From contig OOHK01000001.1 in the NCBI GenBank assembly GCA_900315845.1, positions 186,001 through 250,000 of the forward strand: a stretch of 64,000 nt of DNA. The letters are read 5' to 3'. The notes under the pieces were generated by a model. The model saw only the letters and a program-made list of their open reading frames with translations, was not told the origin of the DNA and ran no database searches. The translations under genes and the position numbers were made by a program. Within the stretch, counting starts at the first letter, position 1. Each line of letters begins with the position of its first letter. Shown here one piece after another: positions 1 through 64,000 of this stretch. The stretch comes from Candidatus Avelusimicrobium luingense (lineage in GTDB: Bacteria > Elusimicrobiota > Elusimicrobia > Elusimicrobiales > Elusimicrobiaceae).

Positions 1-470
1 TTCAGGCGGTTCCCCACATACCCGCGGGAAAGTTGATCTAACACGACCGGTTGGCTGGGATCTAATGATTTATCGGCCCGGTCTAAAAATAAATAGACGT
101 TAGAAAATGCTTGCCGCCACAAATCCACTTCACTAGACGTTCCTTCCCCGGGTGTATAGACTACTTTGTTGGAATCCATACGAGTTAATTCTTCTTCAAA
201 CCATTTGGGAATTTTGCATTGTCCGTTTCTGCAACCGGCAGGCAACGGCCCGCATTTTGCAATGGGCGGCATGGGATATACTTTTTTATCATTGGCCAAA
301 TGCACATCAAAAATTTCAGCCAAAATACTCATTTTTTCCCGAGCGCATTGAATGCGATCGCGATCTTTAGTAGACAAGGCTTTACCATACCCCTGTCCGG
401 CAGTTCCTACAAGAGTAACTGCCACGAGTACACATAAGATAAAAAAGTGAAATTTCTTTATCATAATCAT
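1..470 (-). CDS. Secreted Cys-rich protein of the Tad operon (3' part cut by window edge)
   Basis: I do not recognise this protein. The frame is open from ATG at 470 to the left edge, about 156 codons, with no stop. It begins [20 protein letters not shown], a Lys-led hydrophobic signal peptide, then a mature part with a Cys cluster around residues 75-88 (KCGPLPAGCRNGQC). The start overlaps the stop of the upstream TadZ-TadA gene by one base (TAATG), so the two are probably translationally coupled. An in-frame ATG at 464 is an alternative start. Position as the next gene of the Tad operon suggests a secreted or periplasmic accessory of pilus assembly, but no family assignment is possible from this fragment. 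TadB and TadC, expected in such loci, are not in view and may lie further left. Confidence 0.75.
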   Translation of the reverse strand, partial: MIMIKKFHFFILCVLVAVTLVGTAGQGYGKALSTKDRDRIQCAREKMSILAEIFDVHLANDKKVYPMPPIAKCGPLPAGCRNGQCKIPKWFEEELTRMDSNKVVYTPGEGTSSEVDLWRQAFSNVYLFLDRADKSLDPSQPVVLDQLSRGYVGNRL

Positions 471-2800
471 TAAGCCTGTGGAGCAGCCGGCGGAGCAGGC
501 GGCACGGCGGGCGGTTCAGGAGCAGTCTCCTTACTTGCTTTTGCCTGTTGTAATTGTTGCACCGCATGTAAATCAGGCTCGCCGTTTTCATCTAACGGAA
601 CGGCGCCATGCTTAAATACGGCTTCGTCTATCGGTTGTCCTTTGGCTGCAAATTCTTCATAGAAAGTCGGGAGGTTACCCGTCGGGGCAAATACCCCTTG
701 TACTTTCCCGTTTTCATCTACCCCGGTCTGCACATAGCGGAACAAATCGGTAGATTGGATTTGTCCGTCTTTTTGTCCATGCATCTCGGTAATGTAGGTG
801 ACTTTACGCGAACCATCCGAGAAACGCGACAATTGAACGATCATATTGACCGCCGATGAAATCATTTCGCGGATAGCAAAAATCGGCAAATCGGCCCCTG
901 TCTGCATGCACATCGCTTCCAAACGGGATAATCCGTCGCGCGGCGTGTTGGCGTGAATAGTCGTAAGTGACCCTTCGTGACCGGTGTTCATGGCTTGTAA
1001 CATGTCTAACGCTTCGCCACCGCGGCACTCCCCGACTACAATACGGTCAGGACGCATACGCAAACAGTTTTTAACTAAATCTTGAATCGTTACCGCCCCT
1101 TTTCCTTCTACGTTTGGCGGACGGCTTTCCAGCGATACCCAGTGCGGTTGTTGCAACCGAAGTTCCGCGGTATCTTCTACCGTAATGATACGTTCATCAT
1201 CGGCAATATAACCGGAAATAGCATTTAAGAAAGTGGTTTTACCGGTACCGGTACCACCGCAAACAATAATGTTTTTGCGGATTTTAACGCATTTCTTAAT
1301 AAATTCCATACATTCCGGACTAATCGTACCGAAACGGTAGTAATCTTCCGGGCCGAACGGTTTAGTGGAGAAACGACGAATAGTAAGCGTCGGGCCGGAA
1401 ACAGCGAGCGGCGCAATAATGGCGTTAACACGGGAGCCGTCTTTCAAACGGGCGTCCACGAGCGGCACAGATTCGTCAATACGGCGACCTAAAGGAGCCA
1501 CGATACGTTTAATAACCTGTACCACCTGTTCGTTATTTCTAAATTTGTATTTGGTTAAGGTCAACTTACCTTTTTGTTCGATAAAAATCTTATCAAAGGC
1601 GTTGACCATGATTTCGGTAACAGCCGGGTCGCGCATTAAGACTTCCAGCGGCCCTAACCCTAAAATTTCATCTAGCAATTCCGAAGAAAAACGTTCCCGC
1701 TGTTCGCGCGAAAACTGTAAGTTAGGTTGTTTTTGCAAGATATCATCCACAATGGCGGCCACCCGTTTACGGGTTTGCGCGCTGGCGGCACTTTCGTCGC
1801 TAATAGCGATATGTTCAATTTCCAAGGTGCGCACCACGTCTTTGTGAATTTTCTGTTTCAAATCGTCCCAAAATGACAGTTGAGTCTTAGCCCCGGGGTC
1901 ATCATCGGCAATATGGCTGACGGAAACAGTATCTTTGCCATCATTAAACAACACCGGCGACCAAATTTCTTTAGACGCTTGGGCAAATTCTTCGTCGCTA
2001 ACCGACGCCACCCAATCTTTGGGGGCCGGTTGTAAATCACGAATTTTGGCAAGCACCAAACGCAGCCCTTTTACCCATTCCGATTGCGGATTGGTAATAA
2101 TTTCCACTTCGCGACGGTTGGAGGTGGCCATTACATCGGCATCCCACGGTAAAAACACATCCACTTCGCGCCCAAGTTGGGAATAGAACCGTTCCATTTC
2201 TTCGTAAGGAATAGAACCGGGCATATCATATCCGTTACAAATCACGCTTACGCGGTCCAACGGATAATGTTGTTCTTTATAATCGTTGAAAAGTTGTACC
2301 GTAGAATTGATATGTGTACGGGTAGCATTAGATACCCAAAATACTTTGTCGGCAATATCAAAGGCAAACGCTTGCATCGGGAAACTGGAATCTACATCCA
2401 AAAAGATATCAAACGTTTGTGACAAACGAGATAAAATCGGAATTAAAATCTTCGGGCTAATCGCCGCTACTTGTGCGCGCGTATTACCCAACGGTAATAA
2501 GCCTACGCCCCATTGGGACATAGAAATTTTACCGCGTAACAGCCCCCCCACTACCGCAATAGAGGTATTGCCTAATACTTTAAGCAAATCGGATACGCTA
2601 ACGGGTTTTTCAATATCTAAATAGAAACTGTGTTCTTGCCGCGCCAACGGATCAAGCGGCACAATAAGTACCGGACGTTTCTGTATGCCCGCCCAGCCCA
2701 GCGCCAAATTCAGCACGAGCGTGGTTTTCCCCGCGCCTTCTTTAGGCCCGGCGAAAGCAATTATTTTTGCATCCGTTTTTTGGGAGTCCTGTTCTGCCAT
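470..2800 (-). CDS. tadA: TadZ-TadA (CpaE-CpaF) fusion, Tad pilus assembly ATPase
   Basis: Powers assembly of Flp/Tad pili at the inner membrane. Residues 1-250 form a MinD/ParA-like TadZ (CpaE) domain with a deviant Walker [11 protein letters not shown] at 18-27. Residues ~290-730 form a type II/IV secretion ATPase of the CpaF/TadA family: a [10 protein letters not shown] segment, Walker [11 protein letters not shown] near 512-521, an Asp-box/Walker B region [14 protein letters not shown], and the His box [10 protein letters not shown]. The tail (~750-776) is Pro/Ala rich ([16 protein letters not shown]). TadZ (localisation) and TadA (motor) are usually separate proteins of about 375 and 430 residues; here one frame covers both with no stop or frameshift sign. 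Four bases separate it from the secretin gene upstream, and it overlaps the next gene by one base. The ATPase assignment is secure; the functional effect of fusion is inferred. Confidence 0.93.
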
Positions 2801-2803
2801 AAA

Positions 2804-3547
2804 TTACTCTACGATTTCTACCGTAATGAATAAGAAGAGCGAACGTTGTTCTTCGGTTACGTCTTTGCTCTTGAATAATAAACCAATAAGCGGCAAGCGG
2901 CCTAAGAACGGTACGCGGTCTTCAGACACGTTGCGGGCACTGCTTTTTAAACCACCGATCACTAACGTTTCACCGCTGTTAAGTTCCACATGGGTTTCCA
3001 CATCACGGTTGGTAAAAGACGGCGCCGTGGCAGTACCAATTACTACGGTACGGGAATAGTCCACCGTAGAAACGGCTAATTGAACTTGCAAGTCAATAAT
3101 ATCATTGCGTTCGGGGATAATCGTAGGAAGTACGTTCAGTAAAATACCGTAATCTTCCATCTGCGAACCTACCCCTTGGTTATTGACCACCGGTATCGGC
3201 ACTTTACCGCCGACGGAAATTTTAGCCGGATTGCCGGAAGCGGTTACAATCTTCGGGTTAGAAAGTACTTGTGCGCGTCCTTCCGTTTCCATTAAGCGAA
3301 GGCGCGTAGTAACTGCCGTTTTGCGTTGGAATTCCCCTAACGATAAAATGCCGGGGATTTCCGCTTCTTCAAAGTCGAACAATTGGTTCCACGCAAAACC
3401 TTTAACGCTTTGCATCGTACCGCTGATTTCCACAACATCAGCACTAACGGCCACGAGCCGCGTCTTTTTAGCATGTGCCGGCACCACGCCAAGCACTGCT
3501 GCGAGTAAAACTGCCAAAGATATTTTTGCACTGAATTTTATGTTCAT
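2804..3547 (-). CDS. cpaC: CpaC/RcpA-type secretin, minimal form
   Basis: Outer-membrane secretin domain protein of the Tad pilus. Residues 1-26 are a Sec signal peptide (cleavage after AHA). The rest matches only the secretin core: GRAQVLSNPKIVTASG near 90, the GKVPIPV segment, IPERNDIIDLQV, and the C-terminal VPFLGRLPLIGLLFKSK followed by RSLFLFITVEIVE, which is the classic secretin beta-signal region. At 247 residues it is about half the length of CpaC/RcpA proteins, which carry N-terminal BON/N0-N1 ring domains; those are absent, with only ~55 residues before the core. CpaB lies immediately upstream, 12 bases away, and could supply periplasmic contacts. No frameshift or second fragment is visible in the neighbourhood. 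Secretin identity is clear; pore formation without N domains is an open question. Confidence 0.9.
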   Translation of the reverse strand: MNIKFSAKISLAVLLAAVLGVVPAHAKKTRLVAVSADVVEISGTMQSVKGFAWNQLFDFEEAEIPGILSLGEFQRKTAVTTRLRLMETEGRAQVLSNPKIVTASGNPAKISVGGKVPIPVVNNQGVGSQMEDYGILLNVLPTIIPERNDIIDLQVQLAVSTVDYSRTVVIGTATAPSFTNRDVETHVELNSGETLVIGGLKSSARNVSEDRVPFLGRLPLIGLLFKSKDVTEEQRSLFLFITVEIVE

Positions 3548-3559
3548 AAATTATCCTGT

Positions 3560-4312
3560 TTAGTTAAATAATTTTTCAAAGGTGGCAATTTCCATTAAGT
3601 AATTGTTCACATCACCATGAGAACGTAAGATGACGGAAACTTCGCCTTCTTTTTGGGCTAACGCCAAGTACTGCGCATCGCGCGGAGATAACGCGAGCGA
3701 GAGCGTGGAGTTATCCGAATAAGCGGCGGCTTCTTCGTCTTTGTTCTTCATAGCATTTGCCGTACGAGCATCCAAGCCTTGCCCTAAGTCAGCACCGACA
3801 CCCAACACCTTTACGTTCTGCAAAAGCGTAACGGCTACGGTTTGGCGGGTACCGGTTTTCATAGTGGCTTCAAACGTGAGAAGCACGTCCACGTTATCAT
3901 CCGGCTTAATCATACTGGCTGTCGCTACCGGGACGGAAATAATATATCCGCGCATCTGCACCGGAATTTTACTGGAAAGACCAGCCTCCGGTGAAAGCGA
4001 CGTCACCGCATATTTAGAAATCTGGTTGCCTTTAGGAATTTGAATACGCGCCACAGCATTTTCAATAGCTTTTAGATCTGAATCTGTGGAATAAACAAAT
4101 GCGTCTTTCTGCAAGTAGGCTGCCGGCACCGGTACAGGACGGATAATATCACGCTTAATTACTTCGCGCTCTTTAATATCACGTATAGGCACCAAGACCT
4201 GCTTGATATTTTTAGCCGCATTTAATTTCTTTTCGGCGCTATTTACAATCATTGCATAGATAATAGCCGCAAAAATGGCCACCATCAACGGCAAAAAAAC
4301 TCCTTTTTTCAT
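3560..4312 (-). CDS. cpaB: CpaB/RcpC Flp pilus assembly protein (SAF domain)
   Basis: Periplasmic Tad-pilus assembly factor, 250 residues, about the usual family length. An N-terminal membrane anchor (residues 4-24, LPLMVAIFAAIIYAMIV) is followed by a SAF-like domain: VLVPIRDIKEREVIKRDIIRPVPVP near 40-65, then GNQISKYAVTSLSPEAGL and a RGYIISVPV segment typical of RcpC/CpaB. The C-terminal part has ALSPRDAQYLALAQKEGEVSVILR, also characteristic. In Tad systems CpaB works with the CpaC secretin, and the two genes are adjacent here as usual. ATG is preceded by AAGGAG. The gene sits 38 bases after tadE in the same operon. Confidence 0.92.
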   Translation of the reverse strand: MKKGVFLPLMVAIFAAIIYAMIVNSAEKKLNAAKNIKQVLVPIRDIKEREVIKRDIIRPVPVPAAYLQKDAFVYSTDSDLKAIENAVARIQIPKGNQISKYAVTSLSPEAGLSSKIPVQMRGYIISVPVATASMIKPDDNVDVLLTFEATMKTGTRQTVAVTLLQNVKVLGVGADLGQGLDARTANAMKNKDEEAAAYSDNSTLSLALSPRDAQYLALAQKEGEVSVILRSHGDVNNYLMEIATFEKLFN

Positions 4313-4350
4313 TTGATCTCCTTAAAAACAACTTTACTAATTTTTCAAAT

Positions 4351-4839
4351 CTATTTTTTATCCGCACTCAAATATGCCTTTTCTACCGGCATGCGGGTAA
4401 CTACTTTTATTTTACGGATACCTTTCTTGCGCGGTTCATCGGCAAGTACAAAACTTGTCCCCGGAAATAACAAATGCACCGGGTAAGTAACCGTAACAAC
4501 TACATCTTCGTGGCGATGTTTGGGGTACATCGGGTCAACACCGGTATTTTCCACCTTTACATTGACACTTATACTCCCCGCCTTACTACCAAACACAGAT
4601 TGTTTGGCTCGTTCAATCTTTTGTGTAATAATCGTTCTGTCCGACCGTCCGCTAGGTTTCTTTACTGCCACCAGCGCGCCGATACGTGCAAATTCGTAAG
4701 AAGCGTGATTGACAATTACCGTATGGTAAGCCAAATTGCCGTATTCCAGTACAAAGAAAATCATTAGTACGAACACCGGCATAATCAGCATGAGTTCCGC
4801 AGTAACCTGTCCCCCACGCTTCTTACCGAATTTGAACAT
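4351..4839 (-). CDS. tadE: TadE-like pseudopilin
   Basis: Minor pseudopilin of the Tad system, 162 residues. The N-terminus has a short basic leader ending in Gly-Gly, then QVTAELMLIMPVFVLMIFFV: the TadE signature, in which a prepilin peptidase (TadV) cuts after Gly and Glu at +5 is conserved, followed by a ~20-residue hydrophobic helix. The remaining ~120 residues are soluble and beta-rich by appearance. It lies between the Flp pilin and cpaB in one operon. TadV and a second TadF-like gene are not seen in the window. The assignment rests on the processing site and context. Confidence 0.88.
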   Translation of the reverse strand: MFKFGKKRGGQVTAELMLIMPVFVLMIFFVLEYGNLAYHTVIVNHASYEFARIGALVAVKKPSGRSDRTIITQKIERAKQSVFGSKAGSISVNVKVENTGVDPMYPKHRHEDVVVTVTYPVHLLFPGTSFVLADEPRKKGIRKIKVVTRMPVEKAYLSADKK

Positions 4840-4848
4840 AAAACGACC

Positions 4849-5076
4849 TTAATCCATCCCGGCGCCCAAACCACCGAAAATCTTGGCTTGGACTTGCTCC
4901 CATAATTGCGGGAAGAATTTTTTAATAGCCGCACCGGCCAAGCCAGCTACGCCGACGACGACTACGAGCATCAGCACGTATTCAATCGTGTTTTGCCCTT
5001 CTTTTCTTTTTACGCATTCCAACGCTTTGGCTTGAATGCTGTTCATTTTGTTTTGCAACGCGACGATAAACTTCAT
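4849..5076 (-). CDS. flp: Flp-family pilin subunit 1
   Basis: Likely a structural subunit of the Tad pilus, 75 residues, typical of Flp/PilA pilins (50-80). The processing site is KEG|QNTIEYVLM: cleavage after Gly, with Glu-Tyr at mature positions 5-6, the Flp signature. A hydrophobic helix (IEYVLMLVVVVGVAGLAGAA) follows, then a short amphipathic tail ending GGLGAGMD. The leader before the cleavage site is about 27 residues, as usual for Flp. Its ATG is preceded by a strong AGGAGG ribosome-binding site, the best in this operon, consistent with high expression of a major subunit. A second Flp-like gene lies just upstream. Confidence 0.9.
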   Translation of the reverse strand: MKFIVALQNKMNSIQAKALECVKRKEGQNTIEYVLMLVVVVGVAGLAGAAIKKFFPQLWEQVQAKIFGGLGAGMD

Positions 5077-5103
5077 AGTTCATCCTCCTAATATTTTATA
5101 AAA

Positions 5104-5286
5104 CTAATCTTCCGTTTTATATTCCTTCAAAATCAATTGTGCCCCTTGTTCAAATTGTTTAGGCACTAAATTAGAGTATAACACGTAAAAGGAAAGAAAC
5201 GCGGTAAAAAGTCCACCCGCTACGATAATATATTCAATGGCGGTTTGTCCTTTTTTATTCTTTCTTAACCCTCTTACGTTAAACAT
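5104..5286 (-). CDS. Flp-family pilin-like subunit 2
   Basis: Small pilin-like protein, 60 residues. The processing site is KKG|QTAIEYIIVAGG, with the Glu-Tyr pair of Flp pilins, followed by a hydrophobic helix to residue ~40 and a short charged tail (KEYKTED). The leader is only ~13 residues, shorter than in the neighbouring Flp gene, so it could be a minor pilin or pseudopilin rather than the main subunit. It sits two bases after the PorV-like gene stop and 27 bases before flp in the same operon. Confidence 0.85.
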   Translation of the reverse strand: MFNVRGLRKNKKGQTAIEYIIVAGGLFTAFLSFYVLYSNLVPKQFEQGAQLILKEYKTED

Positions 5287-5288
5287 AC

Positions 5289-6272
5289 CTAAAATTGCAC
5301 AGACACGGCAATCTGTTGCGACGTACCTAATGCCCCAAACGGAGTTACTGCGTAGTCAATAGACGCACCGTAACCAAACAGTTCGGAACTGTAAATGCCA
5401 AAACCGAACGATACACGGGATGTTTCTTGCAAACCTACATCTTTCACCCAAGAATCTTCCGTATTGATACCTGTATTTTCACGCGTATAATATCCGACGC
5501 GCAAATCAAACCGTGCTACTTGCAATAAATCTTCCGGAATATGGACGGCTAACCCTACACCATAGCGGGCATTGTCGTCTTTGTATTTCATATATTCACC
5601 GGAAATGGTGAAATAGCGGGTATCTAAATCAGCCCCTAAACGAAGACCGTTAGGCATTTCGTCTTTATCGCCGATGTTGACTAATGCACCACCCAAGCCG
5701 AGCCAATTGACTAAGCGGAGTTTAGCGCCCACATCAAACCCGATATTATCATAATGGTTATGGCCCGAACCGTTATACAAACGTTCCGTAATATACTTAG
5801 CCGTACCGCCGATTTGAAGTTTTTGGTTAATAAACCCGCGGGCGATAGAAATACCCCCCACAAAGTTTTGCACCGGCACGCCGACCTCCGGGAGTTGTTG
5901 CCCCCATTTATCGCGGAAATCGAAATTATCCATATCCATATAATTCAAGGATACGCCGATAATAGTTCTACCGATAGGTTGCAAGTAAGAAAGCGTACGT
6001 GCTTTATATCCTTGCAAATAGTCCATGTAAGTAAAACCGATTTCGCGCGTGGTGGCACTGGCCGCCCCGGCGGGGTTCCAATACAAGGCTTGCGGGCCGT
6101 CTGCGATGGACACATAGGCATTACCTAATGCCGTAGCGGCAGGAGCCCCAGCGCCGATTTTCAAGAACGAGGCCGCACTTGTACCGGCTTTTTCGTTAAT
6201 ACTGGCAAATGCATTTACTCCACACAAGCCAACGGCTAAACATACGGTTAAAACTTTAGTTTTGATATTCAT
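5289..6272 (-). CDS. PorV/PorQ-family outer-membrane beta-barrel protein
   Basis: Predicted outer-membrane barrel, 327 residues, with a Sec signal peptide (residues 1-23, ending VNAFA). The mature start contains GTSAASFLKIGAGAPAATAL and NAYVSIADGPQALYWNPAG, the hallmark of the PorV/PorQ (UPF0164) family. Alternating beta strands follow (QIGGTAKYITERLY, GLGGALVNIGD, TISGEYMKY) and the protein ends in Phe (QIAVSVQF), as many barrel proteins do. In Bacteroidetes PorV is the shuttle of type IX secretion and binds C-terminal sorting domains; in other phyla PorV-like proteins occur without the full system. Here it directly follows the giant FlgD-Ig secreted protein and precedes the pilin genes, which suggests a role in exporting or anchoring that protein. 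That role is inference. Confidence 0.85.
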   Translation of the reverse strand: MNIKTKVLTVCLAVGLCGVNAFASINEKAGTSAASFLKIGAGAPAATALGNAYVSIADGPQALYWNPAGAASATTREIGFTYMDYLQGYKARTLSYLQPIGRTIIGVSLNYMDMDNFDFRDKWGQQLPEVGVPVQNFVGGISIARGFINQKLQIGGTAKYITERLYNGSGHNHYDNIGFDVGAKLRLVNWLGLGGALVNIGDKDEMPNGLRLGADLDTRYFTISGEYMKYKDDNARYGVGLAVHIPEDLLQVARFDLRVGYYTRENTGINTEDSWVKDVGLQETSRVSFGFGIYSSELFGYGASIDYAVTPFGALGTSQQIAVSVQF

Positions 6273-6311
6273 AAATGTTTTTTCCTTTTGTTAAATGAAA
6301 ATCTATTCTCC

Positions 6312-9300
6312 TTACGGGATTAATACTTTCACTACCTTTTGGCAGTGTTCGCGTCCCATGCGGGCCTTGAAATCTACCAGCCCGAAGTACACTCCGCGTG
6401 CCACTTTCTTTCCGTGTTGGTTCGTTCTGTCCCAGCGGCAACGTAATGCGGCGTTGCGTACGTTGGGATAATCGTCCAACTGTTGCGGAGTCATCACACT
6501 GGATCCTTCCGGCGTGTTATCCGGGTTGAACGCTAAACTATTGCCCATCGTTACCATATAATTGTTCGCGTCCACACACTCGTAGTTCCCTTCGCGCACC
6601 AAATCGCCTGCCAAGTTGAAGAACTTGATAGATACTTCTCCGGGCACCGGCATCTTGGTAATTTCAAGCGTACCTTTGCTGGCATCGGTTAACGGGTTCG
6701 GATAGAAGAACACTGTTTTCTCCCAATCCGCGCAAACGAACCGTCCGTCACCGATAGCAATGGTGGCTTTGTGTAAGTTTTGATACTCATACGTATCGGC
6801 TACGCGTTGAATCTTCCAATCCGTCGGGGTTGCGCTGGAATCGTCTCCAGCTAACATCTCGCCCGTTACAGAATCTATATCGGCCGAGTTCAAGGCCGTT
6901 ACGAAGCGGAACGGATAGGTCCCGTCGGGTACTTCTTGACCGGCGTAGTCTGTACCATCCCAGATTTCTTCTATCAAGGTCGTTGCCGGGCGGATACCCA
7001 CGATCGATTTAACTAATACTTCGCGGATATCTTTTACTTCCGTCCCCGTGGTCGGGTTACGTAAGGTACCCTTTTCATAATCGTAAATGGTCGTTCCCGG
7101 TTTGAAGATTTGCAACGCCACTTTCATCGGCACGGATATCTGATATCCTATGCGCATGGTAGTACCGCGTTGCGAAATGGAATAACCATCTGCCTCTAAC
7201 AAGTCAAACACTTTTAACAAGTCCGCATTGAGCGTGATTTGTTTGACTGTCGGTTCATACAAATCCGGATTCGGATAGTTGCGCGCGGTTAAACGTACTT
7301 CATAAATACCCGGTTTGACATAGAAACCGTTATTATCGGTACCGTCCCAATACGCTTTGCGCACAATGTTCGGGTCAAAGTGTCCCGTATTGGCAATGGT
7401 CATCGTGGACAAGAACTTACAGACATCTCCCGGCGCGTTGTTCTTCAAGTCCTGATGGATAGCCGGGTCCGGGTTACAGACACCCGCCTGTAAGGCCACG
7501 ATAGCAATTTCTACCGTCGCCGCACGGCTGACCGAGAAGTTGATTTCGTACGGCGGTACAAACACCGGGCCGGACGATACGTTAAAGAGTTGCGGCGCAT
7601 TCGGATATACTACCGTTGAGCCGTCCAAGAAGTACACCGCTCCGCGCGTTACGTTCACTTTGCCCACATTCTTATCGGTGGCATACAGATACGATTGGGT
7701 GATCGTTTCAGAACTGTTCTTAAACGGAGCGCCCGGTAAATATTTCTGCACCGGGGTCGTACCCGGGATGGGTTCTGTACCATCGGAATAATATCTGTCA
7801 AACGGTTCGTTGGAGCGAGCCGACACGAAGAACGGATATTGTCCGTCCGGCACCATCTCATACGAGCATTGGCGCAAGTCGGTAGCACCCGCACAAGCCG
7901 CACTGACCGGGTTGCGGAAATATAACGCATCCCATTCTTCCGTGATTTGCAAACCGTCGCCAGGTTTTAACGAACTGCGTTCAAACGTTTTGATCGGTTG
8001 TAAGCGCACATCTACTACCCCAGAGGCCGCTATGTTAGCATTGGCCGGGTAGTTCGTGAAGAAGGCATCTTTTACATAGATACATTTCGGTTGTTTGCGC
8101 GGCGCCACAGCACCTACTGTCGCCGTACCCGCTGTTACTTCCGGATCCGTTGCTACATAAAATACCGTATTGGCCCCACCATCTGTGTTTTGGTCGCAGA
8201 TTCGCGGCGGCCACACGGCGGTTGTCGTCGGCACTGTAATATATTCGCGTAAAATGTTGACACGATACGCACAACTCGACGGGTTGGTTACCGTGCAGAC
8301 CGTAGACGTACCGTCATATAACGGGTTCGGACTGACCGTAATCGTATCGCGGTAAGTCGGCGGGTTCGCTGTATCCAATACCACATCGGCTGTTGCCGTT
8401 CCGTTAAAGGTGGAAGCGTCACTTAACGTAGCCGTTACCGCTACACCCGTGTTGGCCGCATACGTTACCCCCGTAGCCGTACCGGTTACGTTGGTATATT
8501 CGCCCGCGCCACTCGTGTAATCCGGGATGACGACATCCTTATTATATATATTGAGTTGTACGCTCATCGCTTTGGACAATGAGTACGATAACGTGGCTCT
8601 TGCTTCGCTATCGCCGTACACATCCGTGGTTGACAAATCTACTACGCGGTACATGTCCACCGGGAACACCGCACTCGCACGGTTGGTTACCGCCGGGAAC
8701 ATAGCGTCTTTCGTTTCCACAACAAACATATAGGTGCCGGGCGTTACCATGCGGCCCGCATCATCACGTCCGTCCCAAGACAGCGTGTTCATTTGTTGCG
8801 CTACTTGCGTTACGCCTTCTTCGGGCGTTAAGTATTTCACATCTACGCCGGCCGTGTTGGTTACTTTGGCGATTGCCGTAGCATCACGCGCAATAGAATA
8901 TTTGAAAATGAACGGATCTAATCCATACGCCGTCGGGCTGGAGCCAACCGTTGCGTAACTGACCGGTTGTATCGTTACATCTACCACCCCGCGTTCTATG
9001 GCTATTTCTCCCGTGTTATATTTTAACGTCTTTACACCCGTAAAGCACTGACGGTTGATTTCGGCATCGTTGGCGGTACCCGTGACATTGGTCGGGTTGG
9101 CGCACTCTGCTCCGGCGGTGAAAGCGGGCGTTCCGTTGCCGCCTACCGCATTGACGTATTTACCGTTGTACGGGATTTCCGCCCATAATGCATAGACGTA
9201 GTTACCGTCGTTCATCGGGGCACCGTAAGCGAAGGTTTCTTCACATCCTGCCGCATCGGTACAAACCGCACCGGTGGATAATTTTTCACCTTGTGCATAG

Positions 9301-11696
9301 CGGCGTTGACAACGTAAGTAATACGAGCAACCGCCGGCGGTCGTACAAACTTGTCCGCTTAAATCTGTGCCCGTAAAAGTGCTGTTTGAATTGGCTCCGG
9401 GCGGGAAAATTTGGTTATGCGCCACGTGACGTTCTATCAGGCTGTTAATACCGCACGTACCGTCCCAACGGCTGTTAAAGTTCATGCGGCCCACGCGGTC
9501 TTCTTCTAATATATTGACTAAATATCCGGTAGGTTTGGAAGGCGTGCCACCATCCATGGTTACTTTCGGAGCCGTTCCGACCGGGGTGGCCGAGTTGGTC
9601 AACACACCGGCGGTAGAGCCACTGCCGTCAAACGTCGTGCCGGGCGTGTAAATGTACCAATAGACTTTAGAAGATTCCGTCGGCGTGTAGGCAATAGACG
9701 CATACGCCGTGGACTTTTTGGTCAAGCCCGACGATACAATATCCGTTAATTTCAACGGATCTAACGATAATTGACGCGTTACCGCGCGGGAGAAATCTAC
9801 GCCGCTCCACTCATCGGCCGATTTGGCTTGCAACGCAACAATATAGTTGCCCGCGGGGAGGAATAACCCCTGGTCGTTGCGGCCGTCCCACGAGTCAAAC
9901 GCTTGGATGTTGACGTCTTTTTCTACGCCTTTCATTCCTTCGCCTAACCGCGGTTGCCAATCTACTAAATTGCGAACGATTAAACCGGATGCCGTCGTCG
10001 TAGAACTACCAATAGCCGTATTGGTACCGTCCGTGTAGGCGATATCATCCCCGTTGGATGCATCAAAAATAGCAATGCGCACATCCGCATCTTTACTTAA
10101 GCGGTATGCATATGTATAAGGTTGTGCATCTACCTTAGTAATGTTACCTACTACGCTGGGCGTGCTGCGTACGGTATGTAAATTGGTTACATCTACCTGT
10201 ATCGGTATTTGGTTCATACCGGGGTAAGCAATCGTGGAGTCAAAAGTAATTTTATCTACGATAACGTTATCGCCGGGCACGTCCGTTTTGACGGTCGCAC
10301 GGAAAGCAAAATTACCATTGGTTTTACCGAATTCCCCGTTGATTTCGTACGAGCCGTCCCATGCGGCGCAGAACGGAATGGCGGCATTACCGTTGGACGA
10401 CGTACCGTCGTTGTTCCAAACAGCATAGTCACAACTGTACCCACCCGAAGTAGTCGCCCCTGCAGGTTTAGTTCCCCCTGTACAGGTACAAGAGTGGGCA
10501 GAATTATCTGCAAAACTTTTACAATCTGAACGAGTACAAGTGTATACTCCGCTACTCTCAGAGCAAGTACCCATACCATCCGTCTCTACATAATACAATG
10601 CTCCGCCGCAAGTGTTACCGCTTTCCACACCGCCCGGGCATTTATATGAACCGCACTTGGCCGATTCTTGGTTCGGGTATAAGTCAATGGTGCGAATGGC
10701 CGGGGTTTCTTCGGGATTTTCCACATTTTTATTGTTGTAATATTTTACAACGTCAAATTTAATATTCTGTAACGGGAACGCAATAGAATAGGTACTGCCG
10801 CCAATCGGTTTATTGTTGCAATACACATTCATACAAAGCGCCAAACAATGGTTCGGATACTCATTTGTTCCGGGCGTTTCCGACGTCGGGAAGGGTTGGT
10901 CGTACTCAATCAACGCGGAACTGACCCACGGGTCATTCCCATGCGACGCACTGGCAGGTTGCGGTTCAAAAATAAAACTACGGTTAGACACACTTCCGTC
11001 CGCAACCGATATCGTGTACGCATTGGGCCCAAACGAGTTCACCTTAAAGCAATATTTTTTTTGCGTGGTGTAAACAGTGTTGTCAAATTCAAGATAGTAA
11101 TATGTGTCCGATCGATAGGCGCCACCCGATGTACGCGGTGCCGCGGAAATAGTCGTACTACACGAGACTTTTGAAAGAGTCAACTCACCGTCATTAACCG
11201 ATTCCGCTACAGAAGTAACGACTGTTTCACTTGTCATCGTCGGGGCCCATGTACTGCCGCTTGTTCCGGCTTTTACTACCGTGTAATACGTGTAATTTCC
11301 CACCGGACCACGTCTAAAACAATTACCTACGCTGTAACTATGATTTGCCACCCAATCTACGCCACAAAACCATCTTGTCGCTAGATTTTCAGTTGTCGTA
11401 ATATAGTGGGCGGTTCCATCGTGATAAACGTTAAGAGTCTGACTGTAACTTAAACGCGTCAGCAAATCTTCATTCGTTTCCGAACCCGCATTGCGCGTAC
11501 CCGTGCTACCGGTAGTATAATCGCAATACATGGCCTTTTCGCTACCCGGATTATTTTGGTAGAACACACCGGCGTAACGGACTTCGGCCGATTGGGCAAA
11601 CGACGGTATTTCCGCCGCCACCAAAACAAACAGCAAGGCCGCCAACAAGGCCGCTTTGCCGACGATAATACGAATTAAATTTCTGTTATTTTTCAT
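6312..11696 (-). CDS. Giant secreted protein with FlgD-Ig-like repeats, first gene of the Tad operon
   Basis: 1794 residues with a Sec signal peptide (hydrophobic core ~14-29, cleavage near SFAQS). The N-terminal ~500 residues are rich in Ser/Thr/Tyr and include a Cys-dense stretch around 370-430 (CTCTGG, CSESSG, CTRSDC), suggesting disulphides. Later come at least four FlgD-Ig-like units marked by WDGRNDQG-LPAGNY, WDGRDDAG-VTPGTY, WDGTDNNG-VKPGIY and WDGTDYAG-VPDGTY. The C-terminus (~1650-1794) is a further FlgD-Ig-like or T9SS-sorting-like domain: FFYPNPLTD, VSIKFFNLAGDLV, then WDRTNQHGKKVARGVYFG and a basic end. Such domains occur on exported surface proteins. Heading an operon with a PorV homologue and Tad genes, it may be a surface adhesin or pilus-associated protein. 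Function is inferred; the exact family of the N-terminal half is unknown to me. Confidence 0.88.
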   Translation of the reverse strand: MKNNRNLIRIIVGKAALLAALLFVLVAAEIPSFAQSAEVRYAGVFYQNNPGSEKAMYCDYTTGSTGTRNAGSETNEDLLTRLSYSQTLNVYHDGTAHYITTTENLATRWFCGVDWVANHSYSVGNCFRRGPVGNYTYYTVVKAGTSGSTWAPTMTSETVVTSVAESVNDGELTLSKVSCSTTISAAPRTSGGAYRSDTYYYLEFDNTVYTTQKKYCFKVNSFGPNAYTISVADGSVSNRSFIFEPQPASASHGNDPWVSSALIEYDQPFPTSETPGTNEYPNHCLALCMNVYCNNKPIGGSTYSIAFPLQNIKFDVVKYYNNKNVENPEETPAIRTIDLYPNQESAKCGSYKCPGGVESGNTCGGALYYVETDGMGTCSESSGVYTCTRSDCKSFADNSAHSCTCTGGTKPAGATTSGGYSCDYAVWNNDGTSSNGNAAIPFCAAWDGSYEINGEFGKTNGNFAFRATVKTDVPGDNVIVDKITFDSTIAYPGMNQIPIQVDVTNLHTVRSTPSVVGNITKVDAQPYTYAYRLSKDADVRIAIFDASNGDDIAYTDGTNTAIGSSTTTASGLIVRNLVDWQPRLGEGMKGVEKDVNIQAFDSWDGRNDQGLFLPAGNYIVALQAKSADEWSGVDFSRAVTRQLSLDPLKLTDIVSSGLTKKSTAYASIAYTPTESSKVYWYIYTPGTTFDGSGSTAGVLTNSATPVGTAPKVTMDGGTPSKPTGYLVNILEEDRVGRMNFNSRWDGTCGINSLIERHVAHNQIFPPGANSNSTFTGTDLSGQVCTTAGGCSYYLRCQRRYAQGEKLSTGAVCTDAAGCEETFAYGAPMNDGNYVYALWAEIPYNGKYVNAVGGNGTPAFTAGAECANPTNVTGTANDAEINRQCFTGVKTLKYNTGEIAIERGVVDVTIQPVSYATVGSSPTAYGLDPFIFKYSIARDATAIAKVTNTAGVDVKYLTPEEGVTQVAQQMNTLSWDGRDDAGRMVTPGTYMFVVETKDAMFPAVTNRASAVFPVDMYRVVDLSTTDVYGDSEARATLSYSLSKAMSVQLNIYNKDVVIPDYTSGAGEYTNVTGTATGVTYAANTGVAVTATLSDASTFNGTATADVVLDTANPPTYRDTITVSPNPLYDGTSTVCTVTNPSSCAYRVNILREYITVPTTTAVWPPRICDQNTDGGANTVFYVATDPEVTAGTATVGAVAPRKQPKCIYVKDAFFTNYPANANIAASGVVDVRLQPIKTFERSSLKPGDGLQITEEWDALYFRNPVSAACAGATDLRQCSYEMVPDGQYPFFVSARSNEPFDRYYSDGTEPIPGTTPVQKYLPGAPFKNSSETITQSYLYATDKNVGKVNVTRGAVYFLDGSTVVYPNAPQLFNVSSGPVFVPPYEINFSVSRAATVEIAIVALQAGVCNPDPAIHQDLKNNAPGDVCKFLSTMTIANTGHFDPNIVRKAYWDGTDNNGFYVKPGIYEVRLTARNYPNPDLYEPTVKQITLNADLLKVFDLLEADGYSISQRGTTMRIGYQISVPMKVALQIFKPGTTIYDYEKGTLRNPTTGTEVKDIREVLVKSIVGIRPATTLIEEIWDGTDYAGQEVPDGTYPFRFVTALNSADIDSVTGEMLAGDDSSATPTDWKIQRVADTYEYQNLHKATIAIGDGRFVCADWEKTVFFYPNPLTDASKGTLEITKMPVPGEVSIKFFNLAGDLVREGNYECVDANNYMVTMGNSLAFNPDNTPEGSSVMTPQQLDDYPNVRNAALRCRWDRTNQHGKKVARGVYFGLVDFKARMGREHCQKVVKVLIP

Positions 11697-11931
11697 GTGT
11701 ATATTTCCCTTTTAATTGGGTATCCTTTTTCAAATTTTATCACAGCGTTTGCGACGTAAAAATAATAGTACGCGCAAGGCGGCGCGTTTAGATTTCTCAA
11801 AAACACGCCGACATAGTACTATTACATTTTTACAACTTTTGAAAGGCTTGTCAAGTTTTTTTTGACGGAAAATTTGACGAAAAAAAGAAAAGCGAAAACC
11901 ATATAACCGAAATATATATATATATAATTAA
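11697..11931. other. Intergenic leader region of the Tad operon
   Basis: No gene seen. On the minus strand it forms the ~130 nt leader of the giant-protein mRNA, including an imperfect hairpin at 11777-11807 (CGGCG..CGCCG with GTTT/AAAC inside). Further right are a duplicated TTTGACG motif (11871-11889) and an AT repeat (11913-11925). A ribosome site AAGGGA precedes the ATG at 11696. No known riboswitch was recognised. Confidence 0.5.
11827..11854 (-). promoter_or_regulatory. Putative sigma-70 promoter of the giant-protein/Tad operon
   Basis: On the minus strand TTGACA (11849-11854) is followed by a 16-base spacer and TAAAAA (11827-11832). It is the best match upstream of the 11696 start and would give a 5' leader of about 130 nt. 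Prediction from consensus only. Confidence 0.5.
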
Positions 11932-11964
11932 AAAAATCTCACCCAAGAGAGTGAGATTTTTTCT
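11932..11964 (-). terminator. Rho-independent terminator after the GAF-GGDEF gene
   Basis: Inverted repeat AAAATCTCAC / GTGAGATTTT with a short loop, followed on the minus strand by a T run. It begins 16 bases after the stop at 11980 and closes the long minus-strand housekeeping operon. Confidence 0.85.
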
Positions 11965-11979
11965 TATAAACAGATCTTC

Positions 11980-13506
11980 TTATTTATCGGTTTTTTCGTC
12001 GGTAGGTTCGTTTTGTTGCACTTGGTCGGCAACTTCGCGGTACACCGCAAAACTGCCCCGCCCGTGTTGCTTAACCACGTACAACGCTTGGTCGGCCTTT
12101 TCCAACAAATCTTGCGTGGTGGTAGCATCGGACGGATAAGAAGATATCCCTTGGCTGATACTTAAATGTTCCGGTTCAATAGCATCCCGGTCCGGCAAGG
12201 TAATATCGCAAATGCGCGATTGCAAACGGCGAGCGATTACTTTGGCTTCTTCACTATTGGTACGCGGGAGCATAATGATCATTTCGTCCCCACCGAAACG
12301 GCAAGGCACATCCGTCTGCCGTAAAGATGAGCGAATAATTTTACTGACCGCTTTTAATGCCCAGTCGCCGATTTGGTGCCCGTGTTTATCGTTAATTTGT
12401 TTGAACCAGTCAATATCCATGATAATCAGCGAGAGCGACAACCCAAACCGTTTGGCCCGGTAAATTTCTTCGGCAAATTTTTCGTTAAAATAACGGCGTA
12501 CCGGCAGTTTAGTCAGTTCATCATAATTGGAAAGTTCCTGCACGCGCTCAAACAGACGGGCATTATCAATAGTTAACGCCAGTTGCGTAGCAAACTGTTG
12601 TAAAGAAATAAAGTCCAAATATCCTATTTTCCGACGGGATAAAATATTATCAAACGTCAAGAAACCCACTTTTGTACGCTGCACTTTAAGCGGCAGATAA
12701 ATAACACTGCGTATCGCGCGGTACGTGGCGGGCGAATCAAATACTTCTTTTAAAATTTGTTTTTCTTCGTCGCGCAAACTATCGCCCGATTCATGCGTAA
12801 CATTGCCCGAAATATCTACCCCAAGTACCGATTTAATACGCGAACCTTCGGAATTGGTCAAATATAAGTGTACTCGGTCAAAATGGAAATAGCGTTGTAC
12901 CCCTTTCAAAATAAGTTCCAAACCGTCGTTTAAGCGTAATGACGAAGCAAAAATGGTGGACAAATCATTGAGTGCCGTAGAGATATTAAGACGTTGGTTT
13001 TTGGCTTGGTCAATTTCGGTATTATGTAAATTATGGGAAATCTCTTGCCCCAAATCTTTAATTAAATCAATTTCTTGCGATGTGAAAACGCGTTTTTTGC
13101 GGAAGCGCTCTAAACGAAGCACCCCTACTTTTTCGCGCATAATAGAGCGGACTTCGCCCGATTTTAATTCCATCGTCGGGCGTAACCACCGGATGAGCAC
13201 ATACAAGGCCGGGTAACTTAAATCCGTCGTTTCCGCTACCCCTTCTTGTAACAACTGACGTAAAAAGGAAGGCTCGTTGGCTACGGAAATATCTTCCTGC
13301 ATATCCATGCAGTACTCTTTTTTGCACATCATCTTAAGTGATAAAATGGCCCGTTCCTGTTGCCAATCAAAAAAATACACCCGGTCTAATTTGAATAAAT
13401 CACGCAAGGCAGGCAAGGCACATTCCAACAGTTCGCGTTTGTCTTGGAACGATTGGTTTAACTCTTTATGAAATTTATAAAGTGTATATGATTTCTTATC
13501 AAACAT
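11980..13506 (-). CDS. GAF-GAF-GGDEF diguanylate cyclase
   Basis: Probable cytoplasmic sensor enzyme that makes cyclic di-GMP from two GTP; 508 residues with no membrane segment. Residues ~1-165 and ~175-335 look like two GAF domains (VYFFDWQQERAILSL; FHFDRVHLYLTNSEG, then IRSVIYLPLKVQRTKVGFL). The GGDEF domain (~340-495) starts LTKLPVRRYFNEKFAEE and has the MDIDWFKQINDKHGH metal/substrate segment. Its signature is GGDEM at ~404-408 instead of GGDEF/GGEEF; the last position is tolerant, so activity is plausible. RQTD five residues upstream is an intact RxxD inhibitory I-site. It lies 4 bases after a binding-protein-like gene and ends its operon, so the two may form one signalling unit (inference). 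Confidence 0.9.
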   Translation of the reverse strand: MFDKKSYTLYKFHKELNQSFQDKRELLECALPALRDLFKLDRVYFFDWQQERAILSLKMMCKKEYCMDMQEDISVANEPSFLRQLLQEGVAETTDLSYPALYVLIRWLRPTMELKSGEVRSIMREKVGVLRLERFRKKRVFTSQEIDLIKDLGQEISHNLHNTEIDQAKNQRLNISTALNDLSTIFASSLRLNDGLELILKGVQRYFHFDRVHLYLTNSEGSRIKSVLGVDISGNVTHESGDSLRDEEKQILKEVFDSPATYRAIRSVIYLPLKVQRTKVGFLTFDNILSRRKIGYLDFISLQQFATQLALTIDNARLFERVQELSNYDELTKLPVRRYFNEKFAEEIYRAKRFGLSLSLIIMDIDWFKQINDKHGHQIGDWALKAVSKIIRSSLRQTDVPCRFGGDEMIIMLPRTNSEEAKVIARRLQSRICDITLPDRDAIEPEHLSISQGISSYPSDATTTQDLLEKADQALYVVKQHGRGSFAVYREVADQVQQNEPTDEKTDK

Positions 13507-13509
13507 ACC

Positions 13510-14709
13510 TTACCCCTTATAAATGGAAAGCAGAAATTCTATTTCTTTAGCGGTTAAATCTAACTCACGGTCTAACAAGGCCGGCGTAAAACGGTTTTCC
13601 ACAATTTGCGTGGCGCACATGGCAAGCACCCGTTTGAGAATTTCCATTACCGTTCCCATAATGACCATATTGGGTAAAATGTGAGCGGTAGGTAAAATTT
13701 CTTTGTAAATCTGCAACCGGGGTGTGGAAGAAATTAACGGCTCAAACGCTTCTTCAAACGCCGGGAAAACTTCAATCATTTTAGCGTAGCGCAGTTGGAT
13801 ATCGGGCCGCGCGCAGAATTTAATAAATTTAAGGGAATCTTTTTTATGTTGGGAGAACGTACTGATAAACCAGTTCATCCCCGATAAATACGAGGCCGTT
13901 TTCTCCCCCGCCGCCGGAACAGGAAGCGTCTGCACCCGCACGCCGCGGCGCGCACTAAACGAACCGATACCTTGTTTGCGTGAAATCATCATACTGGCTT
14001 TGCCGGAAACAATCGTCCCTAACGAGCCGCGCTCGCGCAGAATGGGCATATACTCTTTTAATGCTAGCGTAATATAATCGCGCAGGGCATCCTTAAATTC
14101 TTTGGAACCCACCAGCGTAGCCGCATAATCTTCGGTAAAAAAGTTGAGGCCCCGGCTCCACACACAAGGCAAAGCACTACGCATAGAAAGCGAACCGCGC
14201 CAATCGCTATTTTGCATAGGATAATAACCGGGCACATCGCCGAAAGTTTCACGTAAGGCGGCACAAATAGATAATAAACCGCTCCATGTTTTTAAGTCTT
14301 CTTCCGGATGGGCGGAAACCAATTTCAAATGGTCCGCGCGGTAGTGAAGAGCACTTAAATCAAACCACCACGGATACGAATAAATATCTTTCGTACCGGG
14401 TTGATAACAATTTTCTTTAAGCGGTAATAAACAATCGGTCAGCGACAATCCCGGGTCTAACTGCGAGAGATTTTCCATAACCCCCGCACGTAATAACAAG
14501 GCTGTCCAATAATGGGGAATTTGTATCAAATCGGGTTTTTCTTCATGGGAAGGATCTTTGAGCGTAAATACACGCCGCCATAAAACGTTGCGCGTAAATA
14601 CACGAACGGTCACATCAACCGATGGGTTCTCTTTCTTAAATAAAGAAACCAACGTCGCATAATCTTCCATCGTTCTCGCGCCCGAATCAGGCATTACCCA
14701 TAACAACAT
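13510..14709 (-). CDS. Family 1 solute-binding-protein homologue without signal peptide
   Basis: 399 residues resembling bacterial extracellular (sugar) solute-binding proteins of ABC transporters: LLWVMPDSGARTMEDYATLVSLF at the start, PDLIQIPHYWTALLLRAGVMENLSQLD, YPWWFDLSALHYRADHL, and SGMNWFISTFSQHKKDSLKFI further on. Unlike the family, it has no signal peptide: it starts directly at the first strand of the mature fold. The start is well supported, with AAGGAG seven bases before ATG and the tsaD stop just upstream, leaving no room for a leader. It may therefore be a cytoplasmic ligand sensor. No permease or ATPase genes are nearby. It is followed within 4 bases by a GAF-GGDEF gene. Confidence 0.8.
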   Translation of the reverse strand: MLLWVMPDSGARTMEDYATLVSLFKKENPSVDVTVRVFTRNVLWRRVFTLKDPSHEEKPDLIQIPHYWTALLLRAGVMENLSQLDPGLSLTDCLLPLKENCYQPGTKDIYSYPWWFDLSALHYRADHLKLVSAHPEEDLKTWSGLLSICAALRETFGDVPGYYPMQNSDWRGSLSMRSALPCVWSRGLNFFTEDYAATLVGSKEFKDALRDYITLALKEYMPILRERGSLGTIVSGKASMMISRKQGIGSFSARRGVRVQTLPVPAAGEKTASYLSGMNWFISTFSQHKKDSLKFIKFCARPDIQLRYAKMIEVFPAFEEAFEPLISSTPRLQIYKEILPTAHILPNMVIMGTVMEILKRVLAMCATQIVENRFTPALLDRELDLTAKEIEFLLSIYKG

Positions 14710-14719
14710 ACTGTACTCC

Positions 14720-15742
14720 TTACTTCCCCCAACTACGAACTTTCATGTTTGGATCAATGTTAATATTGTCCTTAAGCGGTTTTCCACTCGCTTGAGCGTA
14801 TTGTATCTTTTTATACGCGGCTAATGCAATCATCGCGGCATTGTCTGAGGATAACTTACGCTCTACAAACCGTACGTTTATCCCTTTGGCTCCGGCGCGC
14901 GCTTGCATGGTTTCACGCAAGAGCGTATTGGCAGCCACCCCCCCGCCTACTGCAATAGATTTTACCTTATATTTCGTAACCGCTAACAAGGTTTTTGTAA
15001 CCAGTGTATCTACAACGGCTTGTTCAAAACTGGCGCATACATCGGGAATATTAGGAGTTTGGTGATCGCGCAAGTAATAACTGACGGCCGTTTTCAAACC
15101 ACTAAAGGAAAATTCCCAAGTACCGGGTAATAATGGGCGCGGAAACGCAATGGCATCGCGCCGCCCGGACAGGGCTTGTTTAGATACTTGCGGCCCACCG
15201 GGATACGCAAGCCCTAATAATTTGGCGACTTTATCAAAGGCTTCGCCCGCCGCATCATCACGTGTGCGACCCAATACCTTATAATTACCATAGCCTTTTA
15301 CATACCACAATTCGGTATGCCCACCGGAAACAACTAACGCAATGAGCGGAAATTGTAACCGTTCTTGAGCGGTAGTTCCTTCAAAATCACACGCAAACAA
15401 ATGGCCTTCCAAATGGTTCACACCGATAAGCGGCACTTGCTTAAATTCAGCCAACGTTTGTGCCGCCACACGTCCCACCATCAGCCCGCCGGGCAACCCG
15501 GGGCCGCTGGCAAACGCCACATAATCTAACGGGTGGTTGCCAAGAGCCTCGTTAATAACCGTAGCAATCTTGGCGGCATGGGCGCGGCTGGCCAGTTCCG
15601 GCACAACGCCATGGTATTTTTTATGTTCTTCTATTTGAGAGTAAATCACGTTACTGACAAGTTCCCGCCCGCCTATAAGCAGCGCGGCGGAAGTCTCATC
15701 ACACGTAGATTCAATCCCTAAAATAGCCAACTCTTTTTTCAT
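14720..15742 (-). CDS. tsaD: tRNA threonylcarbamoyladenosine transferase TsaD
   Basis: Transfers the threonylcarbamoyl group to A37 of ANN-decoding tRNAs with TsaB and TsaE, in the cytoplasm. 340 residues, the normal length. It opens LAILGIESTCDETSAALL, the ASKHA nucleotide-binding start of the Kae1/TsaD family, with VPELASRAHA, then the metal-binding NHLEGH near 110-115, SGGHTELW, and GGVAANTLLRE and SSDNAAMIA at the C-terminal half. It sits two bases downstream of the S41 protease gene within the long minus-strand operon. TsaB and TsaE are not in the window. Confidence 0.97.
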   Translation of the reverse strand: MKKELAILGIESTCDETSAALLIGGRELVSNVIYSQIEEHKKYHGVVPELASRAHAAKIATVINEALGNHPLDYVAFASGPGLPGGLMVGRVAAQTLAEFKQVPLIGVNHLEGHLFACDFEGTTAQERLQFPLIALVVSGGHTELWYVKGYGNYKVLGRTRDDAAGEAFDKVAKLLGLAYPGGPQVSKQALSGRRDAIAFPRPLLPGTWEFSFSGLKTAVSYYLRDHQTPNIPDVCASFEQAVVDTLVTKTLLAVTKYKVKSIAVGGGVAANTLLRETMQARAGAKGINVRFVERKLSSDNAAMIALAAYKKIQYAQASGKPLKDNINIDPNMKVRSWGK

Positions 15743-15744
15743 AG

Positions 15745-17118
15745 TTATTTATCGGTCTTATCAGATTTAGTATCGGTATCTTTACCCGATTTTTTGGCTT
15801 TTTCCGCCTTGCGCTTGGCTACTTCTTCTTGGGTTTTAGCCTTAGCCTCTTCTAATTTTTCTTTCCCCGTCAAAATAGCCACGGCTTTGTCTAATACCGG
15901 GTCTTTTGCCTTAAATTCCAAAACCGGGTCTTTTTGCCCGGGAGTATAGACAACTTCCCGATAAGGATCAAAAACTTTAATTTCGTCATCGGCTTTAACA
16001 ATCACTTCCACATCCGGGAAAATGCCGCCTTCCTCCGATTTTTCTTTATCGCGGTAGTCGCGTTGGATCAGCCGACCAAGCGGTGTATAATACCGGGCAA
16101 TCGTCAAGCGTAGCCCAGCCCCACCGGGAAGCGGCATTACTTGTTGTACGCTAGCCTTACCGAAAGTGCGTTGTCCCACCACAAAGGCACGCTCATGGTC
16201 TTGCAAGGCGCCGGACACAATTTCACTGGCACTGGCCGATCCTTGGTTGACCAAGACCGCCATGGGAATATTTATATATTCACCATCAGACGAAGTTTTA
16301 AATTCCTGGTAATATTCTTTTTTGCGCCCTTGCGTGTAAACAATCATTTTATCAGTGGCCAAAAAGAGTTTGGAAATATCAACGGCGCCGGAAAGAAGCC
16401 CTCCGGGGTTAAAGCGTAAATCTAAAATCAGGGAAGTCATCCCTTGTTTTTGCAAGGCGGTTAACGCTTTTTTGACTTCTTCCAAACTATGTCCCGAAAA
16501 ATCTACCATATATAAGTAACCTACTTTTTGCGGTAACATACGGAAATACACCACTTCCGGAATAATTCGTTCGCGTTTCAACTTAAAATCAATTACCTTA
16601 TATCCGCCTGTTTTTTCATCTTTACGGCTAATTGTCAATTTGACTTTACTGCCCAACGGTCCGCGCATAAGTTCTACGGCATCATCCAGTGTCATGTTAG
16701 AAATATCTTTATCATCTACAAACAAAACACGATCACCGGGCATGATGTTAGCGCGGTAAGCCGGAGTTCCCGGCACAGGCGTGACGATCGTAACAAAATC
16801 GTCTTTTTTCTGCAAACGCGCTCCAATTCCGCCAAATTCACCACGTGTATCGTTTTTAAGATTTTTATAATCTTTCGGATCTAAATACTGGGAGAAATCA
16901 TCTAATTCCCCCACTACGCCGCGAATCGCCCCGGTAATGAGTTTATCGGTATCGGTTTTTTCCACATAATTCTCTTTGACAAATTCAATCACATCCACCA
17001 GCATACGGAATTTTTGCAAACTGCGCTCCGCTGTCCCATAGGCATAGGGGAATAAGGTTCCTATAAAAAATACAGATGCGGCTAAAATAGCATAACGATT
17101 TAATTTTTTATCCTTCAT
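15745..17118 (-). CDS. S41 C-terminal processing peptidase (CtpA/Prc family)
   Basis: Membrane-anchored periplasmic serine protease, 457 residues. An N-terminal membrane segment (~9-27), a PDZ domain (~85-165, GIGARLQKKDDFVTIVTPV and PGDRVLFVDDKDI), then the S41 catalytic core: NQGSASASEIVSGAL with the nucleophile Ser near 294, and QRTFGKASVQ with the catalytic Lys near 319. The last ~50 residues are Lys/Glu rich and end KSDKTDK. It follows an EnvC-like gene by 4 bases, and ftsX lies just before that, an arrangement (FtsX, EnvC-like, CtpA) recurring in many bacteria and linked to cell-wall remodelling at division. Confidence 0.95.
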   Translation of the reverse strand: MKDKKLNRYAILAASVFFIGTLFPYAYGTAERSLQKFRMLVDVIEFVKENYVEKTDTDKLITGAIRGVVGELDDFSQYLDPKDYKNLKNDTRGEFGGIGARLQKKDDFVTIVTPVPGTPAYRANIMPGDRVLFVDDKDISNMTLDDAVELMRGPLGSKVKLTISRKDEKTGGYKVIDFKLKRERIIPEVVYFRMLPQKVGYLYMVDFSGHSLEEVKKALTALQKQGMTSLILDLRFNPGGLLSGAVDISKLFLATDKMIVYTQGRKKEYYQEFKTSSDGEYINIPMAVLVNQGSASASEIVSGALQDHERAFVVGQRTFGKASVQQVMPLPGGAGLRLTIARYYTPLGRLIQRDYRDKEKSEEGGIFPDVEVIVKADDEIKVFDPYREVVYTPGQKDPVLEFKAKDPVLDKAVAILTGKEKLEEAKAKTQEEVAKRKAEKAKKSGKDTDTKSDKTDK

Positions 17119-17122
17119 AATT

Positions 17123-18286
17123 TTACTCCTGTAGCCAACGTTGCGGATCTACCGCCGCTGTACCTTGGCGAATTTCAAAATACACAGCACTTTGGCCCGT
17201 GCCGGAGGAGGATTGCGTATCCCGCCCGGCCGTACCGATTACACCTTGCACACCTAATTTATCACCTACCGCCACTTGAATTTCCCGCAGGAAACCATAA
17301 ATGGTGAAAAATCCTTTGGTGTGGTCTAAAATCACTACATTTCCATACGATCTAAAGGGGCCTGCATAAATAACACTTCCGGCCGCTACCGCACGCACCG
17401 GCTCACCGGAACGGGCGGCGATTTTAATACCATCGCGGAAAATCCATGTATTAAGATCGGCCCGATATTCTTTACCGAACTTACTAATGACTTGGCCCTT
17501 CACCGGCCAAGGCAAACTGTGCACAGGCACGCTAATTTGCGGCCCGGTGTTATTTTGTTTAGCCGACGACGTATTATTCTTTTTGGCGGCGGCTTTACGT
17601 TTTTTCTCAAACGAAGCAAGCAAATCATTTAAGGCGGCTGCCGATTTATTGAGTTCGTTAATCTCTTTACGCACCGCAGCAACTTTGCGTTTGGTACTGT
17701 CCAAATCTTGTTTTTTCTTATTAAACGATTTGGAAATAACTTGCCGTTCTTCTTCAATACGTGAACTTTGCGCCAATAATTTTTTGTTGCGTTCTTCAAA
17801 CGTATGGATACGTGCTTTAGCCTCTTGTTTGGCGTGCTCCAACGTAACTGTAAAAGCGGCCTTGTGCGTCAGCATACGGTCTAAAAAAATATCTTGCTCT
17901 AAACTGTATCCGCCGGGACAAAACGAACAATCCGGCGTAAAATAATAATTTTCCAACTCTCCGGAAAATACGCCTTCCCACAACGGGATACTACGCTCTA
18001 AAGCGGCCCGTTTATCTTCTACGGAAAGTAAATTTTGCTCCAACGCGGAAATATCCGACTCTACTTTATTTTTAAGTTGTTGCGTACGAACTTTTTGGTT
18101 TTCCAACGCGGTCATTTCTTTGGAAATGCGTTGTTCCTGTTCGCGGTATTTTTTGAGTTCGTTTTCCTTTTGCGCGGTTTCTTTTTTAATACGTTCTATT
18201 TCGCGTTTATGGTCGGCGGCCTCATCTGCATAAACAGACGAGCCGCTCATCACTAACGCGAACAGTACGATTAAAATTTTTGCCAT
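17123..18286 (-). CDS. EnvC-like murein hydrolase activator, degenerate LytM domain
   Basis: Periplasmic protein of 387 residues with a signal peptide (1-20, ending SVYA). Two long coiled coils (~22-115 and ~150-245) flank a CSFCPGG pair, then a LytM/M23 domain (~270-385: GQVISKFGKEY, GEPVRAVAAGSVIYAG, GNVVILDHTKGFFTIYG). M23 zinc ligands are replaced: FRDGIKI where His is expected, FTIYGFL where YGHL is usual, and AVYFEIR where LHFEIR is usual. It is therefore probably not an enzyme but an activator of amidases, as E. coli EnvC is, regulated by FtsEX. It overlaps ftsX by 16 bases, matching that pairing. Confidence 0.92.
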   Translation of the reverse strand: MAKILIVLFALVMSGSSVYADEAADHKREIERIKKETAQKENELKKYREQEQRISKEMTALENQKVRTQQLKNKVESDISALEQNLLSVEDKRAALERSIPLWEGVFSGELENYYFTPDCSFCPGGYSLEQDIFLDRMLTHKAAFTVTLEHAKQEAKARIHTFEERNKKLLAQSSRIEEERQVISKSFNKKKQDLDSTKRKVAAVRKEINELNKSAAALNDLLASFEKKRKAAAKKNNTSSAKQNNTGPQISVPVHSLPWPVKGQVISKFGKEYRADLNTWIFRDGIKIAARSGEPVRAVAAGSVIYAGPFRSYGNVVILDHTKGFFTIYGFLREIQVAVGDKLGVQGVIGTAGRDTQSSSGTGQSAVYFEIRQGTAAVDPQRWLQE

Positions 18287-19065
18287 TTAGATAACGTCCA
18301 TCCAAAAATTGCACAAAACACCGTCAACAAAATTTGTTGTGCCGGCGTAGTAAGCGTCCACAACGAATCATTCAAAAATCCGGTGGGATAAATAAGCAGT
18401 ATAAAACATCCCCAGGCTATCAAAGCGGCTAATATCCCCGAAATCATCCCCCCCATAAAATGCGTGCGGGTTTGTTTGCTGGGATATGCCTCTACAAAGA
18501 ACATAAATACTAAAAATACTAATAACGTCAGCCCCATGGATAAGCGCAATAATTTAAGGCAAAGCCCCGTCGTAAATAACAACTGGGCATGCTCATTATT
18601 ATAGTGGGCCGTCAATCCCTTATACTCCGCCGTCAGATTGGCAATCAACGGTTCCACATTACGCACGGCCGTCGGCACCAACCGCAGTTCAAAATAAGCC
18701 GGCATTTTATTACGGCCCATTAACAATAACGATTGGGCCAGTTGCGGGTTTTGTTGCTGGACGACTTTAAGTGCATCTTGCGAGGAGAACAATTTAACAG
18801 AGGCAATATCTGCCTTTTGGTTAAGCGTCTCTCCCATTTGGGCCAAAGTAGCATTATCTGCCGGCATATCTACCGTCAAAATAACTTTGAAAGCACGGTT
18901 CATATCGCTATAATACTGTTCCAAACGGGTTTGCACCATCAGCAACGTTTGCCACAATAAGGCAACGGCAAATACTAATAAAAATAAGCGCCGGTGCAAA
19001 CGTAATTTTGATTTTTCCGCCGGAGCAGTTTTAGGCTGATTATCCTCAAATAAATCGCGTGCCAT
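18271..19065 (-). CDS. ftsX: Cell division protein FtsX
   Basis: Inner-membrane ABC-type permease component that transmits ATP hydrolysis by FtsE to periplasmic EnvC-like activators. 264 residues. Topology fits FtsX: one membrane helix (~27-45), a periplasmic domain (~50-160, containing VILTVDMPADNATL and KLFSSQDAL), then three C-terminal helices (~165-260). Sequence identity to FtsX is weak, so the call rests on topology, the SQDAL-type motif of the extracellular domain and the overlapping EnvC-like gene. No ftsE is next to it; glgA lies upstream instead, so FtsE must be encoded elsewhere. Confidence 0.83.
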   Translation of the reverse strand: MARDLFEDNQPKTAPAEKSKLRLHRRLFLLVFAVALLWQTLLMVQTRLEQYYSDMNRAFKVILTVDMPADNATLAQMGETLNQKADIASVKLFSSQDALKVVQQQNPQLAQSLLLMGRNKMPAYFELRLVPTAVRNVEPLIANLTAEYKGLTAHYNNEHAQLLFTTGLCLKLLRLSMGLTLLVFLVFMFFVEAYPSKQTRTHFMGGMISGILAALIAWGCFILLIYPTGFLNDSLWTLTTPAQQILLTVFCAIFGWTLSKWQKF

Positions 19066-19081
19066 ACTTTCTCCCGTTACG

Positions 19082-20530
19082 TTATGCTAAAGTTTTGCGG
19101 TACAATTCCAAATAGGCGCGTGCCGATTTGTCCCACGATAAATCTTGCCGCATGGCATTACGCACCAAATGCAACCAGACTTTTTTATCCGCAAAAATCT
19201 TCAAGACATTATCCAAGGTTTGGGCCAGTCCTTTTTCGGTAAACGGATGAATAAAAAATCCGGTAGCCGTATCTTCATTCCGCCCGTTATAGCCACGCAC
19301 CGTATCTACCAGTCCGCCCACATGAGAAACCACCGGTACCGTACCGTATTTCATTGCAATTAACTGCGATAAACCGCACGGCTCAAAGCGAGAAGGCATC
19401 AAAAATATATCCGCTCCCGCGTAAATACGGTGAGCCAATTCTTCATTTAAGGCACCATAGAAACTGACTTGTCCGGCGTGCGTACGCGCCAAACTTTGAA
19501 AGGCTTTTGCCAACATCGGATCGCCGGTGCCTAAAATGACAAATTGCGCACGATTGCTATATTTTTCTACTAAATTCGCCACTAAATCAAGCCCTTTTTG
19601 GTAATCTAACCGCGAAACAATACCGATAAGCGGCTTACCCGGTTCATCGGCTAATTTACATTGCTGGCGCAAAGCCTGTTTGGCGGCTGCCTTCCCTTGC
19701 TCCACTTCAGCAGCGTCATATCCGATAGGCAACACCGGGTCTAACTCCGGATCCCATATTTCGGTATCAATACCGTTGACAATACCGCAGAAACGATCGC
19801 TGCGGCTACGTAGCAATCCTTCTAAGCCAAAGCCCATGGAGTTATCTTGTTGGACTTCAAGTGCATAGTTGGGGCTGACGGTATTGATATTATCTGCAAA
19901 AACAATACCGCTCTTTAAAAAACTCATACCGCCATAATATTCAAATTTTTCCGGCGTATAATCTACCGGATGGAAACCCGCTTTGCGGAAAGAGGCATAG
20001 GAATAATGCCCTTGATAAGCAATATTATGAATCGTCAGCAAACTGCGTGTGCGCGTGTAGAACGCATCTAACTTATAGACGGTTTTTAAGTAGGCGGGAA
20101 TTAAACCGGTTTGCCAATCGTGGCAATGAATTAAATCGGGCCGGAAACCGATAAATTTACAACCTTCCAACACAGCACGGCTAAACAAAATAAACCGCTC
20201 GTCATTATCCGGATATTCCCCGGTAGGCGTACGATACAGTTCGGGGCGGTCAAAATATTTACGATTGCCCACAAAAAATACGAGCACGTTGCCCCAGTTG
20301 ATGTACGAAAGCGATACTTGTTCAATTTTATCACCTATGGGAATTAAATACACCCCGGGAACGACTTTAAGAGACGATACGCGCACAATATTGCGGTAGT
20401 GCGGTAAAAATAAAAGGACTTTATTACCTTTGCGCGAGGCAAATTGTTGGCATAATGCACCGACAACGTCGGCAAGTCCGCCCGTTTTACAAAACGGGAA
20501 CGCTTCACTGGCGGCTATTACAATATTCAT
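19082..20530 (-). CDS. glgA: Glycogen synthase GlgA
   Basis: ADP-glucose:alpha-glucan glucosyltransferase (GT5), cytoplasmic, 482 residues, the standard length. The N-terminus has the substrate motif KTGGLADVVGAL at 15-26. Other family motifs are HCHDWQTGLIPAYL, YQGHYSY, NTVSPNYA, GIVNGIDTEIWDPE, IGIVSRLDYQKGLDL, the catalytic region PSRFEPCGLSQLIAMKYGT and HVGGLVDTV. It implies that the cell stores glycogen. It lies one base after scpB in the minus-strand operon, so it is probably translated by coupling. Confidence 0.97.
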   Translation of the reverse strand: MNIVIAASEAFPFCKTGGLADVVGALCQQFASRKGNKVLLFLPHYRNIVRVSSLKVVPGVYLIPIGDKIEQVSLSYINWGNVLVFFVGNRKYFDRPELYRTPTGEYPDNDERFILFSRAVLEGCKFIGFRPDLIHCHDWQTGLIPAYLKTVYKLDAFYTRTRSLLTIHNIAYQGHYSYASFRKAGFHPVDYTPEKFEYYGGMSFLKSGIVFADNINTVSPNYALEVQQDNSMGFGLEGLLRSRSDRFCGIVNGIDTEIWDPELDPVLPIGYDAAEVEQGKAAAKQALRQQCKLADEPGKPLIGIVSRLDYQKGLDLVANLVEKYSNRAQFVILGTGDPMLAKAFQSLARTHAGQVSFYGALNEELAHRIYAGADIFLMPSRFEPCGLSQLIAMKYGTVPVVSHVGGLVDTVRGYNGRNEDTATGFFIHPFTEKGLAQTLDNVLKIFADKKVWLHLVRNAMRQDLSWDKSARAYLELYRKTLA

Positions 20531-20531
20531 C

Positions 20532-21458
20532 TTATTTCTTCTCCTCAGGGTTTTCTTCCCCGGTTACCGGGGTGGGTTTGTCCGCCGCGGGGACTTCTGC
20601 GGCGGGCTCTGTAGGCAACACAGCGGATTCGTCCGATTCGGGCAAATCACCCGGTTGTTGCGTTAAATTGTCTGCAAAAAAATCACCGCGATTGTAACTG
20701 TTGCGTTTGAAGAACGGATCCACTTGTGTACCTAACGCTTGCAAACGTTCCTCGGGATCTAATTCTTCCAACGGGATAATCGCCGGTTCGCCCAACGGTG
20801 GCAACGGCTCGCCAAACGGCAAATCTTCTTGCTTTTCATGTAAATTCTTTGCGGCAAATACTTGCAAATCAGGCAGTTCGGACAATTTATTTAAGCCAAA
20901 CATACGCAAAAATTCGTCAGTCGTTCCATACACCATAGGGCGCCCGATGGTATCCTTTTTTCCTACCACCCGCACGAGCGAGCGTTCCAACAAACGTTCA
21001 AGCGGCCCGGCGACATCTACGCCGCGAATGGCTTCCATTTCGGCACGGGTGATGGGCTGTTTATAGGCGATAATCGCCAGTGTTTCCAAAGCGGCGTTAG
21101 AGAGTTTAGTTGTCATTTTCTCGTTATACAACTTACGCACCCAACGACCATATTCGGGTTTGGTAGCCATTTGGAAACCACCGCCGATTTCCACAATTTG
21201 CACCGCACGGCCTTGCTTGGTATATTCGTCTTGCAACGCGGTAATAATTTCGCGCACTTGTTTAGCATTTGTATTATCAATGACATCGGCCAACCGGCTC
21301 GGTTTAACCGGGCGGTCAGTAATAAACAAAAGGGTTTCTATGATTTTTTTCAAATCGTCGGTTTGTACCAGTTCCGCCATAGGTTCTTGCACAGATTCCT
21401 GTGCAGGTTCTTGCGATGGGACGGTTTCCATTGGGGAATTATTTTCTTCTTGACTCAT
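20532..21458 (-). CDS. scpB: Segregation and condensation protein ScpB, with long C-terminal extension
   Basis: Kleisin-interacting winged-helix protein of the SMC-ScpAB chromosome condensin. The ScpB core spans ~30-200: LKKIIETLLFITDRPVKPSRLADV, VQIVEIGGGFQMATKPEYG, LSNAALETLAIIAYKQPITRAE, IRGVDVAGPLERLLERSLV and GRPMVYGTTDEFLRMFGL. The protein is 308 residues, against about 190 for typical ScpB. The extra ~100 C-terminal residues are acidic and Pro-rich (GEPLPPLGEPA, ESDESAVLPTEP) and probably disordered. scpA lies 9 bases upstream. Confidence 0.95.
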   Translation of the reverse strand: MSQEENNSPMETVPSQEPAQESVQEPMAELVQTDDLKKIIETLLFITDRPVKPSRLADVIDNTNAKQVREIITALQDEYTKQGRAVQIVEIGGGFQMATKPEYGRWVRKLYNEKMTTKLSNAALETLAIIAYKQPITRAEMEAIRGVDVAGPLERLLERSLVRVVGKKDTIGRPMVYGTTDEFLRMFGLNKLSELPDLQVFAAKNLHEKQEDLPFGEPLPPLGEPAIIPLEELDPEERLQALGTQVDPFFKRNSYNRGDFFADNLTQQPGDLPESDESAVLPTEPAAEVPAADKPTPVTGEENPEEKK

Positions 21459-21467
21459 ACTCTCACG

Positions 21468-22235
21468 TTAGGCAGTTGCCTCTCCATGCATTAAGGTTTG
21501 AAAATCTTTATCTTCGTTTTCGGGGTTCAAGTAAATACGAATTTGCCCCTCTTTTTCATCTTGCCGGGCGAGTAATTTTTTAATCTTAATTAACTCCAAC
21601 AGCGCCATAAAACACGTAATAATACCGCGCTTTTTCGTTTCGCCCACAAAAATTTCATCCAACAATACCCACTTGCGATGCGCGAGCATATCCACCACTT
21701 TTTGCATTTTGACTTCGATGGGGAACTCCTCAATTTTTAACATCTCAATCCGCTTACGTTCTTCCAAGCGGTCAAAAGCCCGTTTGACGGCGGCCAGTAA
21801 ATCAAACATCTGTACGTTAATTACTTTTTCGCCGTTATCAAAAATAGGCGCGGTGCGATAAAATTTATCTTTATTTTCTTCCAACTTTTGGTTTAAGTAC
21901 ACACTTGCTTCTTTGTATTTTTGATATTCTACCAGTTTAGCAATTAACTCTTTAGCCGGATCGGGCCCTTCGTTTTCCGACGTCGGGGCTTGGCTGGGCA
22001 ATAATGTTTTGGCCTTAATTTGCATCAGCGTACTGGCCATGACTAAAAAATCGCCCGCCACTTCCAAATTCAGTTCCTTCATTACGTTTAAGTAATCTAA
22101 ATACTGTTTCGTAATTTCGGCAATTGTAATATCACATACGTCTAAATTGTCTTTTTTGATAAGATGCAAGAGCAGGTCCATCGGACCTTCAAAGACGTTA
22201 ATGTGTACATTAATTGCTTCCGGCGCGTTTATCAT
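21468..22235 (-). CDS. scpA: Segregation and condensation protein ScpA
   Basis: Kleisin subunit of the SMC-ScpAB complex, 255 residues, a normal length. The N-terminal signature is FEGPMDLLLHLIKKDNLDVCDI at ~14-35, followed by IAEITKQYLDYL and LEVAGDFLVMASTLMQIKAK, all typical of ScpA. The C-terminal winged helix ends with ITCFMALLELIKIKKL. It overlaps trpS by 4 bases (ATGA-type junction) and precedes scpB, giving the usual scpA-scpB order in transcription. Confidence 0.97.
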   Translation of the reverse strand: MINAPEAINVHINVFEGPMDLLLHLIKKDNLDVCDITIAEITKQYLDYLNVMKELNLEVAGDFLVMASTLMQIKAKTLLPSQAPTSENEGPDPAKELIAKLVEYQKYKEASVYLNQKLEENKDKFYRTAPIFDNGEKVINVQMFDLLAAVKRAFDRLEERKRIEMLKIEEFPIEVKMQKVVDMLAHRKWVLLDEIFVGETKKRGIITCFMALLELIKIKKLLARQDEKEGQIRIYLNPENEDKDFQTLMHGEATA

Positions 22236-23287
22236 TTTGTTATCCGCATTACTTTTTTTACTTTACTCAACGTATCCGCTGCATTGGCACGGGCGCGTTC
22301 TTTGCCCGCTTTAACAATTTGCGTAAGTTGCGCGCTATCGTTTTCAATTTCTTTACGTCGCGCCGCAAACGACGTCAACTCCGGCTCCATAAGTGCAAAC
22401 AATTCTTTTTTACATGCCACACACCCCAAGGCTCCGGCCTTACATTCTTCGCAGCGTTTGGCGGCTTGGGGATTATAAATTTTATGGAATGCATACACCA
22501 CGCACCCTTCGGGGTTAGCCGGATCGGTGGCTTTTTTCTTATTCGGGTCCGTGAACATGGTCATCACTTTTTTACGCACACTATCCAAATCTTCCCCTAA
22601 CGAAATAGCATTGTTATACGATTTAGACATCTTGCGTCCGTCGATACCCGGCACACGTGCTACCGCGGTGTATAGGGGTTTCGGTTCGGTAAAAACCTGT
22701 TGGCCGTAAATTTGTTCAAAACGGCGCATCAAATCGCGGGCAATTTCCAAATGAGCGGTTTGGTCTTTTCCTACCGGGACAAACGACGCTTGTTGAATAA
22801 GAATATCCGTCGCCATGAGCACCGGATACCCTAAAAATCCAAAGCAGGAAATTTCTTCGTCTCCCGCAATAGAAGCGAGTTTTTCACCTAAGGATTTTTC
22901 GTCTAATTGTCCGGCATATTTTTGCTTAAAAAGTTCTTGTAATTGTTCTTTGTACGTCGGGTTTCTAAGCAGCCATCCTAACGGGGTAATCATACCAAGT
23001 AACGTATTTAATTCGCTGACTTCCGGCACGTCCGACTGGATAAAAATGGTGCATTTTTGGGGATCAAGTCCGGCGGTAAGCCAATCGATAAGCATATCGT
23101 GCGAGTTAGCGGCTAAATTTTCCGTTTGTTGGTAAGCCGTCGTCAGCGAGTGCAAATCGGCCACAAAGAAAAAGCAGTTGTAATTATTTTGCAAAGATAC
23201 CCAGTTCTTAAGTGCCCCGTGGAAATTGCCTAAATGCAATTTGCCCGTCGGGCGCATTCCGGAAAGTACGATTTTTTTATCTGTCAT
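22232..23287 (-). CDS. trpS: Tryptophanyl-tRNA synthetase
   Basis: Class I aminoacyl-tRNA synthetase that charges tRNA-Trp; 351 residues. The HIGH-type signature is GKLHLGNFHGAL at ~15-26, and the KMSKS loop is GRKMSKSYNN near 215. Other family segments are FVADLHSLTT, FIQSDVPEVSELN and VPVGKDQTAHLEIARDL. The C-terminal region carries a cluster CEECKAG-CVACKK (four Cys in two CxxC pairs), which may bind a metal; this is seen in some bacterial TrpRS. It sits 10 bases after the S2P-protease gene. Confidence 0.97.
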   Translation of the reverse strand: MTDKKIVLSGMRPTGKLHLGNFHGALKNWVSLQNNYNCFFFVADLHSLTTAYQQTENLAANSHDMLIDWLTAGLDPQKCTIFIQSDVPEVSELNTLLGMITPLGWLLRNPTYKEQLQELFKQKYAGQLDEKSLGEKLASIAGDEEISCFGFLGYPVLMATDILIQQASFVPVGKDQTAHLEIARDLMRRFEQIYGQQVFTEPKPLYTAVARVPGIDGRKMSKSYNNAISLGEDLDSVRKKVMTMFTDPNKKKATDPANPEGCVVYAFHKIYNPQAAKRCEECKAGALGCVACKKELFALMEPELTSFAARRKEIENDSAQLTQIVKAGKERARANAADTLSKVKKVMRITK

Positions 23288-23297
23288 AACAACCCTC

Positions 23298-23936
23298 TTA
23301 AAAATTTATAATGCGAAGAATAACATTTAATACAAACGCGGCAGGCGGCCAAATTAAATATTTTACCGCTCCCGTCAAAATAAGTATAAGCACCAGCCAC
23401 ATACCAAAACGGCTGAAAAAATTATCGTAGGCAATAGCCGCTTTAACGGGGAGCAACGCCGTTACAATGCGGCCGCCGTCAAGCGGGGTAATAGGCATTA
23501 AGTTAAACACAGCCAACATCACGTTAATTAAAATACCGTATTGTAACAAAGAAAAAGCATTTTTTACCGTTGAAGCAGAAAGGGATCCTTGTGCAAGCAA
23601 TACAATTTTTAACACCATAGCAAACACTACGGCCAATACTAAATTGACGGCCGGGCCAGCTATGGCTACTTTACCCATATCACGGCGCGGAGATGGCAAA
23701 CGCAAGACATTTACCGGAACGGGTTTAGCCCAACCGAATAGCGGCAATCCGGTAAAATAACAAAATAGCGGCACGAGAATAGTACCGTATTTATCAATAT
23801 GAGCCAGCGGATTAAAGGTTAAGCGCCCGGAAAGATAGGCCGTATCATCCCCAAGAGAATAAGCCACATAGCCATGGGCAACTTCGTGTACAATAATAGA
23901 AAAAAACAAAACTGGTATAAAAAGTATAAATTCCAT
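23298..23936 (-). CDS. Site-2 protease family (M50) membrane metalloprotease
   Basis: Intramembrane zinc metalloprotease of the compact M50 group (Rv0359/YwhC-like), 212 residues with about six hydrophobic segments. The zinc site is IIVHEVAHGYVAY (HExxH at ~18-22), and the second motif is NLMPITPLDGGRI with the Asp ligand near 155. It lacks a PDZ domain, unlike RseP. Substrate unknown. It is the first gene of the long operon that runs to 11980. No Shine-Dalgarno is visible; a TAAAAT box lies nine bases before the ATG, so the leader may be only a few bases long. Confidence 0.93.
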   Translation of the reverse strand: MEFILFIPVLFFSIIVHEVAHGYVAYSLGDDTAYLSGRLTFNPLAHIDKYGTILVPLFCYFTGLPLFGWAKPVPVNVLRLPSPRRDMGKVAIAGPAVNLVLAVVFAMVLKIVLLAQGSLSASTVKNAFSLLQYGILINVMLAVFNLMPITPLDGGRIVTALLPVKAAIAYDNFFSRFGMWLVLILILTGAVKYLIWPPAAFVLNVILRIINF

Positions 23937-24033
23937 ACAGTATATATTTTACTATTTTATACGCGATTATGCACTATACACCGGAAGAATTTTTTAATAT
24001 AAAAAGACTATATCGTTTTTCTTAAAAAACCAT

Positions 24034-24062
24034 AAAAAAACAGGAGCAACTTTTGTTGCTCC
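24034..24062 (-). terminator. Rho-independent terminator of pilin 24091
   Basis: Stem GGAGCAAC / GTTGCTCC with an AAAA loop, then a T run on the minus strand. It lies 29 bases after the pilin stop. Confidence 0.88.
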
Positions 24063-24090
24063 CGCCAAAAACGATACAAAGGCCCATCTC

Positions 24091-24630
24091 TTATTCTTCC
24101 CCGTCTTCATAACAGGCCGATTCTGTGCCGTCTGAACAGCATGCAGAAACCGGATTTTCAATCCCGCAAAAATCGGCACACAAACTTTGGCCGTTTGGTT
24201 CCGGACTTTCACAAGTCACATATTCGCTTAAATAAAACCGTACGAGCGTATAATTATATGTCATTTCTTTATTGTAATTATAACGGATGGCTTCCGCATA
24301 TCCCTCATCCGGCTCTCCATCGTAAATGGTGACGGCAAAACCATTACTATTGACGCCGGTAACTGGATCTCCTTGGGTATAATAAGTCGCCCCGGTCGCT
24401 CCTTGGGGGGCCACATCTAACGTGGCAAAATTCGTTGTAAACTTATTGTTTCCCATCCAATTGCGTTGTTGGGCTTTCGCAATAGCATCTAACAACATAA
24501 CGGCTTCTGTCATACGAGCGCGTTCTACCGCTTTCATATATTGCGGCATGGCAAGCGCGGCCAAAATACCGATAATAAGCACCACCACTAATAATTCAAT
24601 CAGCGTGAAACCCGTTTTGTTTGATTTCAT
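24091..24630 (-). CDS. Type IV prepilin (pilin A of six), Cys-rich C-terminus
   Basis: Type IV pilin/pseudopilin subunit, 179 residues. Leader MKSNKTG, cleavage after Gly, then mature FTLIELLVVVLIIGILAALA with Glu at +5, the class III signal recognised by a PilD-type peptidase. The helix continues AMPQYMKAVERARMTEAVML. The C-terminal ~45 residues contain six Cys (CESPEPNG, CADFCG, CCSDGTESACYEDGEE), so disulphides probably stabilise the globular head. It is a single gene with its own promoter and terminator between the S2P-protease gene and cca, not in a pil operon; PilB, C, D and Q are absent from the window. Confidence 0.93.
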   Translation of the reverse strand: MKSNKTGFTLIELLVVVLIIGILAALAMPQYMKAVERARMTEAVMLLDAIAKAQQRNWMGNNKFTTNFATLDVAPQGATGATYYTQGDPVTGVNSNGFAVTIYDGEPDEGYAEAIRYNYNKEMTYNYTLVRFYLSEYVTCESPEPNGQSLCADFCGIENPVSACCSDGTESACYEDGEE

Positions 24631-24670
24631 TTTTAGTCCTTACATCAAACACATTCTTTTGAAATATATT

Positions 24671-24698
24671 ATTATATTACCAAAAAATCACATTTCAA
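24671..24698 (-). promoter_or_regulatory. Promoter of pilin 24091
   Basis: TTGAAA (24693-24698), 16-base spacer containing a T6 run, and a perfect TATAAT (24671-24676) on the minus strand. Its -35 box directly abuts the T run of the preceding cca terminator. Confidence 0.7.
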
Positions 24699-24725
24699 AA
24701 AACCCCTTTTTTAAAAGAGGTTTTT
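24697..24725 (-). terminator. Terminator of the CpXC-cca operon
   Basis: Imperfect A/T-rich hairpin (AAAAACCTC..GGGGTTTTTT arms) just after the cca stop at 24731, ending in a T run on the minus strand. Confidence 0.65.
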
Positions 24726-24730
24726 CATAT

Positions 24731-25837
24731 TCATTTTTTAACTAATTTCAATGCATCCGACTTGTTTTTAACGCGCCCTTCCCATTGGGCTTGACGCACA
24801 CGCGTCAAAGCAGAAGAAATATGCCGGCCGGCCAGTCCAATATCTTTCAGTTCCCGGCCCGTCAGCACGCAAGGCTCTAAAGCCTCCGGAGGCAGGTGGG
24901 TGGATACGGCTTGTAAAATTCTCTTTTTAGTCAGAGAAAGCGGCCCGAGCGGACTTTGTTTTTCCTGATTTACTTTCCAAGCGCCTAAAATTTCATGGGT
25001 AAAATCCGCCGGCACACGTAAACTGCGGATAAATTCTTCGCCGCTATCTTGCAATTGGCACGCCAAAATACCCAAACGTTCCACCACAGAATCCGTACGC
25101 AACAAAGCCGGGCTCCACGTGATACCGGGCCAGGCAAATTTAAGCAAATCGTATTTGTCCATCAGTTGAAAAATATCTTTTACGCGCGGTTCTTCTAAAA
25201 TTTTCAAAAACTCATGGCTAAACCGATCGCGAGATACCAAAAGCGGATATTCCCCCTTGACGGCCTCACGCAACAACCGCTCGGTTTTGGGAGCCAGTTT
25301 CCACCCGAAACGTCCGGCAAAACGTACCGCCCGATATAAACGGGTAGGATCATCTAAAAAACTTTTTTCGTGCAAAATACGCACGAGGCCGCGCTCAATA
25401 TCTTTTTTGGCACCAAACGGATCATACAATTGCCCAAACGTATTCGGAAGGATAGAAAAACACCAAGCGTTTGTGGTAAAATCACGACGGAATAAATCGT
25501 CTTTAATATAAGGGCTGGGCTCCACTTGCGGCAAGGAACCCGGGTAGGGATAGGTTTCTTTGCGGGTACGCACCATATCCAACTTAACGCCGCTATCCAA
25601 ATCTACGCGGTACGTAAAAAACCGCGAAAATTTATGTTTATTTCCCCCCCATTGTTTGATACAAAATCCGGCCACGGATTCTTGATTACCGCTAAAGGCC
25701 AAATCAATATCTTGCGTATCACGTTTTAAGTAAAAATCACGTACGGCCCCGCCCACAACCCAGGCTTTTAAGCCCAACTTGCCGGCATAGGCACCGACTT
25801 TATATAAAGGTTCTCTATATTTTTCCGGTATCATCAT
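24731..25837 (-). CDS. cca: CCA-adding tRNA nucleotidyltransferase / poly(A) polymerase family
   Basis: Class II nucleotidyltransferase, 368 residues. The N-terminal catalytic motif is WVVGGAVRDFYLKRDTQDID (GGxVRD then DxD, ~28-47), followed by RTRKETYPYPGSLP, RRDFTTNAWCFSI and the RRxx-type ARG motif DPTRLYRAVRFAGRFGW. It either adds or repairs the 3' CCA of tRNAs or, less likely, tails RNA. CCA addition is needed here: both tRNA-Arg genes in this window lack an encoded CCA, and one is about 800 bases upstream. The start overlaps the CpXC gene by 4 bases (ATGA); a second ATG follows immediately and is an alternative start. Confidence 0.92.
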   Translation of the reverse strand: MMIPEKYREPLYKVGAYAGKLGLKAWVVGGAVRDFYLKRDTQDIDLAFSGNQESVAGFCIKQWGGNKHKFSRFFTYRVDLDSGVKLDMVRTRKETYPYPGSLPQVEPSPYIKDDLFRRDFTTNAWCFSILPNTFGQLYDPFGAKKDIERGLVRILHEKSFLDDPTRLYRAVRFAGRFGWKLAPKTERLLREAVKGEYPLLVSRDRFSHEFLKILEEPRVKDIFQLMDKYDLLKFAWPGITWSPALLRTDSVVERLGILACQLQDSGEEFIRSLRVPADFTHEILGAWKVNQEKQSPLGPLSLTKKRILQAVSTHLPPEALEPCVLTGRELKDIGLAGRHISSALTRVRQAQWEGRVKNKSDALKLVKK

Positions 25838-26475
25838 AACAATAAAGGTATGGTTGCCCCCTCCTGACTCATTCGGTCTTTGAAGTGGAGTAACAGGGAA
25901 CTTTTCAAGCCGCTCTTAAGCACTTTACTGGCCGCCACGGCATAATCGTTGGCGGTTTGACCGGAGGACGGAGCCGGCACATAATACGGGAAATGATGTT
26001 CCCGGGCGTAAGACGGTTTTAAGCGCGCCACATTAAACCCGGCAGCCGCAGCCGAAGCCGCCACCGCTTCCGACTCAAATGAGTTTTTTTCTTCTTGTTC
26101 CAACAAGTGCTTGAGTGCATCCAACCCAAACACGCACACCGGGGGATAATCAATGTGAAATTGTTTTGCTAACGTTTGGCGGATAATCTCGTAATCATGT
26201 TGCATACGAGCACGAAGTTCTTTTTCTTGAGAACGGTTTTTTTCGGAAAAGATAAAAACAAGCAGTTCGGCCGGAGCATCAAAATAAATAAGGTCTCCGT
26301 CGTGGTGGAAAAAAGCGCCGCAGGCCGGGCATTGGACTAAATTTAATTCGCCTCCCAACGCCGCATTTTTCAAATCGGGGTCTTGGTCTGCGCTGATGAG
26401 CGACCAATATTCCACATCAAATTCTTCACAACCGTTCGGGCAGCATACCGCCGCTTCGTTTTTAATAGATTTCAT
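25834..26475 (-). CDS. CpXC-domain protein, function unknown
   Basis: 213 residues from the ATG at 26475; an in-frame TTG at 26493 is possible but lacks support. The N-terminus has CCPNGCEEFDVEYWSLISA, and LVQCPACGAFFHH with a second Cys pair at ~50-60, then DLIYFDAPAELLVFIFSEK. This matches the CpXC family, a likely zinc-binding domain of unknown role found in many gut bacteria. The C-terminal half is helical and not recognised. A TATAAT box lies exactly six bases before the ATG with no ribosome site, suggesting a leaderless transcript. It is followed by cca with a 4-base overlap. Confidence 0.8.
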   Translation of the reverse strand: MKSIKNEAAVCCPNGCEEFDVEYWSLISADQDPDLKNAALGGELNLVQCPACGAFFHHDGDLIYFDAPAELLVFIFSEKNRSQEKELRARMQHDYEIIRQTLAKQFHIDYPPVCVFGLDALKHLLEQEEKNSFESEAVAASAAAAGFNVARLKPSYAREHHFPYYVPAPSSGQTANDYAVAASKVLKSGLKSSLLLHFKDRMSQEGATIPLLL

Positions 26476-26481
26476 AGGTAT

Positions 26482-26487
26482 ATTATA
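26482..26487 (-). promoter_or_regulatory. -10 box of a putative leaderless CpXC-cca transcript
   Basis: Perfect TATAAT on the minus strand, then ATACCT, then ATG at 26475. The spacing places the expected start of transcription at the A of the ATG. No clear -35 box was found. Confidence 0.6.
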
Positions 26488-26593
26488 TCCCAAACAAGGT
26501 GCTTTTCTACCAAACGCAAGCCCTTATTTTATATTAGATTTTGAAATTTCACGTCTTATACTTATATTGTAGCCGATTTCGCCTTGGCTTTGC

Positions 26594-26631
26594 AAAAAGG
26601 TTATCCTATCGGGGAACACTCATTGGATAAC
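26594..26631 (-). terminator. Possible terminator of tRNA-Arg(TCG)
   Basis: Stem GTTATCC / GGATAAC with an 18-base loop, followed by CTTTTT on the minus strand, ~22 bases after the tRNA 3' end. A T7 run also directly follows the tRNA. Weak. Confidence 0.4.
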
Positions 26632-26652
26632 AATATTTTAGGCCGAAAAAAA

Positions 26653-26725
26653 CGCCCCGTACAAGATTCGAACTCGTATCTTTGGTTCCGAAGACCAACG
26701 CTCTATCCAGTTGAACTAACGGGGC
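26653..26725 (-). tRNA. tRNA-Arg (anticodon TCG)
   Basis: Complete 73-base cloverleaf on the minus strand. The acceptor GCCCCGT pairs with ACGGGGC, discriminator G. The D stem is GTTC/GAGC, anticodon stem TTGGT/ACCAA with loop CTTCGGA giving anticodon TCG (reads CGA), and T arm ACGAG-TTCGAAT-CTTGT. CCA is not encoded. Located between a pilin gene and the CpXC gene. Confidence 0.96.
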
Positions 26726-26747
26726 ATTATAGGTATTGTAGCAAATT

Positions 26748-26783
26748 ATACCGCTTATCACCGAAATAGGCGATAAGCGGTAT
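26748..26783 (-). terminator. Stem-loop after pilin 26802
   Basis: Twelve-base inverted repeat ATACCGCTTATC / GATAAGCGGTAT with two further inner pairs and a short loop, 19 bases after the pilin stop. The trailing T tract is weak, so it may act as terminator or 3' stabiliser. Confidence 0.55.
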
Positions 26784-26801
26784 TGAACAAAATAACACTT
26801 T

Positions 26802-27293
26802 CTACCGGGAAATTAAATACATATCATAACTGGAGTTGCTCGGATCCACCATTACTTCCGTATCCCCATACATCTTTTTACAAACCTGTTGGGTTTTAGC
26901 CGTTCCCGTTAACGAACAATACATTTTCCCTTTATTAAGTTGATAAATCAAATACACGTAATTGGGCAGAAATTTCGCTCTTGTTTCTAAATGGGGAGCC
27001 GTTCCGTTGGTGTCCAATATAATAGCCGTCCAATTGGGGCTGAAAACGCTCGCGCCAACCCCCATGTCTAACGCATCCATATCCGTCGTATATTCACCGT
27101 TAGCCAAGTAATAGGCTTCTTCCGCTTTTCCCATGGATTCCAATACGGCCATAGCCTGCGTCATTTTGGCTTTATTAACGGCTTGTTTATATTGTGGAAG
27201 TGCTACCGACGCCAAAATGCCGATAATTAAAACCACCACCAATAATTCTATCAGCGTAAAACCGCCTAAACGACCGGATATTTTATGTGTCAT
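26802..27293 (-). CDS. Type IV prepilin (pilin B)
   Basis: Type IV pilin/pseudopilin, 163 residues from the ATG at 27293. An in-frame ATG at 27317 would add eight residues, but AAGGAG lies eight bases before 27293, so that start is chosen. Leader MTHKISGRLGG, cleavage after Gly, mature FTLIELLVVVLIIGILASVA with Glu +5. Continues LPQYKQAVNKAKMTQAMAVL. The C-terminal head has one Cys pair about 15 residues apart (MYCSLTG, QVCKKM), the usual disulphide loop of type IV pilins. Monocistronic, with its own promoter holding a T11 run; it lies between tRNA-Arg(TCG) and yebC. Confidence 0.94.
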   Translation of the reverse strand: MTHKISGRLGGFTLIELLVVVLIIGILASVALPQYKQAVNKAKMTQAMAVLESMGKAEEAYYLANGEYTTDMDALDMGVGASVFSPNWTAIILDTNGTAPHLETRAKFLPNYVYLIYQLNKGKMYCSLTGTAKTQQVCKKMYGDTEVMVDPSNSSYDMYLISR

Positions 27294-27330
27294 AAAAAGG
27301 CTCCTTGTGTTTAACATAATCCACAGCGAT

Positions 27331-27358
27331 AATTTAACAAAAAAAAAAACAATGTCAA
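27331..27358 (-). promoter_or_regulatory. Promoter of pilin 26802 with T11 tract in the spacer
   Basis: On the minus strand TTGACA (27353-27358), spacer TTG-T11-GT of 16 bases, then TAAATT (27331-27336). The homopolymer is between -35 and -10. The block CTTGACATTG-Tn-GTTAAA recurs upstream of pilin 28783 with n=8. Confidence 0.65.
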
Positions 27359-27417
27359 GTTTTTTATCAAACAGGCCAAAAAATTTTTACGTTAGGCTAT
27401 TCGCATCAACTAAAATT

Positions 27418-27426
27418 TGCTACAAT
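27418..27426 (+). promoter_or_regulatory. Extended -10 promoter of yebC-ruvC
   Basis: TGC-TACAAT, an extended -10 element, 30 bases before the yebC ATG. The same TGCTACAAT string precedes the MORN-repeat gene at 47834. Confidence 0.6.
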
Positions 27427-27456
27427 AAAGTATCTTATGCAGTAAGGAGTAAACCC

Positions 27457-28215
27457 ATGGGTGGACATTCACACTGGGCCGGTATTAAACACAAAAAGGC
27501 CCTCGTAGACGCCAAAAAAGGCAAAGTATTTACAAAAATTTTACGGGAAATCACGATCGCCGCTAAAATGAGCGGCGGCAACCCCGACCAAAACCCGCGC
27601 TTGCGCAAAGCCGTAGATGATGCACGCGCCGCTAACATGCCGTCCGATAACGTTAAACGCGCTATCATGAAAGGTACGGGCCAACTGCCCGGTGTATCGT
27701 ACGAAGAAATCACGTACGAAGGATACGGCCCGGGTTCGGTGGCGATTATCGTAGAATGCACCACGGATAACAAAAACCGCACGTTCGCGGAAATCCGCAA
27801 AATTTTCACCAGCCACGGCGGCTCTATCGGCACGGCGGGTTGTGTGTCGTACATGTTTAAAAGCAAAGGCATGATCGTGGTAAAGAAAGAAGATATTTCC
27901 GAAGACGATTTAATGAACTTGGCCTTGGAAGCCGGCGCGGAAGACGTGCGTACTTCCGGTGATGTGTATGAAGTAATTACCAACCCGGATATGAACGAAT
28001 TGGAAGCCGTCAAAAAAGCCATTGAAGCCAAAGGCATTACCCCCGAATCGGCCGATTTGACCATGTTGCCGGATACCGACGTCAGCATTACGGACGAACA
28101 TACCGCCGAAACGCTGATGAAAATGTTGGAAGCGTTAGATGATCACGACGATACAAAGAACGTCTATGACAACTCCAACATTGACGAAGCCGTCGCGGCA
28201 AAACTCAATGCCTAA
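27457..28215 (+). CDS. yebC: YebC/PmpR-family protein
   Basis: Conserved cytoplasmic protein, 252 residues from the ATG at 27457, which follows AAGGAG; the frame is open further upstream but that region is promoter. Hallmarks: GGHSHWAGIKHKKALVDAKK at the N-terminus, FTKILREITIAAKMSGGNPD, ARAANMPSDNVKRAIMKGTG and YEGYGPGSVAIIVE, CVSYMFKSKGMI. Family members act as transcription regulators or in translation of proline stretches. It overlaps ruvC by 8 bases, matching the widespread yebC-ruvC linkage; ruvA and ruvB do not follow. Confidence 0.97.
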   Translation: MGGHSHWAGIKHKKALVDAKKGKVFTKILREITIAAKMSGGNPDQNPRLRKAVDDARAANMPSDNVKRAIMKGTGQLPGVSYEEITYEGYGPGSVAIIVECTTDNKNRTFAEIRKIFTSHGGSIGTAGCVSYMFKSKGMIVVKKEDISEDDLMNLALEAGAEDVRTSGDVYEVITNPDMNELEAVKKAIEAKGITPESADLTMLPDTDVSITDEHTAETLMKMLEALDDHDDTKNVYDNSNIDEAVAAKLNA

Positions 28216-28786
28216 CGGCGCGGATAAAACCGTTACCGTATTAGGGATTGACCCCGGTTTAGACAGAACGGGATGGGCGATTGTAACACGAAACGCCCGT
28301 TCCGTTCTTTCTTTGCGTGCGTGCGGTTTAATTCATACCGACGCCGGACAGGAATTACCTAAACGGCTGGATTATATCTTTCGCCAACTTCAGCAAATTT
28401 TAAAGACCTACGCCCCCGACCAAGTAGCCATGGAACAAAACTTTTTCTTAAAGCGCGCCACCACCATGGCAAATACCGTTATGACGCGCGGTGTAATTAT
28501 TTTGGCGTGCGAACAAGCGGGCAAAGAAATTACGTTTTATCCCCCCCGCCGCGTTAAAATGATGATTTGCGGTACGGGCACCGCCGATAAAAAACAAGTC
28601 CAGCGCATGGTACAACTCACGCTGAACTTGGATAAAGCCCCATCGCCCGACGATACGGCTGATGCGGTAGCCATTGGAATATGCCACTTAAAAACGGCTC
28701 CGTTAGCCAGTCAAATCAATTTGAAAGCGGCGTTTTTAGAAAAACTAAAAGCCGCCCGCGAACAACAAATTAAAAAGAAACGTTAA
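28208..28786 (+). CDS. ruvC: Holliday junction resolvase RuvC
   Basis: Homodimeric endonuclease that resolves Holliday junctions after RuvAB branch migration. 192 residues from the ATG at 28208, which overlaps the end of yebC. The family start VTVLGIDPGLDRTGWAIV carries the first catalytic Asp; VAMEQNFFLKRATTM gives the catalytic Glu, TGTADKKQVQRMV the DNA-binding segment, and SPDDTADAVAIGICH the last two Asp. About 15-20 residues longer than typical RuvC, mainly a basic C-terminal tail. Its stop overlaps the end of a convergent pilin gene by four bases. Confidence 0.96.
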   Translation: MPNGADKTVTVLGIDPGLDRTGWAIVTRNARSVLSLRACGLIHTDAGQELPKRLDYIFRQLQQILKTYAPDQVAMEQNFFLKRATTMANTVMTRGVIILACEQAGKEITFYPPRRVKMMICGTGTADKKQVQRMVQLTLNLDKAPSPDDTADAVAIGICHLKTAPLASQINLKAAFLEKLKAAREQQIKKKR

Positions 28787-29229
28787 AAGCGTACCGCACA
28801 ATTTCTATGAGGACTTCCAAATGTGTTCGTTTGACACAAATACTTGCATAGTTTTTCTGACATGGCGGAAGTTCCCGGCCAACAATACATCTCACCGCCA
28901 TAATACTTTTCTAAAGTTATAGCGTACTTACTTGAATAACAGGCAAACGAATTATTACCAAGTCCACCACTCGCGTAGCACGAAAAATCATTGACGGTAA
29001 GCGGAGTTTCAACGGCCAACAAACTGAAATCTGTAGTGTAATCTCCGTTTGCCAATCTAAATACTTCTTGTGCGTTTTCAATGCTTTTTATTACAGGTAA
29101 CATCCGATTTACACGTGCTTTGGCAACGGCTAAATTATATTGCGGGAGCGCCACCGCCGCTAAAATTCCGATAATCAAAACCACTACCAATAATTCTATA
29201 AGCGTAAATGCTTGGTCATTTTTCATCAA
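28783..29229 (-). CDS. Type IV prepilin (pilin C)
   Basis: Type IV pilin/pseudopilin, 148 residues. Leader MMKNDQA with Ala rather than Gly at -1, then mature FTLIELLVVVLIIGILAAVA with Glu +5 and LPQYNLAVAKARVNRMLPVI. The head contains six Cys (FSCYASG, FACYSSK, MYCWPG, KLCKYLC, RNCAVRF). AAGGAG precedes the first ATG; a second ATG follows directly. Monocistronic with a promoter carrying a T8 run. It ends tail-to-tail with ruvC with a four-base overlap and no terminator visible between them. Confidence 0.93.
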   Translation of the reverse strand: MMKNDQAFTLIELLVVVLIIGILAAVALPQYNLAVAKARVNRMLPVIKSIENAQEVFRLANGDYTTDFSLLAVETPLTVNDFSCYASGGLGNNSFACYSSKYAITLEKYYGGEMYCWPGTSAMSEKLCKYLCQTNTFGSPHRNCAVRF

Positions 29230-29260
29230 AGTTCTCCTTATTTGATATTCAACATCCTTT

Positions 29261-29290
29261 AATATATTTTAACAAAAAAAACAATGTCAA
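29261..29290 (-). promoter_or_regulatory. Promoter of pilin 28783 with T8 tract in the spacer
   Basis: On the minus strand TTGACA (29285-29290), an 18-base spacer TTG-T8-GTTAAAA, and TATATT (29261-29266). An internal TAAAAT would be only 13 bases from the -35. It aligns with the promoter of pilin 26802, differing mainly in tract length. Confidence 0.65.
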
Positions 29291-29327
29291 GTTTCTGTTT
29301 ATGCCGACGGTAAAATAATAAATAATG

Positions 29328-29333
29328 TAAAAT
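29328..29333 (+). promoter_or_regulatory. -10 box of a putative leaderless tatD transcript
   Basis: TAAAAT followed by ATATAT and then the tatD ATG at 29340. There is no Shine-Dalgarno, and spacing puts transcription start at the ATG. Confidence 0.5.
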
Positions 29334-29339
29334 ATATAT

Positions 29340-30149
29340 ATGCAATTTATTGATTCTCATGCCCACTTAAACGATCCCGCCTTTAACGCTGACCGCGACG
29401 AGTTAATTACTACGTGCTTACCGCAGGCCGGCTTGTGCGCCAGCATTGAAATCGGTTGTTCTACCGACGAGTGGCAAGAAACGTTAGACTTATCTGCTAA
29501 ATATCCCGGTTTTATTGGCGCGGTGCTAGGCGTTCATCCGGAATATGCGCCGAAATATAACGCTCAAGAAGAAGCCCGACTTTCCGCACTTTTACAAGAT
29601 AAACGCGCGCTTGCGGTAGGTGAAACGGGGCTAGATTATACGTGTTTGGATAAAGCAAACAAAGATATCCAACACCGCACTTTTTTACAAATGATAGACC
29701 TAGCCAACCACACCCGAAAACCGCTCGTACTGCATGTGCGGCGCGCAGGCGAAGATTACAGCGCGTACGACGATACATTTACCGCACTAAAACACCATTG
29801 GGCCGGTAATTGTCAAACCATTTATCCCGGCGTGCTGCATTGTTTTTGTGCACGCTACGAAGAAGCCAAAAAGGCACTGGATTACGGATTTTTGCTCGGT
29901 ATTAACGGTTGTTTTACCTACAAAAAAAATGAGTATATCCGCGAAGCCGTCAAAAAGGCCGGGGCCGATAAAATTATTTTAGAAACCGATTGTCCGTACT
30001 TGTCCCCCCAAGGCAAACGCGGCACCAGAAACGATCCGTCCAATATCCCTTTAATTGCACAATACGTAGCCGATTACTTGGATGTACCGTTGGAAAAATT
30101 AGCCGAACTAACTACGCAACATACAAAACAGTTGTATGGATTACCGTAA
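29340..30149 (+). CDS. tatD: TatD-family metal-dependent hydrolase
   Basis: TIM-barrel metallohydrolase (YcfH/YjjV/TatD family), likely a 3'-5' DNase or D-aminoacyl-tRNA deacylase-like enzyme; 269 residues. Metal-binding motifs: FIDSHAHLND at 3-12, AVGETGLDYTCLDK (Glu ligand), PLVLHVRRAG (His), YPGVLHCF (His) and ILETDCPYLSP (Asp). Length and motifs are normal. It is divergent from pilin C, with ~110 bases between the starts. No ribosome site precedes the ATG, and the TAAAAT box is six bases away. Confidence 0.93.
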   Translation: MQFIDSHAHLNDPAFNADRDELITTCLPQAGLCASIEIGCSTDEWQETLDLSAKYPGFIGAVLGVHPEYAPKYNAQEEARLSALLQDKRALAVGETGLDYTCLDKANKDIQHRTFLQMIDLANHTRKPLVLHVRRAGEDYSAYDDTFTALKHHWAGNCQTIYPGVLHCFCARYEEAKKALDYGFLLGINGCFTYKKNEYIREAVKKAGADKIILETDCPYLSPQGKRGTRNDPSNIPLIAQYVADYLDVPLEKLAELTTQHTKQLYGLP

Positions 30150-30179
30150 ATTTGTTATATTGCTTATACGAGGGAATGT

Positions 30180-30827
30180 ATGAAAAAAACTTATCTTTTT
30201 ATATTATGCACCGGCTTAGTTTTGGCTGGTTGTACATCTAAAGAACAGGACGAAAAAATCAAAGTTTTTTGGGGCAATCAACTTTTTGATGTCATGATGA
30301 AAGCCTCCGCTAAAAACCCGGCCATGTTACAAAAAAACATGCCGCTTTCAGTAGTTCAATCGGCTTCGGTACGCCCGCAACACGTCATGTCCGACAAAAC
30401 CAATCATATGACGGGCAATATATCCACGGTGAACACCCATGGGAATGTGACCACTCAAAATGCATCTAAAACGCCACAAGTTCAAGTATTAGACGTCACA
30501 ACGGAAGAAGATATCTTGCCGGGCAAAGCCCCTTATGCAGAACGGGTGCGCATGACCAGCGCCTTGGGACACGTGCAAGAAAACAATCAAGCCATCTTAA
30601 AAGATTTACAATCTACCTTCGGTGAAGAAGTAAAAAATTCGGCATTCTATATTACTTTAGACACCGAACGTAAACTTAAAAAAGAAGCGGCCGCTGCCTT
30701 AAATTATAAGGCTTATGTAGCGCGTCAAACACAAATTTTGGCCGAACAAGACAAGGCCATCAAACAACTCATGCAACAAAACAAGAGCAGTTTGCGCCGC
30801 ATCAAAAATACAACTGCTGTTAATTAA
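30180..30827 (+). CDS. Putative lipoprotein, function unknown
   Basis: 215 residues, not recognised. It starts MKKTYLFILCTGLVLAGCTS, a lipoprotein signal with lipobox LAGC (lipidated Cys at 18). The mature part is mostly polar: a Gln/Asn/Thr-rich stretch near 70-100 (MTGNISTVNTHGNVTTQNAS), a short hydrophobic-poor middle, and a C-terminal helical region with Lys/Gln (EQDKAIKQLMQQNKSSLRRI) that may be a coiled coil. It starts 30 bases after tatD with a GAGGG site and is followed by a terminator. Membrane anchoring is well supported; role unknown. Confidence 0.82.
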   Translation: MKKTYLFILCTGLVLAGCTSKEQDEKIKVFWGNQLFDVMMKASAKNPAMLQKNMPLSVVQSASVRPQHVMSDKTNHMTGNISTVNTHGNVTTQNASKTPQVQVLDVTTEEDILPGKAPYAERVRMTSALGHVQENNQAILKDLQSTFGEEVKNSAFYITLDTERKLKKEAAAALNYKAYVARQTQILAEQDKAIKQLMQQNKSSLRRIKNTTAVN

Positions 30828-30842
30828 AAACAGTTTTATTAT

Positions 30843-30874
30843 AAACTCCGGTTTCACCGCCGGAGTTTTTTATT
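30843..30874 (+). terminator. Terminator of the lipoprotein gene
   Basis: Stem AAACTCCGG / CCGGAGTTT with an 8-base loop and a following T run, 15 bases after the stop. Confidence 0.9.
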
Positions 30875-30961
30875 TTTATAGCCGTAAAAGAGACTTCTCT
30901 TTTTATACCCAAAATGGTATGCTAATGTTTTCAAGTCGTATCAATAAGGAGATTAAAAATT

Positions 30962-32278
30962 ATGCGCATGATTGATATTATTATTAAAAAACGCAGTAAC
31001 AAACCGCTTACGCAAGAAGAATTTAATTTTGTAGCGCAAGGGGCGGCTAAAGCAACCGTGCCGGATTATCAACTCTCATCTTTTTTAATGGCCTGCTTTT
31101 TGAACCCATTATCCGATAAAGAAACCGCTATGTTCACTAAAGCCATGGCGCACTCCGGCGGACGATTAGATTTCAAAAAAATCACCAAACTTCCCAAAGT
31201 AGATAAACACTCCACCGGCGGCGTGGGCGACGGAATTTCGCTCGCACTGGCCCCGCTCGTAGCCTGCGCGGGAGCGGCCGTGCCGATGATGTCCGGCCGC
31301 GGGCTCGGTCATACCGGCGGCACATTAGACAAATTAGAATCTATGAAAAATTTTAATGTGCGTGTCCCTGTGAAAGATATTTACAAGCAAATTCAAAAAC
31401 TCAATGTATGTATGTTTGGGCAAACAAGCGATCTGGCCCCCGCCGACCGGAAATTATATTCCTTGCGCGATGCTTCCGGCTCGGTAGAAAGCCGCCCGCT
31501 GATTGTGGCAAGTATTTTGTCTAAAAAATATGCCGAAGGCGTGGATAGCCTTTTAATGGACGTCAAATACGGTTCCGGTGCGTTTATGCAAAAACTGGAA
31601 GATAGCCGCAAACTGGCCCGTGCGCTTGTTACAACCGCCAAACTCTTGGGTATTAAATGCCGCGCCCTGATTACTTATATGGACCAACCGTTGGGCCACG
31701 CTATCGGTAACGCGAGCGAAATGCGCCAAACCATTGAAATTTTGAAAGGTAATAAAAATCTCGCGCCCGACTTCTACGCATTATTAGTAGAAGAAGCCAC
31801 CCAAATGTTGCTTATCAGCGGCGCACAAAAAGACGCTAAAAAAGCACGTAAATTAGTAGAAGAAAAAATTGCCAACGGCCAAGCCGCCGCCAAACTGCGC
31901 GAAATGATTAAGTGGCAAGGCGGTAATCCGGCCGTGGTGGATAAACCCGCCGTTTATTTCAAAGATGCTAAACTCAACTACGAACTCAAAGCCGACAAAA
32001 ACGGTTACGTGGAACATATTGATGCCAAAACCGCCGGTTGCGCGGCTGTACTTTTGGGAGCCGGCCGCAACACCATGGAAGACGCCATTGATTACGGCGC
32101 GGGTATTTGGCTAAATAAAAAAGGTGGAGAGCCCGTCAAAAAAGGCGACGTGATTGCCACTATTTACGCGTCTGACAAAAAGCGTTTAGAGGCGGGCGTA
32201 GCCCTGTTCAAAACGGCCGTCAAAATCGGTGCTAAAAAACCGGCCGCGTATAAGATTGTTAAAGAAGTGATTAAATAA
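30962..32278 (+). CDS. pdp: Pyrimidine-nucleoside (thymidine) phosphorylase
   Basis: Phosphorolysis of thymidine and/or uridine to base plus (deoxy)ribose-1-phosphate in nucleoside salvage; cytoplasmic. 438 residues. The start MRMIDIIIKKRSNKPLTQEE matches Bacillus-type Pdp. The family signature is at ~80-130: KVDKHSTGGVGDGISLALAP and MSGRGLGHTGGTLDKLES. The Lys/Ser phosphate site, SVESRPLIVASILSKKYAEG, and the C-terminal domain with GCAAVLLGAGRNTMED are present. AAGGAG precedes the ATG and a strong terminator follows, so it is probably transcribed alone. Pdp versus DeoA specificity cannot be settled by eye. Confidence 0.95.
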   Translation: MRMIDIIIKKRSNKPLTQEEFNFVAQGAAKATVPDYQLSSFLMACFLNPLSDKETAMFTKAMAHSGGRLDFKKITKLPKVDKHSTGGVGDGISLALAPLVACAGAAVPMMSGRGLGHTGGTLDKLESMKNFNVRVPVKDIYKQIQKLNVCMFGQTSDLAPADRKLYSLRDASGSVESRPLIVASILSKKYAEGVDSLLMDVKYGSGAFMQKLEDSRKLARALVTTAKLLGIKCRALITYMDQPLGHAIGNASEMRQTIEILKGNKNLAPDFYALLVEEATQMLLISGAQKDAKKARKLVEEKIANGQAAAKLREMIKWQGGNPAVVDKPAVYFKDAKLNYELKADKNGYVEHIDAKTAGCAAVLLGAGRNTMEDAIDYGAGIWLNKKGGEPVKKGDVIATIYASDKKRLEAGVALFKTAVKIGAKKPAAYKIVKEVIK

Positions 32279-32291
32279 AAATTAGTTTTCC

Positions 32292-32322
32292 TAAACCCCC
32301 GTTTATCAAGCGGGGGTTTTAT
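32292..32322 (+). terminator. Terminator of pdp
   Basis: Stem AAACCCCCG / CGGGGGTTT with a 9-base loop and T run, 14 bases after the pdp stop. Confidence 0.92.
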
Positions 32323-32361
32323 AATGGACAAAGAGGCCCATCAACAGACCACTATCAAAAA

Positions 32362-32370
32362 TGATAAAAT
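32362..32370 (+). promoter_or_regulatory. Extended -10 box of a putative leaderless tgt transcript
   Basis: TGA-TAAAAT, then GATGTT and the ATG at 32377. The six-base gap places the transcript start at the ATG. No Shine-Dalgarno is present. Confidence 0.6.
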
Positions 32371-32376
32371 GATGTT

Positions 32377-33543
32377 ATGGTTTCGCCTTTCAAAATTCTC
32401 GCCAAAGATTCGTCTTGCAAAGCCCGTACCGGCATCCTTTATACCCGGCATGGCGCCGTTCATACGCCTGTATTTATGCCGGTAGCCACACAAGCGTGCG
32501 TCAAAGCGCTTACCGACGAAGATTTGGAAAACGCCGGAGCCGAATGTTTGCTTTCTAATACCTATCACTTATATTTGCGCCCGACGACAAAAATTTTACA
32601 AACGATGGGCGGTATCCATAAGTTTATGCATTGGGGCGGCAGCATACTGACCGATTCGGGCGGGTTCCAGGTGTATAGTCTTTCCAAATTCCGTAAAATT
32701 AACGAAGAAGGCGTTACTTTTCAATCTCACCACGACGGAAGCAAACATCTTTTTACGCCGGAAAATGTGATTCAATTTGAAAGCGAAATCGGTTCGGATA
32801 TTTGGACGATGTTAGATGTATGTATCCACGCCAAAGATCCGTCCAAGCACGATGCGCGCGAAGCGTTAAATATCACCAAACGTTGGGCCGAACGTGCCGC
32901 CAAAGCCTACGCTAAAACCGTTGCCGAACAGCAAATTTCCCAGCAAACAGACGGTTCTTTTTCCGTCGGGAATTCATTATTATTCGGCATTATTCAAGGC
33001 TCTATCTTTCCCGATTTACGCAAAGAAGCAGCCCTGCACATGGCCTCCCTTCCGACGCACGGCTATTGTTTAGGCGGGCTTTCGTTGGGTGAAACATTAG
33101 ACCAAATGAATGACTCTGTTTTAGCCGTTACCGAAAATCTGCCCGAGCAAAAACCGCGCTATTTTATGGGGCTTGGTACTCCCGTAGAAATGCTAAACGC
33201 CATTGAACGCGGTGTGGACATGTTTGATTGCGTATGGCCCACACGCGTAGGGCGCAACGGAATGGCCATGACCAGCACCGGACGTGTGAACATCAAAAAT
33301 GCCGAGTACCGCACGCAAGAAATTCCGCTGGACCCGCAGTGCGATTGTTACACTTGCCGCCGTTTCTCACGCGCGTATTTGTGCCATTTGTACCGCTCGG
33401 CAGAACTCACCAGCCACCGCTTAATGAGTATCCACAATATCCGCTTTTTAATCCGCTTAATGGAACGCGCCCGAGAAGCCATTACAAACGGCACGTTCTT
33501 ATCTTTCAAAGAAGAAGTTATCCGCCAATATTTAGCAAAATAA
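32377..33543 (+). CDS. tgt: tRNA-guanine (queuine) transglycosylase
   Basis: Exchanges G34 of GUN-anticodon tRNAs for preQ1 in queuosine synthesis; cytoplasmic, 388 residues. Motifs: HTPVFMPVATQACVKALT, LSNTYHLYLRP, ILTDSGGFQVYSLSK with the catalytic-site Asp, GLSLGE, and PRYFMGLGTPVEML. The zinc site is present at the C-terminus: CDCYTCRRFSRAYLCHLY with the distal His in TSHRLMSIHN. Length is normal. It appears to be a single-gene transcript, with a -10 box six bases before its ATG and a bidirectional terminator after it. Confidence 0.97.
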   Translation: MVSPFKILAKDSSCKARTGILYTRHGAVHTPVFMPVATQACVKALTDEDLENAGAECLLSNTYHLYLRPTTKILQTMGGIHKFMHWGGSILTDSGGFQVYSLSKFRKINEEGVTFQSHHDGSKHLFTPENVIQFESEIGSDIWTMLDVCIHAKDPSKHDAREALNITKRWAERAAKAYAKTVAEQQISQQTDGSFSVGNSLLFGIIQGSIFPDLRKEAALHMASLPTHGYCLGGLSLGETLDQMNDSVLAVTENLPEQKPRYFMGLGTPVEMLNAIERGVDMFDCVWPTRVGRNGMAMTSTGRVNIKNAEYRTQEIPLDPQCDCYTCRRFSRAYLCHLYRSAELTSHRLMSIHNIRFLIRLMERAREAITNGTFLSFKEEVIRQYLAK

Positions 33544-33560
33544 ACGCATAAGAATAACAT

Positions 33561-33588
33561 AAAAAAACTCTCGCGCGGAGAGTTTTTT
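33561..33588. terminator. Bidirectional terminator between tgt and the 33597 gene
   Basis: Stem ACTCTC / GAGAGT flanked by A and T runs on both sides, between convergent genes ending at 33543 (plus) and 33597 (minus). Confidence 0.9.
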
Positions 33589-33596
33589 ATATAAGT

Positions 33597-34055
33597 CTAA
33601 TTGGCTGTTGAATCAGATACAGGTTTTGGTTTAGACGTGCGCGGAAGCAAACTAAACAAAATAAACGCACTGAACATTTGTAACGTAAAGGCCAGCGATA
33701 TAGAAACATACTGATAAACTTTCAAAAATTGCAAAGACGGGTCCGGCCATAAAGAATAAACTACATTTCCCAAAAAACGCACGAGTGGGAATAACGTAAA
33801 ATCAGCATTGGTAAGCAAAGCCATCACACCTTGCAACACCGCCAAGGCCCACACTTGCCGTTCACCTAGCAAGATAAAAGCCACTTGTCCCGCATATAAC
33901 ACCAAAAATCCAACATGCAACCGCAACAATATACCACTGTGCGAAATATCCCGCCACACCAGTATCGTGTTAGACAATAACCCAATCAGGCAAAAGAAAA
34001 ATACTATTTTTACCCAAATGTTCAAGTCCCAAAAACGCTGCAATAGTTTTAACAT
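33597..34055 (-). CDS. Small polytopic membrane protein, unknown
   Basis: 152 residues, family not recognised. Four hydrophobic segments are visible: ~14-34 (WVKIVFFFCLIGLLSNTILV), ~43-62, ~67-83 and ~120-142 (VSISLAFTLQMFSAFILF). The N-terminus is basic and the C-terminal ~12 residues are polar (PKPVSDSTAN), so both ends may be cytoplasmic. It begins one base after the ddl stop (TAATATG) without its own ribosome site, which points to translational coupling with ddl. Function unknown; it lies at the end of an operon with peptidoglycan-precursor synthesis. Confidence 0.75.
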   Translation of the reverse strand: MLKLLQRFWDLNIWVKIVFFFCLIGLLSNTILVWRDISHSGILLRLHVGFLVLYAGQVAFILLGERQVWALAVLQGVMALLTNADFTLFPLVRFLGNVVYSLWPDPSLQFLKVYQYVSISLAFTLQMFSAFILFSLLPRTSKPKPVSDSTAN

Positions 34056-34056
34056 A

Positions 34057-35130
34057 TTAACGGTTTAACGATAAGGTTTTTTTGCATTTATAAATTTCTT
34101 GCGCTTGCTCAATAAGTCCATCTAAAATTTGCGGGTATTTTTCACCGCACGCTTCAAACAATTGCGGATATAAACTCGTTTCGCTCATACCGGGGATTGT
34201 ATTGATTTCGGAAAAATAATACGCTCCGTTTTTATCCATCAAAAAATCAACCCGGGCAAGGCCGCTTCCGTTTAATGCGTGAAATACAGCCACACTATCG
34301 GCCCGCATTTTAGAGGCAATATCGGCAGGAATATCCGCCGGTACTTTCGTCTCACATCCGCCTTCTACCAGATATTTGGCGTTGTAATCAAAAAATTCTC
34401 CGGCTAGCATACGCAACTCACCGCAAGCAGAAGATTTAACATTTTCCCCTTGTCCGTAAAGCGCACAGAAAATTTCACGCGCATGGTCAACGCCTTTTTC
34501 TACCATGACATCCGTGTCAAACGACAAGGCAAAATCTATGGCGGGTTTTAATTCATCCAACGTTTTTACTTTACGCACCCCCACCGACGAGCCAAGCCGC
34601 ACCGGTTTAACAAATACCGGCAAGCCTTGTTTTTCCACCCATGTTTTCAAAAAATAGGTGTTGTAAGGTATATTTTTATGTATGGGGAAAAACGGCAAAA
34701 CGGGCACTCCGGCGCATTGGGCCAACAGTTTCGTAACCACTTTATCCATGCCGATTGCCGAAGGAAGCACCCCACATCCCACATAGGGAACGTCCAACGT
34801 TTCCAAAAATCCTTGCAAGGTGCCGTCCTCGCAATTAGTACCGTGAACCACCGGAAAAAACACATCTATTTTGGTTTTCCACGAACCGTCAAACGCCAGC
34901 AAATTAGCCGCCTGTGCAATAACGGGCGTGATAGGTTTATCGCTCGCTTGGTGCGGGCCACAGGCTTTTTGCAAAAACCAAAAGCCCTGTTTATCAATAA
35001 AAATAGGATAGACAGTATATGCCTGCGGTTTTTCGGCAAGTACCCGGCAAACAGTTTGCGCACTATGAATGGAAACTTCGTGTTCGGTAGATTTTCCGCC
35101 GTATAAAACAGCTACTTGTAAAGGTGCCAT
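34057..35130 (-). CDS. ddl: D-alanine--D-alanine ligase
   Basis: ATP-grasp enzyme making D-Ala-D-Ala for peptidoglycan; cytoplasmic, 357 residues. Motifs: VAVLYGGKSTEHEVSIHSA at the N-terminus, FPVVHGTNCEDGTLQGFLE, VPYVGCGVLPSAIGMDK, FVKPVRLGSSVGV, and the Mg/ATP site GLARVDFLMDKNGAYYFSEI followed by NTIPGMSETSLYPQ. The segment HGTNCEDG replaces the more common HGxxGEDG and NTIPGMSETS replaces NTxPGxTxxS, as in the VanA-like/type with Tyr-less variants; terminal D-Ala versus D-Lac choice cannot be settled here. It directly follows the coiled-coil gene (one base). Confidence 0.94.
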   Translation of the reverse strand: MAPLQVAVLYGGKSTEHEVSIHSAQTVCRVLAEKPQAYTVYPIFIDKQGFWFLQKACGPHQASDKPITPVIAQAANLLAFDGSWKTKIDVFFPVVHGTNCEDGTLQGFLETLDVPYVGCGVLPSAIGMDKVVTKLLAQCAGVPVLPFFPIHKNIPYNTYFLKTWVEKQGLPVFVKPVRLGSSVGVRKVKTLDELKPAIDFALSFDTDVMVEKGVDHAREIFCALYGQGENVKSSACGELRMLAGEFFDYNAKYLVEGGCETKVPADIPADIASKMRADSVAVFHALNGSGLARVDFLMDKNGAYYFSEINTIPGMSETSLYPQLFEACGEKYPQILDGLIEQAQEIYKCKKTLSLNR

Positions 35131-35131
35131 A

Positions 35132-37069
35132 TTAGCGATCCTCGTTGAAAATAGACCATTTGATACGCCCGATAAAATTATCGGTTTTCTCTAAAAAGTC
35201 TTCCCCTTCCGACAAATCCGGATCCGTTTGAACAGGATCTGCTACTTTAATTTCGGGCAAGTCAGCCGAAGTTTGCACTTTAGGGGTAGCCGTCTGGGTA
35301 ATTTCCATAGGGCTTTCTTCATGCTCTTTTACAGTAGGTATTTGAGCAGACGGAGCGGGAGGAACCGATTTAGCAGATGTATTTTGAGGCGCTGCCGGGG
35401 CCGGTTTCGCTACCGGTTTTTCCGGTTGCACATTGGACGCTTGCGTATTTTGCGCTTGTTTAACAGGCATGACTACCGGAATAACCGAGGGCGTCTGATG
35501 CGCGTCTAACAATTGTTGTTCCAATTGGGCTTGACGGGTGGACAGTTGGCGGTTTTGTTGGGAAAGTTGTTCATTTTTCTCAAATAATTTTTCTTGCCGA
35601 TGTGTGAGATCGTCATTTTGGCGCGCCAATTGTTCGTTTTGCTCAAACAGCAACGCTTGTTTTTGCGTCAGTTGTGTATTTTGGAAAGCAAGTTGTTCGT
35701 TCTTCTCAAACAATTCGGCTTGTTTTTTCGTCAATTGAGAACTTTGTTGCGCCAGTTGTTCATTTTGGGCGAACAATTGCGCTTGTTTTTCCGTCAATTG
35801 AGTATTTTGGAAAGCCAGTTGTTCGTTTTTCTCAAACAGTTGGGTTTGCTTATCATTAAGTTGTGTATTTTGTTGTGCCAGTTGCTCATTTTGCGTACCA
35901 AGCACTTCAATCTTTTGTTTCAACTGTTCAATGACAGCATCATTACCGTTGATTTTTTCCACCAAGGCTTTGAAGTTTTGTTCCAATTGGTCTTTTTCAC
36001 TGCGTACCGCATCCAATTCGTTTTGCGTGGCTTGCAGTTGGACGGTGAGTTCATCGCGTTGGGTTTCCAACGAGCGGACCGTTTCTGCATAAATAGCCTG
36101 TTGGTTTTGGCTTTGTAACGAACTGTTCTCTTGCAAAGAGGCTATTTCTTCACGTAACGATTGCAATTCTTTTTCTTTTTCTTCTAATTGAATAAGCAGT
36201 TGTTCTTTTTCCGCAGCGGCTTCGTGCAGTTTGATATTTTCGGTGCGCAACGTCTCAATTTCCTCTACTTGTTTCATACAAGTATCGGAAATTTCTTTAA
36301 GTTGTGTTTCCAAACTGTTTACACGTTGCTCATATTCCTGACGGATAGAAACAATACGTCCTTCAAAATCAAACGATTTGAATTTTTCTTCGGCCTTATT
36401 CAACTGGTCACGCAAGGATAAAATTTCTTTGGCTTGCTCGGCCGATTTTTTAAGGGCTTCCATTTTTTCCTGTTGCACTTTTTTGATTTCGCGATCAAGC
36501 GCGCTATTGACGGCTTTTAATTGGGAAGCCTTTTGGTGCAAACTGGAAATAATACGTTCTTTTTCGGCTTGTTCTTCCTGTCGGCGACGTTCTTGCACTT
36601 CACGGTAAGCATCCGGCTCGTATTGATAAATAGGAGCATGATTGACCGGACGGGACACCGTATCAAAACTGCGTTGCACATCGGGCTCGCGCCACGAGAA
36701 CGGACGTTCCTGTTGGGCACGGGATAGATTTTCTACACTGGCACGTAAATTAGCAATAGAGAAGGAAAGATGTTGGATGAAAGCATCGCGGTCTTTTTGA
36801 CGTTCCAAATGTTCGCGCGTATGGGCCAGTTCAGCCATGATCTTTTCGTTTTGCCGTTCGGAAACGTCAAATTTTTCTTCCAACTCTTGTACTTTTTGTT
36901 CTAATTTCTCAAAACTATGCGCGTACTGGTTAGATACGTCTTCGGACGCAACGTCCTCTCGCGCGGCAGTAGGCGTGAAATTAAATGTATTTAAGTTGGG
37001 GTCTTGAAACTTCTCTAAAAATTGGGCGATATCGCCTTGTCCGTTGGACGAATTGTTCTCTGTTGCCAT
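35132..37069 (-). CDS. Long coiled-coil protein with 21-residue tandem repeats
   Basis: 645 residues, no family recognised. No signal peptide or membrane segment, so probably cytoplasmic. Residues ~45-100 and ~160-545 are heptad-rich coiled coil (KLEQKVQELEEKFD, RIISSLHQKASQLKAVNSAL, LNKAEEKFKSF). Between ~392 and 517 lie six tandem 21-residue units of the type EKNEQLAFQNTQLTEKQAQLF, three heptads each. The C-terminal ~110 residues are Pro/Ala/Thr rich and acidic (KPAPAAPQNTSAKSVPPAP), ending RIKWSIFNEDR. It has its own promoter overlapping the folC stop and is followed by ddl by one base. A scaffold role in envelope growth or division is possible from context, but nothing in the sequence proves it. 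Confidence 0.85.
   Translation of the reverse strand: MATENNSSNGQGDIAQFLEKFQDPNLNTFNFTPTAAREDVASEDVSNQYAHSFEKLEQKVQELEEKFDVSERQNEKIMAELAHTREHLERQKDRDAFIQHLSFSIANLRASVENLSRAQQERPFSWREPDVQRSFDTVSRPVNHAPIYQYEPDAYREVQERRRQEEQAEKERIISSLHQKASQLKAVNSALDREIKKVQQEKMEALKKSAEQAKEILSLRDQLNKAEEKFKSFDFEGRIVSIRQEYEQRVNSLETQLKEISDTCMKQVEEIETLRTENIKLHEAAAEKEQLLIQLEEKEKELQSLREEIASLQENSSLQSQNQQAIYAETVRSLETQRDELTVQLQATQNELDAVRSEKDQLEQNFKALVEKINGNDAVIEQLKQKIEVLGTQNEQLAQQNTQLNDKQTQLFEKNEQLAFQNTQLTEKQAQLFAQNEQLAQQSSQLTKKQAELFEKNEQLAFQNTQLTQKQALLFEQNEQLARQNDDLTHRQEKLFEKNEQLSQQNRQLSTRQAQLEQQLLDAHQTPSVIPVVMPVKQAQNTQASNVQPEKPVAKPAPAAPQNTSAKSVPPAPSAQIPTVKEHEESPMEITQTATPKVQTSADLPEIKVADPVQTDPDLSEGEDFLEKTDNFIGRIKWSIFNEDR
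35519..35896 (-). repeat. Six 63-bp tandem repeats encoding coiled-coil units
   Basis: Six in-frame 63-bp units in the 35132-37069 gene, each coding for a 21-residue unit of type (E/T/A)xNEQLAxQNxQLxxKQxxLF. Alternate units are more alike (EKNEQLAFQNTQL appears twice exactly), suggesting duplication of two-unit blocks. Confidence 0.85.
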
Positions 37070-37107
37070 AATGCTCCCGTATGCACGCGTATGCGCGTAT
37101 ATAGTTT

Positions 37108-37137
37108 ATTAAACCACAATAGGCAGGCTGCTGTCAA
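37108..37137 (-). promoter_or_regulatory. Promoter of the coiled-coil-ddl operon, overlapping the folC stop
   Basis: On the minus strand TTGACA (37132-37137), 18-base spacer, TTTAAT (37108-37113). The -35 box overlaps the last codons of folC; GGGAG and the ATG follow at 37069. Confidence 0.6.
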
Positions 37138-38330
37138 TGTTTTTTTAAGACGGAATTTCTAACGGAATTTTGACACAACGTATTATTGATAATTCGTTTT
37201 CTGATTTCGCCCGCGAGATAAAAAGAACCCGTTACCAGCACCACTTCGGCTTGTGCACGGATAAAAGCGGCGGAAATATCAGGGATAAATTGCCAACCGG
37301 GCGGTAATAAAGGGGTGATAAGATTTTTCCCCGCCGCCCGAGGCGAAGATACCGCGGTTACTGTCCCCGTCTTAAAACAGGCCGAAAGCATAGAGAGCAT
37401 CTTTGGATAATCTTTATCTTGCATAAACGCGCAAAGCACCGTTGCGTGCTTTTGGGCAAACGGCGTTGTTTGCCAAAATGCGAGTAAATTTTCTATTGCC
37501 TGTGGGTTGTGCGCACCGTCTAAAATGATTGTTTTTTTGCCGCAAGAAAAAATCTCAAACCGTCCCGGCACTTTAACCGTTTCAACGGCGTGCGCGATTA
37601 CTTCATCCGGAACTTTCAAAAATTTTGCCGCGCGGCACGCTAACTCTCTGTTTTGCGCTTGGGCATTTCCAAGTGAATTTTCCGCATGCAGTATTTCTAG
37701 CGGTGCCTTTCTTTCGCGCGCAATTTCTTCTACTACGCGCTTAACACCAGACGATAAATCTCCGCACAAAACGGGTACACCGGGTTTAATAATACCCGCT
37801 TTTTCGGCGGCAATTTTCGAAAGTGTGTCGCCTAAAATTTGTGTATGGTCTAACCCAACGGAAGTAATAATAGACAAAACAGGCAAGCAACTATTCGTCG
37901 GATCTTTACGACCGCCAAGGCCTGTTTCCAACACAACATACGTAACCTTTTGTTCGGCAAAATAAACAAAAGCAGCCGCCGTCAAAATCTCAAACAAATT
38001 AAGCGGCTCTTGTTCGCAAACAAGCACTTTTTCCACTGCATTTATAAAATCTTTCGGTGCAATTTCAATACTGTCAATTTGCAAACGCTCCGTCGGACTA
38101 GTCAAATGCGGCGAAATAAATAGTCCGGTTTTTTCCCCCGCGCCGGTAAGCGTGTGCGCAAGCAGCATGCACACCGTTCCTTTGCCGTTTGTGCCGGCCA
38201 CGTGGATAATTTTGTAATTTTGTTGCGGATTTTTTAGACGCGCAAGCAGTTCCTTAAAAGCCGCCAAACCCGCTCCGCTATGTGACGCGGTGCGGGTTTG
38301 CAAAGCGGAAAACCAATCGTTAAAATTCAT
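37134..38330 (-). CDS. folC: Folylpolyglutamate synthase / dihydrofolate synthase FolC
   Basis: Mur-ligase-family enzyme adding glutamate to (dihydro)folate; 398 residues from the ATG at 38330. A longer frame reaches 38447, but those extra 39 residues lie wholly inside murA and lack FolC similarity. Motifs: NYKIIHVAGTNGKGTVCMLLAH (P-loop), FISPHLTSPTERLQID, VVLETGLGGRKDPTN, ITSVGLDHTQILGDTLSKIAAEKAGI and ILDGAHNPQAIENL. It overlaps the end of murA by 11 bases. The catalytic set looks complete. Confidence 0.94.
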   Translation of the reverse strand: MNFNDWFSALQTRTASHSGAGLAAFKELLARLKNPQQNYKIIHVAGTNGKGTVCMLLAHTLTGAGEKTGLFISPHLTSPTERLQIDSIEIAPKDFINAVEKVLVCEQEPLNLFEILTAAAFVYFAEQKVTYVVLETGLGGRKDPTNSCLPVLSIITSVGLDHTQILGDTLSKIAAEKAGIIKPGVPVLCGDLSSGVKRVVEEIARERKAPLEILHAENSLGNAQAQNRELACRAAKFLKVPDEVIAHAVETVKVPGRFEIFSCGKKTIILDGAHNPQAIENLLAFWQTTPFAQKHATVLCAFMQDKDYPKMLSMLSACFKTGTVTAVSSPRAAGKNLITPLLPPGWQFIPDISAAFIRAQAEVVLVTGSFYLAGEIRKRIINNTLCQNSVRNSVLKKH

Positions 38331-39591
38331 CTTTATCGGGGTTATAGCGGCGGATAGTCGCCCCGAGCGCGGTAAGTTTTTCTTCCAATTTTTCATAGCC
38401 GCGATCAATGTGATACACGCGTTCCACTTCCGTTTCTCCATCGGCACACAACCCGGCCATCACGAGGGCAAACCCGCCGCGCAAATCAGACGATTGCACA
38501 TGGGCGGCCGATAACTTTTCCACGCCCGTAATACGCGCAACACTTTTTTCGGTAGAAATGCGCGCCCCCATACGCACAAGTTCCGGCGCGTGCATAAAAC
38601 GGTTTTCAAAAACGGATTCATCTACTTCCGCTGTTCCGTTGCACAAGGTCATCAGCGTCATCCAAGGGGCTTGCAAATCGGTAGCGAAACCGGGATACGG
38701 CGCCGTGCGGACACCTAACGGTTTAATTTCTCCGTCGTAAGCGTGTACGTGCACAAAATCGGTACCGATGTCTAATGAAAAACCGGCTTCTTGCAAATCT
38801 TCCCATAAAATTGCGTTATGTTCCGGCACACAACCGGCCACGGTTACATCCCCACGGGTGGCGGCGGCCGCTAGCGCATACGAGCCCGTTTCAATACGGT
38901 CCGCCACTACGGTATGTTCGGCTCCGTGCAAGGCTTTCACACCGCGAATAATCAGGCGGCCTTTATCGTCGGTATGGATATCCGCGCCCATTTTATTTAA
39001 GAAAGCGATAACATCATCAATTTCCGGCTCTTTGGCTACATTTTCCAAAATCGTTTCGCCGCCAATTAAACACGCACACATGAGCAAATTTTGCGTGGCG
39101 CCCACACTGGGAAACCGGAGTACAATTTTAGCAGGTGAAAGTTTGTCGGCATGAATAAGTACGTTTCCGGCTTTTACTTCACACTGTGCGCCTAACTTTT
39201 CAAATCCTTTTAAGTGGATATCTACCGGGCGCACACCGATAGCACACCCGCCCGGCAGCGGAATATCCGCCTGTTTGAAACGCGCTAAAAGCGGCCCGGC
39301 TACCCAAAAACTCGCGCGCATTTGTTTGACAAGTTCATACGGCAAATCATTTTTAAGTTGGCCATTCGCTTCCACCGTAACGACGTTATTTTGATACGTT
39401 ACTTGTTTGCCTAAATACTGCAAAATTTTAAGTGTCGTGCGCACATCACGCAAATTCGGCACGCGGTGTAAAACACATTTTTCGTCGGTAAGCAACGTGG
39501 CTACCAAAATAGGAAGGGCCGCATTTTTACTGCCGCTGATGTGTACGGTACCTTGTAATTTTTTTCCGCCTTTAATTAAAAACCTGTCCAT
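38320..39591 (-). CDS. murA: UDP-N-acetylglucosamine 1-carboxyvinyltransferase MurA
   Basis: First committed step of peptidoglycan synthesis (enolpyruvyl transfer to UDP-GlcNAc); 423 residues. The start FLIKGGKKLQGTVHISGSKNAALPI is diagnostic. The active-site loop is DIPLPGGCAIGVRPVDIHL, retaining Cys, so fosfomycin-type inhibitors should react. LMRFPSVGATQNLLM-type segment (VLRFPSVGATQNL) and TDLQAPWMTLM are present. AAGGAG precedes the ATG. It lies in a minus-strand run prmC-murA-folC. Confidence 0.97.
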   Translation of the reverse strand: MDRFLIKGGKKLQGTVHISGSKNAALPILVATLLTDEKCVLHRVPNLRDVRTTLKILQYLGKQVTYQNNVVTVEANGQLKNDLPYELVKQMRASFWVAGPLLARFKQADIPLPGGCAIGVRPVDIHLKGFEKLGAQCEVKAGNVLIHADKLSPAKIVLRFPSVGATQNLLMCACLIGGETILENVAKEPEIDDVIAFLNKMGADIHTDDKGRLIIRGVKALHGAEHTVVADRIETGSYALAAAATRGDVTVAGCVPEHNAILWEDLQEAGFSLDIGTDFVHVHAYDGEIKPLGVRTAPYPGFATDLQAPWMTLMTLCNGTAEVDESVFENRFMHAPELVRMGARISTEKSVARITGVEKLSAAHVQSSDLRGGFALVMAGLCADGETEVERVYHIDRGYEKLEEKLTALGATIRRYNPDKDEF

Positions 39592-39610
39592 AAAAACTCC
39601 TTAAAAAAAT

Positions 39611-40447
39611 CTAAATTTTCTGCGCCAGTACAAAACGCGCTATCCCCACTATATCTTTTTTGACGTCCGTCTGCCAACCAATTTCGTTTAGTCCCCGCGC
39701 CACTGCTTCGGCCTGACCTTTACAAAGTTCCAAAGCAAGCCACCCGCCGGGGTTCAAATAATCGGCCGCTACCGAGCAAAGCGGACGCACGATATCAAGT
39801 CCGTCCTGTCCGCCGTCTAACGCTAGGCGTGGCTCTTTTAGTACTTCTTGCGTGAGTGTATCTACAATTTGCGACGGAATATACGGCGGGTTGGAAATAA
39901 TTAAATCAAACGTTCCTGTTACGCTTTCCCATAAATCACTCTGTAACAAGTGCACTTGTTCATTAAGGCGGAATTTTTTGACATTTTGCGCGGCTACCGC
40001 GAGTGCTTTTTCGCTGATATCTACGGCTAACACTTGTGCGCGCGGAAAACGTTTGGCCAATGCACACGCAATACACCCGCTACCTGTGCACATATCCAAA
40101 AACGTAAGTGGTTGCTTTTTGTCGTATAACTTGCTGACAAGTTCCACCAGTTCTTCCGTTTCCGGACGCGGGGTTAACACGTCGGGCGTAACGATAATAT
40201 CAAGTCCGTCAAACGGTTGGTAGCCTACAATGTGCGATAACGGCTCGCCGTTTGCTTTGCGGGAGATATACTTTTCGTACAAGGCGAGTTCTTTTTCCGT
40301 GGGGGTATAATCGGGATGGGCCAAAAGCCACGTGCGCGTAACGCCCAAAATACAGGCCAAAAGCCACTCGGCGTTAGGTTGCGGCTCGTCGGAGCCGGAC
40401 GCAGTTAAACGCAAAGCGGCTTTTGTTACTAATTCGGATACGGTCAT
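39611..40447 (-). CDS. prmC: Release factor glutamine methyltransferase PrmC
   Basis: Methylates the Gln of the GGQ motif of release factors RF1/RF2. 278 residues from the ATG at 40447, whose A is the last base of the prfA stop (TGATG); a longer frame inside prfA is rejected. SAM motif TFLDMCTGSGCIACALAKRF at ~110-129, catalytic NPPY as IISNPPYIPSQ, and the N-terminal helical domain with AEWLLACILG. The prfA-prmC order is the standard one, and the overlap implies coupled translation of enzyme and substrate. Confidence 0.96.
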   Translation of the reverse strand: MTVSELVTKAALRLTASGSDEPQPNAEWLLACILGVTRTWLLAHPDYTPTEKELALYEKYISRKANGEPLSHIVGYQPFDGLDIIVTPDVLTPRPETEELVELVSKLYDKKQPLTFLDMCTGSGCIACALAKRFPRAQVLAVDISEKALAVAAQNVKKFRLNEQVHLLQSDLWESVTGTFDLIISNPPYIPSQIVDTLTQEVLKEPRLALDGGQDGLDIVRPLCSVAADYLNPGGWLALELCKGQAEAVARGLNEIGWQTDVKKDIVGIARFVLAQKI

Positions 40448-41505
40448 CAGATTTGCAAGTTTTTGAGTTTTTGTTCCACACGCCACGCGCGCAAATCGTC
40501 TAATATCGGCTCAATGTTTCCCGCCATAATTTCCATAATGTTATGATAGGAAATATCGGTGCGGTGATCGGTTACGCGGCTTTGCGGGAAGTTGTACGTG
40601 CGGATTTTTTCCGAGCGGTCGCCCGTTCCTACTTGGCTTTTGCGCTCGTCATAAATTTCTTTGTTGCGCTTTTCTTCTTCTATTTGATAGAGTTTCGCGC
40701 GAAGCATGGCCATCGCTTTTTCGCGGTTAGCGCCTTGGTGGCGTTCTTCACGGCAGGAAACGACAATACCGGTCGGTTTGTGCAAAATACGGACAGCGGT
40801 TTCCACTTTATTGACGTTTTGCCCGCCAGCACCGCCGGAGCGGCACGTTTCCATTTCCAAATCTTCGGGGCGGATTTCAATATCAATTTCTTCGGCTTCC
40901 GGCATGATGGCTACCGTCACGGTGGACGTATGAACGCGACCGGACGTTTCCGTATCCGGCACACGTTGCACGCGGTGGGTACCCGCTTCCATACGCAGCC
41001 ACGAGTATGCCCCGTCTCCTTTGATAAACATACTGACGTATTTACACCCTTTAAGTCCGGTAGGGGTATATTCTAAAATTTCCGTTCCCCAGCCTTTGGT
41101 TTGGGCAAAGTGTTGGTACACACGCAACAGTTCAGCCGCAAACAAGGCAGATTCTTCCCCCCCGGCTCCGGGACGAATTTCCAAATAAATATTTTTGGAA
41201 TCATTGGGATCGGGCGGAATCACTAAAATACGCAGTTCTTTTTGTAAAGCGGGCAATTTTTCTTCTAATTCGGCCAATTCTTCCGCCGCCATTTTAACAA
41301 GTTCTTTATCTTCCCCCGCTTCAATCATGGCGCGGTCATCAGCGATAGATTTTTCGATTGCGGTGATTTCTTGTTCTTTTTCAATAATCGGTTTGAGAAA
41401 AGCGTGACGTTTGGCTTTGGCCGCCAAATCAGCCGCCGATAAATTGCCGCTGGAAAGAGCACTTTCCAGTTCCTTAAATTCTGCTACGTATTTTGATGTA
41501 TCCAT
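40447..41505 (-). CDS. prfA: Peptide chain release factor 1
   Basis: Recognises UAA/UAG and triggers peptide release; 352 residues. Diagnostic motifs: the GGQ loop [18 protein letters not shown] near 225-242, the stop-codon tripeptide PxT as [14 protein letters not shown] (PDT; PAT in E. coli RF1), and [37 protein letters not shown] is also characteristic. GGGGT precedes the ATG weakly. It is followed by prmC with a one-base overlap, and a strong terminator separates it from rpmE upstream. Confidence 0.97.
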
Positions 41506-41530
41506 ATTGACCCCAATGTGTTACATAGAA

Positions 41531-41563
41531 AAAAGAGCAGACACCGAAAGTGTCTGCTCTTTT
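41531..41563 (-). terminator. Terminator of rpmE
   Basis: Perfect 14-base stem AAAAGAGCAGACAC / GTGTCTGCTCTTTT with a 5-base loop, between rpmE and prfA. Confidence 0.93.
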
Positions 41564-41575
41564 GAATCGGAAACG

Positions 41576-41929
41576 CTATTTGGCTGCTTCAGCCTTGGTT
41601 TCTTTTTTGGCCGCGGCTTTTTTAGCCGGTTTTTTAGCGGCTGCTTTCTTAACAGCGGCTACCGGTTTGCGAGCCAATTTGGCTTTGGCTTTTACTTCCG
41701 TTTTCGGCTTGCGTACCAAAGTTTTACCTTCGGTTTTAGCATAGCGTTTGTTAAATTTATCTACCATACCTTCCGTATCCAACAATTTTTGTTTGCCGGT
41801 AAAGAACGGGTGGCAAGCGGAGCAAATGTCCAATTTTAAGGTTTTGGCGGTGGAACGGGTCATAAATTTATTCCCGCACGCGCACACGGCTTCTACGAAG
41901 TCGTACGTCGGATGAATTTTTTCTTTCAT
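41576..41929 (-). CDS. rpmE: Ribosomal protein L31, Zn-binding type with lysine-rich tail
   Basis: Large-subunit protein bL31. Residues 1-65 are the normal protein: [22 protein letters not shown], then [27 protein letters not shown], with the zinc-binding Cys set (CAC and CSAC) intact. Residues 66-117 are an unusual extension of Lys/Ala/Pro ([20 protein letters not shown]), more than doubling the usual ~70 residues of bL31. A similar tail occurs on the sigma factor at 51172. GAGGAAA precedes the ATG. Rho lies upstream; each is followed by its own hairpin. Confidence 0.95.
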
Positions 41930-42032
41930 ATATTTTTCCTCTAAAAAATGGTTCAGCCTAAAAAGGCTTCTTGATTATTATAGCAAATTGTAACGGAAAA
42001 TAAAAAGAAAGTTTTTTTCTTATTTCTCACTT

Positions 42033-42066
42033 AAAAACCGCCCCGTCAAAAACAGGGCGGCTTTTT
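42033..42066 (-). terminator. Terminator of rho
   Basis: Stem CCGCCC / GGGCGG extended by A/T pairs, with a ~10-base loop and T run on the minus strand, 20 bases after the rho stop. Confidence 0.9.
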
Positions 42067-42085
42067 AACATATCCAGGCCGTTTA

Positions 42086-43516
42086 TCAGAACGTACCTAA
42101 TTCCATTTGTTTGAAGAAGTCCTTATTGGACTTGGTGGATGATAATTTATCTAACAACATCGTCATTGCGTCCACCGGGCCGAGCGGGGCGAGCACTTTA
42201 CGCATAATCCACACTTTATTAAGTTCGTCCTCGCTTAAGAGCAAGTTTTCCTTACGGGTGGAACTGCGGTTAATATCTACCGCCGGGAAAATGCGACGTT
42301 CGGAAAGTTTGCGTTCCAAACAAAGTTCGCTGTTGCCTGTTCCCTTAAATTCTTCAAAAATCACTTCGTCCATACGGCTACCCGTTTCAATCATGGCCGT
42401 AGCGATAATGGTCAGCGAGCCGCCTTCTTCAATGTTGCGTGCCGCGCCCAAGAAGCGTTTGGGCTTTTGCAGAGAAGTGGCTTCCAACCCACCGGTTAGC
42501 ACACGTCCGGACGACGGAGCAACCGTATTGTACGCACGTGCCAAACGGGTTAAAGAGTCCAGCAAAATAACCACATCTTTACCTTGTTCGGCTAAACGTT
42601 TGGCCCGTTCAATCACCATTTCAGCCACTTGAACGTGACGATCGGCCGGCTCATCAAAGGTGGAGGCCACTACTTCACCTTTAACACTGCGGCTCATGTC
42701 GGTTACTTCTTCGGGGCGTTCGTCAATCAACAGCACCATTAAAACAGCATCTTTATAATTCTCCGCAATGGAGTGGGCAATCGCTTGTAAAATCATCGTC
42801 TTACCGCTTTTGGGCGGAGCCACAATCAACGCACGTTGACCTTTGCCGATAGGGGCCACAATATCAATCACCCGTTGGGTCAAGGAGTTTTTATCTAATT
42901 CCAACGTAAAGCGTTCGTTGGGGTGCAGCGGCGTTAAGTTTTCAAATAACGGACGGTTGTAGATTTTATCCGATTCTACTCCGTTCACCTTTTGCACTTG
43001 GAGCATAGCGAAATACCGTTCATTATCTTTGGGCGGACGGATAAGGCCTTCAATAGCGTCCCCTTTGCGTAGGCCAAAGCGTTTAATTTGCGAAGGTGAC
43101 ACATAAATATCTTCGCCGCCGGCTAAATAGTTATTTTCTTCCGAGCGCAAGAAACCGAACCCATCGGGTAAGATTTCCAATACGCCCCCGCCATATACCG
43201 AGCCGTTTTGTTTGGCTTGAACAGCCACAATACGCCCAATTAACTCTTGTTTGCGTAGGCCCGAAATATCTTCAATGTTATAATTAACGGCTAATTTCGT
43301 CAGTTCCGGCACGCTTAATTTATTAAGTTCGCGCGCGTCCATCGGTTTAGCGCCGTTAGGTTGGCGGGGCGGGTTTTGCCGCGTCATATTATTGGATCGC
43401 CCATACGAGCGTTTATCCGTTTGAGACCGACCGGAACGTTCGGCTTTGGCCGTCGGTTGCGGTTTGACTTCTTTAGTGGCTTGCTCGGCCTTGGCCGGAG
43501 CGGTTGTTTCTTCCAT
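42086..43516 (-). CDS. rho: Transcription termination factor Rho
   Basis: Hexameric RNA helicase for factor-dependent termination; 476 residues. Residues 1-60 form a basic, Gln/Pro/Arg-rich linker ([21 protein letters not shown]), then the Rho N-terminal fold [21 protein letters not shown], the RNA-binding domain [15 protein letters not shown] and [18 protein letters not shown], and the ATPase with Walker [13 protein letters not shown], Walker [18 protein letters not shown], and the Q/R loops. [19 protein letters not shown] is the family signature. AAGGAG precedes the ATG. coaE is 14 bases upstream. Confidence 0.97.
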
Positions 43517-43530
43517 AGTAACTCCTTAAT

Positions 43531-44100
43531 TTATGCGTACAAAGTTGATAGCGCCTGATACAAGCGTTTCATTTTTATTTCCAAATCGGTTTTTGTGCCA
43601 TCGTTATACACCACCATATCGGCACGGCTGATTTTTTCCGCTTCGCTTAGTTGCGTTTGACGGCGTTCCCGATATTGTTGCAATGAAATTCCCCGCGCTT
43701 TTAACCGCGAAGTAATAGTTTTGGCACTGGCCGTTATTAAAACGGTTACATCTACCCGCTCATCCCATTTGGCTTCAAATAAGAGCGGTATTTCAAATAC
43801 GGCCCACGAAACAGGCGCGGCGGTTAATTTTTTTTGCGCCAACTGCCATACAAGCGGATGTAAAAAATCTTCTAACTGTTTGCGCTTTTTAGGTGAAGAA
43901 AACACTTCCCGGGCAATCTTTTCCGTATCGGTGGTAGCAAACCATTTTTCCAACCGGCACCGTACCGGAGCGGTCTTATACAATTCACGCACCAATTCAT
44001 CGGCACTTAATGTATAAGCCCCGCAAGAGGCCAAACAGTGCAAAGCCGTACTTTTGCCACTGGCCATACTGCCGGTTAGCCCAACAAGCCGTTTTTTCAT
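43531..44100 (-). CDS. coaE: Dephospho-CoA kinase
   Basis: Last step of coenzyme A synthesis, phosphorylating the 3'-OH of dephospho-CoA; 189 residues. P-loop GLTGSMASGKSTALHCLAS at ~7-25, then LSADELVRELY (the Asp contacts substrate), FLHPLVWQ, FEIPLLFEAKWDERVDVTVLI, and SRADMVVYNDGTKTDLE near the end. It starts inside the last codon of polA (4-base overlap), so the two are co-translated. Confidence 0.94.
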   Translation of the reverse strand: MKKRLVGLTGSMASGKSTALHCLASCGAYTLSADELVRELYKTAPVRCRLEKWFATTDTEKIAREVFSSPKKRKQLEDFLHPLVWQLAQKKLTAAPVSWAVFEIPLLFEAKWDERVDVTVLITASAKTITSRLKARGISLQQYRERRQTQLSEAEKISRADMVVYNDGTKTDLEIKMKRLYQALSTLYA

Positions 44101-46676
44101 AAGGGAATTTTTTTCATCTCGTACCAGTTGGCACCCGCCTTGGCGGCCGCTAACAGCGGAACGCGCAACTTAACGGTATTTTGCATCAACTGTTTAATAT
44201 GTCCGGCGGTTTGCATAAGCGTGTCCGCGGGGACTTCAAATAACAATTCGTCGTGCACTTGCATCGTCATTTTTACGGCCGAATTACGGTAAGCATCAAA
44301 CACATCTAACATGGCTTTCTTAATAATGTCAGCCGAACCGCCTTGTACAATTGTGTTAATAGCGGCACGTTGGGCAAACGATGCCATGGAACCGATACCC
44401 ATATTAAACTCCGGCAGATACCGGATATGTCCCAACATAGTTTTTACATATCCGTTTTGGCGCGCTTTGGCGATATTGTCATCAATCCACTCACGCACTA
44501 CCCGGAAGTTCTTAAAATAATTATCTATGTATTCTTTGGCTTCCCGTAAAGAAATGCCTAACGCTTGGGAAAGCCCCATGGGACCCTGCCCATAAATGAT
44601 ACCAAAATTGATGGCCTTTGCACTAGAGCGCATTTCGTCCGTTACCATTAGCGGCATGACTCCAAAAACTTGGGCGGCTGTTTGCGTGTGGATGTCCCCC
44701 CCGTCTAAAAATGCCTGCACCAAGACGGGGTCTTGGCTTTCGTGCGCCAGTACGCGTAAATCAATTTGCGAATAGTCCACGCTGAGCATCACATTACCGG
44801 GAGCAGCACAAAAGGCTTTGCGTAAATAGCGGCCTTTTTCCGTACGAACCGGAATATTCTGCAAGTTCGGGCTGGAACTGGATAACCGCCCCGTTACCGT
44901 ACCGGTTTGATCCAAATACGAGTGAACTTTATGTTCTTCATCGGCTAACAGCAAGAGATTATCCACATAGGTAGATTTCAGTTTTGCATCGGCGCGGTAG
45001 TCCAAAATTTCTTGGGCAATCGGATAACTGGGCGCCAGTTGGGCCAATACTTCTTCATCCGTAGAATAACCTGTTTTCGTACGTTTCACAGGTGGAATTT
45101 TCATCTGCTCAAATAACAAAATGCCGAGTTGTTTTGGGGAATTGACATTGACAGCATATCCCGCACGGGTATCAATAGACTGTTGCAGTTGGGCAATTTC
45201 TTTTTCCAAAACCACTTGGAAACTTTCCAAAAAACCCGGGTCAACACGTAGCCCGTTGTATTCCATAGCCGATAATACCGACATCAGCGGCAATTCTAAA
45301 TTTCGGAACAAATCGTATTGGGCGCTTTCTTTAAGTTTTTGCGTCAAAATCTCTTGTAAGGCAAACCCATAGCGGTTATACGCGCGTAAAAGTTCTTGCG
45401 GGTTTTCTTCCTGTAATTGAGCGGAAAAATACTCCGCGCAAGCCCCCGAAAAACTCAAATCGCCCGACGGATTTAATAAATAACGGGCCAAACGGCTGTC
45501 AAAACAATTCAACTTTTGCCCCTGTGCATTGATATCTAATTCACGCAAGGTCAATTTCAAATCATACCCCGATTTTTCCACCGCATCATTTTGGACCAAT
45601 TTTTTGAGCGCATCCAATTCCCACGGTTGCACTTGAGCCATAGGCGTCAAAGAAAATTCATGCGCCGATAAGCCGAGCAAAACGAGTTCTTCTTGCGCAT
45701 GTAAAAACACCCGTGGCAACGCGGTGGCTTTTTCCAACGCTTGCGACAACGTAAGTTGTTGTTCCGGTCCATCCGGCATTTTAACGGGCGAAACAGCAGG
45801 AGGCACATCTAAATACTCCCACAAATTTTTGAACTCGTACTGTGCAAATAAATCGTCTAATACTTGCCGTTGGGGCATATGCACGCGGTAATCTTCCAAC
45901 GAAAAGGGCATATCTAAATTAGAATCAAATACAACGAGTTGCTTGGAAAGTAATGCTTCGCCTTCGCCGGCCAGTAATTTTTTGGCTAACGCGGGCTTGA
46001 TATCGGGGTTATCGTTATGGGCGGCGCGCAAAATATCGGCCAAATGTCCGAATTTCTCTATAAGTTCCACGGCACTTTTCGGCCCTACGCCATGCACCCC
46101 GGGGATATTATCTGCCGCATCGCCCACAATAGCAAAATAATCCGGCAGAAAATTTACCTCTACGCCGAATTTTTCTTTAGCGGCTTCCGGTCCCTTAAAG
46201 CCGTCCTTGCCGCCCGCGGGCCAAATGTGAATATAATCGTTTAAAAATTGGTAGACGTCTTTATCGGTGGTAGCCAATACGCTGGGAACTTGTTGCTTGG
46301 CGGCTTCGCGCGCCAAAAAAGCCATCAAATCGTCGGCTTCAATGCCGGGTTTGGCTACTACGGCCAGCCCCAACCGCGACACTAAATCACGCGCGATATT
46401 TAACTGACTAATAAGCGCATCATCCGGCTTTTTGCGCGTGCCTTTATAGGATGGCAACAAGGCTTTTCGCCGCGCACACCCGCCGGGCGAATCAAAACAG
46501 ACCGCCACATACGCCGGGTGATGTTCTTTGAGCATTTTAAGCAACCACCGCACAAAACCATACAATGCCCCCACTTCTTGGCCCGACGAAGTCGTCAATT
46601 TCGGCAACGCATGATAATTGCGGTGCAGAAAATTATGGGCATCTATCAAAAAAAATTGGGGTGAAAATTCGGTCAT
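44097..46676 (-). CDS. polA: DNA polymerase I, proofreading site lost
   Basis: Family A polymerase, 859 residues from the ATG at 46676 (a GTG at 46700 is inside the preceding terminator hairpin and is disfavoured). Residues 1-290 are the 5' nuclease: FFLIDAHNFLHRNYHAL, FDSPGGCARRKALLPSYKGTR, ATTDKDVYQFL, GDAADNIPGVHGVG. The middle domain is a degenerate 3'-5' exonuclease: the DxE motif is replaced (RVFLHAQEELVLLG), though GYDLKLTLREL and FDSRLARYLL remain. The polymerase domain is complete: DQTGTVTGRLSSSSPNLQNI, DYSQIDLRVLAHES, KAINFGIIYGQGPMGLSQ and VHDELLFEV. Probable loss of proofreading is common among bacterial PolA. Confidence 0.96.
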   Translation of the reverse strand: MTEFSPQFFLIDAHNFLHRNYHALPKLTTSSGQEVGALYGFVRWLLKMLKEHHPAYVAVCFDSPGGCARRKALLPSYKGTRKKPDDALISQLNIARDLVSRLGLAVVAKPGIEADDLMAFLAREAAKQQVPSVLATTDKDVYQFLNDYIHIWPAGGKDGFKGPEAAKEKFGVEVNFLPDYFAIVGDAADNIPGVHGVGPKSAVELIEKFGHLADILRAAHNDNPDIKPALAKKLLAGEGEALLSKQLVVFDSNLDMPFSLEDYRVHMPQRQVLDDLFAQYEFKNLWEYLDVPPAVSPVKMPDGPEQQLTLSQALEKATALPRVFLHAQEELVLLGLSAHEFSLTPMAQVQPWELDALKKLVQNDAVEKSGYDLKLTLRELDINAQGQKLNCFDSRLARYLLNPSGDLSFSGACAEYFSAQLQEENPQELLRAYNRYGFALQEILTQKLKESAQYDLFRNLELPLMSVLSAMEYNGLRVDPGFLESFQVVLEKEIAQLQQSIDTRAGYAVNVNSPKQLGILLFEQMKIPPVKRTKTGYSTDEEVLAQLAPSYPIAQEILDYRADAKLKSTYVDNLLLLADEEHKVHSYLDQTGTVTGRLSSSSPNLQNIPVRTEKGRYLRKAFCAAPGNVMLSVDYSQIDLRVLAHESQDPVLVQAFLDGGDIHTQTAAQVFGVMPLMVTDEMRSSAKAINFGIIYGQGPMGLSQALGISLREAKEYIDNYFKNFRVVREWIDDNIAKARQNGYVKTMLGHIRYLPEFNMGIGSMASFAQRAAINTIVQGGSADIIKKAMLDVFDAYRNSAVKMTMQVHDELLFEVPADTLMQTAGHIKQLMQNTVKLRVPLLAAAKAGANWYEMKKIPL

Positions 46677-46691
46677 AAAATTGAATGAAAA

Positions 46692-46725
46692 AGAAAGCAC
46701 CCCGGCACAAAACCGAGGTGCTTAA
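46692..46725 (-). terminator. Terminator of the trxA operon
   Basis: Stem AAGCACC-CGG / CCG-GGTGCTT with a loop of about seven bases and a T-rich tail on the minus strand, immediately before the polA start. Confidence 0.85.
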
Positions 46726-46731
46726 AGAAGA

Positions 46732-47382
46732 TTAGCGTATGGCGCGTGTGTTATTGGAATTACCTGACGGAAATGCAGCCTTTTTAACGGCTTCAATTAC
46801 TTCTATAACATCCGCCATGGACTGGGCAACTTTTGTTCGGTCGTATCCGCAGGCGATTTCGCTAAATTGTGTCACTTGTTTGTTACCATTGGCTGTTAAC
46901 CAAGCAAAAACGGGAGCATCCCCGCCGGCCACACATGATTCCGGATGTTTTCTAGCATATTCGCTATACACATATCTCCCGTTTGTCATGGGAGTATCCT
47001 TGTAATAGGCAACATATACCCCAACCAACGAATCATTTTTGTAATATTGGGTTAATTGATCCAACAGTTCCCCCTCACCCTTGGCAGCTTTACAGTGTTC
47101 GCAACTCTTATCGTTTTTCACAAAGGCAATGATGTAAATTTTCTTCTTTCCGTTTTTCACATCTTCTTCATACATACTATGAGTAAATTTTGGGAATTCC
47201 AGTTCCGGTATATTTTCTGGTTCTTGTTTCTTGCCGAAATTCGAAAAAGGATTATTACGTTTTGATGGAAGAGAACAGTTTCCTTTGTCATCACATACTC
47301 CTCCAGTAATCTGTGCGTTAACCCATAGGAAACCTGCCGTAACAATCAGTATCCCTATTACAATTCCCAATATTTTTTTCAT
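46732..47382 (-). CDS. Membrane-anchored thioredoxin-like protein
   Basis: 216 residues. An N-terminal anchor (~4-23, ILGIVIGILIVTAGFLWV) is followed by a Cys pair (GVCDDKGNCS), a Pro/Lys linker, and a thioredoxin-like domain: KKKIYIIAFVKNDKSCEHCKA, with CEHC as the CxxC redox motif near 94-97, then SLVGVYVAYYKDTPM. Further Cys are at ESCVAGG and EIACGYD. It resembles no specific family I can name; a periplasmic disulphide oxidoreductase is the likeliest role. It is 11 bases downstream of trxA in the same transcript, consistent with shared redox function (inference). An AGGTGATC site precedes the ATG. Confidence 0.78.
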   Translation of the reverse strand: MKKILGIVIGILIVTAGFLWVNAQITGGVCDDKGNCSLPSKRNNPFSNFGKKQEPENIPELEFPKFTHSMYEEDVKNGKKKIYIIAFVKNDKSCEHCKAAKGEGELLDQLTQYYKNDSLVGVYVAYYKDTPMTNGRYVYSEYARKHPESCVAGGDAPVFAWLTANGNKQVTQFSEIACGYDRTKVAQSMADVIEVIEAVKKAAFPSGNSNNTRAIR

Positions 47383-47393
47383 AAGGTGATCTC

Positions 47394-47714
47394 CTATAAT
47401 AAAGCATCTAATTTTTCTTGCAAGGCAGATTTAGATTGCAAACCAACGGCTTGAGCCACTACTTCCCCATTCTTGAAAAACAAAATCGTCGGAACGGAAG
47501 AAATGCGGTATTTGGCGCTTGTTTCCGGACCTTGGTCGGTATCCAATTTGCATACTTTAACTTTTCCCGCATATTCACCGGCTAATTCTTCCACTACCGG
47601 GGCTAGCATGCGGCAAGGGCCGCACCAAGTAGCCCAAAAATCCACCATAACCGGACCTTGTGCTTTAAGAACTTCTTCTTCAAAATTGCTGTCATTGATA
47701 ATTACTTCACTCAT
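47394..47714 (-). CDS. trxA: Thioredoxin
   Basis: Cytoplasmic dithiol oxidoreductase, 106 residues, normal length. The active site is VDFWATWCGPCRMLAPVVEE with WCGPC at ~30-34, followed by KVCKLDTDQGPETSAKYRISS, the cis-Pro region SVPTILFFKNGE, and VGLQSKSALQEKLD. GGGGG precedes the ATG. First gene of a two-gene operon with the membrane-anchored CEHC protein, divergent from the MORN-repeat gene. Confidence 0.97.
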   Translation of the reverse strand: MSEVIINDSNFEEEVLKAQGPVMVDFWATWCGPCRMLAPVVEELAGEYAGKVKVCKLDTDQGPETSAKYRISSVPTILFFKNGEVVAQAVGLQSKSALQEKLDALL

Positions 47715-47805
47715 ATTTCCCCCATTTTAGGCTAGTTGCTTATATACATAAAGGCTATCAAGTGAATAGGGAATTGTCAAGTATTATTTGTATAGCGTTC
47801 AAATG

Positions 47806-47814
47806 TGCTACAAT
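47806..47814 (+). promoter_or_regulatory. Extended -10 promoter of the MORN-ispE operon
   Basis: TGC-TACAAT, identical to the element upstream of yebC, 20 bases before the ATG at 47834. A poor TTGTAT lies 15 bases upstream. Confidence 0.6.
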
Positions 47815-47833
47815 TTTAACCAAGGGAGAATTT

Positions 47834-48973
47834 ATGCCTACTACGCAAAAAAAGAAACTTATTTGTATTGCTTCACCGACTGATCGTACGTATTACCGCG
47901 CCACCGTGGTGGCTAAAGAATTTATAGACCGCGAACAAAATATCGTCAACACAACCGGTACATTGCCCGACGGAGAAGTGTACGAATTTACGGTTTCGTC
48001 GGCCACAGTAAAACATTTCCGCAACGGCAAATTGGATGGAAAGTTACAAGTCATCAACCTAACAGACGGCTCGGTATCTTTCAGTGAAGAATATACCAAA
48101 GGCATTTTGCAACAAATTCACGAAAAGGCCACCCCTGTTGCCCCCATTGGAGCCGCCCCGCGCCACGAAGGGACAACCCTGAAAACTTCTAAAGGCACGC
48201 ACTCGTTTTATTGTAACGGGAAAGAAGTAGCCGAAGAAACGGTTTCTTCAAACGGGGCATCGTTGGAATTATTGGGCAATATTCCCGACGGCGAAGTAAA
48301 AGAATTTAACGAAAAAGACCAAATTATTACCTTGGCGCATTATAAGAACAATAAATTAAATGGCGAATTGATCCATTACACTGATAACGGACAAGAACTC
48401 TCCCGCGAACACTTTATTGACGGTTTATTGCAAGGTGAAGCCACCTATATTACACAAACCAACAAAGAACAGTTAACCGCCAAATGTACGTATCGCAACT
48501 CCCGATTGCATGGGGAACGCACGTTGACCCAGCAAGACGGCACTTTGCGTTGTTTGGAAAGTTATTCCGACGGGCAATTAAACGGCCCGCGTATTACTTA
48601 TTATCCGAGCGGGCGCAAAAAAAGTGAAGAAAATTATACCGAAGGGCGCCGCCATGGAAAACGGGAACTTTTCTTTCCCGACGGAGCCTTGTGGTATGTG
48701 GAAAATTATTTAGACGGAAAACTGGACGGTCAACGACAATGCTTTTTCCAAAACGGTGAAGTATGGTTTTATGAAAATTATACCAACGGACGGTTAGACG
48801 GTGAACGCAAAAAATTCTTCCCCGACGGAAAATTGGAATTAGAAGAATTTTATAGTGATGGCTTATTAGAAGGCAAACGCAACTTGTATGATGAAGAAGG
48901 AAATCTCATCAGCCACGATGAATATCATTGGGGCGCTTTGGCCTATGCTACGGATGAATCGAGGAAAAAATGA
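47834..48973 (+). CDS. MORN-repeat protein (YwqK-like), function unknown
   Basis: 379 residues from the ATG at 47834, chosen because AAGGGAG lies just upstream; an ATG at 47762 falls before the promoter. After ~70 residues the protein is built of about ten MORN-type units of roughly 22-24 residues: YKNNKLNGELIHYTDNGQEL, FIDGLLQGEATYI, YSDGQLNGPRITYYPSGRK, YTEGRRHGKRELFFPDG, YLDGKLDGQRQCFFQNGE, YTNGRLDGERKKFFPDGK. There is no signal peptide. Such repeats are found in YwqK-family antitoxins and effector-like proteins; no toxin gene is adjacent, so that label is not applied. ispE starts within its stop (ATGA). Confidence 0.83.
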   Translation: MPTTQKKKLICIASPTDRTYYRATVVAKEFIDREQNIVNTTGTLPDGEVYEFTVSSATVKHFRNGKLDGKLQVINLTDGSVSFSEEYTKGILQQIHEKATPVAPIGAAPRHEGTTLKTSKGTHSFYCNGKEVAEETVSSNGASLELLGNIPDGEVKEFNEKDQIITLAHYKNNKLNGELIHYTDNGQELSREHFIDGLLQGEATYITQTNKEQLTAKCTYRNSRLHGERTLTQQDGTLRCLESYSDGQLNGPRITYYPSGRKKSEENYTEGRRHGKRELFFPDGALWYVENYLDGKLDGQRQCFFQNGEVWFYENYTNGRLDGERKKFFPDGKLELEEFYSDGLLEGKRNLYDEEGNLISHDEYHWGALAYATDESRKK

Positions 48974-49863
48974 TATATACCCGCTTTTGTCCCGCCAAGG
49001 TTAATTTATTTTTAGAAGTTACCGGTAAACGGCCTAACGGATATCACGAATTGGCCACTTTGTTTGCCAAAATCAAATTGGGCGATACATTAACCGTTGC
49101 GGTTCAACCGGCTGACAAAACAGAAATTTCACTTACACTTGCAGGGCCGGTAGGTAAACGTTTACGTGCCGATGAAACAAATTTAGTATGTCGGGCCGCA
49201 CGCGGTTTTTTAGAACATTTCGGTTTAACCGCCCGGTTAAATTTTAAACTCCAAAAGCGCGTACCGACCGGAGCCGGCCTGGGGGGCGGTTCCTCGGATG
49301 CGGCGAATACGTTGCGCGTGCTTTGCGATATTTTTCACAAAGATATTTCCGAATTATTACCGTTAGCCACCCAATTGGGTGCCGATGTGCCGTTATTTAT
49401 GTATGATGATACATTTTTGCTGGGTGAAGGCATTGGCGAAAAATTAACCCCCATTTCATTTAACGGCCAATTGCCGTGGCTCGTGCTGATTTATCCCAAC
49501 GCTTTTATTTCCACTAAAATGGTATTTGGTAATTTTCAGTTACCCAATCCGACAGAAATTCAAGCGAACACCACCCGCTTGGAGCAATTGCTTTCGTGTA
49601 TTAAAGAAGGAAATAAATTGGACGCCTGGACACCGCTTTTGTTTAACCGGTTAGAAAGTGGCGTATCATCCATTTCTGCCCCGGTAAAACAAGCCCTAAA
49701 CGATTTACGCTCGGCGGGAGCAAAAGCGGTACTAATGTCCGGTTCCGGCTCTACGGTTTTTGCGTTAACGGAGACGGAAGACGAAGCGCAACAACTGTCG
49801 CGTGAAGTCTGTGCCTACGGGCGCACGGTATTTTGCACCCCGTTTTACACGTCGGGCAAGTAA
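48970..49863 (+). CDS. ispE: 4-diphosphocytidyl-2-C-methyl-D-erythritol kinase IspE
   Basis: GHMP kinase of the MEP isoprenoid pathway; 297 residues. Start RFCPAKVNLFLEVTGKRPNG with the substrate-binding Lys/Asn, LFAKIKLGDTL, the P-loop-like PTGAGLGGGSSDAANTLRVL at ~97-116, and the C-terminal glycine loop AVLMSGSGSTVFAL. Its ATG overlaps the MORN gene stop by four bases. tRNA-Gln begins 57 bases after its stop. Confidence 0.95.
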   Translation: MIYTRFCPAKVNLFLEVTGKRPNGYHELATLFAKIKLGDTLTVAVQPADKTEISLTLAGPVGKRLRADETNLVCRAARGFLEHFGLTARLNFKLQKRVPTGAGLGGGSSDAANTLRVLCDIFHKDISELLPLATQLGADVPLFMYDDTFLLGEGIGEKLTPISFNGQLPWLVLIYPNAFISTKMVFGNFQLPNPTEIQANTTRLEQLLSCIKEGNKLDAWTPLLFNRLESGVSSISAPVKQALNDLRSAGAKAVLMSGSGSTVFALTETEDEAQQLSREVCAYGRTVFCTPFYTSGK

Positions 49864-49920
49864 AATTTCTTTACACGACACGCTAAATTGATGTATAATA
49901 AATAGGTAAGGAAGATTTAC

Positions 49921-49994
49921 TTCCGGATGGTGAAATGGTATCACTACTGGTTTTGGTCCAGTCATTCTAGGTTCGAGTCCTAGTCCGGAAACCA
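49921..49994 (+). tRNA. tRNA-Gln (anticodon TTG), CCA encoded
   Basis: Full cloverleaf: acceptor TTCCGGA/TCCGGAA, D arm GTGA/TCAC, anticodon stem ACTGG/CCAGT with loop TTTTGGT giving TTG (reads CAA), variable CATT, T arm CTAGG-TTCGAGT-CCTAG, discriminator A at 49991 and CCA at 49992-49994. This ACCA also starts the 5' arm of a long hairpin. Confidence 0.96.
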
Positions 49995-50034
49995 TAAAAA
50001 AAGAAACTCCGCAAGGGGTTTCTTTTTTTATGGT
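49991..50034 (+). terminator. Long terminator-like hairpin abutting tRNA-Gln
   Basis: A 20-base-pair stem with one G-T wobble: arms start ACCAT and end ATGGT, with A7 in the 5' arm and T7 in the 3' arm, loop GCAA. It starts exactly at the tRNA discriminator base and so includes the CCA end. Confidence 0.85.
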
Positions 50035-50226
50035 CTCGGACAGCAACACCAACTGCTTGGTGTTGCGTTAGGACTCGAAAGCCGGAGCCTTATACGAGTT
50101 TGTGCGTAAGCACAAGGCGAGTATGGCGAGGCGGGGCCGCGAGCGCCGCACGTCAGTAAGGTGACTTGTGGCCGAGTCCGTAAGCAGCACCTGCGTGGCC
50201 TTCGACTAGGACTCGAAAGCCTTATC
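50034..50226 (+). repeat. tRNA-flanking structured element, left copy (GC-rich, no gene)
   Basis: GC-rich noncoding stretch after tRNA-Gln. In order: GTCTCGGA; a perfect 10-bp hairpin with loop CTGC at 50043-50066; an 11-base antisense copy of the tRNA-Gln T-loop and 3' stem (TAGGACTCGAA, 50069-50079); a TTGTGC-GTAA-GCACAA hairpin (50099-50114); two more GTAAG-containing segments; and a second antisense T-arm copy of 14 bases (GACTAGGACTCGAA, 50204-50217) inside a 9-bp stem. The first ~50 bases align with an inverted element next to tRNA-Arg(CCT) at 51008-51055. Short antisense-like frames here look spurious. Confidence 0.7.
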
Positions 50227-50251
50227 AATTTGCCAAACTAAAAAGCCCTTC

Positions 50252-50280
50252 TTGACAAATCAAAAAAAAAAAATAATAAT
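50252..50280 (+). promoter_or_regulatory. Promoter of pilin 50317 with A12 tract in the spacer
   Basis: TTGACA (50252-50257), 17-base spacer AATC-A12-T, AATAAT (50275-50280). The A12 run lies between -35 and -10, like the T11 and T8 runs of two other pilin promoters here. Confidence 0.7.
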
Positions 50281-50316
50281 ATTTACATAATAGTAAAAGC
50301 AACAAGGAGAATTTTT

Positions 50317-50868
50317 ATGAATCGGAAAGCCTTTACACTCATTGAATTATTAGTAGTTGTTTTAATTATCGGTATTTTGGCCAGTGTCGCCTTGCCACAA
50401 TATCAAAAGGCTGTTGAAAAAAGTAGGGCGACACAAGCGCTTACACTACTCAAATCATTGGCACAAGCGCAAACAGTTTATTTTTTAAGTAACGGACATT
50501 ATGCCACCTCTTTTTCTGAACTAGACATAGAAATTCCATGGACGGGAAATGAAAAATGGTTTACGAATTGGATAACAGACACCCGCTCCAATGGCGAGTG
50601 GTCCGTACAAATTTATCAATCAAACACAGAAACTCAACTTTTTGTGGGCCGCTTAAAAGGACGGTATGCCGGTGCAGGATTTTACCTGTCTCTTGCATTA
50701 AATGCTACAAGTATAGCAAACGAGCGAACGGAAAATGACATTTTTTGTGGAGAAGTTCTCTCTGGCGAAACCATTGCCTACAATGGGCCGGCCGGGGGAT
50801 ATTGCAAAAAATTATTTGGGGCAACCTTGGTACAAACTAACACATCCCGAATCTATAAAATGCCCTAA
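50317..50868 (+). CDS. Type IV prepilin (pilin D) between two convergent tRNA genes
   Basis: Type IV pilin/pseudopilin, 183 residues. Leader MNRKA with Ala at -1, then FTLIELLVVVLIIGILASVA with Glu +5 and LPQYQKAVEKSRATQALTLL. The head has two Cys (IFCGEV, GGYCKKL) near the C-terminus, placed like the disulphide loop of type IV pilins. AAGGAG precedes the ATG. The gene is alone between tRNA-Gln and tRNA-Arg(CCT), with inverted copies of a structured element on both sides, so gene plus flanks form a ~1.1 kb cassette. Its 5' coding sequence closely matches that of pilin 54187. Confidence 0.94.
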   Translation: MNRKAFTLIELLVVVLIIGILASVALPQYQKAVEKSRATQALTLLKSLAQAQTVYFLSNGHYATSFSELDIEIPWTGNEKWFTNWITDTRSNGEWSVQIYQSNTETQLFVGRLKGRYAGAGFYLSLALNATSIANERTENDIFCGEVLSGETIAYNGPAGGYCKKLFGATLVQTNTSRIYKMP

Positions 50869-50893
50869 TGCCAGAAGCGACAAACCGCAGAAA

Positions 50894-51055
50894 TACCCCC
50901 GGCGGAGGTTGCCTTCCGGTCATTTTGCTAACACAAAATGCCTGCAGGCCGGGCTCGCGGTTTTTGCCTTTCGCGGCTACCGCACGCTCAAACAAAAACA
51001 TCGCTGCGCCTTTCAACTCCCGACACACACCAAGCAGTTGGTGTGCTCCGGGACA
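50894..51055 (-). repeat. tRNA-flanking structured element, right copy (no gene)
   Basis: Noncoding region downstream of tRNA-Arg(CCT) on the minus strand, inverted relative to the left copy. Reading from the tRNA: GTCCCGGA; hairpin CACACCAA-CTGC-TTGGTGTG (51026-51045); an 11-base antisense copy of the tRNA-Arg T-loop and 3' stem (CGGGAGTTGAA, 51012-51022); then GCGG-TAG-CCGC and CATTTTG-TGTTAG-CAAAATG hairpins. At its far end (50894-50911) is a direct near-copy (16 of 18 bases) of the tRNA-Arg 3' end. Beyond the first ~50 bases it does not resemble the left copy. Confidence 0.68.
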
Positions 51056-51092
51056 AAAAATAAAAACCCGCCTAGGCGGGCTTTTTATTTTT
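51056..51092. terminator. Hairpin abutting tRNA-Arg(CCT), terminator on both strands
   Basis: A5-T-A5-CCCGCC / GGCGGG-T5-A-T5 inverted repeat with one bulged base and a TA centre. It starts exactly at the tRNA discriminator position (51092), as the hairpin after tRNA-Gln does. Confidence 0.85.
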
Positions 51093-51165
51093 ACCCCCGG
51101 CGGGAGTTGAACTCGCAACCTCTTCCTTAGGACGGAATCGCTCTATCCAATTGAGCTACGGGGGC
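51092..51165 (-). tRNA. tRNA-Arg (anticodon CCT), with stem mismatches
   Basis: 74-base cloverleaf on the minus strand: acceptor GCCCCCG/CGGGGGT (G1-T72 wobble), D arm GCTC/GAGC, anticodon stem ATTCC/GGAAG (A-G mismatch at the base) with loop GTCCTAA giving CCT (reads AGG), T arm GCGAG-TTCAACT-CCCGC (one A-C mismatch). Discriminator A, CCA not encoded. Probably functional, but less regular than the other two tRNAs. Confidence 0.88.
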
Positions 51166-51171
51166 GTGAAA

Positions 51172-52329
51172 TTATTTGTTAGAAGTACGGCGACGTCCCG
51201 TTTTACGAGCGGTTTTTTTAACCACTTTTTTAGTTGGCTTGCGGGTTGCTTTTTTAGCCACTTTTTTTACTGCCTTTTTGGCAGTTTTTTTATTCGGCTT
51301 TACTTTTTTAACAACCTTTTTAGAAGTCTTTTTGGAAGCAGATTTTGTTTTTTTGGCCATCGTCGTTTTGGCTTTCTTTAGCAATTTGGCCAGAGCCCCT
51401 TGCGGGCGTTCTTCACCTAAGATATTTGTTTTGATATGAGGTTTCATAGCCGCATGAAGTTTACGGGTGCGAAAGTCCGACGTTGAAACTTCTAAAATAC
51501 CGGCCTTTATCGCTTCGCGGCGTAAAATACCGACGGCACGCTCTTCAATTTGGCGCACACGCTCACGCGATAATCCAAGCACGTCTGCCACTTCGCCTAA
51601 TGTCTTTGGTTCGTTATCATCAAGCCCATAACGCATAATGATAATTTGGCGGTCGCGGTCATTTAAGTCCGCCATACTTTTTTTAATACGGTTATGATCT
51701 TCCTGTTTAACAAACACATCATGCGGGTTGCCCTTGCCGTCGTCACTAAGCACGTCTTCCAGCGTCATTTCATCTTCTTCATACACTACGGTTGCCAAAG
51801 AATCAATCCCTTTGGCCGCCTGCAACGTATCCATGATAGATTTGACTTGCCGGGCGGATAAATCTAATTCTTTCGCCATTTCTTGCAAGGACGGATCCCG
51901 TCCGTTGGCTTCTTTTAATTCATTCCACGCGCGGAACCACCTTTTCAAATTTCCCCACGCATGTGACGGAATTTTAATAGAACCCGACTGTTCTTCAATA
52001 TATTTGCGGATATATTGTTCTATCCAATACACGGCATAGGTGGAAAAACGGTATCCTTTAGACGGATCAAATTTTTCTATCGCTTGCAACAACCCTAAGT
52101 TTCCTTCTTCAATTAAATCCATTAACTCCATGCCCGGACGCAAAAAGCGTTTGGCGGTCGGCACGACGAGCCGTAAATTACTTTCCAAAATTTGTTGTTT
52201 GGCGGCGCTATCGCCTTTTTTGGCTAACGTCCAAAGGCGAGAAGTTTCCGCGCGGTCAATTTCGCGGGTAATTTTACCAAGTTGCTTAAAATATTCGTTG
52301 GCACTGTCTAAAGAATCTGCTTGTTCCAT
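51172..52329 (-). CDS. RNA polymerase sigma-70 factor with histone-like C-terminal tail
   Basis: 385 residues. Sigma regions: 1.2 (SLDSANEYFKQLGKI), 2.1-2.4 (LRLVVPTAKRFLRPGMELMDLIEEG, FDPSKGYRFSTYAVYWIEQYI), region 3 (KIPSHAWGNLKRWFRAWNEL, PSLQEMAKELDLSARQV), and 4.1-4.2 (LNDRDRQIIIMRYGLDD, LGEVADVLGLSRERVRQIEE). Region 1.1 is absent. Region 2.4 (AVYWIEQYIRKYI) differs from the ATWWIRQAI of housekeeping sigma factors, so it may be an RpoS-like alternative. Residues ~325-385 are a Lys/Ala/Arg repeat tail like histone H1 (KKTSKKVVKKVKPNKKTAKK), very unusual for a sigma factor. The start at 52329 is chosen because a TATGAT box lies six bases upstream; 52335 is an alternative. Confidence 0.92.
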   Translation of the reverse strand: MEQADSLDSANEYFKQLGKITREIDRAETSRLWTLAKKGDSAAKQQILESNLRLVVPTAKRFLRPGMELMDLIEEGNLGLLQAIEKFDPSKGYRFSTYAVYWIEQYIRKYIEEQSGSIKIPSHAWGNLKRWFRAWNELKEANGRDPSLQEMAKELDLSARQVKSIMDTLQAAKGIDSLATVVYEEDEMTLEDVLSDDGKGNPHDVFVKQEDHNRIKKSMADLNDRDRQIIIMRYGLDDNEPKTLGEVADVLGLSRERVRQIEERAVGILRREAIKAGILEVSTSDFRTRKLHAAMKPHIKTNILGEERPQGALAKLLKKAKTTMAKKTKSASKKTSKKVVKKVKPNKKTAKKAVKKVAKKATRKPTKKVVKKTARKTGRRRTSNK

Positions 52330-52335
52330 ATTCAT

Positions 52336-52344
52336 ATCATATCA
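52336..52344 (-). promoter_or_regulatory. Extended -10 box of a putative leaderless sigma-factor transcript
   Basis: On the minus strand TGA-TATGAT, then ATGAAT and the ATG at 52329. No Shine-Dalgarno is seen upstream of either ATG. Confidence 0.5.
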
Positions 52345-52396
52345 AATTTTTTCCGCTGTGCCACCTTACCTTAAACACCCACAAAGCACAAAGGAC

Positions 52397-52429
52397 AAAA
52401 AAAGGGCGCCGGCTTATTAAGTGGCGCCC
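52397..52429 (-). terminator. Terminator of the carboxyltransferase gene
   Basis: Stem GGGCGCC / GGCGCCC with a 12-base loop and T7 on the minus strand, 30 bases after the stop. Confidence 0.9.
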
Positions 52430-52458
52430 CTATATTTGCAAGTTAAACCCGCCGGATG

Positions 52459-54063
52459 TTACAACGGGATATTCCCACGTTTGGGATGATTTTTCGGATC
52501 GCGTTTCGTACGCAAGACCGCAAACGCGCGGATAATTTTACTGCGCGCCTCGGCCGGCTCAATAATTTCGTCAATAGAACCGTTCGTCGCCGCTTGGTAA
52601 GGCGAGGCGAACTTGTCCGAATATTCCTGCGTCATTTTGATTTTGAGTTCTTCTTGTTTGGCGGGGTCTTTTTCCGCTTTGAGAGCGCGGGAATATAAAA
52701 TTTCCACCGCGCCGCGCGGCCCCATCACGGCAATTTCGGCACTCGGGAAAGCGAAGTTAAAATCGCCTTTTAAGATTTTAGAACCCATCGCAATATACGC
52801 ACCGCCGTAGGCTTTACGCAACACGAGCGTAATTTTCGGGATAGTGGCTTCGGAATAGGCATACAAAAGTTTTGCACCATGGCGGATAATTCCCCCATGT
52901 TCTTGGGCGACACCGGGCAAATATCCCCCTGTATCCACTAACGTCAAAAGCGGGATATTAAATGCATTTAAGAACCGGATAAAGCGAGCCGCTTTATCGC
53001 TGGCGTCGCAATCTAACGCGCCGCCCAAATGCGCCGGGTTGTTAGCCACCACACCGACGACGTGGCCCGCCAACCGAATAAAACCCGTTACAATGTTTTT
53101 AGCGAAATTTTGGTGAATTTCAAAGAAGCCGAAATCGTCAGCCAAGCGCCAAATAACGTGGTGGATACGAAATGCTTTTTTCGGGTCCATTTCGCAAATC
53201 CGCTCTAACACCGGCACACTGCGGTCGGTGACATCGCTGGTAGTTTGCAACGGCGAACTTTCTTCGCAGTTTTGCGGTAAGAACGATAAAAGTTCGCGCA
53301 CTTGGCGGAAACAATCTTGTTCTGATTTGGCGACAAATTGGCACACCCCGCTTTTTTCGCTATGCGGTTTGCTGCCGCCTAAAGAATCAAAATCTACTTC
53401 TTCACCGGTAGCGGCTTTGACGGCACTGGGCCCGGTAATAAACATATGGCTGATACCGTCCACCATAAAGATAAAGTCGGTAAGCGCCGGCGAATAAGCC
53501 GCGCCACCCGCACAAGGCCCTAAAATTACAGAAATCTGCGGAATCACACCAGACGCTTTTACGTTGCGATAAAAGATTTCGCCGAATCCGTTAAGGCTGT
53601 CCACCCCTTCTTGGATACGCGCACCGCCGGAGTCAAAAAGTCCGATTATCGGGATTTTGGCTTCAATGGCTTTGTCCATAATATCGGCAATTTTGCGCGC
53701 GTGTGCTAAACCGAGTGAGCCGCCCAGTTGCGTAAAATCTTGCGCGAACAAAGCCACTTCGCGCCCGTTAATACGACCAAACCCGGTGACGACGCCATCC
53801 CCTTTGATGTGTTTATCTTTAACACCAAAGTCGGTACAAGAAGTTTCTAACAAACTTTGAATTTCAAAAAAACTGTCTTTATCTAATAGATAAGAAATAC
53901 GTTCGCGCGCGGTCATTTTGCCCTTATCTTTTTGGGCTTTGATGCGTGCTTCGCCCGCGCCTTTAAGCGCATCTTGGGAAATTTGTCTGAATTTTATAAG
54001 GCTTTCCGGAGCCGGATCATTAGACGGTTTATCTAGCCGCGGGTCTTCAAAAAGTTCTATCAT
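52459..54063 (-). CDS. Biotin-dependent acyl-CoA carboxyltransferase (PccB/MmdA type)
   Basis: Carboxyltransferase subunit, 534 residues from the ATG at 54063, preceded by GGAGGG; the frame extends to 54117 without support. Crotonase-fold halves: KMTARERISYLLDKDSFFEI, GDGVVTGFGRINGREVALFAQDFT, FDSGGARIQEGVDSLNGFGE, LGPCAGGAAYSPALTDFIFM, GGSKPHSEKSGVCQF, and in the C-terminal half ANNPAHLGGALDCDASDKAARF, LVDTGGYLPGVAQEHGGIIRHG and KAYGGAYIAMGSK. It acts on propionyl- or methylmalonyl-CoA in carboxylases or sodium-pumping decarboxylases. No biotin carboxylase, biotin carrier or membrane subunit lies beside it. It might supply extender units to the nearby synthase (inference). Confidence 0.93.
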   Translation of the reverse strand: MIELFEDPRLDKPSNDPAPESLIKFRQISQDALKGAGEARIKAQKDKGKMTARERISYLLDKDSFFEIQSLLETSCTDFGVKDKHIKGDGVVTGFGRINGREVALFAQDFTQLGGSLGLAHARKIADIMDKAIEAKIPIIGLFDSGGARIQEGVDSLNGFGEIFYRNVKASGVIPQISVILGPCAGGAAYSPALTDFIFMVDGISHMFITGPSAVKAATGEEVDFDSLGGSKPHSEKSGVCQFVAKSEQDCFRQVRELLSFLPQNCEESSPLQTTSDVTDRSVPVLERICEMDPKKAFRIHHVIWRLADDFGFFEIHQNFAKNIVTGFIRLAGHVVGVVANNPAHLGGALDCDASDKAARFIRFLNAFNIPLLTLVDTGGYLPGVAQEHGGIIRHGAKLLYAYSEATIPKITLVLRKAYGGAYIAMGSKILKGDFNFAFPSAEIAVMGPRGAVEILYSRALKAEKDPAKQEELKIKMTQEYSDKFASPYQAATNGSIDEIIEPAEARSKIIRAFAVLRTKRDPKNHPKRGNIPL

Positions 54064-54153
54064 ATTCCCTCCGTTACTATATTTATATTTTACTAAATAA
54101 AAAGGGAATACAACCAAAAACGCTTTCTATTTTATCCGGATAAATAAGAATAT

Positions 54154-54162
54154 TGATATAAT
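54154..54162 (+). promoter_or_regulatory. Extended -10 promoter of pilin 54187
   Basis: TGA-TATAAT, a perfect extended -10, 25 bases before the ATG, with AAGGAG between. The segment ATAATAGTAAAA matches that upstream of pilin 50317. Confidence 0.7.
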
Positions 54163-54186
54163 AGTAAAAACAGTAAGGAGCATTTT

Positions 54187-54708
54187 ATGAATAACCAAGC
54201 CTTTACGCTTATTGAGTTATTAGTAGTCGTTTTAATTATCGGCATTTTGGCCAGTGTAGCCTTGCCGCAATATAAGGTGGCGGTAGCCAAAGCACGGATG
54301 ACGCAACTAGTCACGCTGGCTAACGCAGTAAAACAAGCCGAAGAAAGATACTATATGGCCAACGGACAATATACAGCCAATTGGTCAGAACTGGATATTG
54401 ATTTGGAAGGAACTGTAAATAATACAACCATTACAAATGCCGCCGGATGGGGCTTGAATTTAAATTCATATATAGAAGGATCAAATTGGGAATCGGTATC
54501 GGCCTGGGACACACGTTTAGCCTATGACGGGGCGGCGGCTTCCAAACATCTGTATTTGACTTTTTCTTTTGATAACGCCCATGCACATGCCGGAGCCAGA
54601 CTTTGCTTTACTCCCCAAAACAGCGAATTAGGTATCACGCTGTGCAAACACGCCAGCAATAACGCTCCCCGGCAAAGCCAAACCGGGCAATACTGGTATA
54701 AGTTCTGA
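54187..54708 (+). CDS. Type IV prepilin (pilin E)
   Basis: Type IV pilin/pseudopilin, 173 residues. Leader MNNQA with Ala at -1, mature FTLIELLVVVLIIGILASVA with Glu +5, then LPQYKVAVAKARMTQLVTLA. Head region includes ANGQYTANWSELDIDLEGT, a common motif (ANGxYTxxxxELD) shared with the other pilins here, and two Cys (ARLCFTP, TLCKHA). AAGGAG precedes the ATG. Its stop lies 5 bases from the stop of the convergent pilin at 54714, with no terminator between them. Confidence 0.94.
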   Translation: MNNQAFTLIELLVVVLIIGILASVALPQYKVAVAKARMTQLVTLANAVKQAEERYYMANGQYTANWSELDIDLEGTVNNTTITNAAGWGLNLNSYIEGSNWESVSAWDTRLAYDGAAASKHLYLTFSFDNAHAHAGARLCFTPQNSELGITLCKHASNNAPRQSQTGQYWYKF

Positions 54709-54713
54709 TCTGA

Positions 54714-55190
54714 TTAGCGCAAGGCGTAGCAGTTATAACCGCTTTCCGGACAAGTGACCTTGTCGATGCCTACGGTTTTGCAAAAGTCATTGGCTTTGGT
54801 ATCGCTCGCCGCAGCCACACAATCATATGTTCCGCGTGCCATATAATAAATAATGTACCAACGTCCGGAATTTCCGAGTTTGCGTCGTTCTGCCTGAATA
54901 TGCATGACAGAAGTATTAGTACTATGAATGGCTACGGCAAAATCCGGATTGGAAGGGACGGACAGATCTAACTCATCTACCTGGCCGGTATATTGTCCGT
55001 TGGCCAAATGATAAACTTCTTCGGCCTGAACGATGGATCTGACCATGGTAACGGCTTGCACCAAATGAGATTTTTCTATGGCTTTTTGATACTGTGGAAA
55101 TGCCACCGCCGCCAAAATGCCGATAATTAAAACTACCACTAAAAGTTCAATGAGTGTAAATCCGCCTAAACGGCTTGATATTTGTTTCAT
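54714..55190 (-). CDS. Type IV prepilin (pilin F)
   Basis: Type IV pilin/pseudopilin, 158 residues. Leader MKQISSRLGG with Gly-Gly before cleavage, mature FTLIELLVVVLIIGILAAVA with Glu +5, then FPQYQKAIEKSHLVQAVTMV. The head has YHLANGQYTGQVDELDLSV and four Cys (TYDCVAA, DFCKTV, VTCPES, YNCYALR). The leader resembles that of pilin 26802 (SGRLGG), while its convergent neighbour has the Ala -1 type. GAGG precedes the ATG. Monocistronic as far as can be seen. Confidence 0.93.
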   Translation of the reverse strand: MKQISSRLGGFTLIELLVVVLIIGILAAVAFPQYQKAIEKSHLVQAVTMVRSIVQAEEVYHLANGQYTGQVDELDLSVPSNPDFAVAIHSTNTSVMHIQAERRKLGNSGRWYIIYYMARGTYDCVAAASDTKANDFCKTVGIDKVTCPESGYNCYALR

Positions 55191-55238
55191 ATATTTACCT
55201 CTATAAAAATATAATACTAAAAAACATCAACAAACCGT

Positions 55239-55862
55239 CTATTTTCCCACCGCCACGGAAAACATAAACCCGGTAGGCCATTTATCGGTTTTAACGGTAA
55301 TTTCCGGCTCGCCGAGAGATTTATAAATTTCCAACGCACGCCCCGCAAAGCGCGGCTTTCCGGCGACCATACACACTTCGTTACTACGCAAAGAAAGCCC
55401 GGTGCCCAGTAATTTAACAAGGGCTTCTTTTTGTGTCCATAACGCAGTTAAAAATTCGTCGCTATTTTCGGTCAGTTCGTCCGGATGGAAAAAATCGGTC
55501 GCCCATGCGGCAATACGGTGTTCTATTTTTTCCAAATCAATACCGATCAGTTTTTCATCCGCGCTGACAGCCGCCACCGCAAATCCGTTACTGTGCGTAA
55601 TGCTATATGCCAAAGAAACCGTTTTTTCCCCCACTGTTAAAGTAGGTTTGCCGCTCTCTTGCGGTAATACTTCTATGGTATGCAAATCGGCCTTATCTAA
55701 CGCACGCGACACCAGTTGTTTTAACGCAAACCGGCCCCCGAGCCATTCGCTACGCCGCTTGGGGAAACGTAACGTTTCAAAATACGTTTGCTCTTGCGGG
55801 CTTAATATAGCGTCTGCCGGGGGCAGGTGTGTTAAATCAACTACTTCTAATTGGTACGCCAT
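55239..55862 (-). CDS. 4'-phosphopantetheinyl transferase (Sfp/HetI type)
   Basis: Moves phosphopantetheine from CoA to carrier-protein domains. 207 residues from the ATG at 55862; the frame extends 14 codons into the synthase gene, and the junction TAAACATG favours 55862. Family motifs: FETLRFPKRRSEWLGGRFALKQL, LAYSITHSNGFAVAAVS, the Mg-binding GIDLEKIEHR, and the second metal/base motif LWTQKEALVKLLGTG. It lies 2 bases downstream of the giant synthase, so it is almost certainly the enzyme that activates its four ACP domains. Confidence 0.94.
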   Translation of the reverse strand: MAYQLEVVDLTHLPPADAILSPQEQTYFETLRFPKRRSEWLGGRFALKQLVSRALDKADLHTIEVLPQESGKPTLTVGEKTVSLAYSITHSNGFAVAAVSADEKLIGIDLEKIEHRIAAWATDFFHPDELTENSDEFLTALWTQKEALVKLLGTGLSLRSNEVCMVAGKPRFAGRALEIYKSLGEPEITVKTDKWPTGFMFSVAVGK

Positions 55863-55864
55863 GT

Positions 55865-58800
55865 TTACTGGCCGATAGCCTTGTACCCGTGGATTTCCAC
55901 CCACACGTCGCCTTTTTCGTCAAAGACGTACGCATCGTGGGATGTTTTGCCGTCTGCCGTATAACCGCGGCTGACGCCATACAAATACAACTGCGCAGGC
56001 GGAAGTTCATTTTTCAAAATAGCCACTTCATCAATTGCATCGGGAAGCGTCATTTTGTTTTCTACCGTCATATCTTGGAAACCACAGCATTGGAACGCGG
56101 CTTCAATCAACATTGGGTTAGCCAGTAGCGTGCGCGGCCCGTCAAGCCATTGGGGGCGCGGTGTGGTATTATACAACGCCAAAGAACCCGTTGTATCTAC
56201 CCGCAATATACCGCCCAACACTTGAAACGACGGCCCATGGAAATACTTTTTATAGATTTCTTCTTTACTTACACTGACTGGATCGTGTATGTTCGCCAAC
56301 GCGGCGGCTTTTACATTATCCCACGTAGAAACAAAGTTTGCTAACGTATGGGCTGTAAAATGGCGGCGGGTGTTACCCATTTTAATTCCTTTGCTATTGA
56401 TAAAGTCAGACTCAATTTCCATATTTACGTCTGCCCCTTGCACTTTACCAATGACGCGCACCGCTTGTGGGCGACGGCGCAAGAGTTTAATAGGCAAGTA
56501 GAAATGGACGTCTTTCAACCCGTGCGGGACATGGCCCGTTAATGCCGTAGCGGTTTGGACAAAGGTTTCAATGCCCATGACACCTGGCACATAAGGGGTG
56601 CCTTCAATAGCGTGGTCGGCTAAATACGGGTCGGACTCTAAATTAAATTCCTTTTCCGTATGGATTTCCGCCCCCGGAGTGACCGCAGTTACCGTTCCCA
56701 AAAAATGTGTGGCTTTGGAAACATCGGGTTTAGCAGACGCGGTAGGAGCCACCGACGGGGCCGGCGTATTGTTGACCGGAGTAGTTGCGGACGGAGTGGA
56801 AGTCGTCGGCGTAGGCGCAAGCGTGTTGCCGGCACCGGACGGCACGATTTCATCCATTTCCGTACGGAGTTGGTGGTCCCAATCCAAGTTACCGAGAGCG
56901 CCCGTCAGTACGATTTCCGGTACCGTTCCATAAACGATTTCGTCTAAGAAAATCTGCATACCGTCTTCGGGGTCCACAAAGTCCACGCCGTTAGCGCGTA
57001 AGAATTGTTCTACACCGGCGCGCACCCCCATACCGACATTTTTGTAAGCGCTCATGGCAATCGCAATGGCGCGGTAGCCTTGGTTGGTCAGCGAGAAGGC
57101 TGATTTGGCTAAATAGTCGTTGGCACTTGCATAATCGCTTTGACCGAGGTTACCGTATTTACCCGCAATAGATGAGGCAAATGCGAAGAACCCACCGTCA
57201 CGCACGATATTATTAGCAAGGAACAGAGCAAAACTGGTGGCTTTTACGTCAAAGATACGGTAATATTCCGCCGGATCTTTATCGTAAATAAGTTTAGAGC
57301 GTTCCAACCCCGCAAAGTGGATAAGTCCGTCCACACGGCTGTTTTTGGCTTTGATTTTCGTGCAGACTTCTTTGACCATGGAACTGTTGGTTACGTCACA
57401 ATGGTAATACTCCACTTCCGCGCCCAAATCGCGCAGTTTTTGCAAGTTGTTATAGAGAGTCACCGAATCTTTCACGCGCCCAAACGCCCGTTCTAACATC
57501 ACCGGGGTAGCACGCTTAGTGGTATCGGCTTTCATTTCTTCCCATAACTGCTTTTTGAGCATCGCCAGTTCGGCTTCGTTCATTTTGGCCCATAACGGTG
57601 TTTTTTCTTGCAGTTCAATAATATCTAATACGATAATTTTGCTGTGATATTGGGCAGCGATTTTTTGAGCCAGCATTGCTCCGATACCGCGGCCCGAACC
57701 GGTAAATATAATCGTTTTTCCGGTTAAATCACACCGTTTGACACTTCTGTCCAAACGAACAGGAACGGATAAAATCGTCGTCCGTTCGCCACCGCGCGTA
57801 CCGATCATCAGGCGCATATCGCCATGCAAGACTTCATCCATGGTTTTTTGAGCCATTTCATCGGGGGTGACAGTCGGTTCAAAGTCTAACAATTTAGCAA
57901 TCGCTCCGGTGTGTTCGTACACGTCGCGGCGGAAACAGGTTGTGCCGCCACACAAGGCACCCGTAATGGGGTTAAACTCATCTTTGGTCGTGTAACCGAA
58001 CGTACCGTCAATCTTGGTATTTACGGCAAAGAATGTATCGGCATCCGTGCGGTTGGCGAGTCCTTTTTCAAACACACGCAAGGCAATAAACAGCGGCATT
58101 ACGTATTTAGTTAATTCGTTATGCGGGCTGACTTTTTTGTCAAACTTTTTGACGTTCGCGCCGAGCAAATACACAATACCTTGCACGTTGGGATCTTCCT
58201 GTGCGTACTCTTTGAGTGCGGCTTCTGTTTCTTCATACGATTCCCAATTTACAATAGTCGTATTTTTGCTGCGCGTTTTAAGAGTAGTGAAAATATGATA
58301 TTTCACACCGAGTTCTTTACATTCTTCCTGATATGCTTTAATAAGTTGGGCATTATCGGCAAAGATAAGAACCGTGCGGTCTTTGGACAACCGGCGGTTT
58401 TCACGCACGGACAAAGGCGCAGGAGCCACTACCGTTACATGACGCAGTTTCTTTTCGTGGCAGTGTTCTCCGGCGTATCCTTCGCGCTCGGGCCGTTCGG
58501 CTAATGATTCGCGTACTTGCACCGGAGCGGTGGGATTAGTGGTCAACATTTCTTCCGTCGGTTTACCGATTTCTCCGGCAGACGGAACGGCTTCTTCCAC
58601 TTTTTCCACATGAATTTCCGGGAGCGCCGATCCTTGCGAAACAGGGGTTTGTGTCACGGGAGTCGGCTCTACCGTTGCCGTTTGTACCGGGGTAACTACC
58701 GGAGTAGCCGGAGTTTCAACCGGGGTTTGCGCTTGCTCGACAGGCGCAGCCGTTTGTGCCGTAGGCGCGGCAGCGGTATGCGACAAGGCAAAATTGATAC

Positions 58801-64000: not shown

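What the first reader, a model, noticed from the sequence alone, without database searches (positions are those of the whole stretch)
470..11696. Tad pilus operon headed by a giant FlgD-Ig protein and a PorV-type barrel
Gene order in transcription: 1794-residue secreted repeat protein, PorV/PorQ homologue, two Flp pilins, TadE, CpaB, short CpaC, TadZ-TadA. PorV is known as the shuttle for proteins with C-terminal sorting domains in type IX secretion; the giant protein ends in a comparable FlgD-Ig-like domain. Linking these with Tad genes in one operon suggests a surface organelle in which the giant protein is an adhesin or pilus partner exported or held with PorV help.
Basis: partly seen in the sequence, partly recalled or inferred. 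Interest (0 to 1): 0.7.

Follow-up and report, generated by a model that had tools for sequence, protein, structure and literature searches.

The report
Tad pilus operon with T9SS-like cargo–shuttle pair
Gut bacteria of the phylum Elusimicrobiota carry a pilus operon that begins with a giant surface protein and its dedicated outer-membrane carrier, and the same genome encodes a relative of the type IX secretion channel that was thought to exist only in another bacterial group.

Summary
On the minus strand, a 1794-residue secreted FlgD-Ig protein, a PorV/PorQ-family barrel, two Flp pilins, TadE, CpaB, a short secretin and a TadZ-TadA fusion form one tight operon. It runs past the window edge into TadB and TadC. 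The order is conserved in 61 of 61 Elusimicrobiota loci that hold both TadA and PorV. The giant gene lies directly upstream of PorV in 54 of 54 loci where the sequence reaches that far.

The giant ends in a domain related to type IX secretion (T9SS) sorting domains. Its profile hits the PorU C-terminal domain, and the PorV profile hits only the PorV chain of the solved SprA–PorV complex. The genome also encodes a single 1796-residue homologue of the T9SS translocon SprA/Sov (profile against the PDB: E=7e-34, SprA only). Such a homologue is found in 214 of 248 Elusimicrobiota genomes searched. Literature I could read calls SprA or T9SS FCB- or Bacteroidota-specific. GldM and the PorU catalytic part were not found.

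Best reading: the giant is a surface adhesin exported by a T9SS-like SprA channel, collected by its dedicated PorV, and co-expressed with Tad pili. Physical attachment to the pilus is untested. It is a T9SS-like core, not a complete T9SS.

The parts
11930..11963 (-). intrinsic-terminator-like hairpin after the upstream GGDEF gene
   Evidence: 15-pair stem followed by T run; pattern scan only, total number of terminator-like sites not above shuffles
11826..11854 (-). best minus-strand sigma-70-like site (TTGACA-17-AAAAAT with TG), before the giant gene
   Evidence: consensus match only, total number of sites not above shuffles
6312..11696 (-). giant secreted protein, 1794 aa: Sec signal peptide, hypervariable segment about residues 62-240, FlgD-Ig repeats, C-terminal sorting-like domain
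   Evidence: the only FlgD_ig protein found in this genome
6312..6794 (-). last 160 residues, Ig-like C-terminal domain related to T9SS type A sorting domains (coordinates include the stop codon)
   Evidence: profile A2 best PDB hit PorU CTD E=2.4e-4; 26 of 35 relatives match TIGR04183 and 29 of 35 the PorZ model; model pLDDT 85, Foldseek first hit PorU
5289..6272 (-). PorV/PorQ-family 14-stranded outer-membrane barrel, putative dedicated shuttle
   Evidence: NF033709 above cut-off; profile A3 only PDB hit PorV of SprA complex E=5e-10; model pLDDT 83, Foldseek first hit 8gl6_F
5104..5286 (-). Flp-type prepilin 1 (60 aa)
   Evidence: Flp_Fap 16.7 bits, below cut-off; motif KGQTAIEY; same place in relatives
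4849..5076 (-). Flp-type prepilin 2 (75 aa)
   Evidence: Flp1_like 16.8 bits, below cut-off; motif EGQNTIEY
4351..4839 (-). TadE-like pseudopilin
   Evidence: PF07811 above cut-off
3560..4312 (-). CpaB/RcpC
   Evidence: TIGR03177 above cut-off
2804..3547 (-). short CpaC-type secretin (247 aa, secretin domain with little upstream)
   Evidence: PF00263 E=7e-43
470..2800 (-). TadZ-TadA fusion ATPase
   Evidence: T2SSE E=6e-61 and CbiA E=4e-8; best NCBIfam TadA-family model
3..470 (-). 5' part of TadB (550 aa in all), which continues outside the window at G000:C8:184818-186470
   Evidence: T2SSF at residues 385-508, long N-terminal extension
11980..13506 (-). upstream GAF-GGDEF diguanylate cyclase, conserved neighbour, probably a separate transcript

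Best explanation
The first two genes of this Tad operon are a cargo-shuttle pair of a type IX-secretion-like route. The giant protein enters the periplasm by its Sec signal peptide. Its folded C-terminal Ig-like domain is recognised at a SprA/Sov-type channel encoded elsewhere in the genome, and the adjacent PorV barrel collects it and keeps it on the cell surface. There the long FlgD-Ig stalk displays the variable N-terminal part as an adhesin. Co-transcription with the Flp/Tad genes makes pilus and adhesin appear together. Shown by sequence: the genes, their order and conservation, homology to PorV, to T9SS sorting domains and to SprA, and the pairing of sorting-domain genes with porV genes across the phylum. 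Inferred: the transport route, surface retention without a sortase, the adhesin role, and the functional tie to the pilus. What powers the step is unknown.
For: The operon order is conserved in 61/61 loci with TadA and PorV, the giant directly upstream of PorV in 54/54. The 40 family loci were chosen by TadA, not by PorV. In the own genome the giant is the only FlgD_ig protein found and this the only PorV_fam protein above cut-off. Profiles of the three parts each find T9SS counterparts in the PDB: SprA only, E=7e-34; PorV only, E=5e-10; PorU C-terminal domain first, E=2.4e-4. TIGR04189 matches 18/18 SprA-like proteins, with no hit in 14 control genomes. SprA-like and PorV co-occur: both 200, neither 30, discordant 18 of 248 genomes (from; genomes are related, so the p-value is only indicative). 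At non-Tad loci 14 of 20 porV genes sit directly downstream of a gene ending in the same domain, whose other domains differ widely, as expected of a sorting signal. Precedent: in F. johnsoniae shuttle genes lie directly downstream of type B adhesin genes and are specific for them (PMC12618676).
Against: GldM was not detected in 11 genomes and PorU only by its C-terminal part in 21, so a full T9SS is not shown; the ring, GldL and other parts were not searched. SprA-like and PorV score below the equivalog cut-offs. The window's own C-terminal domain does not reach E 0.01 with TIGR04183 itself. SprA-like genes occur in some Endomicrobium-type genomes with no PorV found. No experiment, RNA or proteome was available.
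Confidence: 0.62

Rival explanations
1. The giant protein is exported by the Tad machinery itself (through its secretin) or rides out as a pilus tip or minor subunit; PorV is an outer-membrane anchor that was recruited separately.
For: Strict operon conservation with Tad genes in seven families.
Against: The giant has an ordinary Sec signal peptide and no prepilin motif. The same C-terminal domain plus porV pair occurs at many loci without Tad genes, so Tad is not needed for the pair. A SprA homologue is present.
Confidence: 0.12
2. The SprA-like protein serves another job, for example linked to lipopolysaccharide transport, and the PorV pair works without it.
For: The SprA-like gene sits beside two lptF/lptG-type permease genes across the phylum and occurs in some Endomicrobium-type genomes with no PorV found.
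Against: Profile hits only SprA in the PDB over three collinear stretches, no LptD family hit. SprA-like and PorV are lost together in 30 genomes. Type A cargo in known T9SS is attached to LPS (PMC9143113), so an lpt link is not hostile to a T9SS role.
Confidence: 0.15
3. PorV here is a FadL-like small-molecule transporter and the operon only coordinates unrelated surface genes.
For: FadL family structures follow PorV closely in the fold search; PorV/PorQ family and FadL share a fold.
Against: First fold hits include PorV of T9SS complexes, the sequence profile hits PorV only, and porV genes follow genes ending in the sorting-like domain in most loci.
Confidence: 0.1

Closest known systems
Type IX secretion system of Bacteroidota (SprA/Sov, PorV, C-terminal sorting domain)
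   Same: SprA homologue, PorV-family barrel, cargo with Sec signal and Ig-like C-terminal domain
   Different: GldM and PorU catalytic part not found; SprA-like shorter (1796 against 2403 aa) and below the equivalog cut-off; phylum outside FCB; cargo and shuttle lie in a Tad operon
Flavobacterium johnsoniae type B adhesin plus SprF/PorP-like shuttle pairs
   Same: Shuttle gene directly downstream of the gene of a large adhesin; dedicated pairing
   Different: Here the shuttle is of the PorV/PorQ family and the C-terminal domain resembles type A domains
Tad (Flp) pilus systems, already reported in Elusimicrobia (PMC6668835)
   Same: Flp pilins, TadE, CpaB, CpaC, TadZ, TadA, TadB, TadC
   Different: Headed by the giant protein and PorV; TadZ-TadA fused; secretin lacks most of its periplasmic domains; TadB has a long N-terminal extension

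Membership tests
Tad pilus system | TadA-type ATPase with TadZ | tested here: met
   T2SSE and CbiA in one 776-aa protein; TadA-family model best NCBIfam hit, 329 bits, below its cut-off of 373
Tad pilus system | two TadB/TadC membrane proteins | tested here: met
   PF00482 in both proteins, outside the window
Tad pilus system | Flp prepilins and TadE | tested here: met
   TadE above cut-off; Flp below Pfam cut-off but with prepilin motif and fixed place
Tad pilus system | secretin CpaC/RcpA and CpaB/RcpC | tested here: met
   PF00263 and TIGR03177; secretin shortened
Tad pilus system | prepilin peptidase TadV/CpaA | not tested
   none recognised in the ORFs listed around the operon; genome not searched for it
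Type IX secretion system | SprA/Sov translocon | tested here: met
   homologue present: 124 bits against TIGR04189 (cut-off 200), PDB profile hit SprA only E=7e-34; the equivalog cut-off itself is not reached
Type IX secretion system | PorV | tested here: met
   PorV_fam above cut-off, PorV equivalog not reached; PDB profile hit PorV only
Type IX secretion system | cargo with C-terminal sorting domain | tested here: met
   26/35 relatives match TIGR04183 at E 0.01; the window's own copy matches PorZ and PorU C-termini; PDB hit PorU CTD
Type IX secretion system | GldL/GldM motor | tested here: not met
   GldM model: one 15-bit hit in the own genome, none in 10 relatives; GldL not searched
Type IX secretion system | PorU sortase | tested here: not met
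   nearly all matches lie in the model's C-terminal domain, none over the cut-off, none in the own genome
Type IX secretion system | PorK/PorN ring, PorW, PorT, Plug | not tested

The most novel reading that the evidence does not exclude
A reduced T9SS-like export route (SprA-type channel, dedicated PorV-family shuttle and in this genome a single cargo, without the GldLM motor and PorU sortase) exists outside the FCB group and mounts a giant variable adhesin together with a Tad pilus.
Probability: 0.45. Interest if true: 0.85.

Novelty: new variant of a known kind. Interest (0 to 1): 0.7.

Why it matters
Papers read here call SprA or the T9SS specific to FCB or Bacteroidota (PMC12611786, PMC7463736, PMC11205867). 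A SprA–PorV–sorting-domain set in Elusimicrobiota would change the picture of where this pathway arose. It would also give a nearly minimal natural version, with one channel, one shuttle and one cargo, for asking which T9SS parts are really needed. The fixed link to Tad pili suggests that adhesin and pilus form one attachment device in gut Elusimicrobia.

Tried and rejected
Searching the own SprA-like protein alone against the PDB gave nothing; only the alignment profile did. A repeated 3' end as cause of contig breaks in the own genome was rejected: the 3' DNA is single copy there. Two weak PorV_fam hits in the own genome were rejected as PorV: their proteins belong to TraF_2 and FadL/Toluene_X. 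The GldM hit at 15 bits in the own genome was taken as chance. The E. minutum genome paper is not held. One family search failed on a bad reference and was repeated. No held paper has both SprA and Elusimicrobi-.

Full report
WHAT IS THERE. The window is part of a 1.46-Mb genome (C8:186001-250000). Relatives named are Elusimicrobium, Elusimicrobiaceae and Candidatus Avelusimicrobium, so it belongs to the gut Elusimicrobiota. The minus strand carries, in transcription order, the 1794-aa giant protein, a PorV/PorQ-family protein, two Flp prepilins, TadE, CpaB, a 247-aa secretin and a TadZ-TadA fusion. Gaps are 39 bp or less. Outside the window follow TadB with a long N-terminal extension, TadC, TPR proteins, HAMP and histidine kinase genes, response regulators, and TadE-like and TadG-looking genes. 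A terminator-like hairpin ends the upstream GGDEF gene and the best minus-strand promoter-like site stands before the giant gene. The totals of such sites are not above shuffles, so this is weak support for a separate transcript.

CONSERVATION. I took 40 loci of the family Elusimicrobiaceae by their TadA match, so PorV was not the selection criterion, and further loci of the class by their best PorV match. In all 61 loci with both genes they share strand and order. In all 54 where the sequence reaches, a homologue of the giant protein is the gene next upstream of PorV; seven contigs end first. This covers seven sampled families. In two other families of the same class (L218, L219) and in other classes (L206-L214, L221-L223) the best PorV gene is not next to Tad genes.

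T9SS PARTS. SprA: TIGR04189 matched one protein of about 1800 aa in each of 41 relatives, below its cut-off, with no hit in 14 control genomes. The own copy is at C7:180758-186145, minus strand. An alignment of 18 such proteins (A1) finds in the PDB only SprA, E=7e-34, over three collinear stretches. TIGR04189 matches all 18, best E=2.8e-51. They end in QF, as expected of an outer-membrane barrel. Homologues occur in 214 of 248 phylum genomes, usually one. PorV: profile A3 finds in the PDB only the PorV chain of the SprA complexes, E=5e-10. The model has 14 strands, pLDDT 83, and its first structural hit is PorV with bound RemA CTD, 8gl6_F, TM 0.64; FadL proteins also match, as expected of the fold. 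C-terminal domain: profile A2 finds the PorU C-terminal domain first, E=2.4e-4; 26 of 35 members match TIGR04183, 29 the PorZ model, 18 Por_Secre_tail; the model gives PorU as first hit. In PorU matches across relatives nearly all lie in this C-terminal region, often in very large proteins.

CARGO–SHUTTLE PAIRING. At the loci without Tad genes, 14 of 20 porV genes lie directly downstream of a gene that ends in the same domain. Those cargo proteins carry unrelated domains: beta-helix, TIG, carboxypeptidase-regulatory-like. So the C-terminal domain behaves as a movable sorting signal and PorV as its partner. In the own genome this is reduced to one giant protein and one PorV. In the phylum sample SprA-like and PorV are both present in 200 genomes and both absent in 30, with 18 discordant.

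THE GIANT PROTEIN. Within the genus, residues of about 62-240 are hypervariable or missing, between conserved blocks; the C-terminal 350 residues are about 70-85% identical. Some species hold several copies: a tandem pair identical except at the 5' end (G083), and copies on different contigs that run into the same sequence (G005, G054, G024). This fits an adhesin with a variable distal part on a constant, anchored end. It is inference; no binding was tested.

HOW IT PROBABLY WORKS. Sec export, recognition of the C-terminal domain at the SprA-like channel, collection by the adjacent PorV, and retention on the surface, together with Tad pili. Without a PorU sortase the C-terminal domain would stay bound to PorV, as for type B cargo held by PorP/SprF-like proteins (PMC9143113, PMC12618676). 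The source of energy is open.

WHAT IS KNOWN. Tad systems in Elusimicrobia were reported (PMC6668835). Papers read here restrict SprA or T9SS to FCB or Bacteroidota. No held paper mentions both SprA and Elusimicrobia; subscription papers were not searchable. I do not file this as a T9SS, because GldM and PorU were looked for and not found, but as a T9SS-like core that works like one.

Noticed in passing
G000:C7:180758-188442 (L131:4756-12442): The SprA-like gene is divergent from two lptF/lptG-type permease genes, and this neighbourhood is kept across much of the phylum.
   Followed up: partly
L081, L230-L239: Several species carry more than one giant gene; copies share near-identical downstream parts, so contigs end there.
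   Followed up: partly
L139:13613-16984: Order-level relatives have two extra genes between the GGDEF and giant genes: a barrel with a coiled coil, and a coiled-coil protein with a transmembrane segment.
   Followed up: partly
window 470-1 and G000:C8:184818-186470: TadB has a long N-terminal extension with a signal-peptide-like start, conserved in relatives.
   Followed up: no
window 24091-24630, 26802-27317, 50317-50868, 54187-54708, 54714-55190: Scattered single genes for type IV pilin-like proteins with nearly the same N-terminus (FTLIELLVVVLIIGILA).
   Followed up: no
window 55865-64000: A polyketide/polyunsaturated-fatty-acid-synthase-like ORF of at least 2711 aa with four near-identical acyl-carrier repeats.
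   Followed up: no
G109, G150, G111, G120: Free-living relatives have very large ORFs (up to 17613 aa) carrying the sorting-like domain.
   Followed up: no

What the first reader, a model, noticed from the sequence alone, without database searches (positions are those of the whole stretch)
51172..52329. Sigma-70 factor ending in a histone H1-like lysine tail
After a complete region 4.2, about 60 residues consist of KK/TKK/VKK/ARK repeats like eukaryotic H1 or bacterial AlgP/Hc1. A DNA-binding tail on a sigma factor could alter promoter scanning or condense DNA. Region 2.4 also departs from the housekeeping sequence, and its own transcript looks leaderless.
Basis: partly seen in the sequence, partly recalled or inferred. 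Interest (0 to 1): 0.62.

Follow-up and report, generated by a model that had tools for sequence, protein, structure and literature searches.

The report
Stress-type sigma factor with lysine tail
An uncultured gut bacterium carries a second, stress-type transcription-start factor that ends in a long, shapeless, lysine-rich arm; the close relatives that were read carry one too, keeping its positive charge while its letter order drifts, so it probably helps the protein grip DNA.

Summary
The minus-strand ORF 51172-52335 (conserved start 52329) encodes a sigma-70 factor with an H1-like tail: the last 60 residues are 50% K+R. The window lies in an Elusimicrobiaceae genome whose RpoD is elsewhere and has no tail, so this is an RpoS-like alternative sigma factor.

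The tail is no assembly error. All 44 distinct close orthologues read have one (45-106 aa after a conserved motif, K+R 30-44%). Core dN/dS is 0.01-0.03; distal tails are scarcely more alike than shuffled ones (44% versus 38%) yet stay 34-57% K+R, so composition is what is selected. A T[ND]ILG block between region 4.2 and the tail is in all 75 distinct orthologues of four families. Endomicrobia orthologues carry an Arg-rich (DRR) end instead; others end at region 4.2.

A conserved -10 element 5-8 nt before the ATG supports a leaderless start. Region 2.4 departs from RpoD, but across the whole gene family.

Best explanation, untested biochemically: a disordered polycation at the end of region 4 grips upstream DNA nonspecifically. 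Lysine repeats on a sigma factor (HrdB) are already in print; this is a new variant.

The parts
52336..52364 (-). Promoter-like site: GTGGCA, 17 nt, TATGAT with a TG before it; the -10 ends 6 nt before the conserved ATG at 52329, so the transcript would start at or next to that ATG
   Evidence: 3 promoter-like sites found against 2.4 expected in shuffles, so the match alone is not significant; conservation: TANNNT 5-8 nt before the ATG in 41 of 55 distinct orthologues of this family, 0 of 37 others
51172..52335 (-). Sigma-70 factor gene, 387 aa from the first ATG; conserved start probably the third codon at 52329 (385 aa)
51520..52188 (-). Sigma core: regions 2, 3 and 4 (residues 50-272); -35 reading motif SRERVRQIE intact
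   Evidence: invariant columns; alignment
51412..51471 (-). Conserved block after region 4.2, RTRKLH...KTNILGE (residues 289-308)
   Evidence: T[ND]ILG-type motif in all 75 distinct orthologues of families f1, f2, f7, f8 (L030 and L085 with variant letters); invariant R, T, L, H, N, G among 29 rows
51175..51414 (-). Tail after the motif (80 aa, K+R 44%), lysine-rich from residue 320 on; residues 339-387 predicted disordered
   Evidence: composition; pLDDT about 40 from residue 341; control
51092..51165 (-). tRNA-Arg (anticodon CCT), 6 nt after the sigma stop codon, same strand
51062..51085 (-). Terminator-like hairpin (10 pairs, then T run) just after the tRNA; suggests a sigma-tRNA transcription unit

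Best explanation
The gene encodes the RpoS-like (group 2-type) alternative sigma factor of an Elusimicrobiaceae gut bacterium. It has a two-part C-terminal extension: a short conserved block (RTRKLH...TNILG) next to sigma region 4, and a disordered lysine-rich arm. The arm most likely acts as a sequence-independent electrostatic clamp. It leaves the end of sigma region 4, which in known holoenzymes sits on the -35 element, and would lie along the backbone of DNA upstream. That would raise the on-rate and lifetime of the early promoter complex, and so help a minor sigma factor compete with RpoD. Shown: the gene, intact regions 2-4, the presence of the arm in all close orthologues read, selection on composition with nearly free sequence, predicted disorder, the conserved block, and a separate RpoD. 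Inferred: that the arm binds DNA, where it binds, and the effect on promoter competition.
For: Regions 2, 3, 4 over cut-off; best NCBIfam match RpoS_proteo, 240.6 bits; -35 recognition motif SRERVRQ invariant in 42 rows. Arm in 44 of 44 distinct close orthologues, K+R 30-44%, net +13 to +38, at most 8 acidic residues. Distal arms 43.6% identical against 38.3% for shuffled arms over 120 sampled pairs, yet K+R 34-57%; neutral drift to strong divergence lowers K+R to about 0.2 in simulation. Core dN/dS 0.01-0.03, arm 0.11-0.55 in the 19 computable of the 22 closest pairs. Arm predicted disordered, pLDDT about 40. Genome has three Sigma70_r2 genes. Precedent: C-terminal lysine repeats of Streptomyces TopA, described as H1-like, slow its release from DNA, and the authors list similar repeats in sigma factor HrdB, Ku and HupS (PMC7398561, passages read).
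Against: No binding or transcription data. Relatives whose protein ends at region 4.2 have intact regions 2-4, so the arm is not needed for sigma function as such. The genome has a normal alpha-CTD, so the arm is not a replacement for it. Polycations also bind RNA and acidic proteins. Arm length varies more than twofold (45-106 aa), so no fixed geometry is implied. One member of the same family (G126, 92% complete) shows no such gene at all.
Confidence: 0.5

Rival explanations
1. Regulatory extension: the conserved TNILG block docks on region 4 or core polymerase, and the arm is the handle of a partner (acidic protein, acetylation, protease), switching the sigma factor on or off in place of an anti-sigma factor.
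For: The block is strongly conserved at nearly fixed spacing, which a DNA-gripping arm alone would not need. Extensions on ECF sigma factors often go with the lack of an anti-sigma factor, and in ECF42 the sigma4-proximal part must contact sigma4 for activity (PMC9023288, passages read).
Against: The arm itself keeps composition, not sequence, which fits an electrostatic partner better than a specific one. AlphaFold gives the block only moderate confidence and no fold match beyond sigma factors was found in the listed rows.
Confidence: 0.2
2. Nucleoid tether or compaction: the arm parks the sigma factor on bulk DNA or helps condense the nucleoid in starvation.
For: H1-like composition; [quoted passage not shown] The genome has RelA/SpoT and one HU gene in a 104 aa frame, too short for a long tail.
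Against: A sigma factor is normally scarce compared with nucleoid proteins (established knowledge), so compaction is unlikely; tethering is not excluded.
Confidence: 0.13
3. Polyanion sensing: the arm binds polyphosphate or RNA, which inhibits or redirects the sigma factor in starvation.
For: Polyphosphate binds lysine-rich stretches in E. coli proteins (PMC12345225, passages read); that paper cites Yang 2010 for polyphosphate binding to the H. pylori principal sigma factor (reference entry only seen; that paper is not held).
Against: No PPK1 or PPK2 match in this genome, 94.5% complete, while controls ring. RNA remains possible.
Confidence: 0.07
4. The arm is a tolerated, largely functionless low-complexity extension that grows and shrinks by slippage.
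For: Arm dN/dS is about ten times the core's or more, and length varies; a short, imperfect repeat lies in its DNA (51247-51292, 2 copies, 82% matches).
Against: 44 of 44 distinct close orthologues keep it, always strongly basic, although the distal sequence is almost randomised; simulated neutral drift loses the charge. Arm dN/dS is still below 1 (0.11-0.55).
Confidence: 0.08

Closest known systems
RpoS / group 2 sigma-70 factors
   Same: Regions 1.2-4.2 without region 1.1; best NCBIfam hit RpoS_proteo; SigA, RpoS and RpoD chains are the closest solved sequences
   Different: 240.6 bits against a curated cut-off of 378.7; about 100 extra residues after region 4.2; proteobacterial RpoS regulators were not looked for
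HrdB/SigA principal sigma factors of Actinobacteria
   Same: Lysine repeats reported on a sigma factor (HrdB, PMC7398561); a disordered N-terminal stretch matters for M. tuberculosis SigA (PMC10011835, abstract and passages)
   Different: Principal sigma factors; the disordered stretch is N-terminal in SigA (for HrdB N-terminal placement is recalled, the passage names no end). Here the arm is C-terminal, on an alternative sigma factor
Streptomyces/mycobacterial topoisomerase I, HupB/HupS and Ku lysine tails
   Same: H1-like lysine repeats that hold the protein on DNA (PMC7398561)
   Different: Not sigma factors; effect here untested
ECF sigma factors with C-terminal extensions (OrbS, ECF41, ECF42, CorE)
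   Same: Extension after region 4, with (ECF42) a region-4-proximal part that matters (PMC9023288)
   Different: Those are ECF (group 4) factors with folded or metal-binding extensions; this is a group 2-type factor with a polycation
Histone H1 tail / AlgP / Hc1
   Same: K/A/P/T/S-rich composition
   Different: No relevant Pfam match for the tail alone (sole hit an unrelated family at E 6.2); no globular H1 domain

Membership tests
Sigma-70 family | Regions 2, 3 and 4 over curated cut-offs | tested here: met
   65.3, 44.6 and 69.9 bits against 24, 25.3 and 24.1
Housekeeping (group 1) RpoD | The primary sigma gene of the genome, over the RpoD model cut-off | tested here: not met
   RpoD_Cterm 211.8 bits, cut-off 354; a separate 573 aa frame matches at C7
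Group 2 (RpoS-like) | RpoD-like regions 1.2-4.2, no region 1.1, alternative to RpoD in the same genome | tested here: met
   the N-terminus begins directly at region 1.2 (region 1.2 judged by eye)
RpoS (proteobacterial equivalog) | Score over the RpoS_proteo cut-off | tested here: not met
   240.6 against 378.7 bits
RpoS (proteobacterial equivalog) | General stress/stationary-phase regulon | not testable with these tools
   no expression data
Histone H1 / Hc1 / AlgP | Match to a family model | tested here: not met
   none for the 68-residue tail at E up to 10
DNA-binding lysine-repeat proteins | Measured tail-dependent DNA binding | not testable with these tools
   needs protein

The most novel reading that the evidence does not exclude
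A whole bacterial lineage has equipped its alternative sigma factor with a built-in, sequence-independent DNA-gripping arm at the -35 end of the promoter complex. The arm is kept as a polymer of defined charge rather than as a sequence, is joined to region 4 by a new conserved docking block, and has an arginine-rich (DRR) counterpart in the related class Endomicrobia. It would be a general promoter-complex stabiliser that lets a minor sigma factor compete with RpoD.
Probability: 0.35. Interest if true: 0.68.

Novelty: new variant of a known kind. Interest (0 to 1): 0.5.

Why it matters
Sigma factors are usually pictured as compact, sequence-reading modules. A composition-conserved disordered arm on an alternative sigma factor would be a clean natural test of how nonspecific DNA contact shapes promoter search and sigma competition: relatives with long, short and no arms exist in one phylum at the same ancestral gene position. 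The T[ND]ILG block is a further, unexplained part of the transcription machinery.

Tried and rejected
Assembly error: rejected, many independent assemblies carry the arm. Chance or a general habit of this genome: rejected at the sensitivity used; sigma C-termini rank 1-31 of 240 ORFs, and a search of the whole genome with the 68-residue tail found only itself and one weak stop-broken stretch at E 0.04. A DNA pattern for KKxKKxKK found 4 places, the same number as the reversed control, and does not match the sigma tail itself, so it says nothing. Replacement of a missing alpha-CTD: rejected, alpha-CTD is present. Arm as a promoter region for the tRNA: unlikely, the arm persists where the tRNA is inverted (12 of 44 distinct close orthologues) or not found within 900 nt. 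Polyphosphate: no PPK1/PPK2. The neutral simulation alone is weak: at about 40-60% pair identity it still leaves K+R at 0.31-0.36; it counts only because shuffled tails show that the measured identity is mostly composition. Structure: the full model has low global confidence (pTM 0.31); the region 4 plus extension model is moderate (pLDDT 75, pTM 0.46) and its listed matches are known sigma factors. Not done: any search for tailed sigma factors outside Elusimicrobiota. 23 of the 93 genomes with a hit at 1e-60 were not read for their C-terminus (all more distant, same phylum).

Full report
What is there. The minus strand of 51172-52335 encodes a 387-residue protein. Pfam places sigma-70 regions 2, 3 and 4 at residues 50-116, 135-205 and 221-272, all over their cut-offs. 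NCBIfam's best model is proteobacterial RpoS (240.6 bits, cut-off 378.7), ahead of RpoD_Cterm (211.8, cut-off 354). The window lies in a 1.46 Mb genome in 8 contigs, 94.5% complete; named relatives are uncultured Elusimicrobium, Elusimicrobiaceae and Ca. Avelusimicrobium, many from animal guts by their record titles. The genome has three genes with sigma region 2: this one, a 573 aa frame on C7 that reads as RpoD without any tail, and a 204 aa frame on C8. The finding is therefore an alternative, group 2-type sigma factor, not the housekeeping one.

The tail is real and general. The loci gave 112 proteins, 95 distinct, one of them RpoD, so 94 distinct orthologues. Among 149 phylum genomes, 93 matched at E 1e-60, including 30 of 30 of the same genus (own genome counted) and 42 of 43 of the same family. 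I read the C-terminus in 70 of those 93 genomes plus 41 named loci. In the 44 distinct close orthologues (same genus or named relatives near it) the part after the T[ND]ILG motif is 45-106 aa, K+R 30-44%, net charge +13 to +38. As a control, among 240 ORFs of the window and 31 named loci the 31 recognised sigma C-termini take ranks 1 to 31 by net charge.

Selection on composition. In the 22 closest pairs, core dN/dS is 0.01-0.03; the arm gives 0.11-0.55 in the 19 pairs where it could be computed, and aligns poorly. One pair has a practically identical core (dN 0.001) and arms only 72% identical. The distal arm is 43.6% identical between 120 sampled pairs against 38.3% after shuffling, so its order is nearly randomised, yet K+R stays at 34-57%. 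Neutral simulation from the window's tail brings K+R down to 0.21-0.24 at strong divergence. AlphaFold gives the arm pLDDT about 40.

A second part: the TNILG block. Between region 4.2 and the arm lies RTRKLH, about eight residues, then KTNILGE. In families f1, f2, f7 and f8 all 75 distinct orthologues have a T[ND][ILV][IL]G-type motif, mostly 24-26 residues after the GLIE-like end of region 4 (range 23-29; 74 by the expression, plus L030 with RNILG; L085 reads NLLG). In f2 and most of f7 the protein ends soon after it in a short basic stub; longer basic ends also occur in f8 and part of f7 (L087, L093, L095). Proteins read from f3, f4, f6, f9, f16 and f21 end at or just after region 4.2; the f5 protein has a different 38-residue end (L106). 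All ten Endomicrobia orthologues, and L114 of a further family, carry a different, arginine-rich end with DRR/ERR repeats. A quick tree of 67 rows (the 44 close ones thinned), with the extension left out, needs 8 changes among these states (22 of 64 inner branches are weak). So basic C-terminal ends recur in this gene in two chemical forms.

Orthology by position. tRNA-Arg(CCT) lies on the same strand about 500-790 nt downstream in 36 of the 50 distinct orthologues outside the close group, with a gene that reads as adenine phosphoribosyltransferase between, in the cases inspected (the name is my reading of the sequence, not a search result). In the close group that gene was not seen at the site: the tRNA follows the sigma stop within 4-11 nt in 28 of 44 and at 33 nt in one more, is inverted in 12, and was not found in 3. 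In the window the gap is 6 nt, and a terminator-like hairpin follows the tRNA, which suggests a sigma-tRNA unit.

Leaderless start. In 41 of 55 distinct orthologues of this family a TANNNT hexamer ends 5-8 nt before the conserved ATG, against 0 of 37 others; Shine-Dalgarno-like matches of at least 4 nt are in 6 of 55 and 28 of 37 (L072 and L109 were not scored, and L088, which lacks the hexamer, belongs to the family but was counted with the others). In the window the -10 ends 6 nt before the ATG at 52329. Five of 47 window ORFs, this one included, have such a hexamer and no Shine-Dalgarno-like match of 4 nt, so it is not unique to this gene. The promoter scan alone is not above chance (3 found, 2.4 expected); conservation is the evidence.

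Region 2.4 and 4.2. Own RpoD reads STYATWWIRQSINRAI, this protein STYAVYWIEQYIRKYI. The stretch 97-111 is invariant in the 42-row alignment that includes Endomicrobia, and the other families shown mostly read YWIEQ or YWIDQ as well, so it marks the whole gene family and is not linked to the lysine arm. The region 4.2 helix SRERVRQIE, which reads the -35 element, is intact and close to RpoD's TRERVRQIE.

Mechanism and limits. Region 4 sits on the -35 element in solved holoenzymes (established knowledge), so an arm from its end is placed to touch DNA upstream. Lysine repeats on the C-terminus of topoisomerase I slow its release from DNA, and the same authors list such repeats in sigma factor HrdB (PMC7398561, passages read). 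I therefore favour a nonspecific DNA clamp, at 0.5. The conserved block argues for a further protein contact, as in ECF42 sigma factors (PMC9023288, passages read). No binding data exist here.

Novelty. Papers searched for sigma factor with lysine repeats, lysine-rich tails, polybasic tails, C-terminal extensions, and Elusimicrobia sigma factors or RpoS showed in their listings no report of a C-terminal lysine arm on a sigma factor; the library lacks most subscription journals. HrdB makes lysine repeats on a sigma factor known, so this is a new variant of a known kind.

Exceptions. G126 (same family), G082 and G120 (same order) show only an RpoD-sized frame, and G142 has matches in several pieces. 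The gene is thus dispensable in some lineages, or missing from incomplete genomes.

Noticed in passing
window 51062-51172: tRNA-Arg(CCT) starts 6 nt after the sigma stop and is followed by a terminator-like hairpin; sigma - apt-like gene - tRNA-Arg is widespread in the phylum, with the middle gene absent here.
   Followed up: partly
L063-L072, L114 (C-termini): Endomicrobia orthologues end in an arginine-rich DRR/ERR repeat extension instead of a lysine arm; function unknown.
   Followed up: partly
window 29339, 32376 (+): Two other genes have a TAAAAT hexamer at leaderless distance and no Shine-Dalgarno-like match; leaderless starts may be common in this genome.
   Followed up: no
window 50317-50868, 54187-54708, 54714-55190: Several type IV pilin-like genes with a near-identical N-terminus (FTLIELLVVVLIIGILA) scattered around the locus; more lie beside rpoD (L002).
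   Followed up: no
window 55865-63838: A 2657 aa frame that looks like a multi-domain fatty-acid/polyketide synthase with four near-identical acyl-carrier-like repeats (name from reading the translation, not from a search).
   Followed up: no
G126, G082, G120, G142: Three relatives show no copy of this sigma gene and one has it in pieces.
   Followed up: partly
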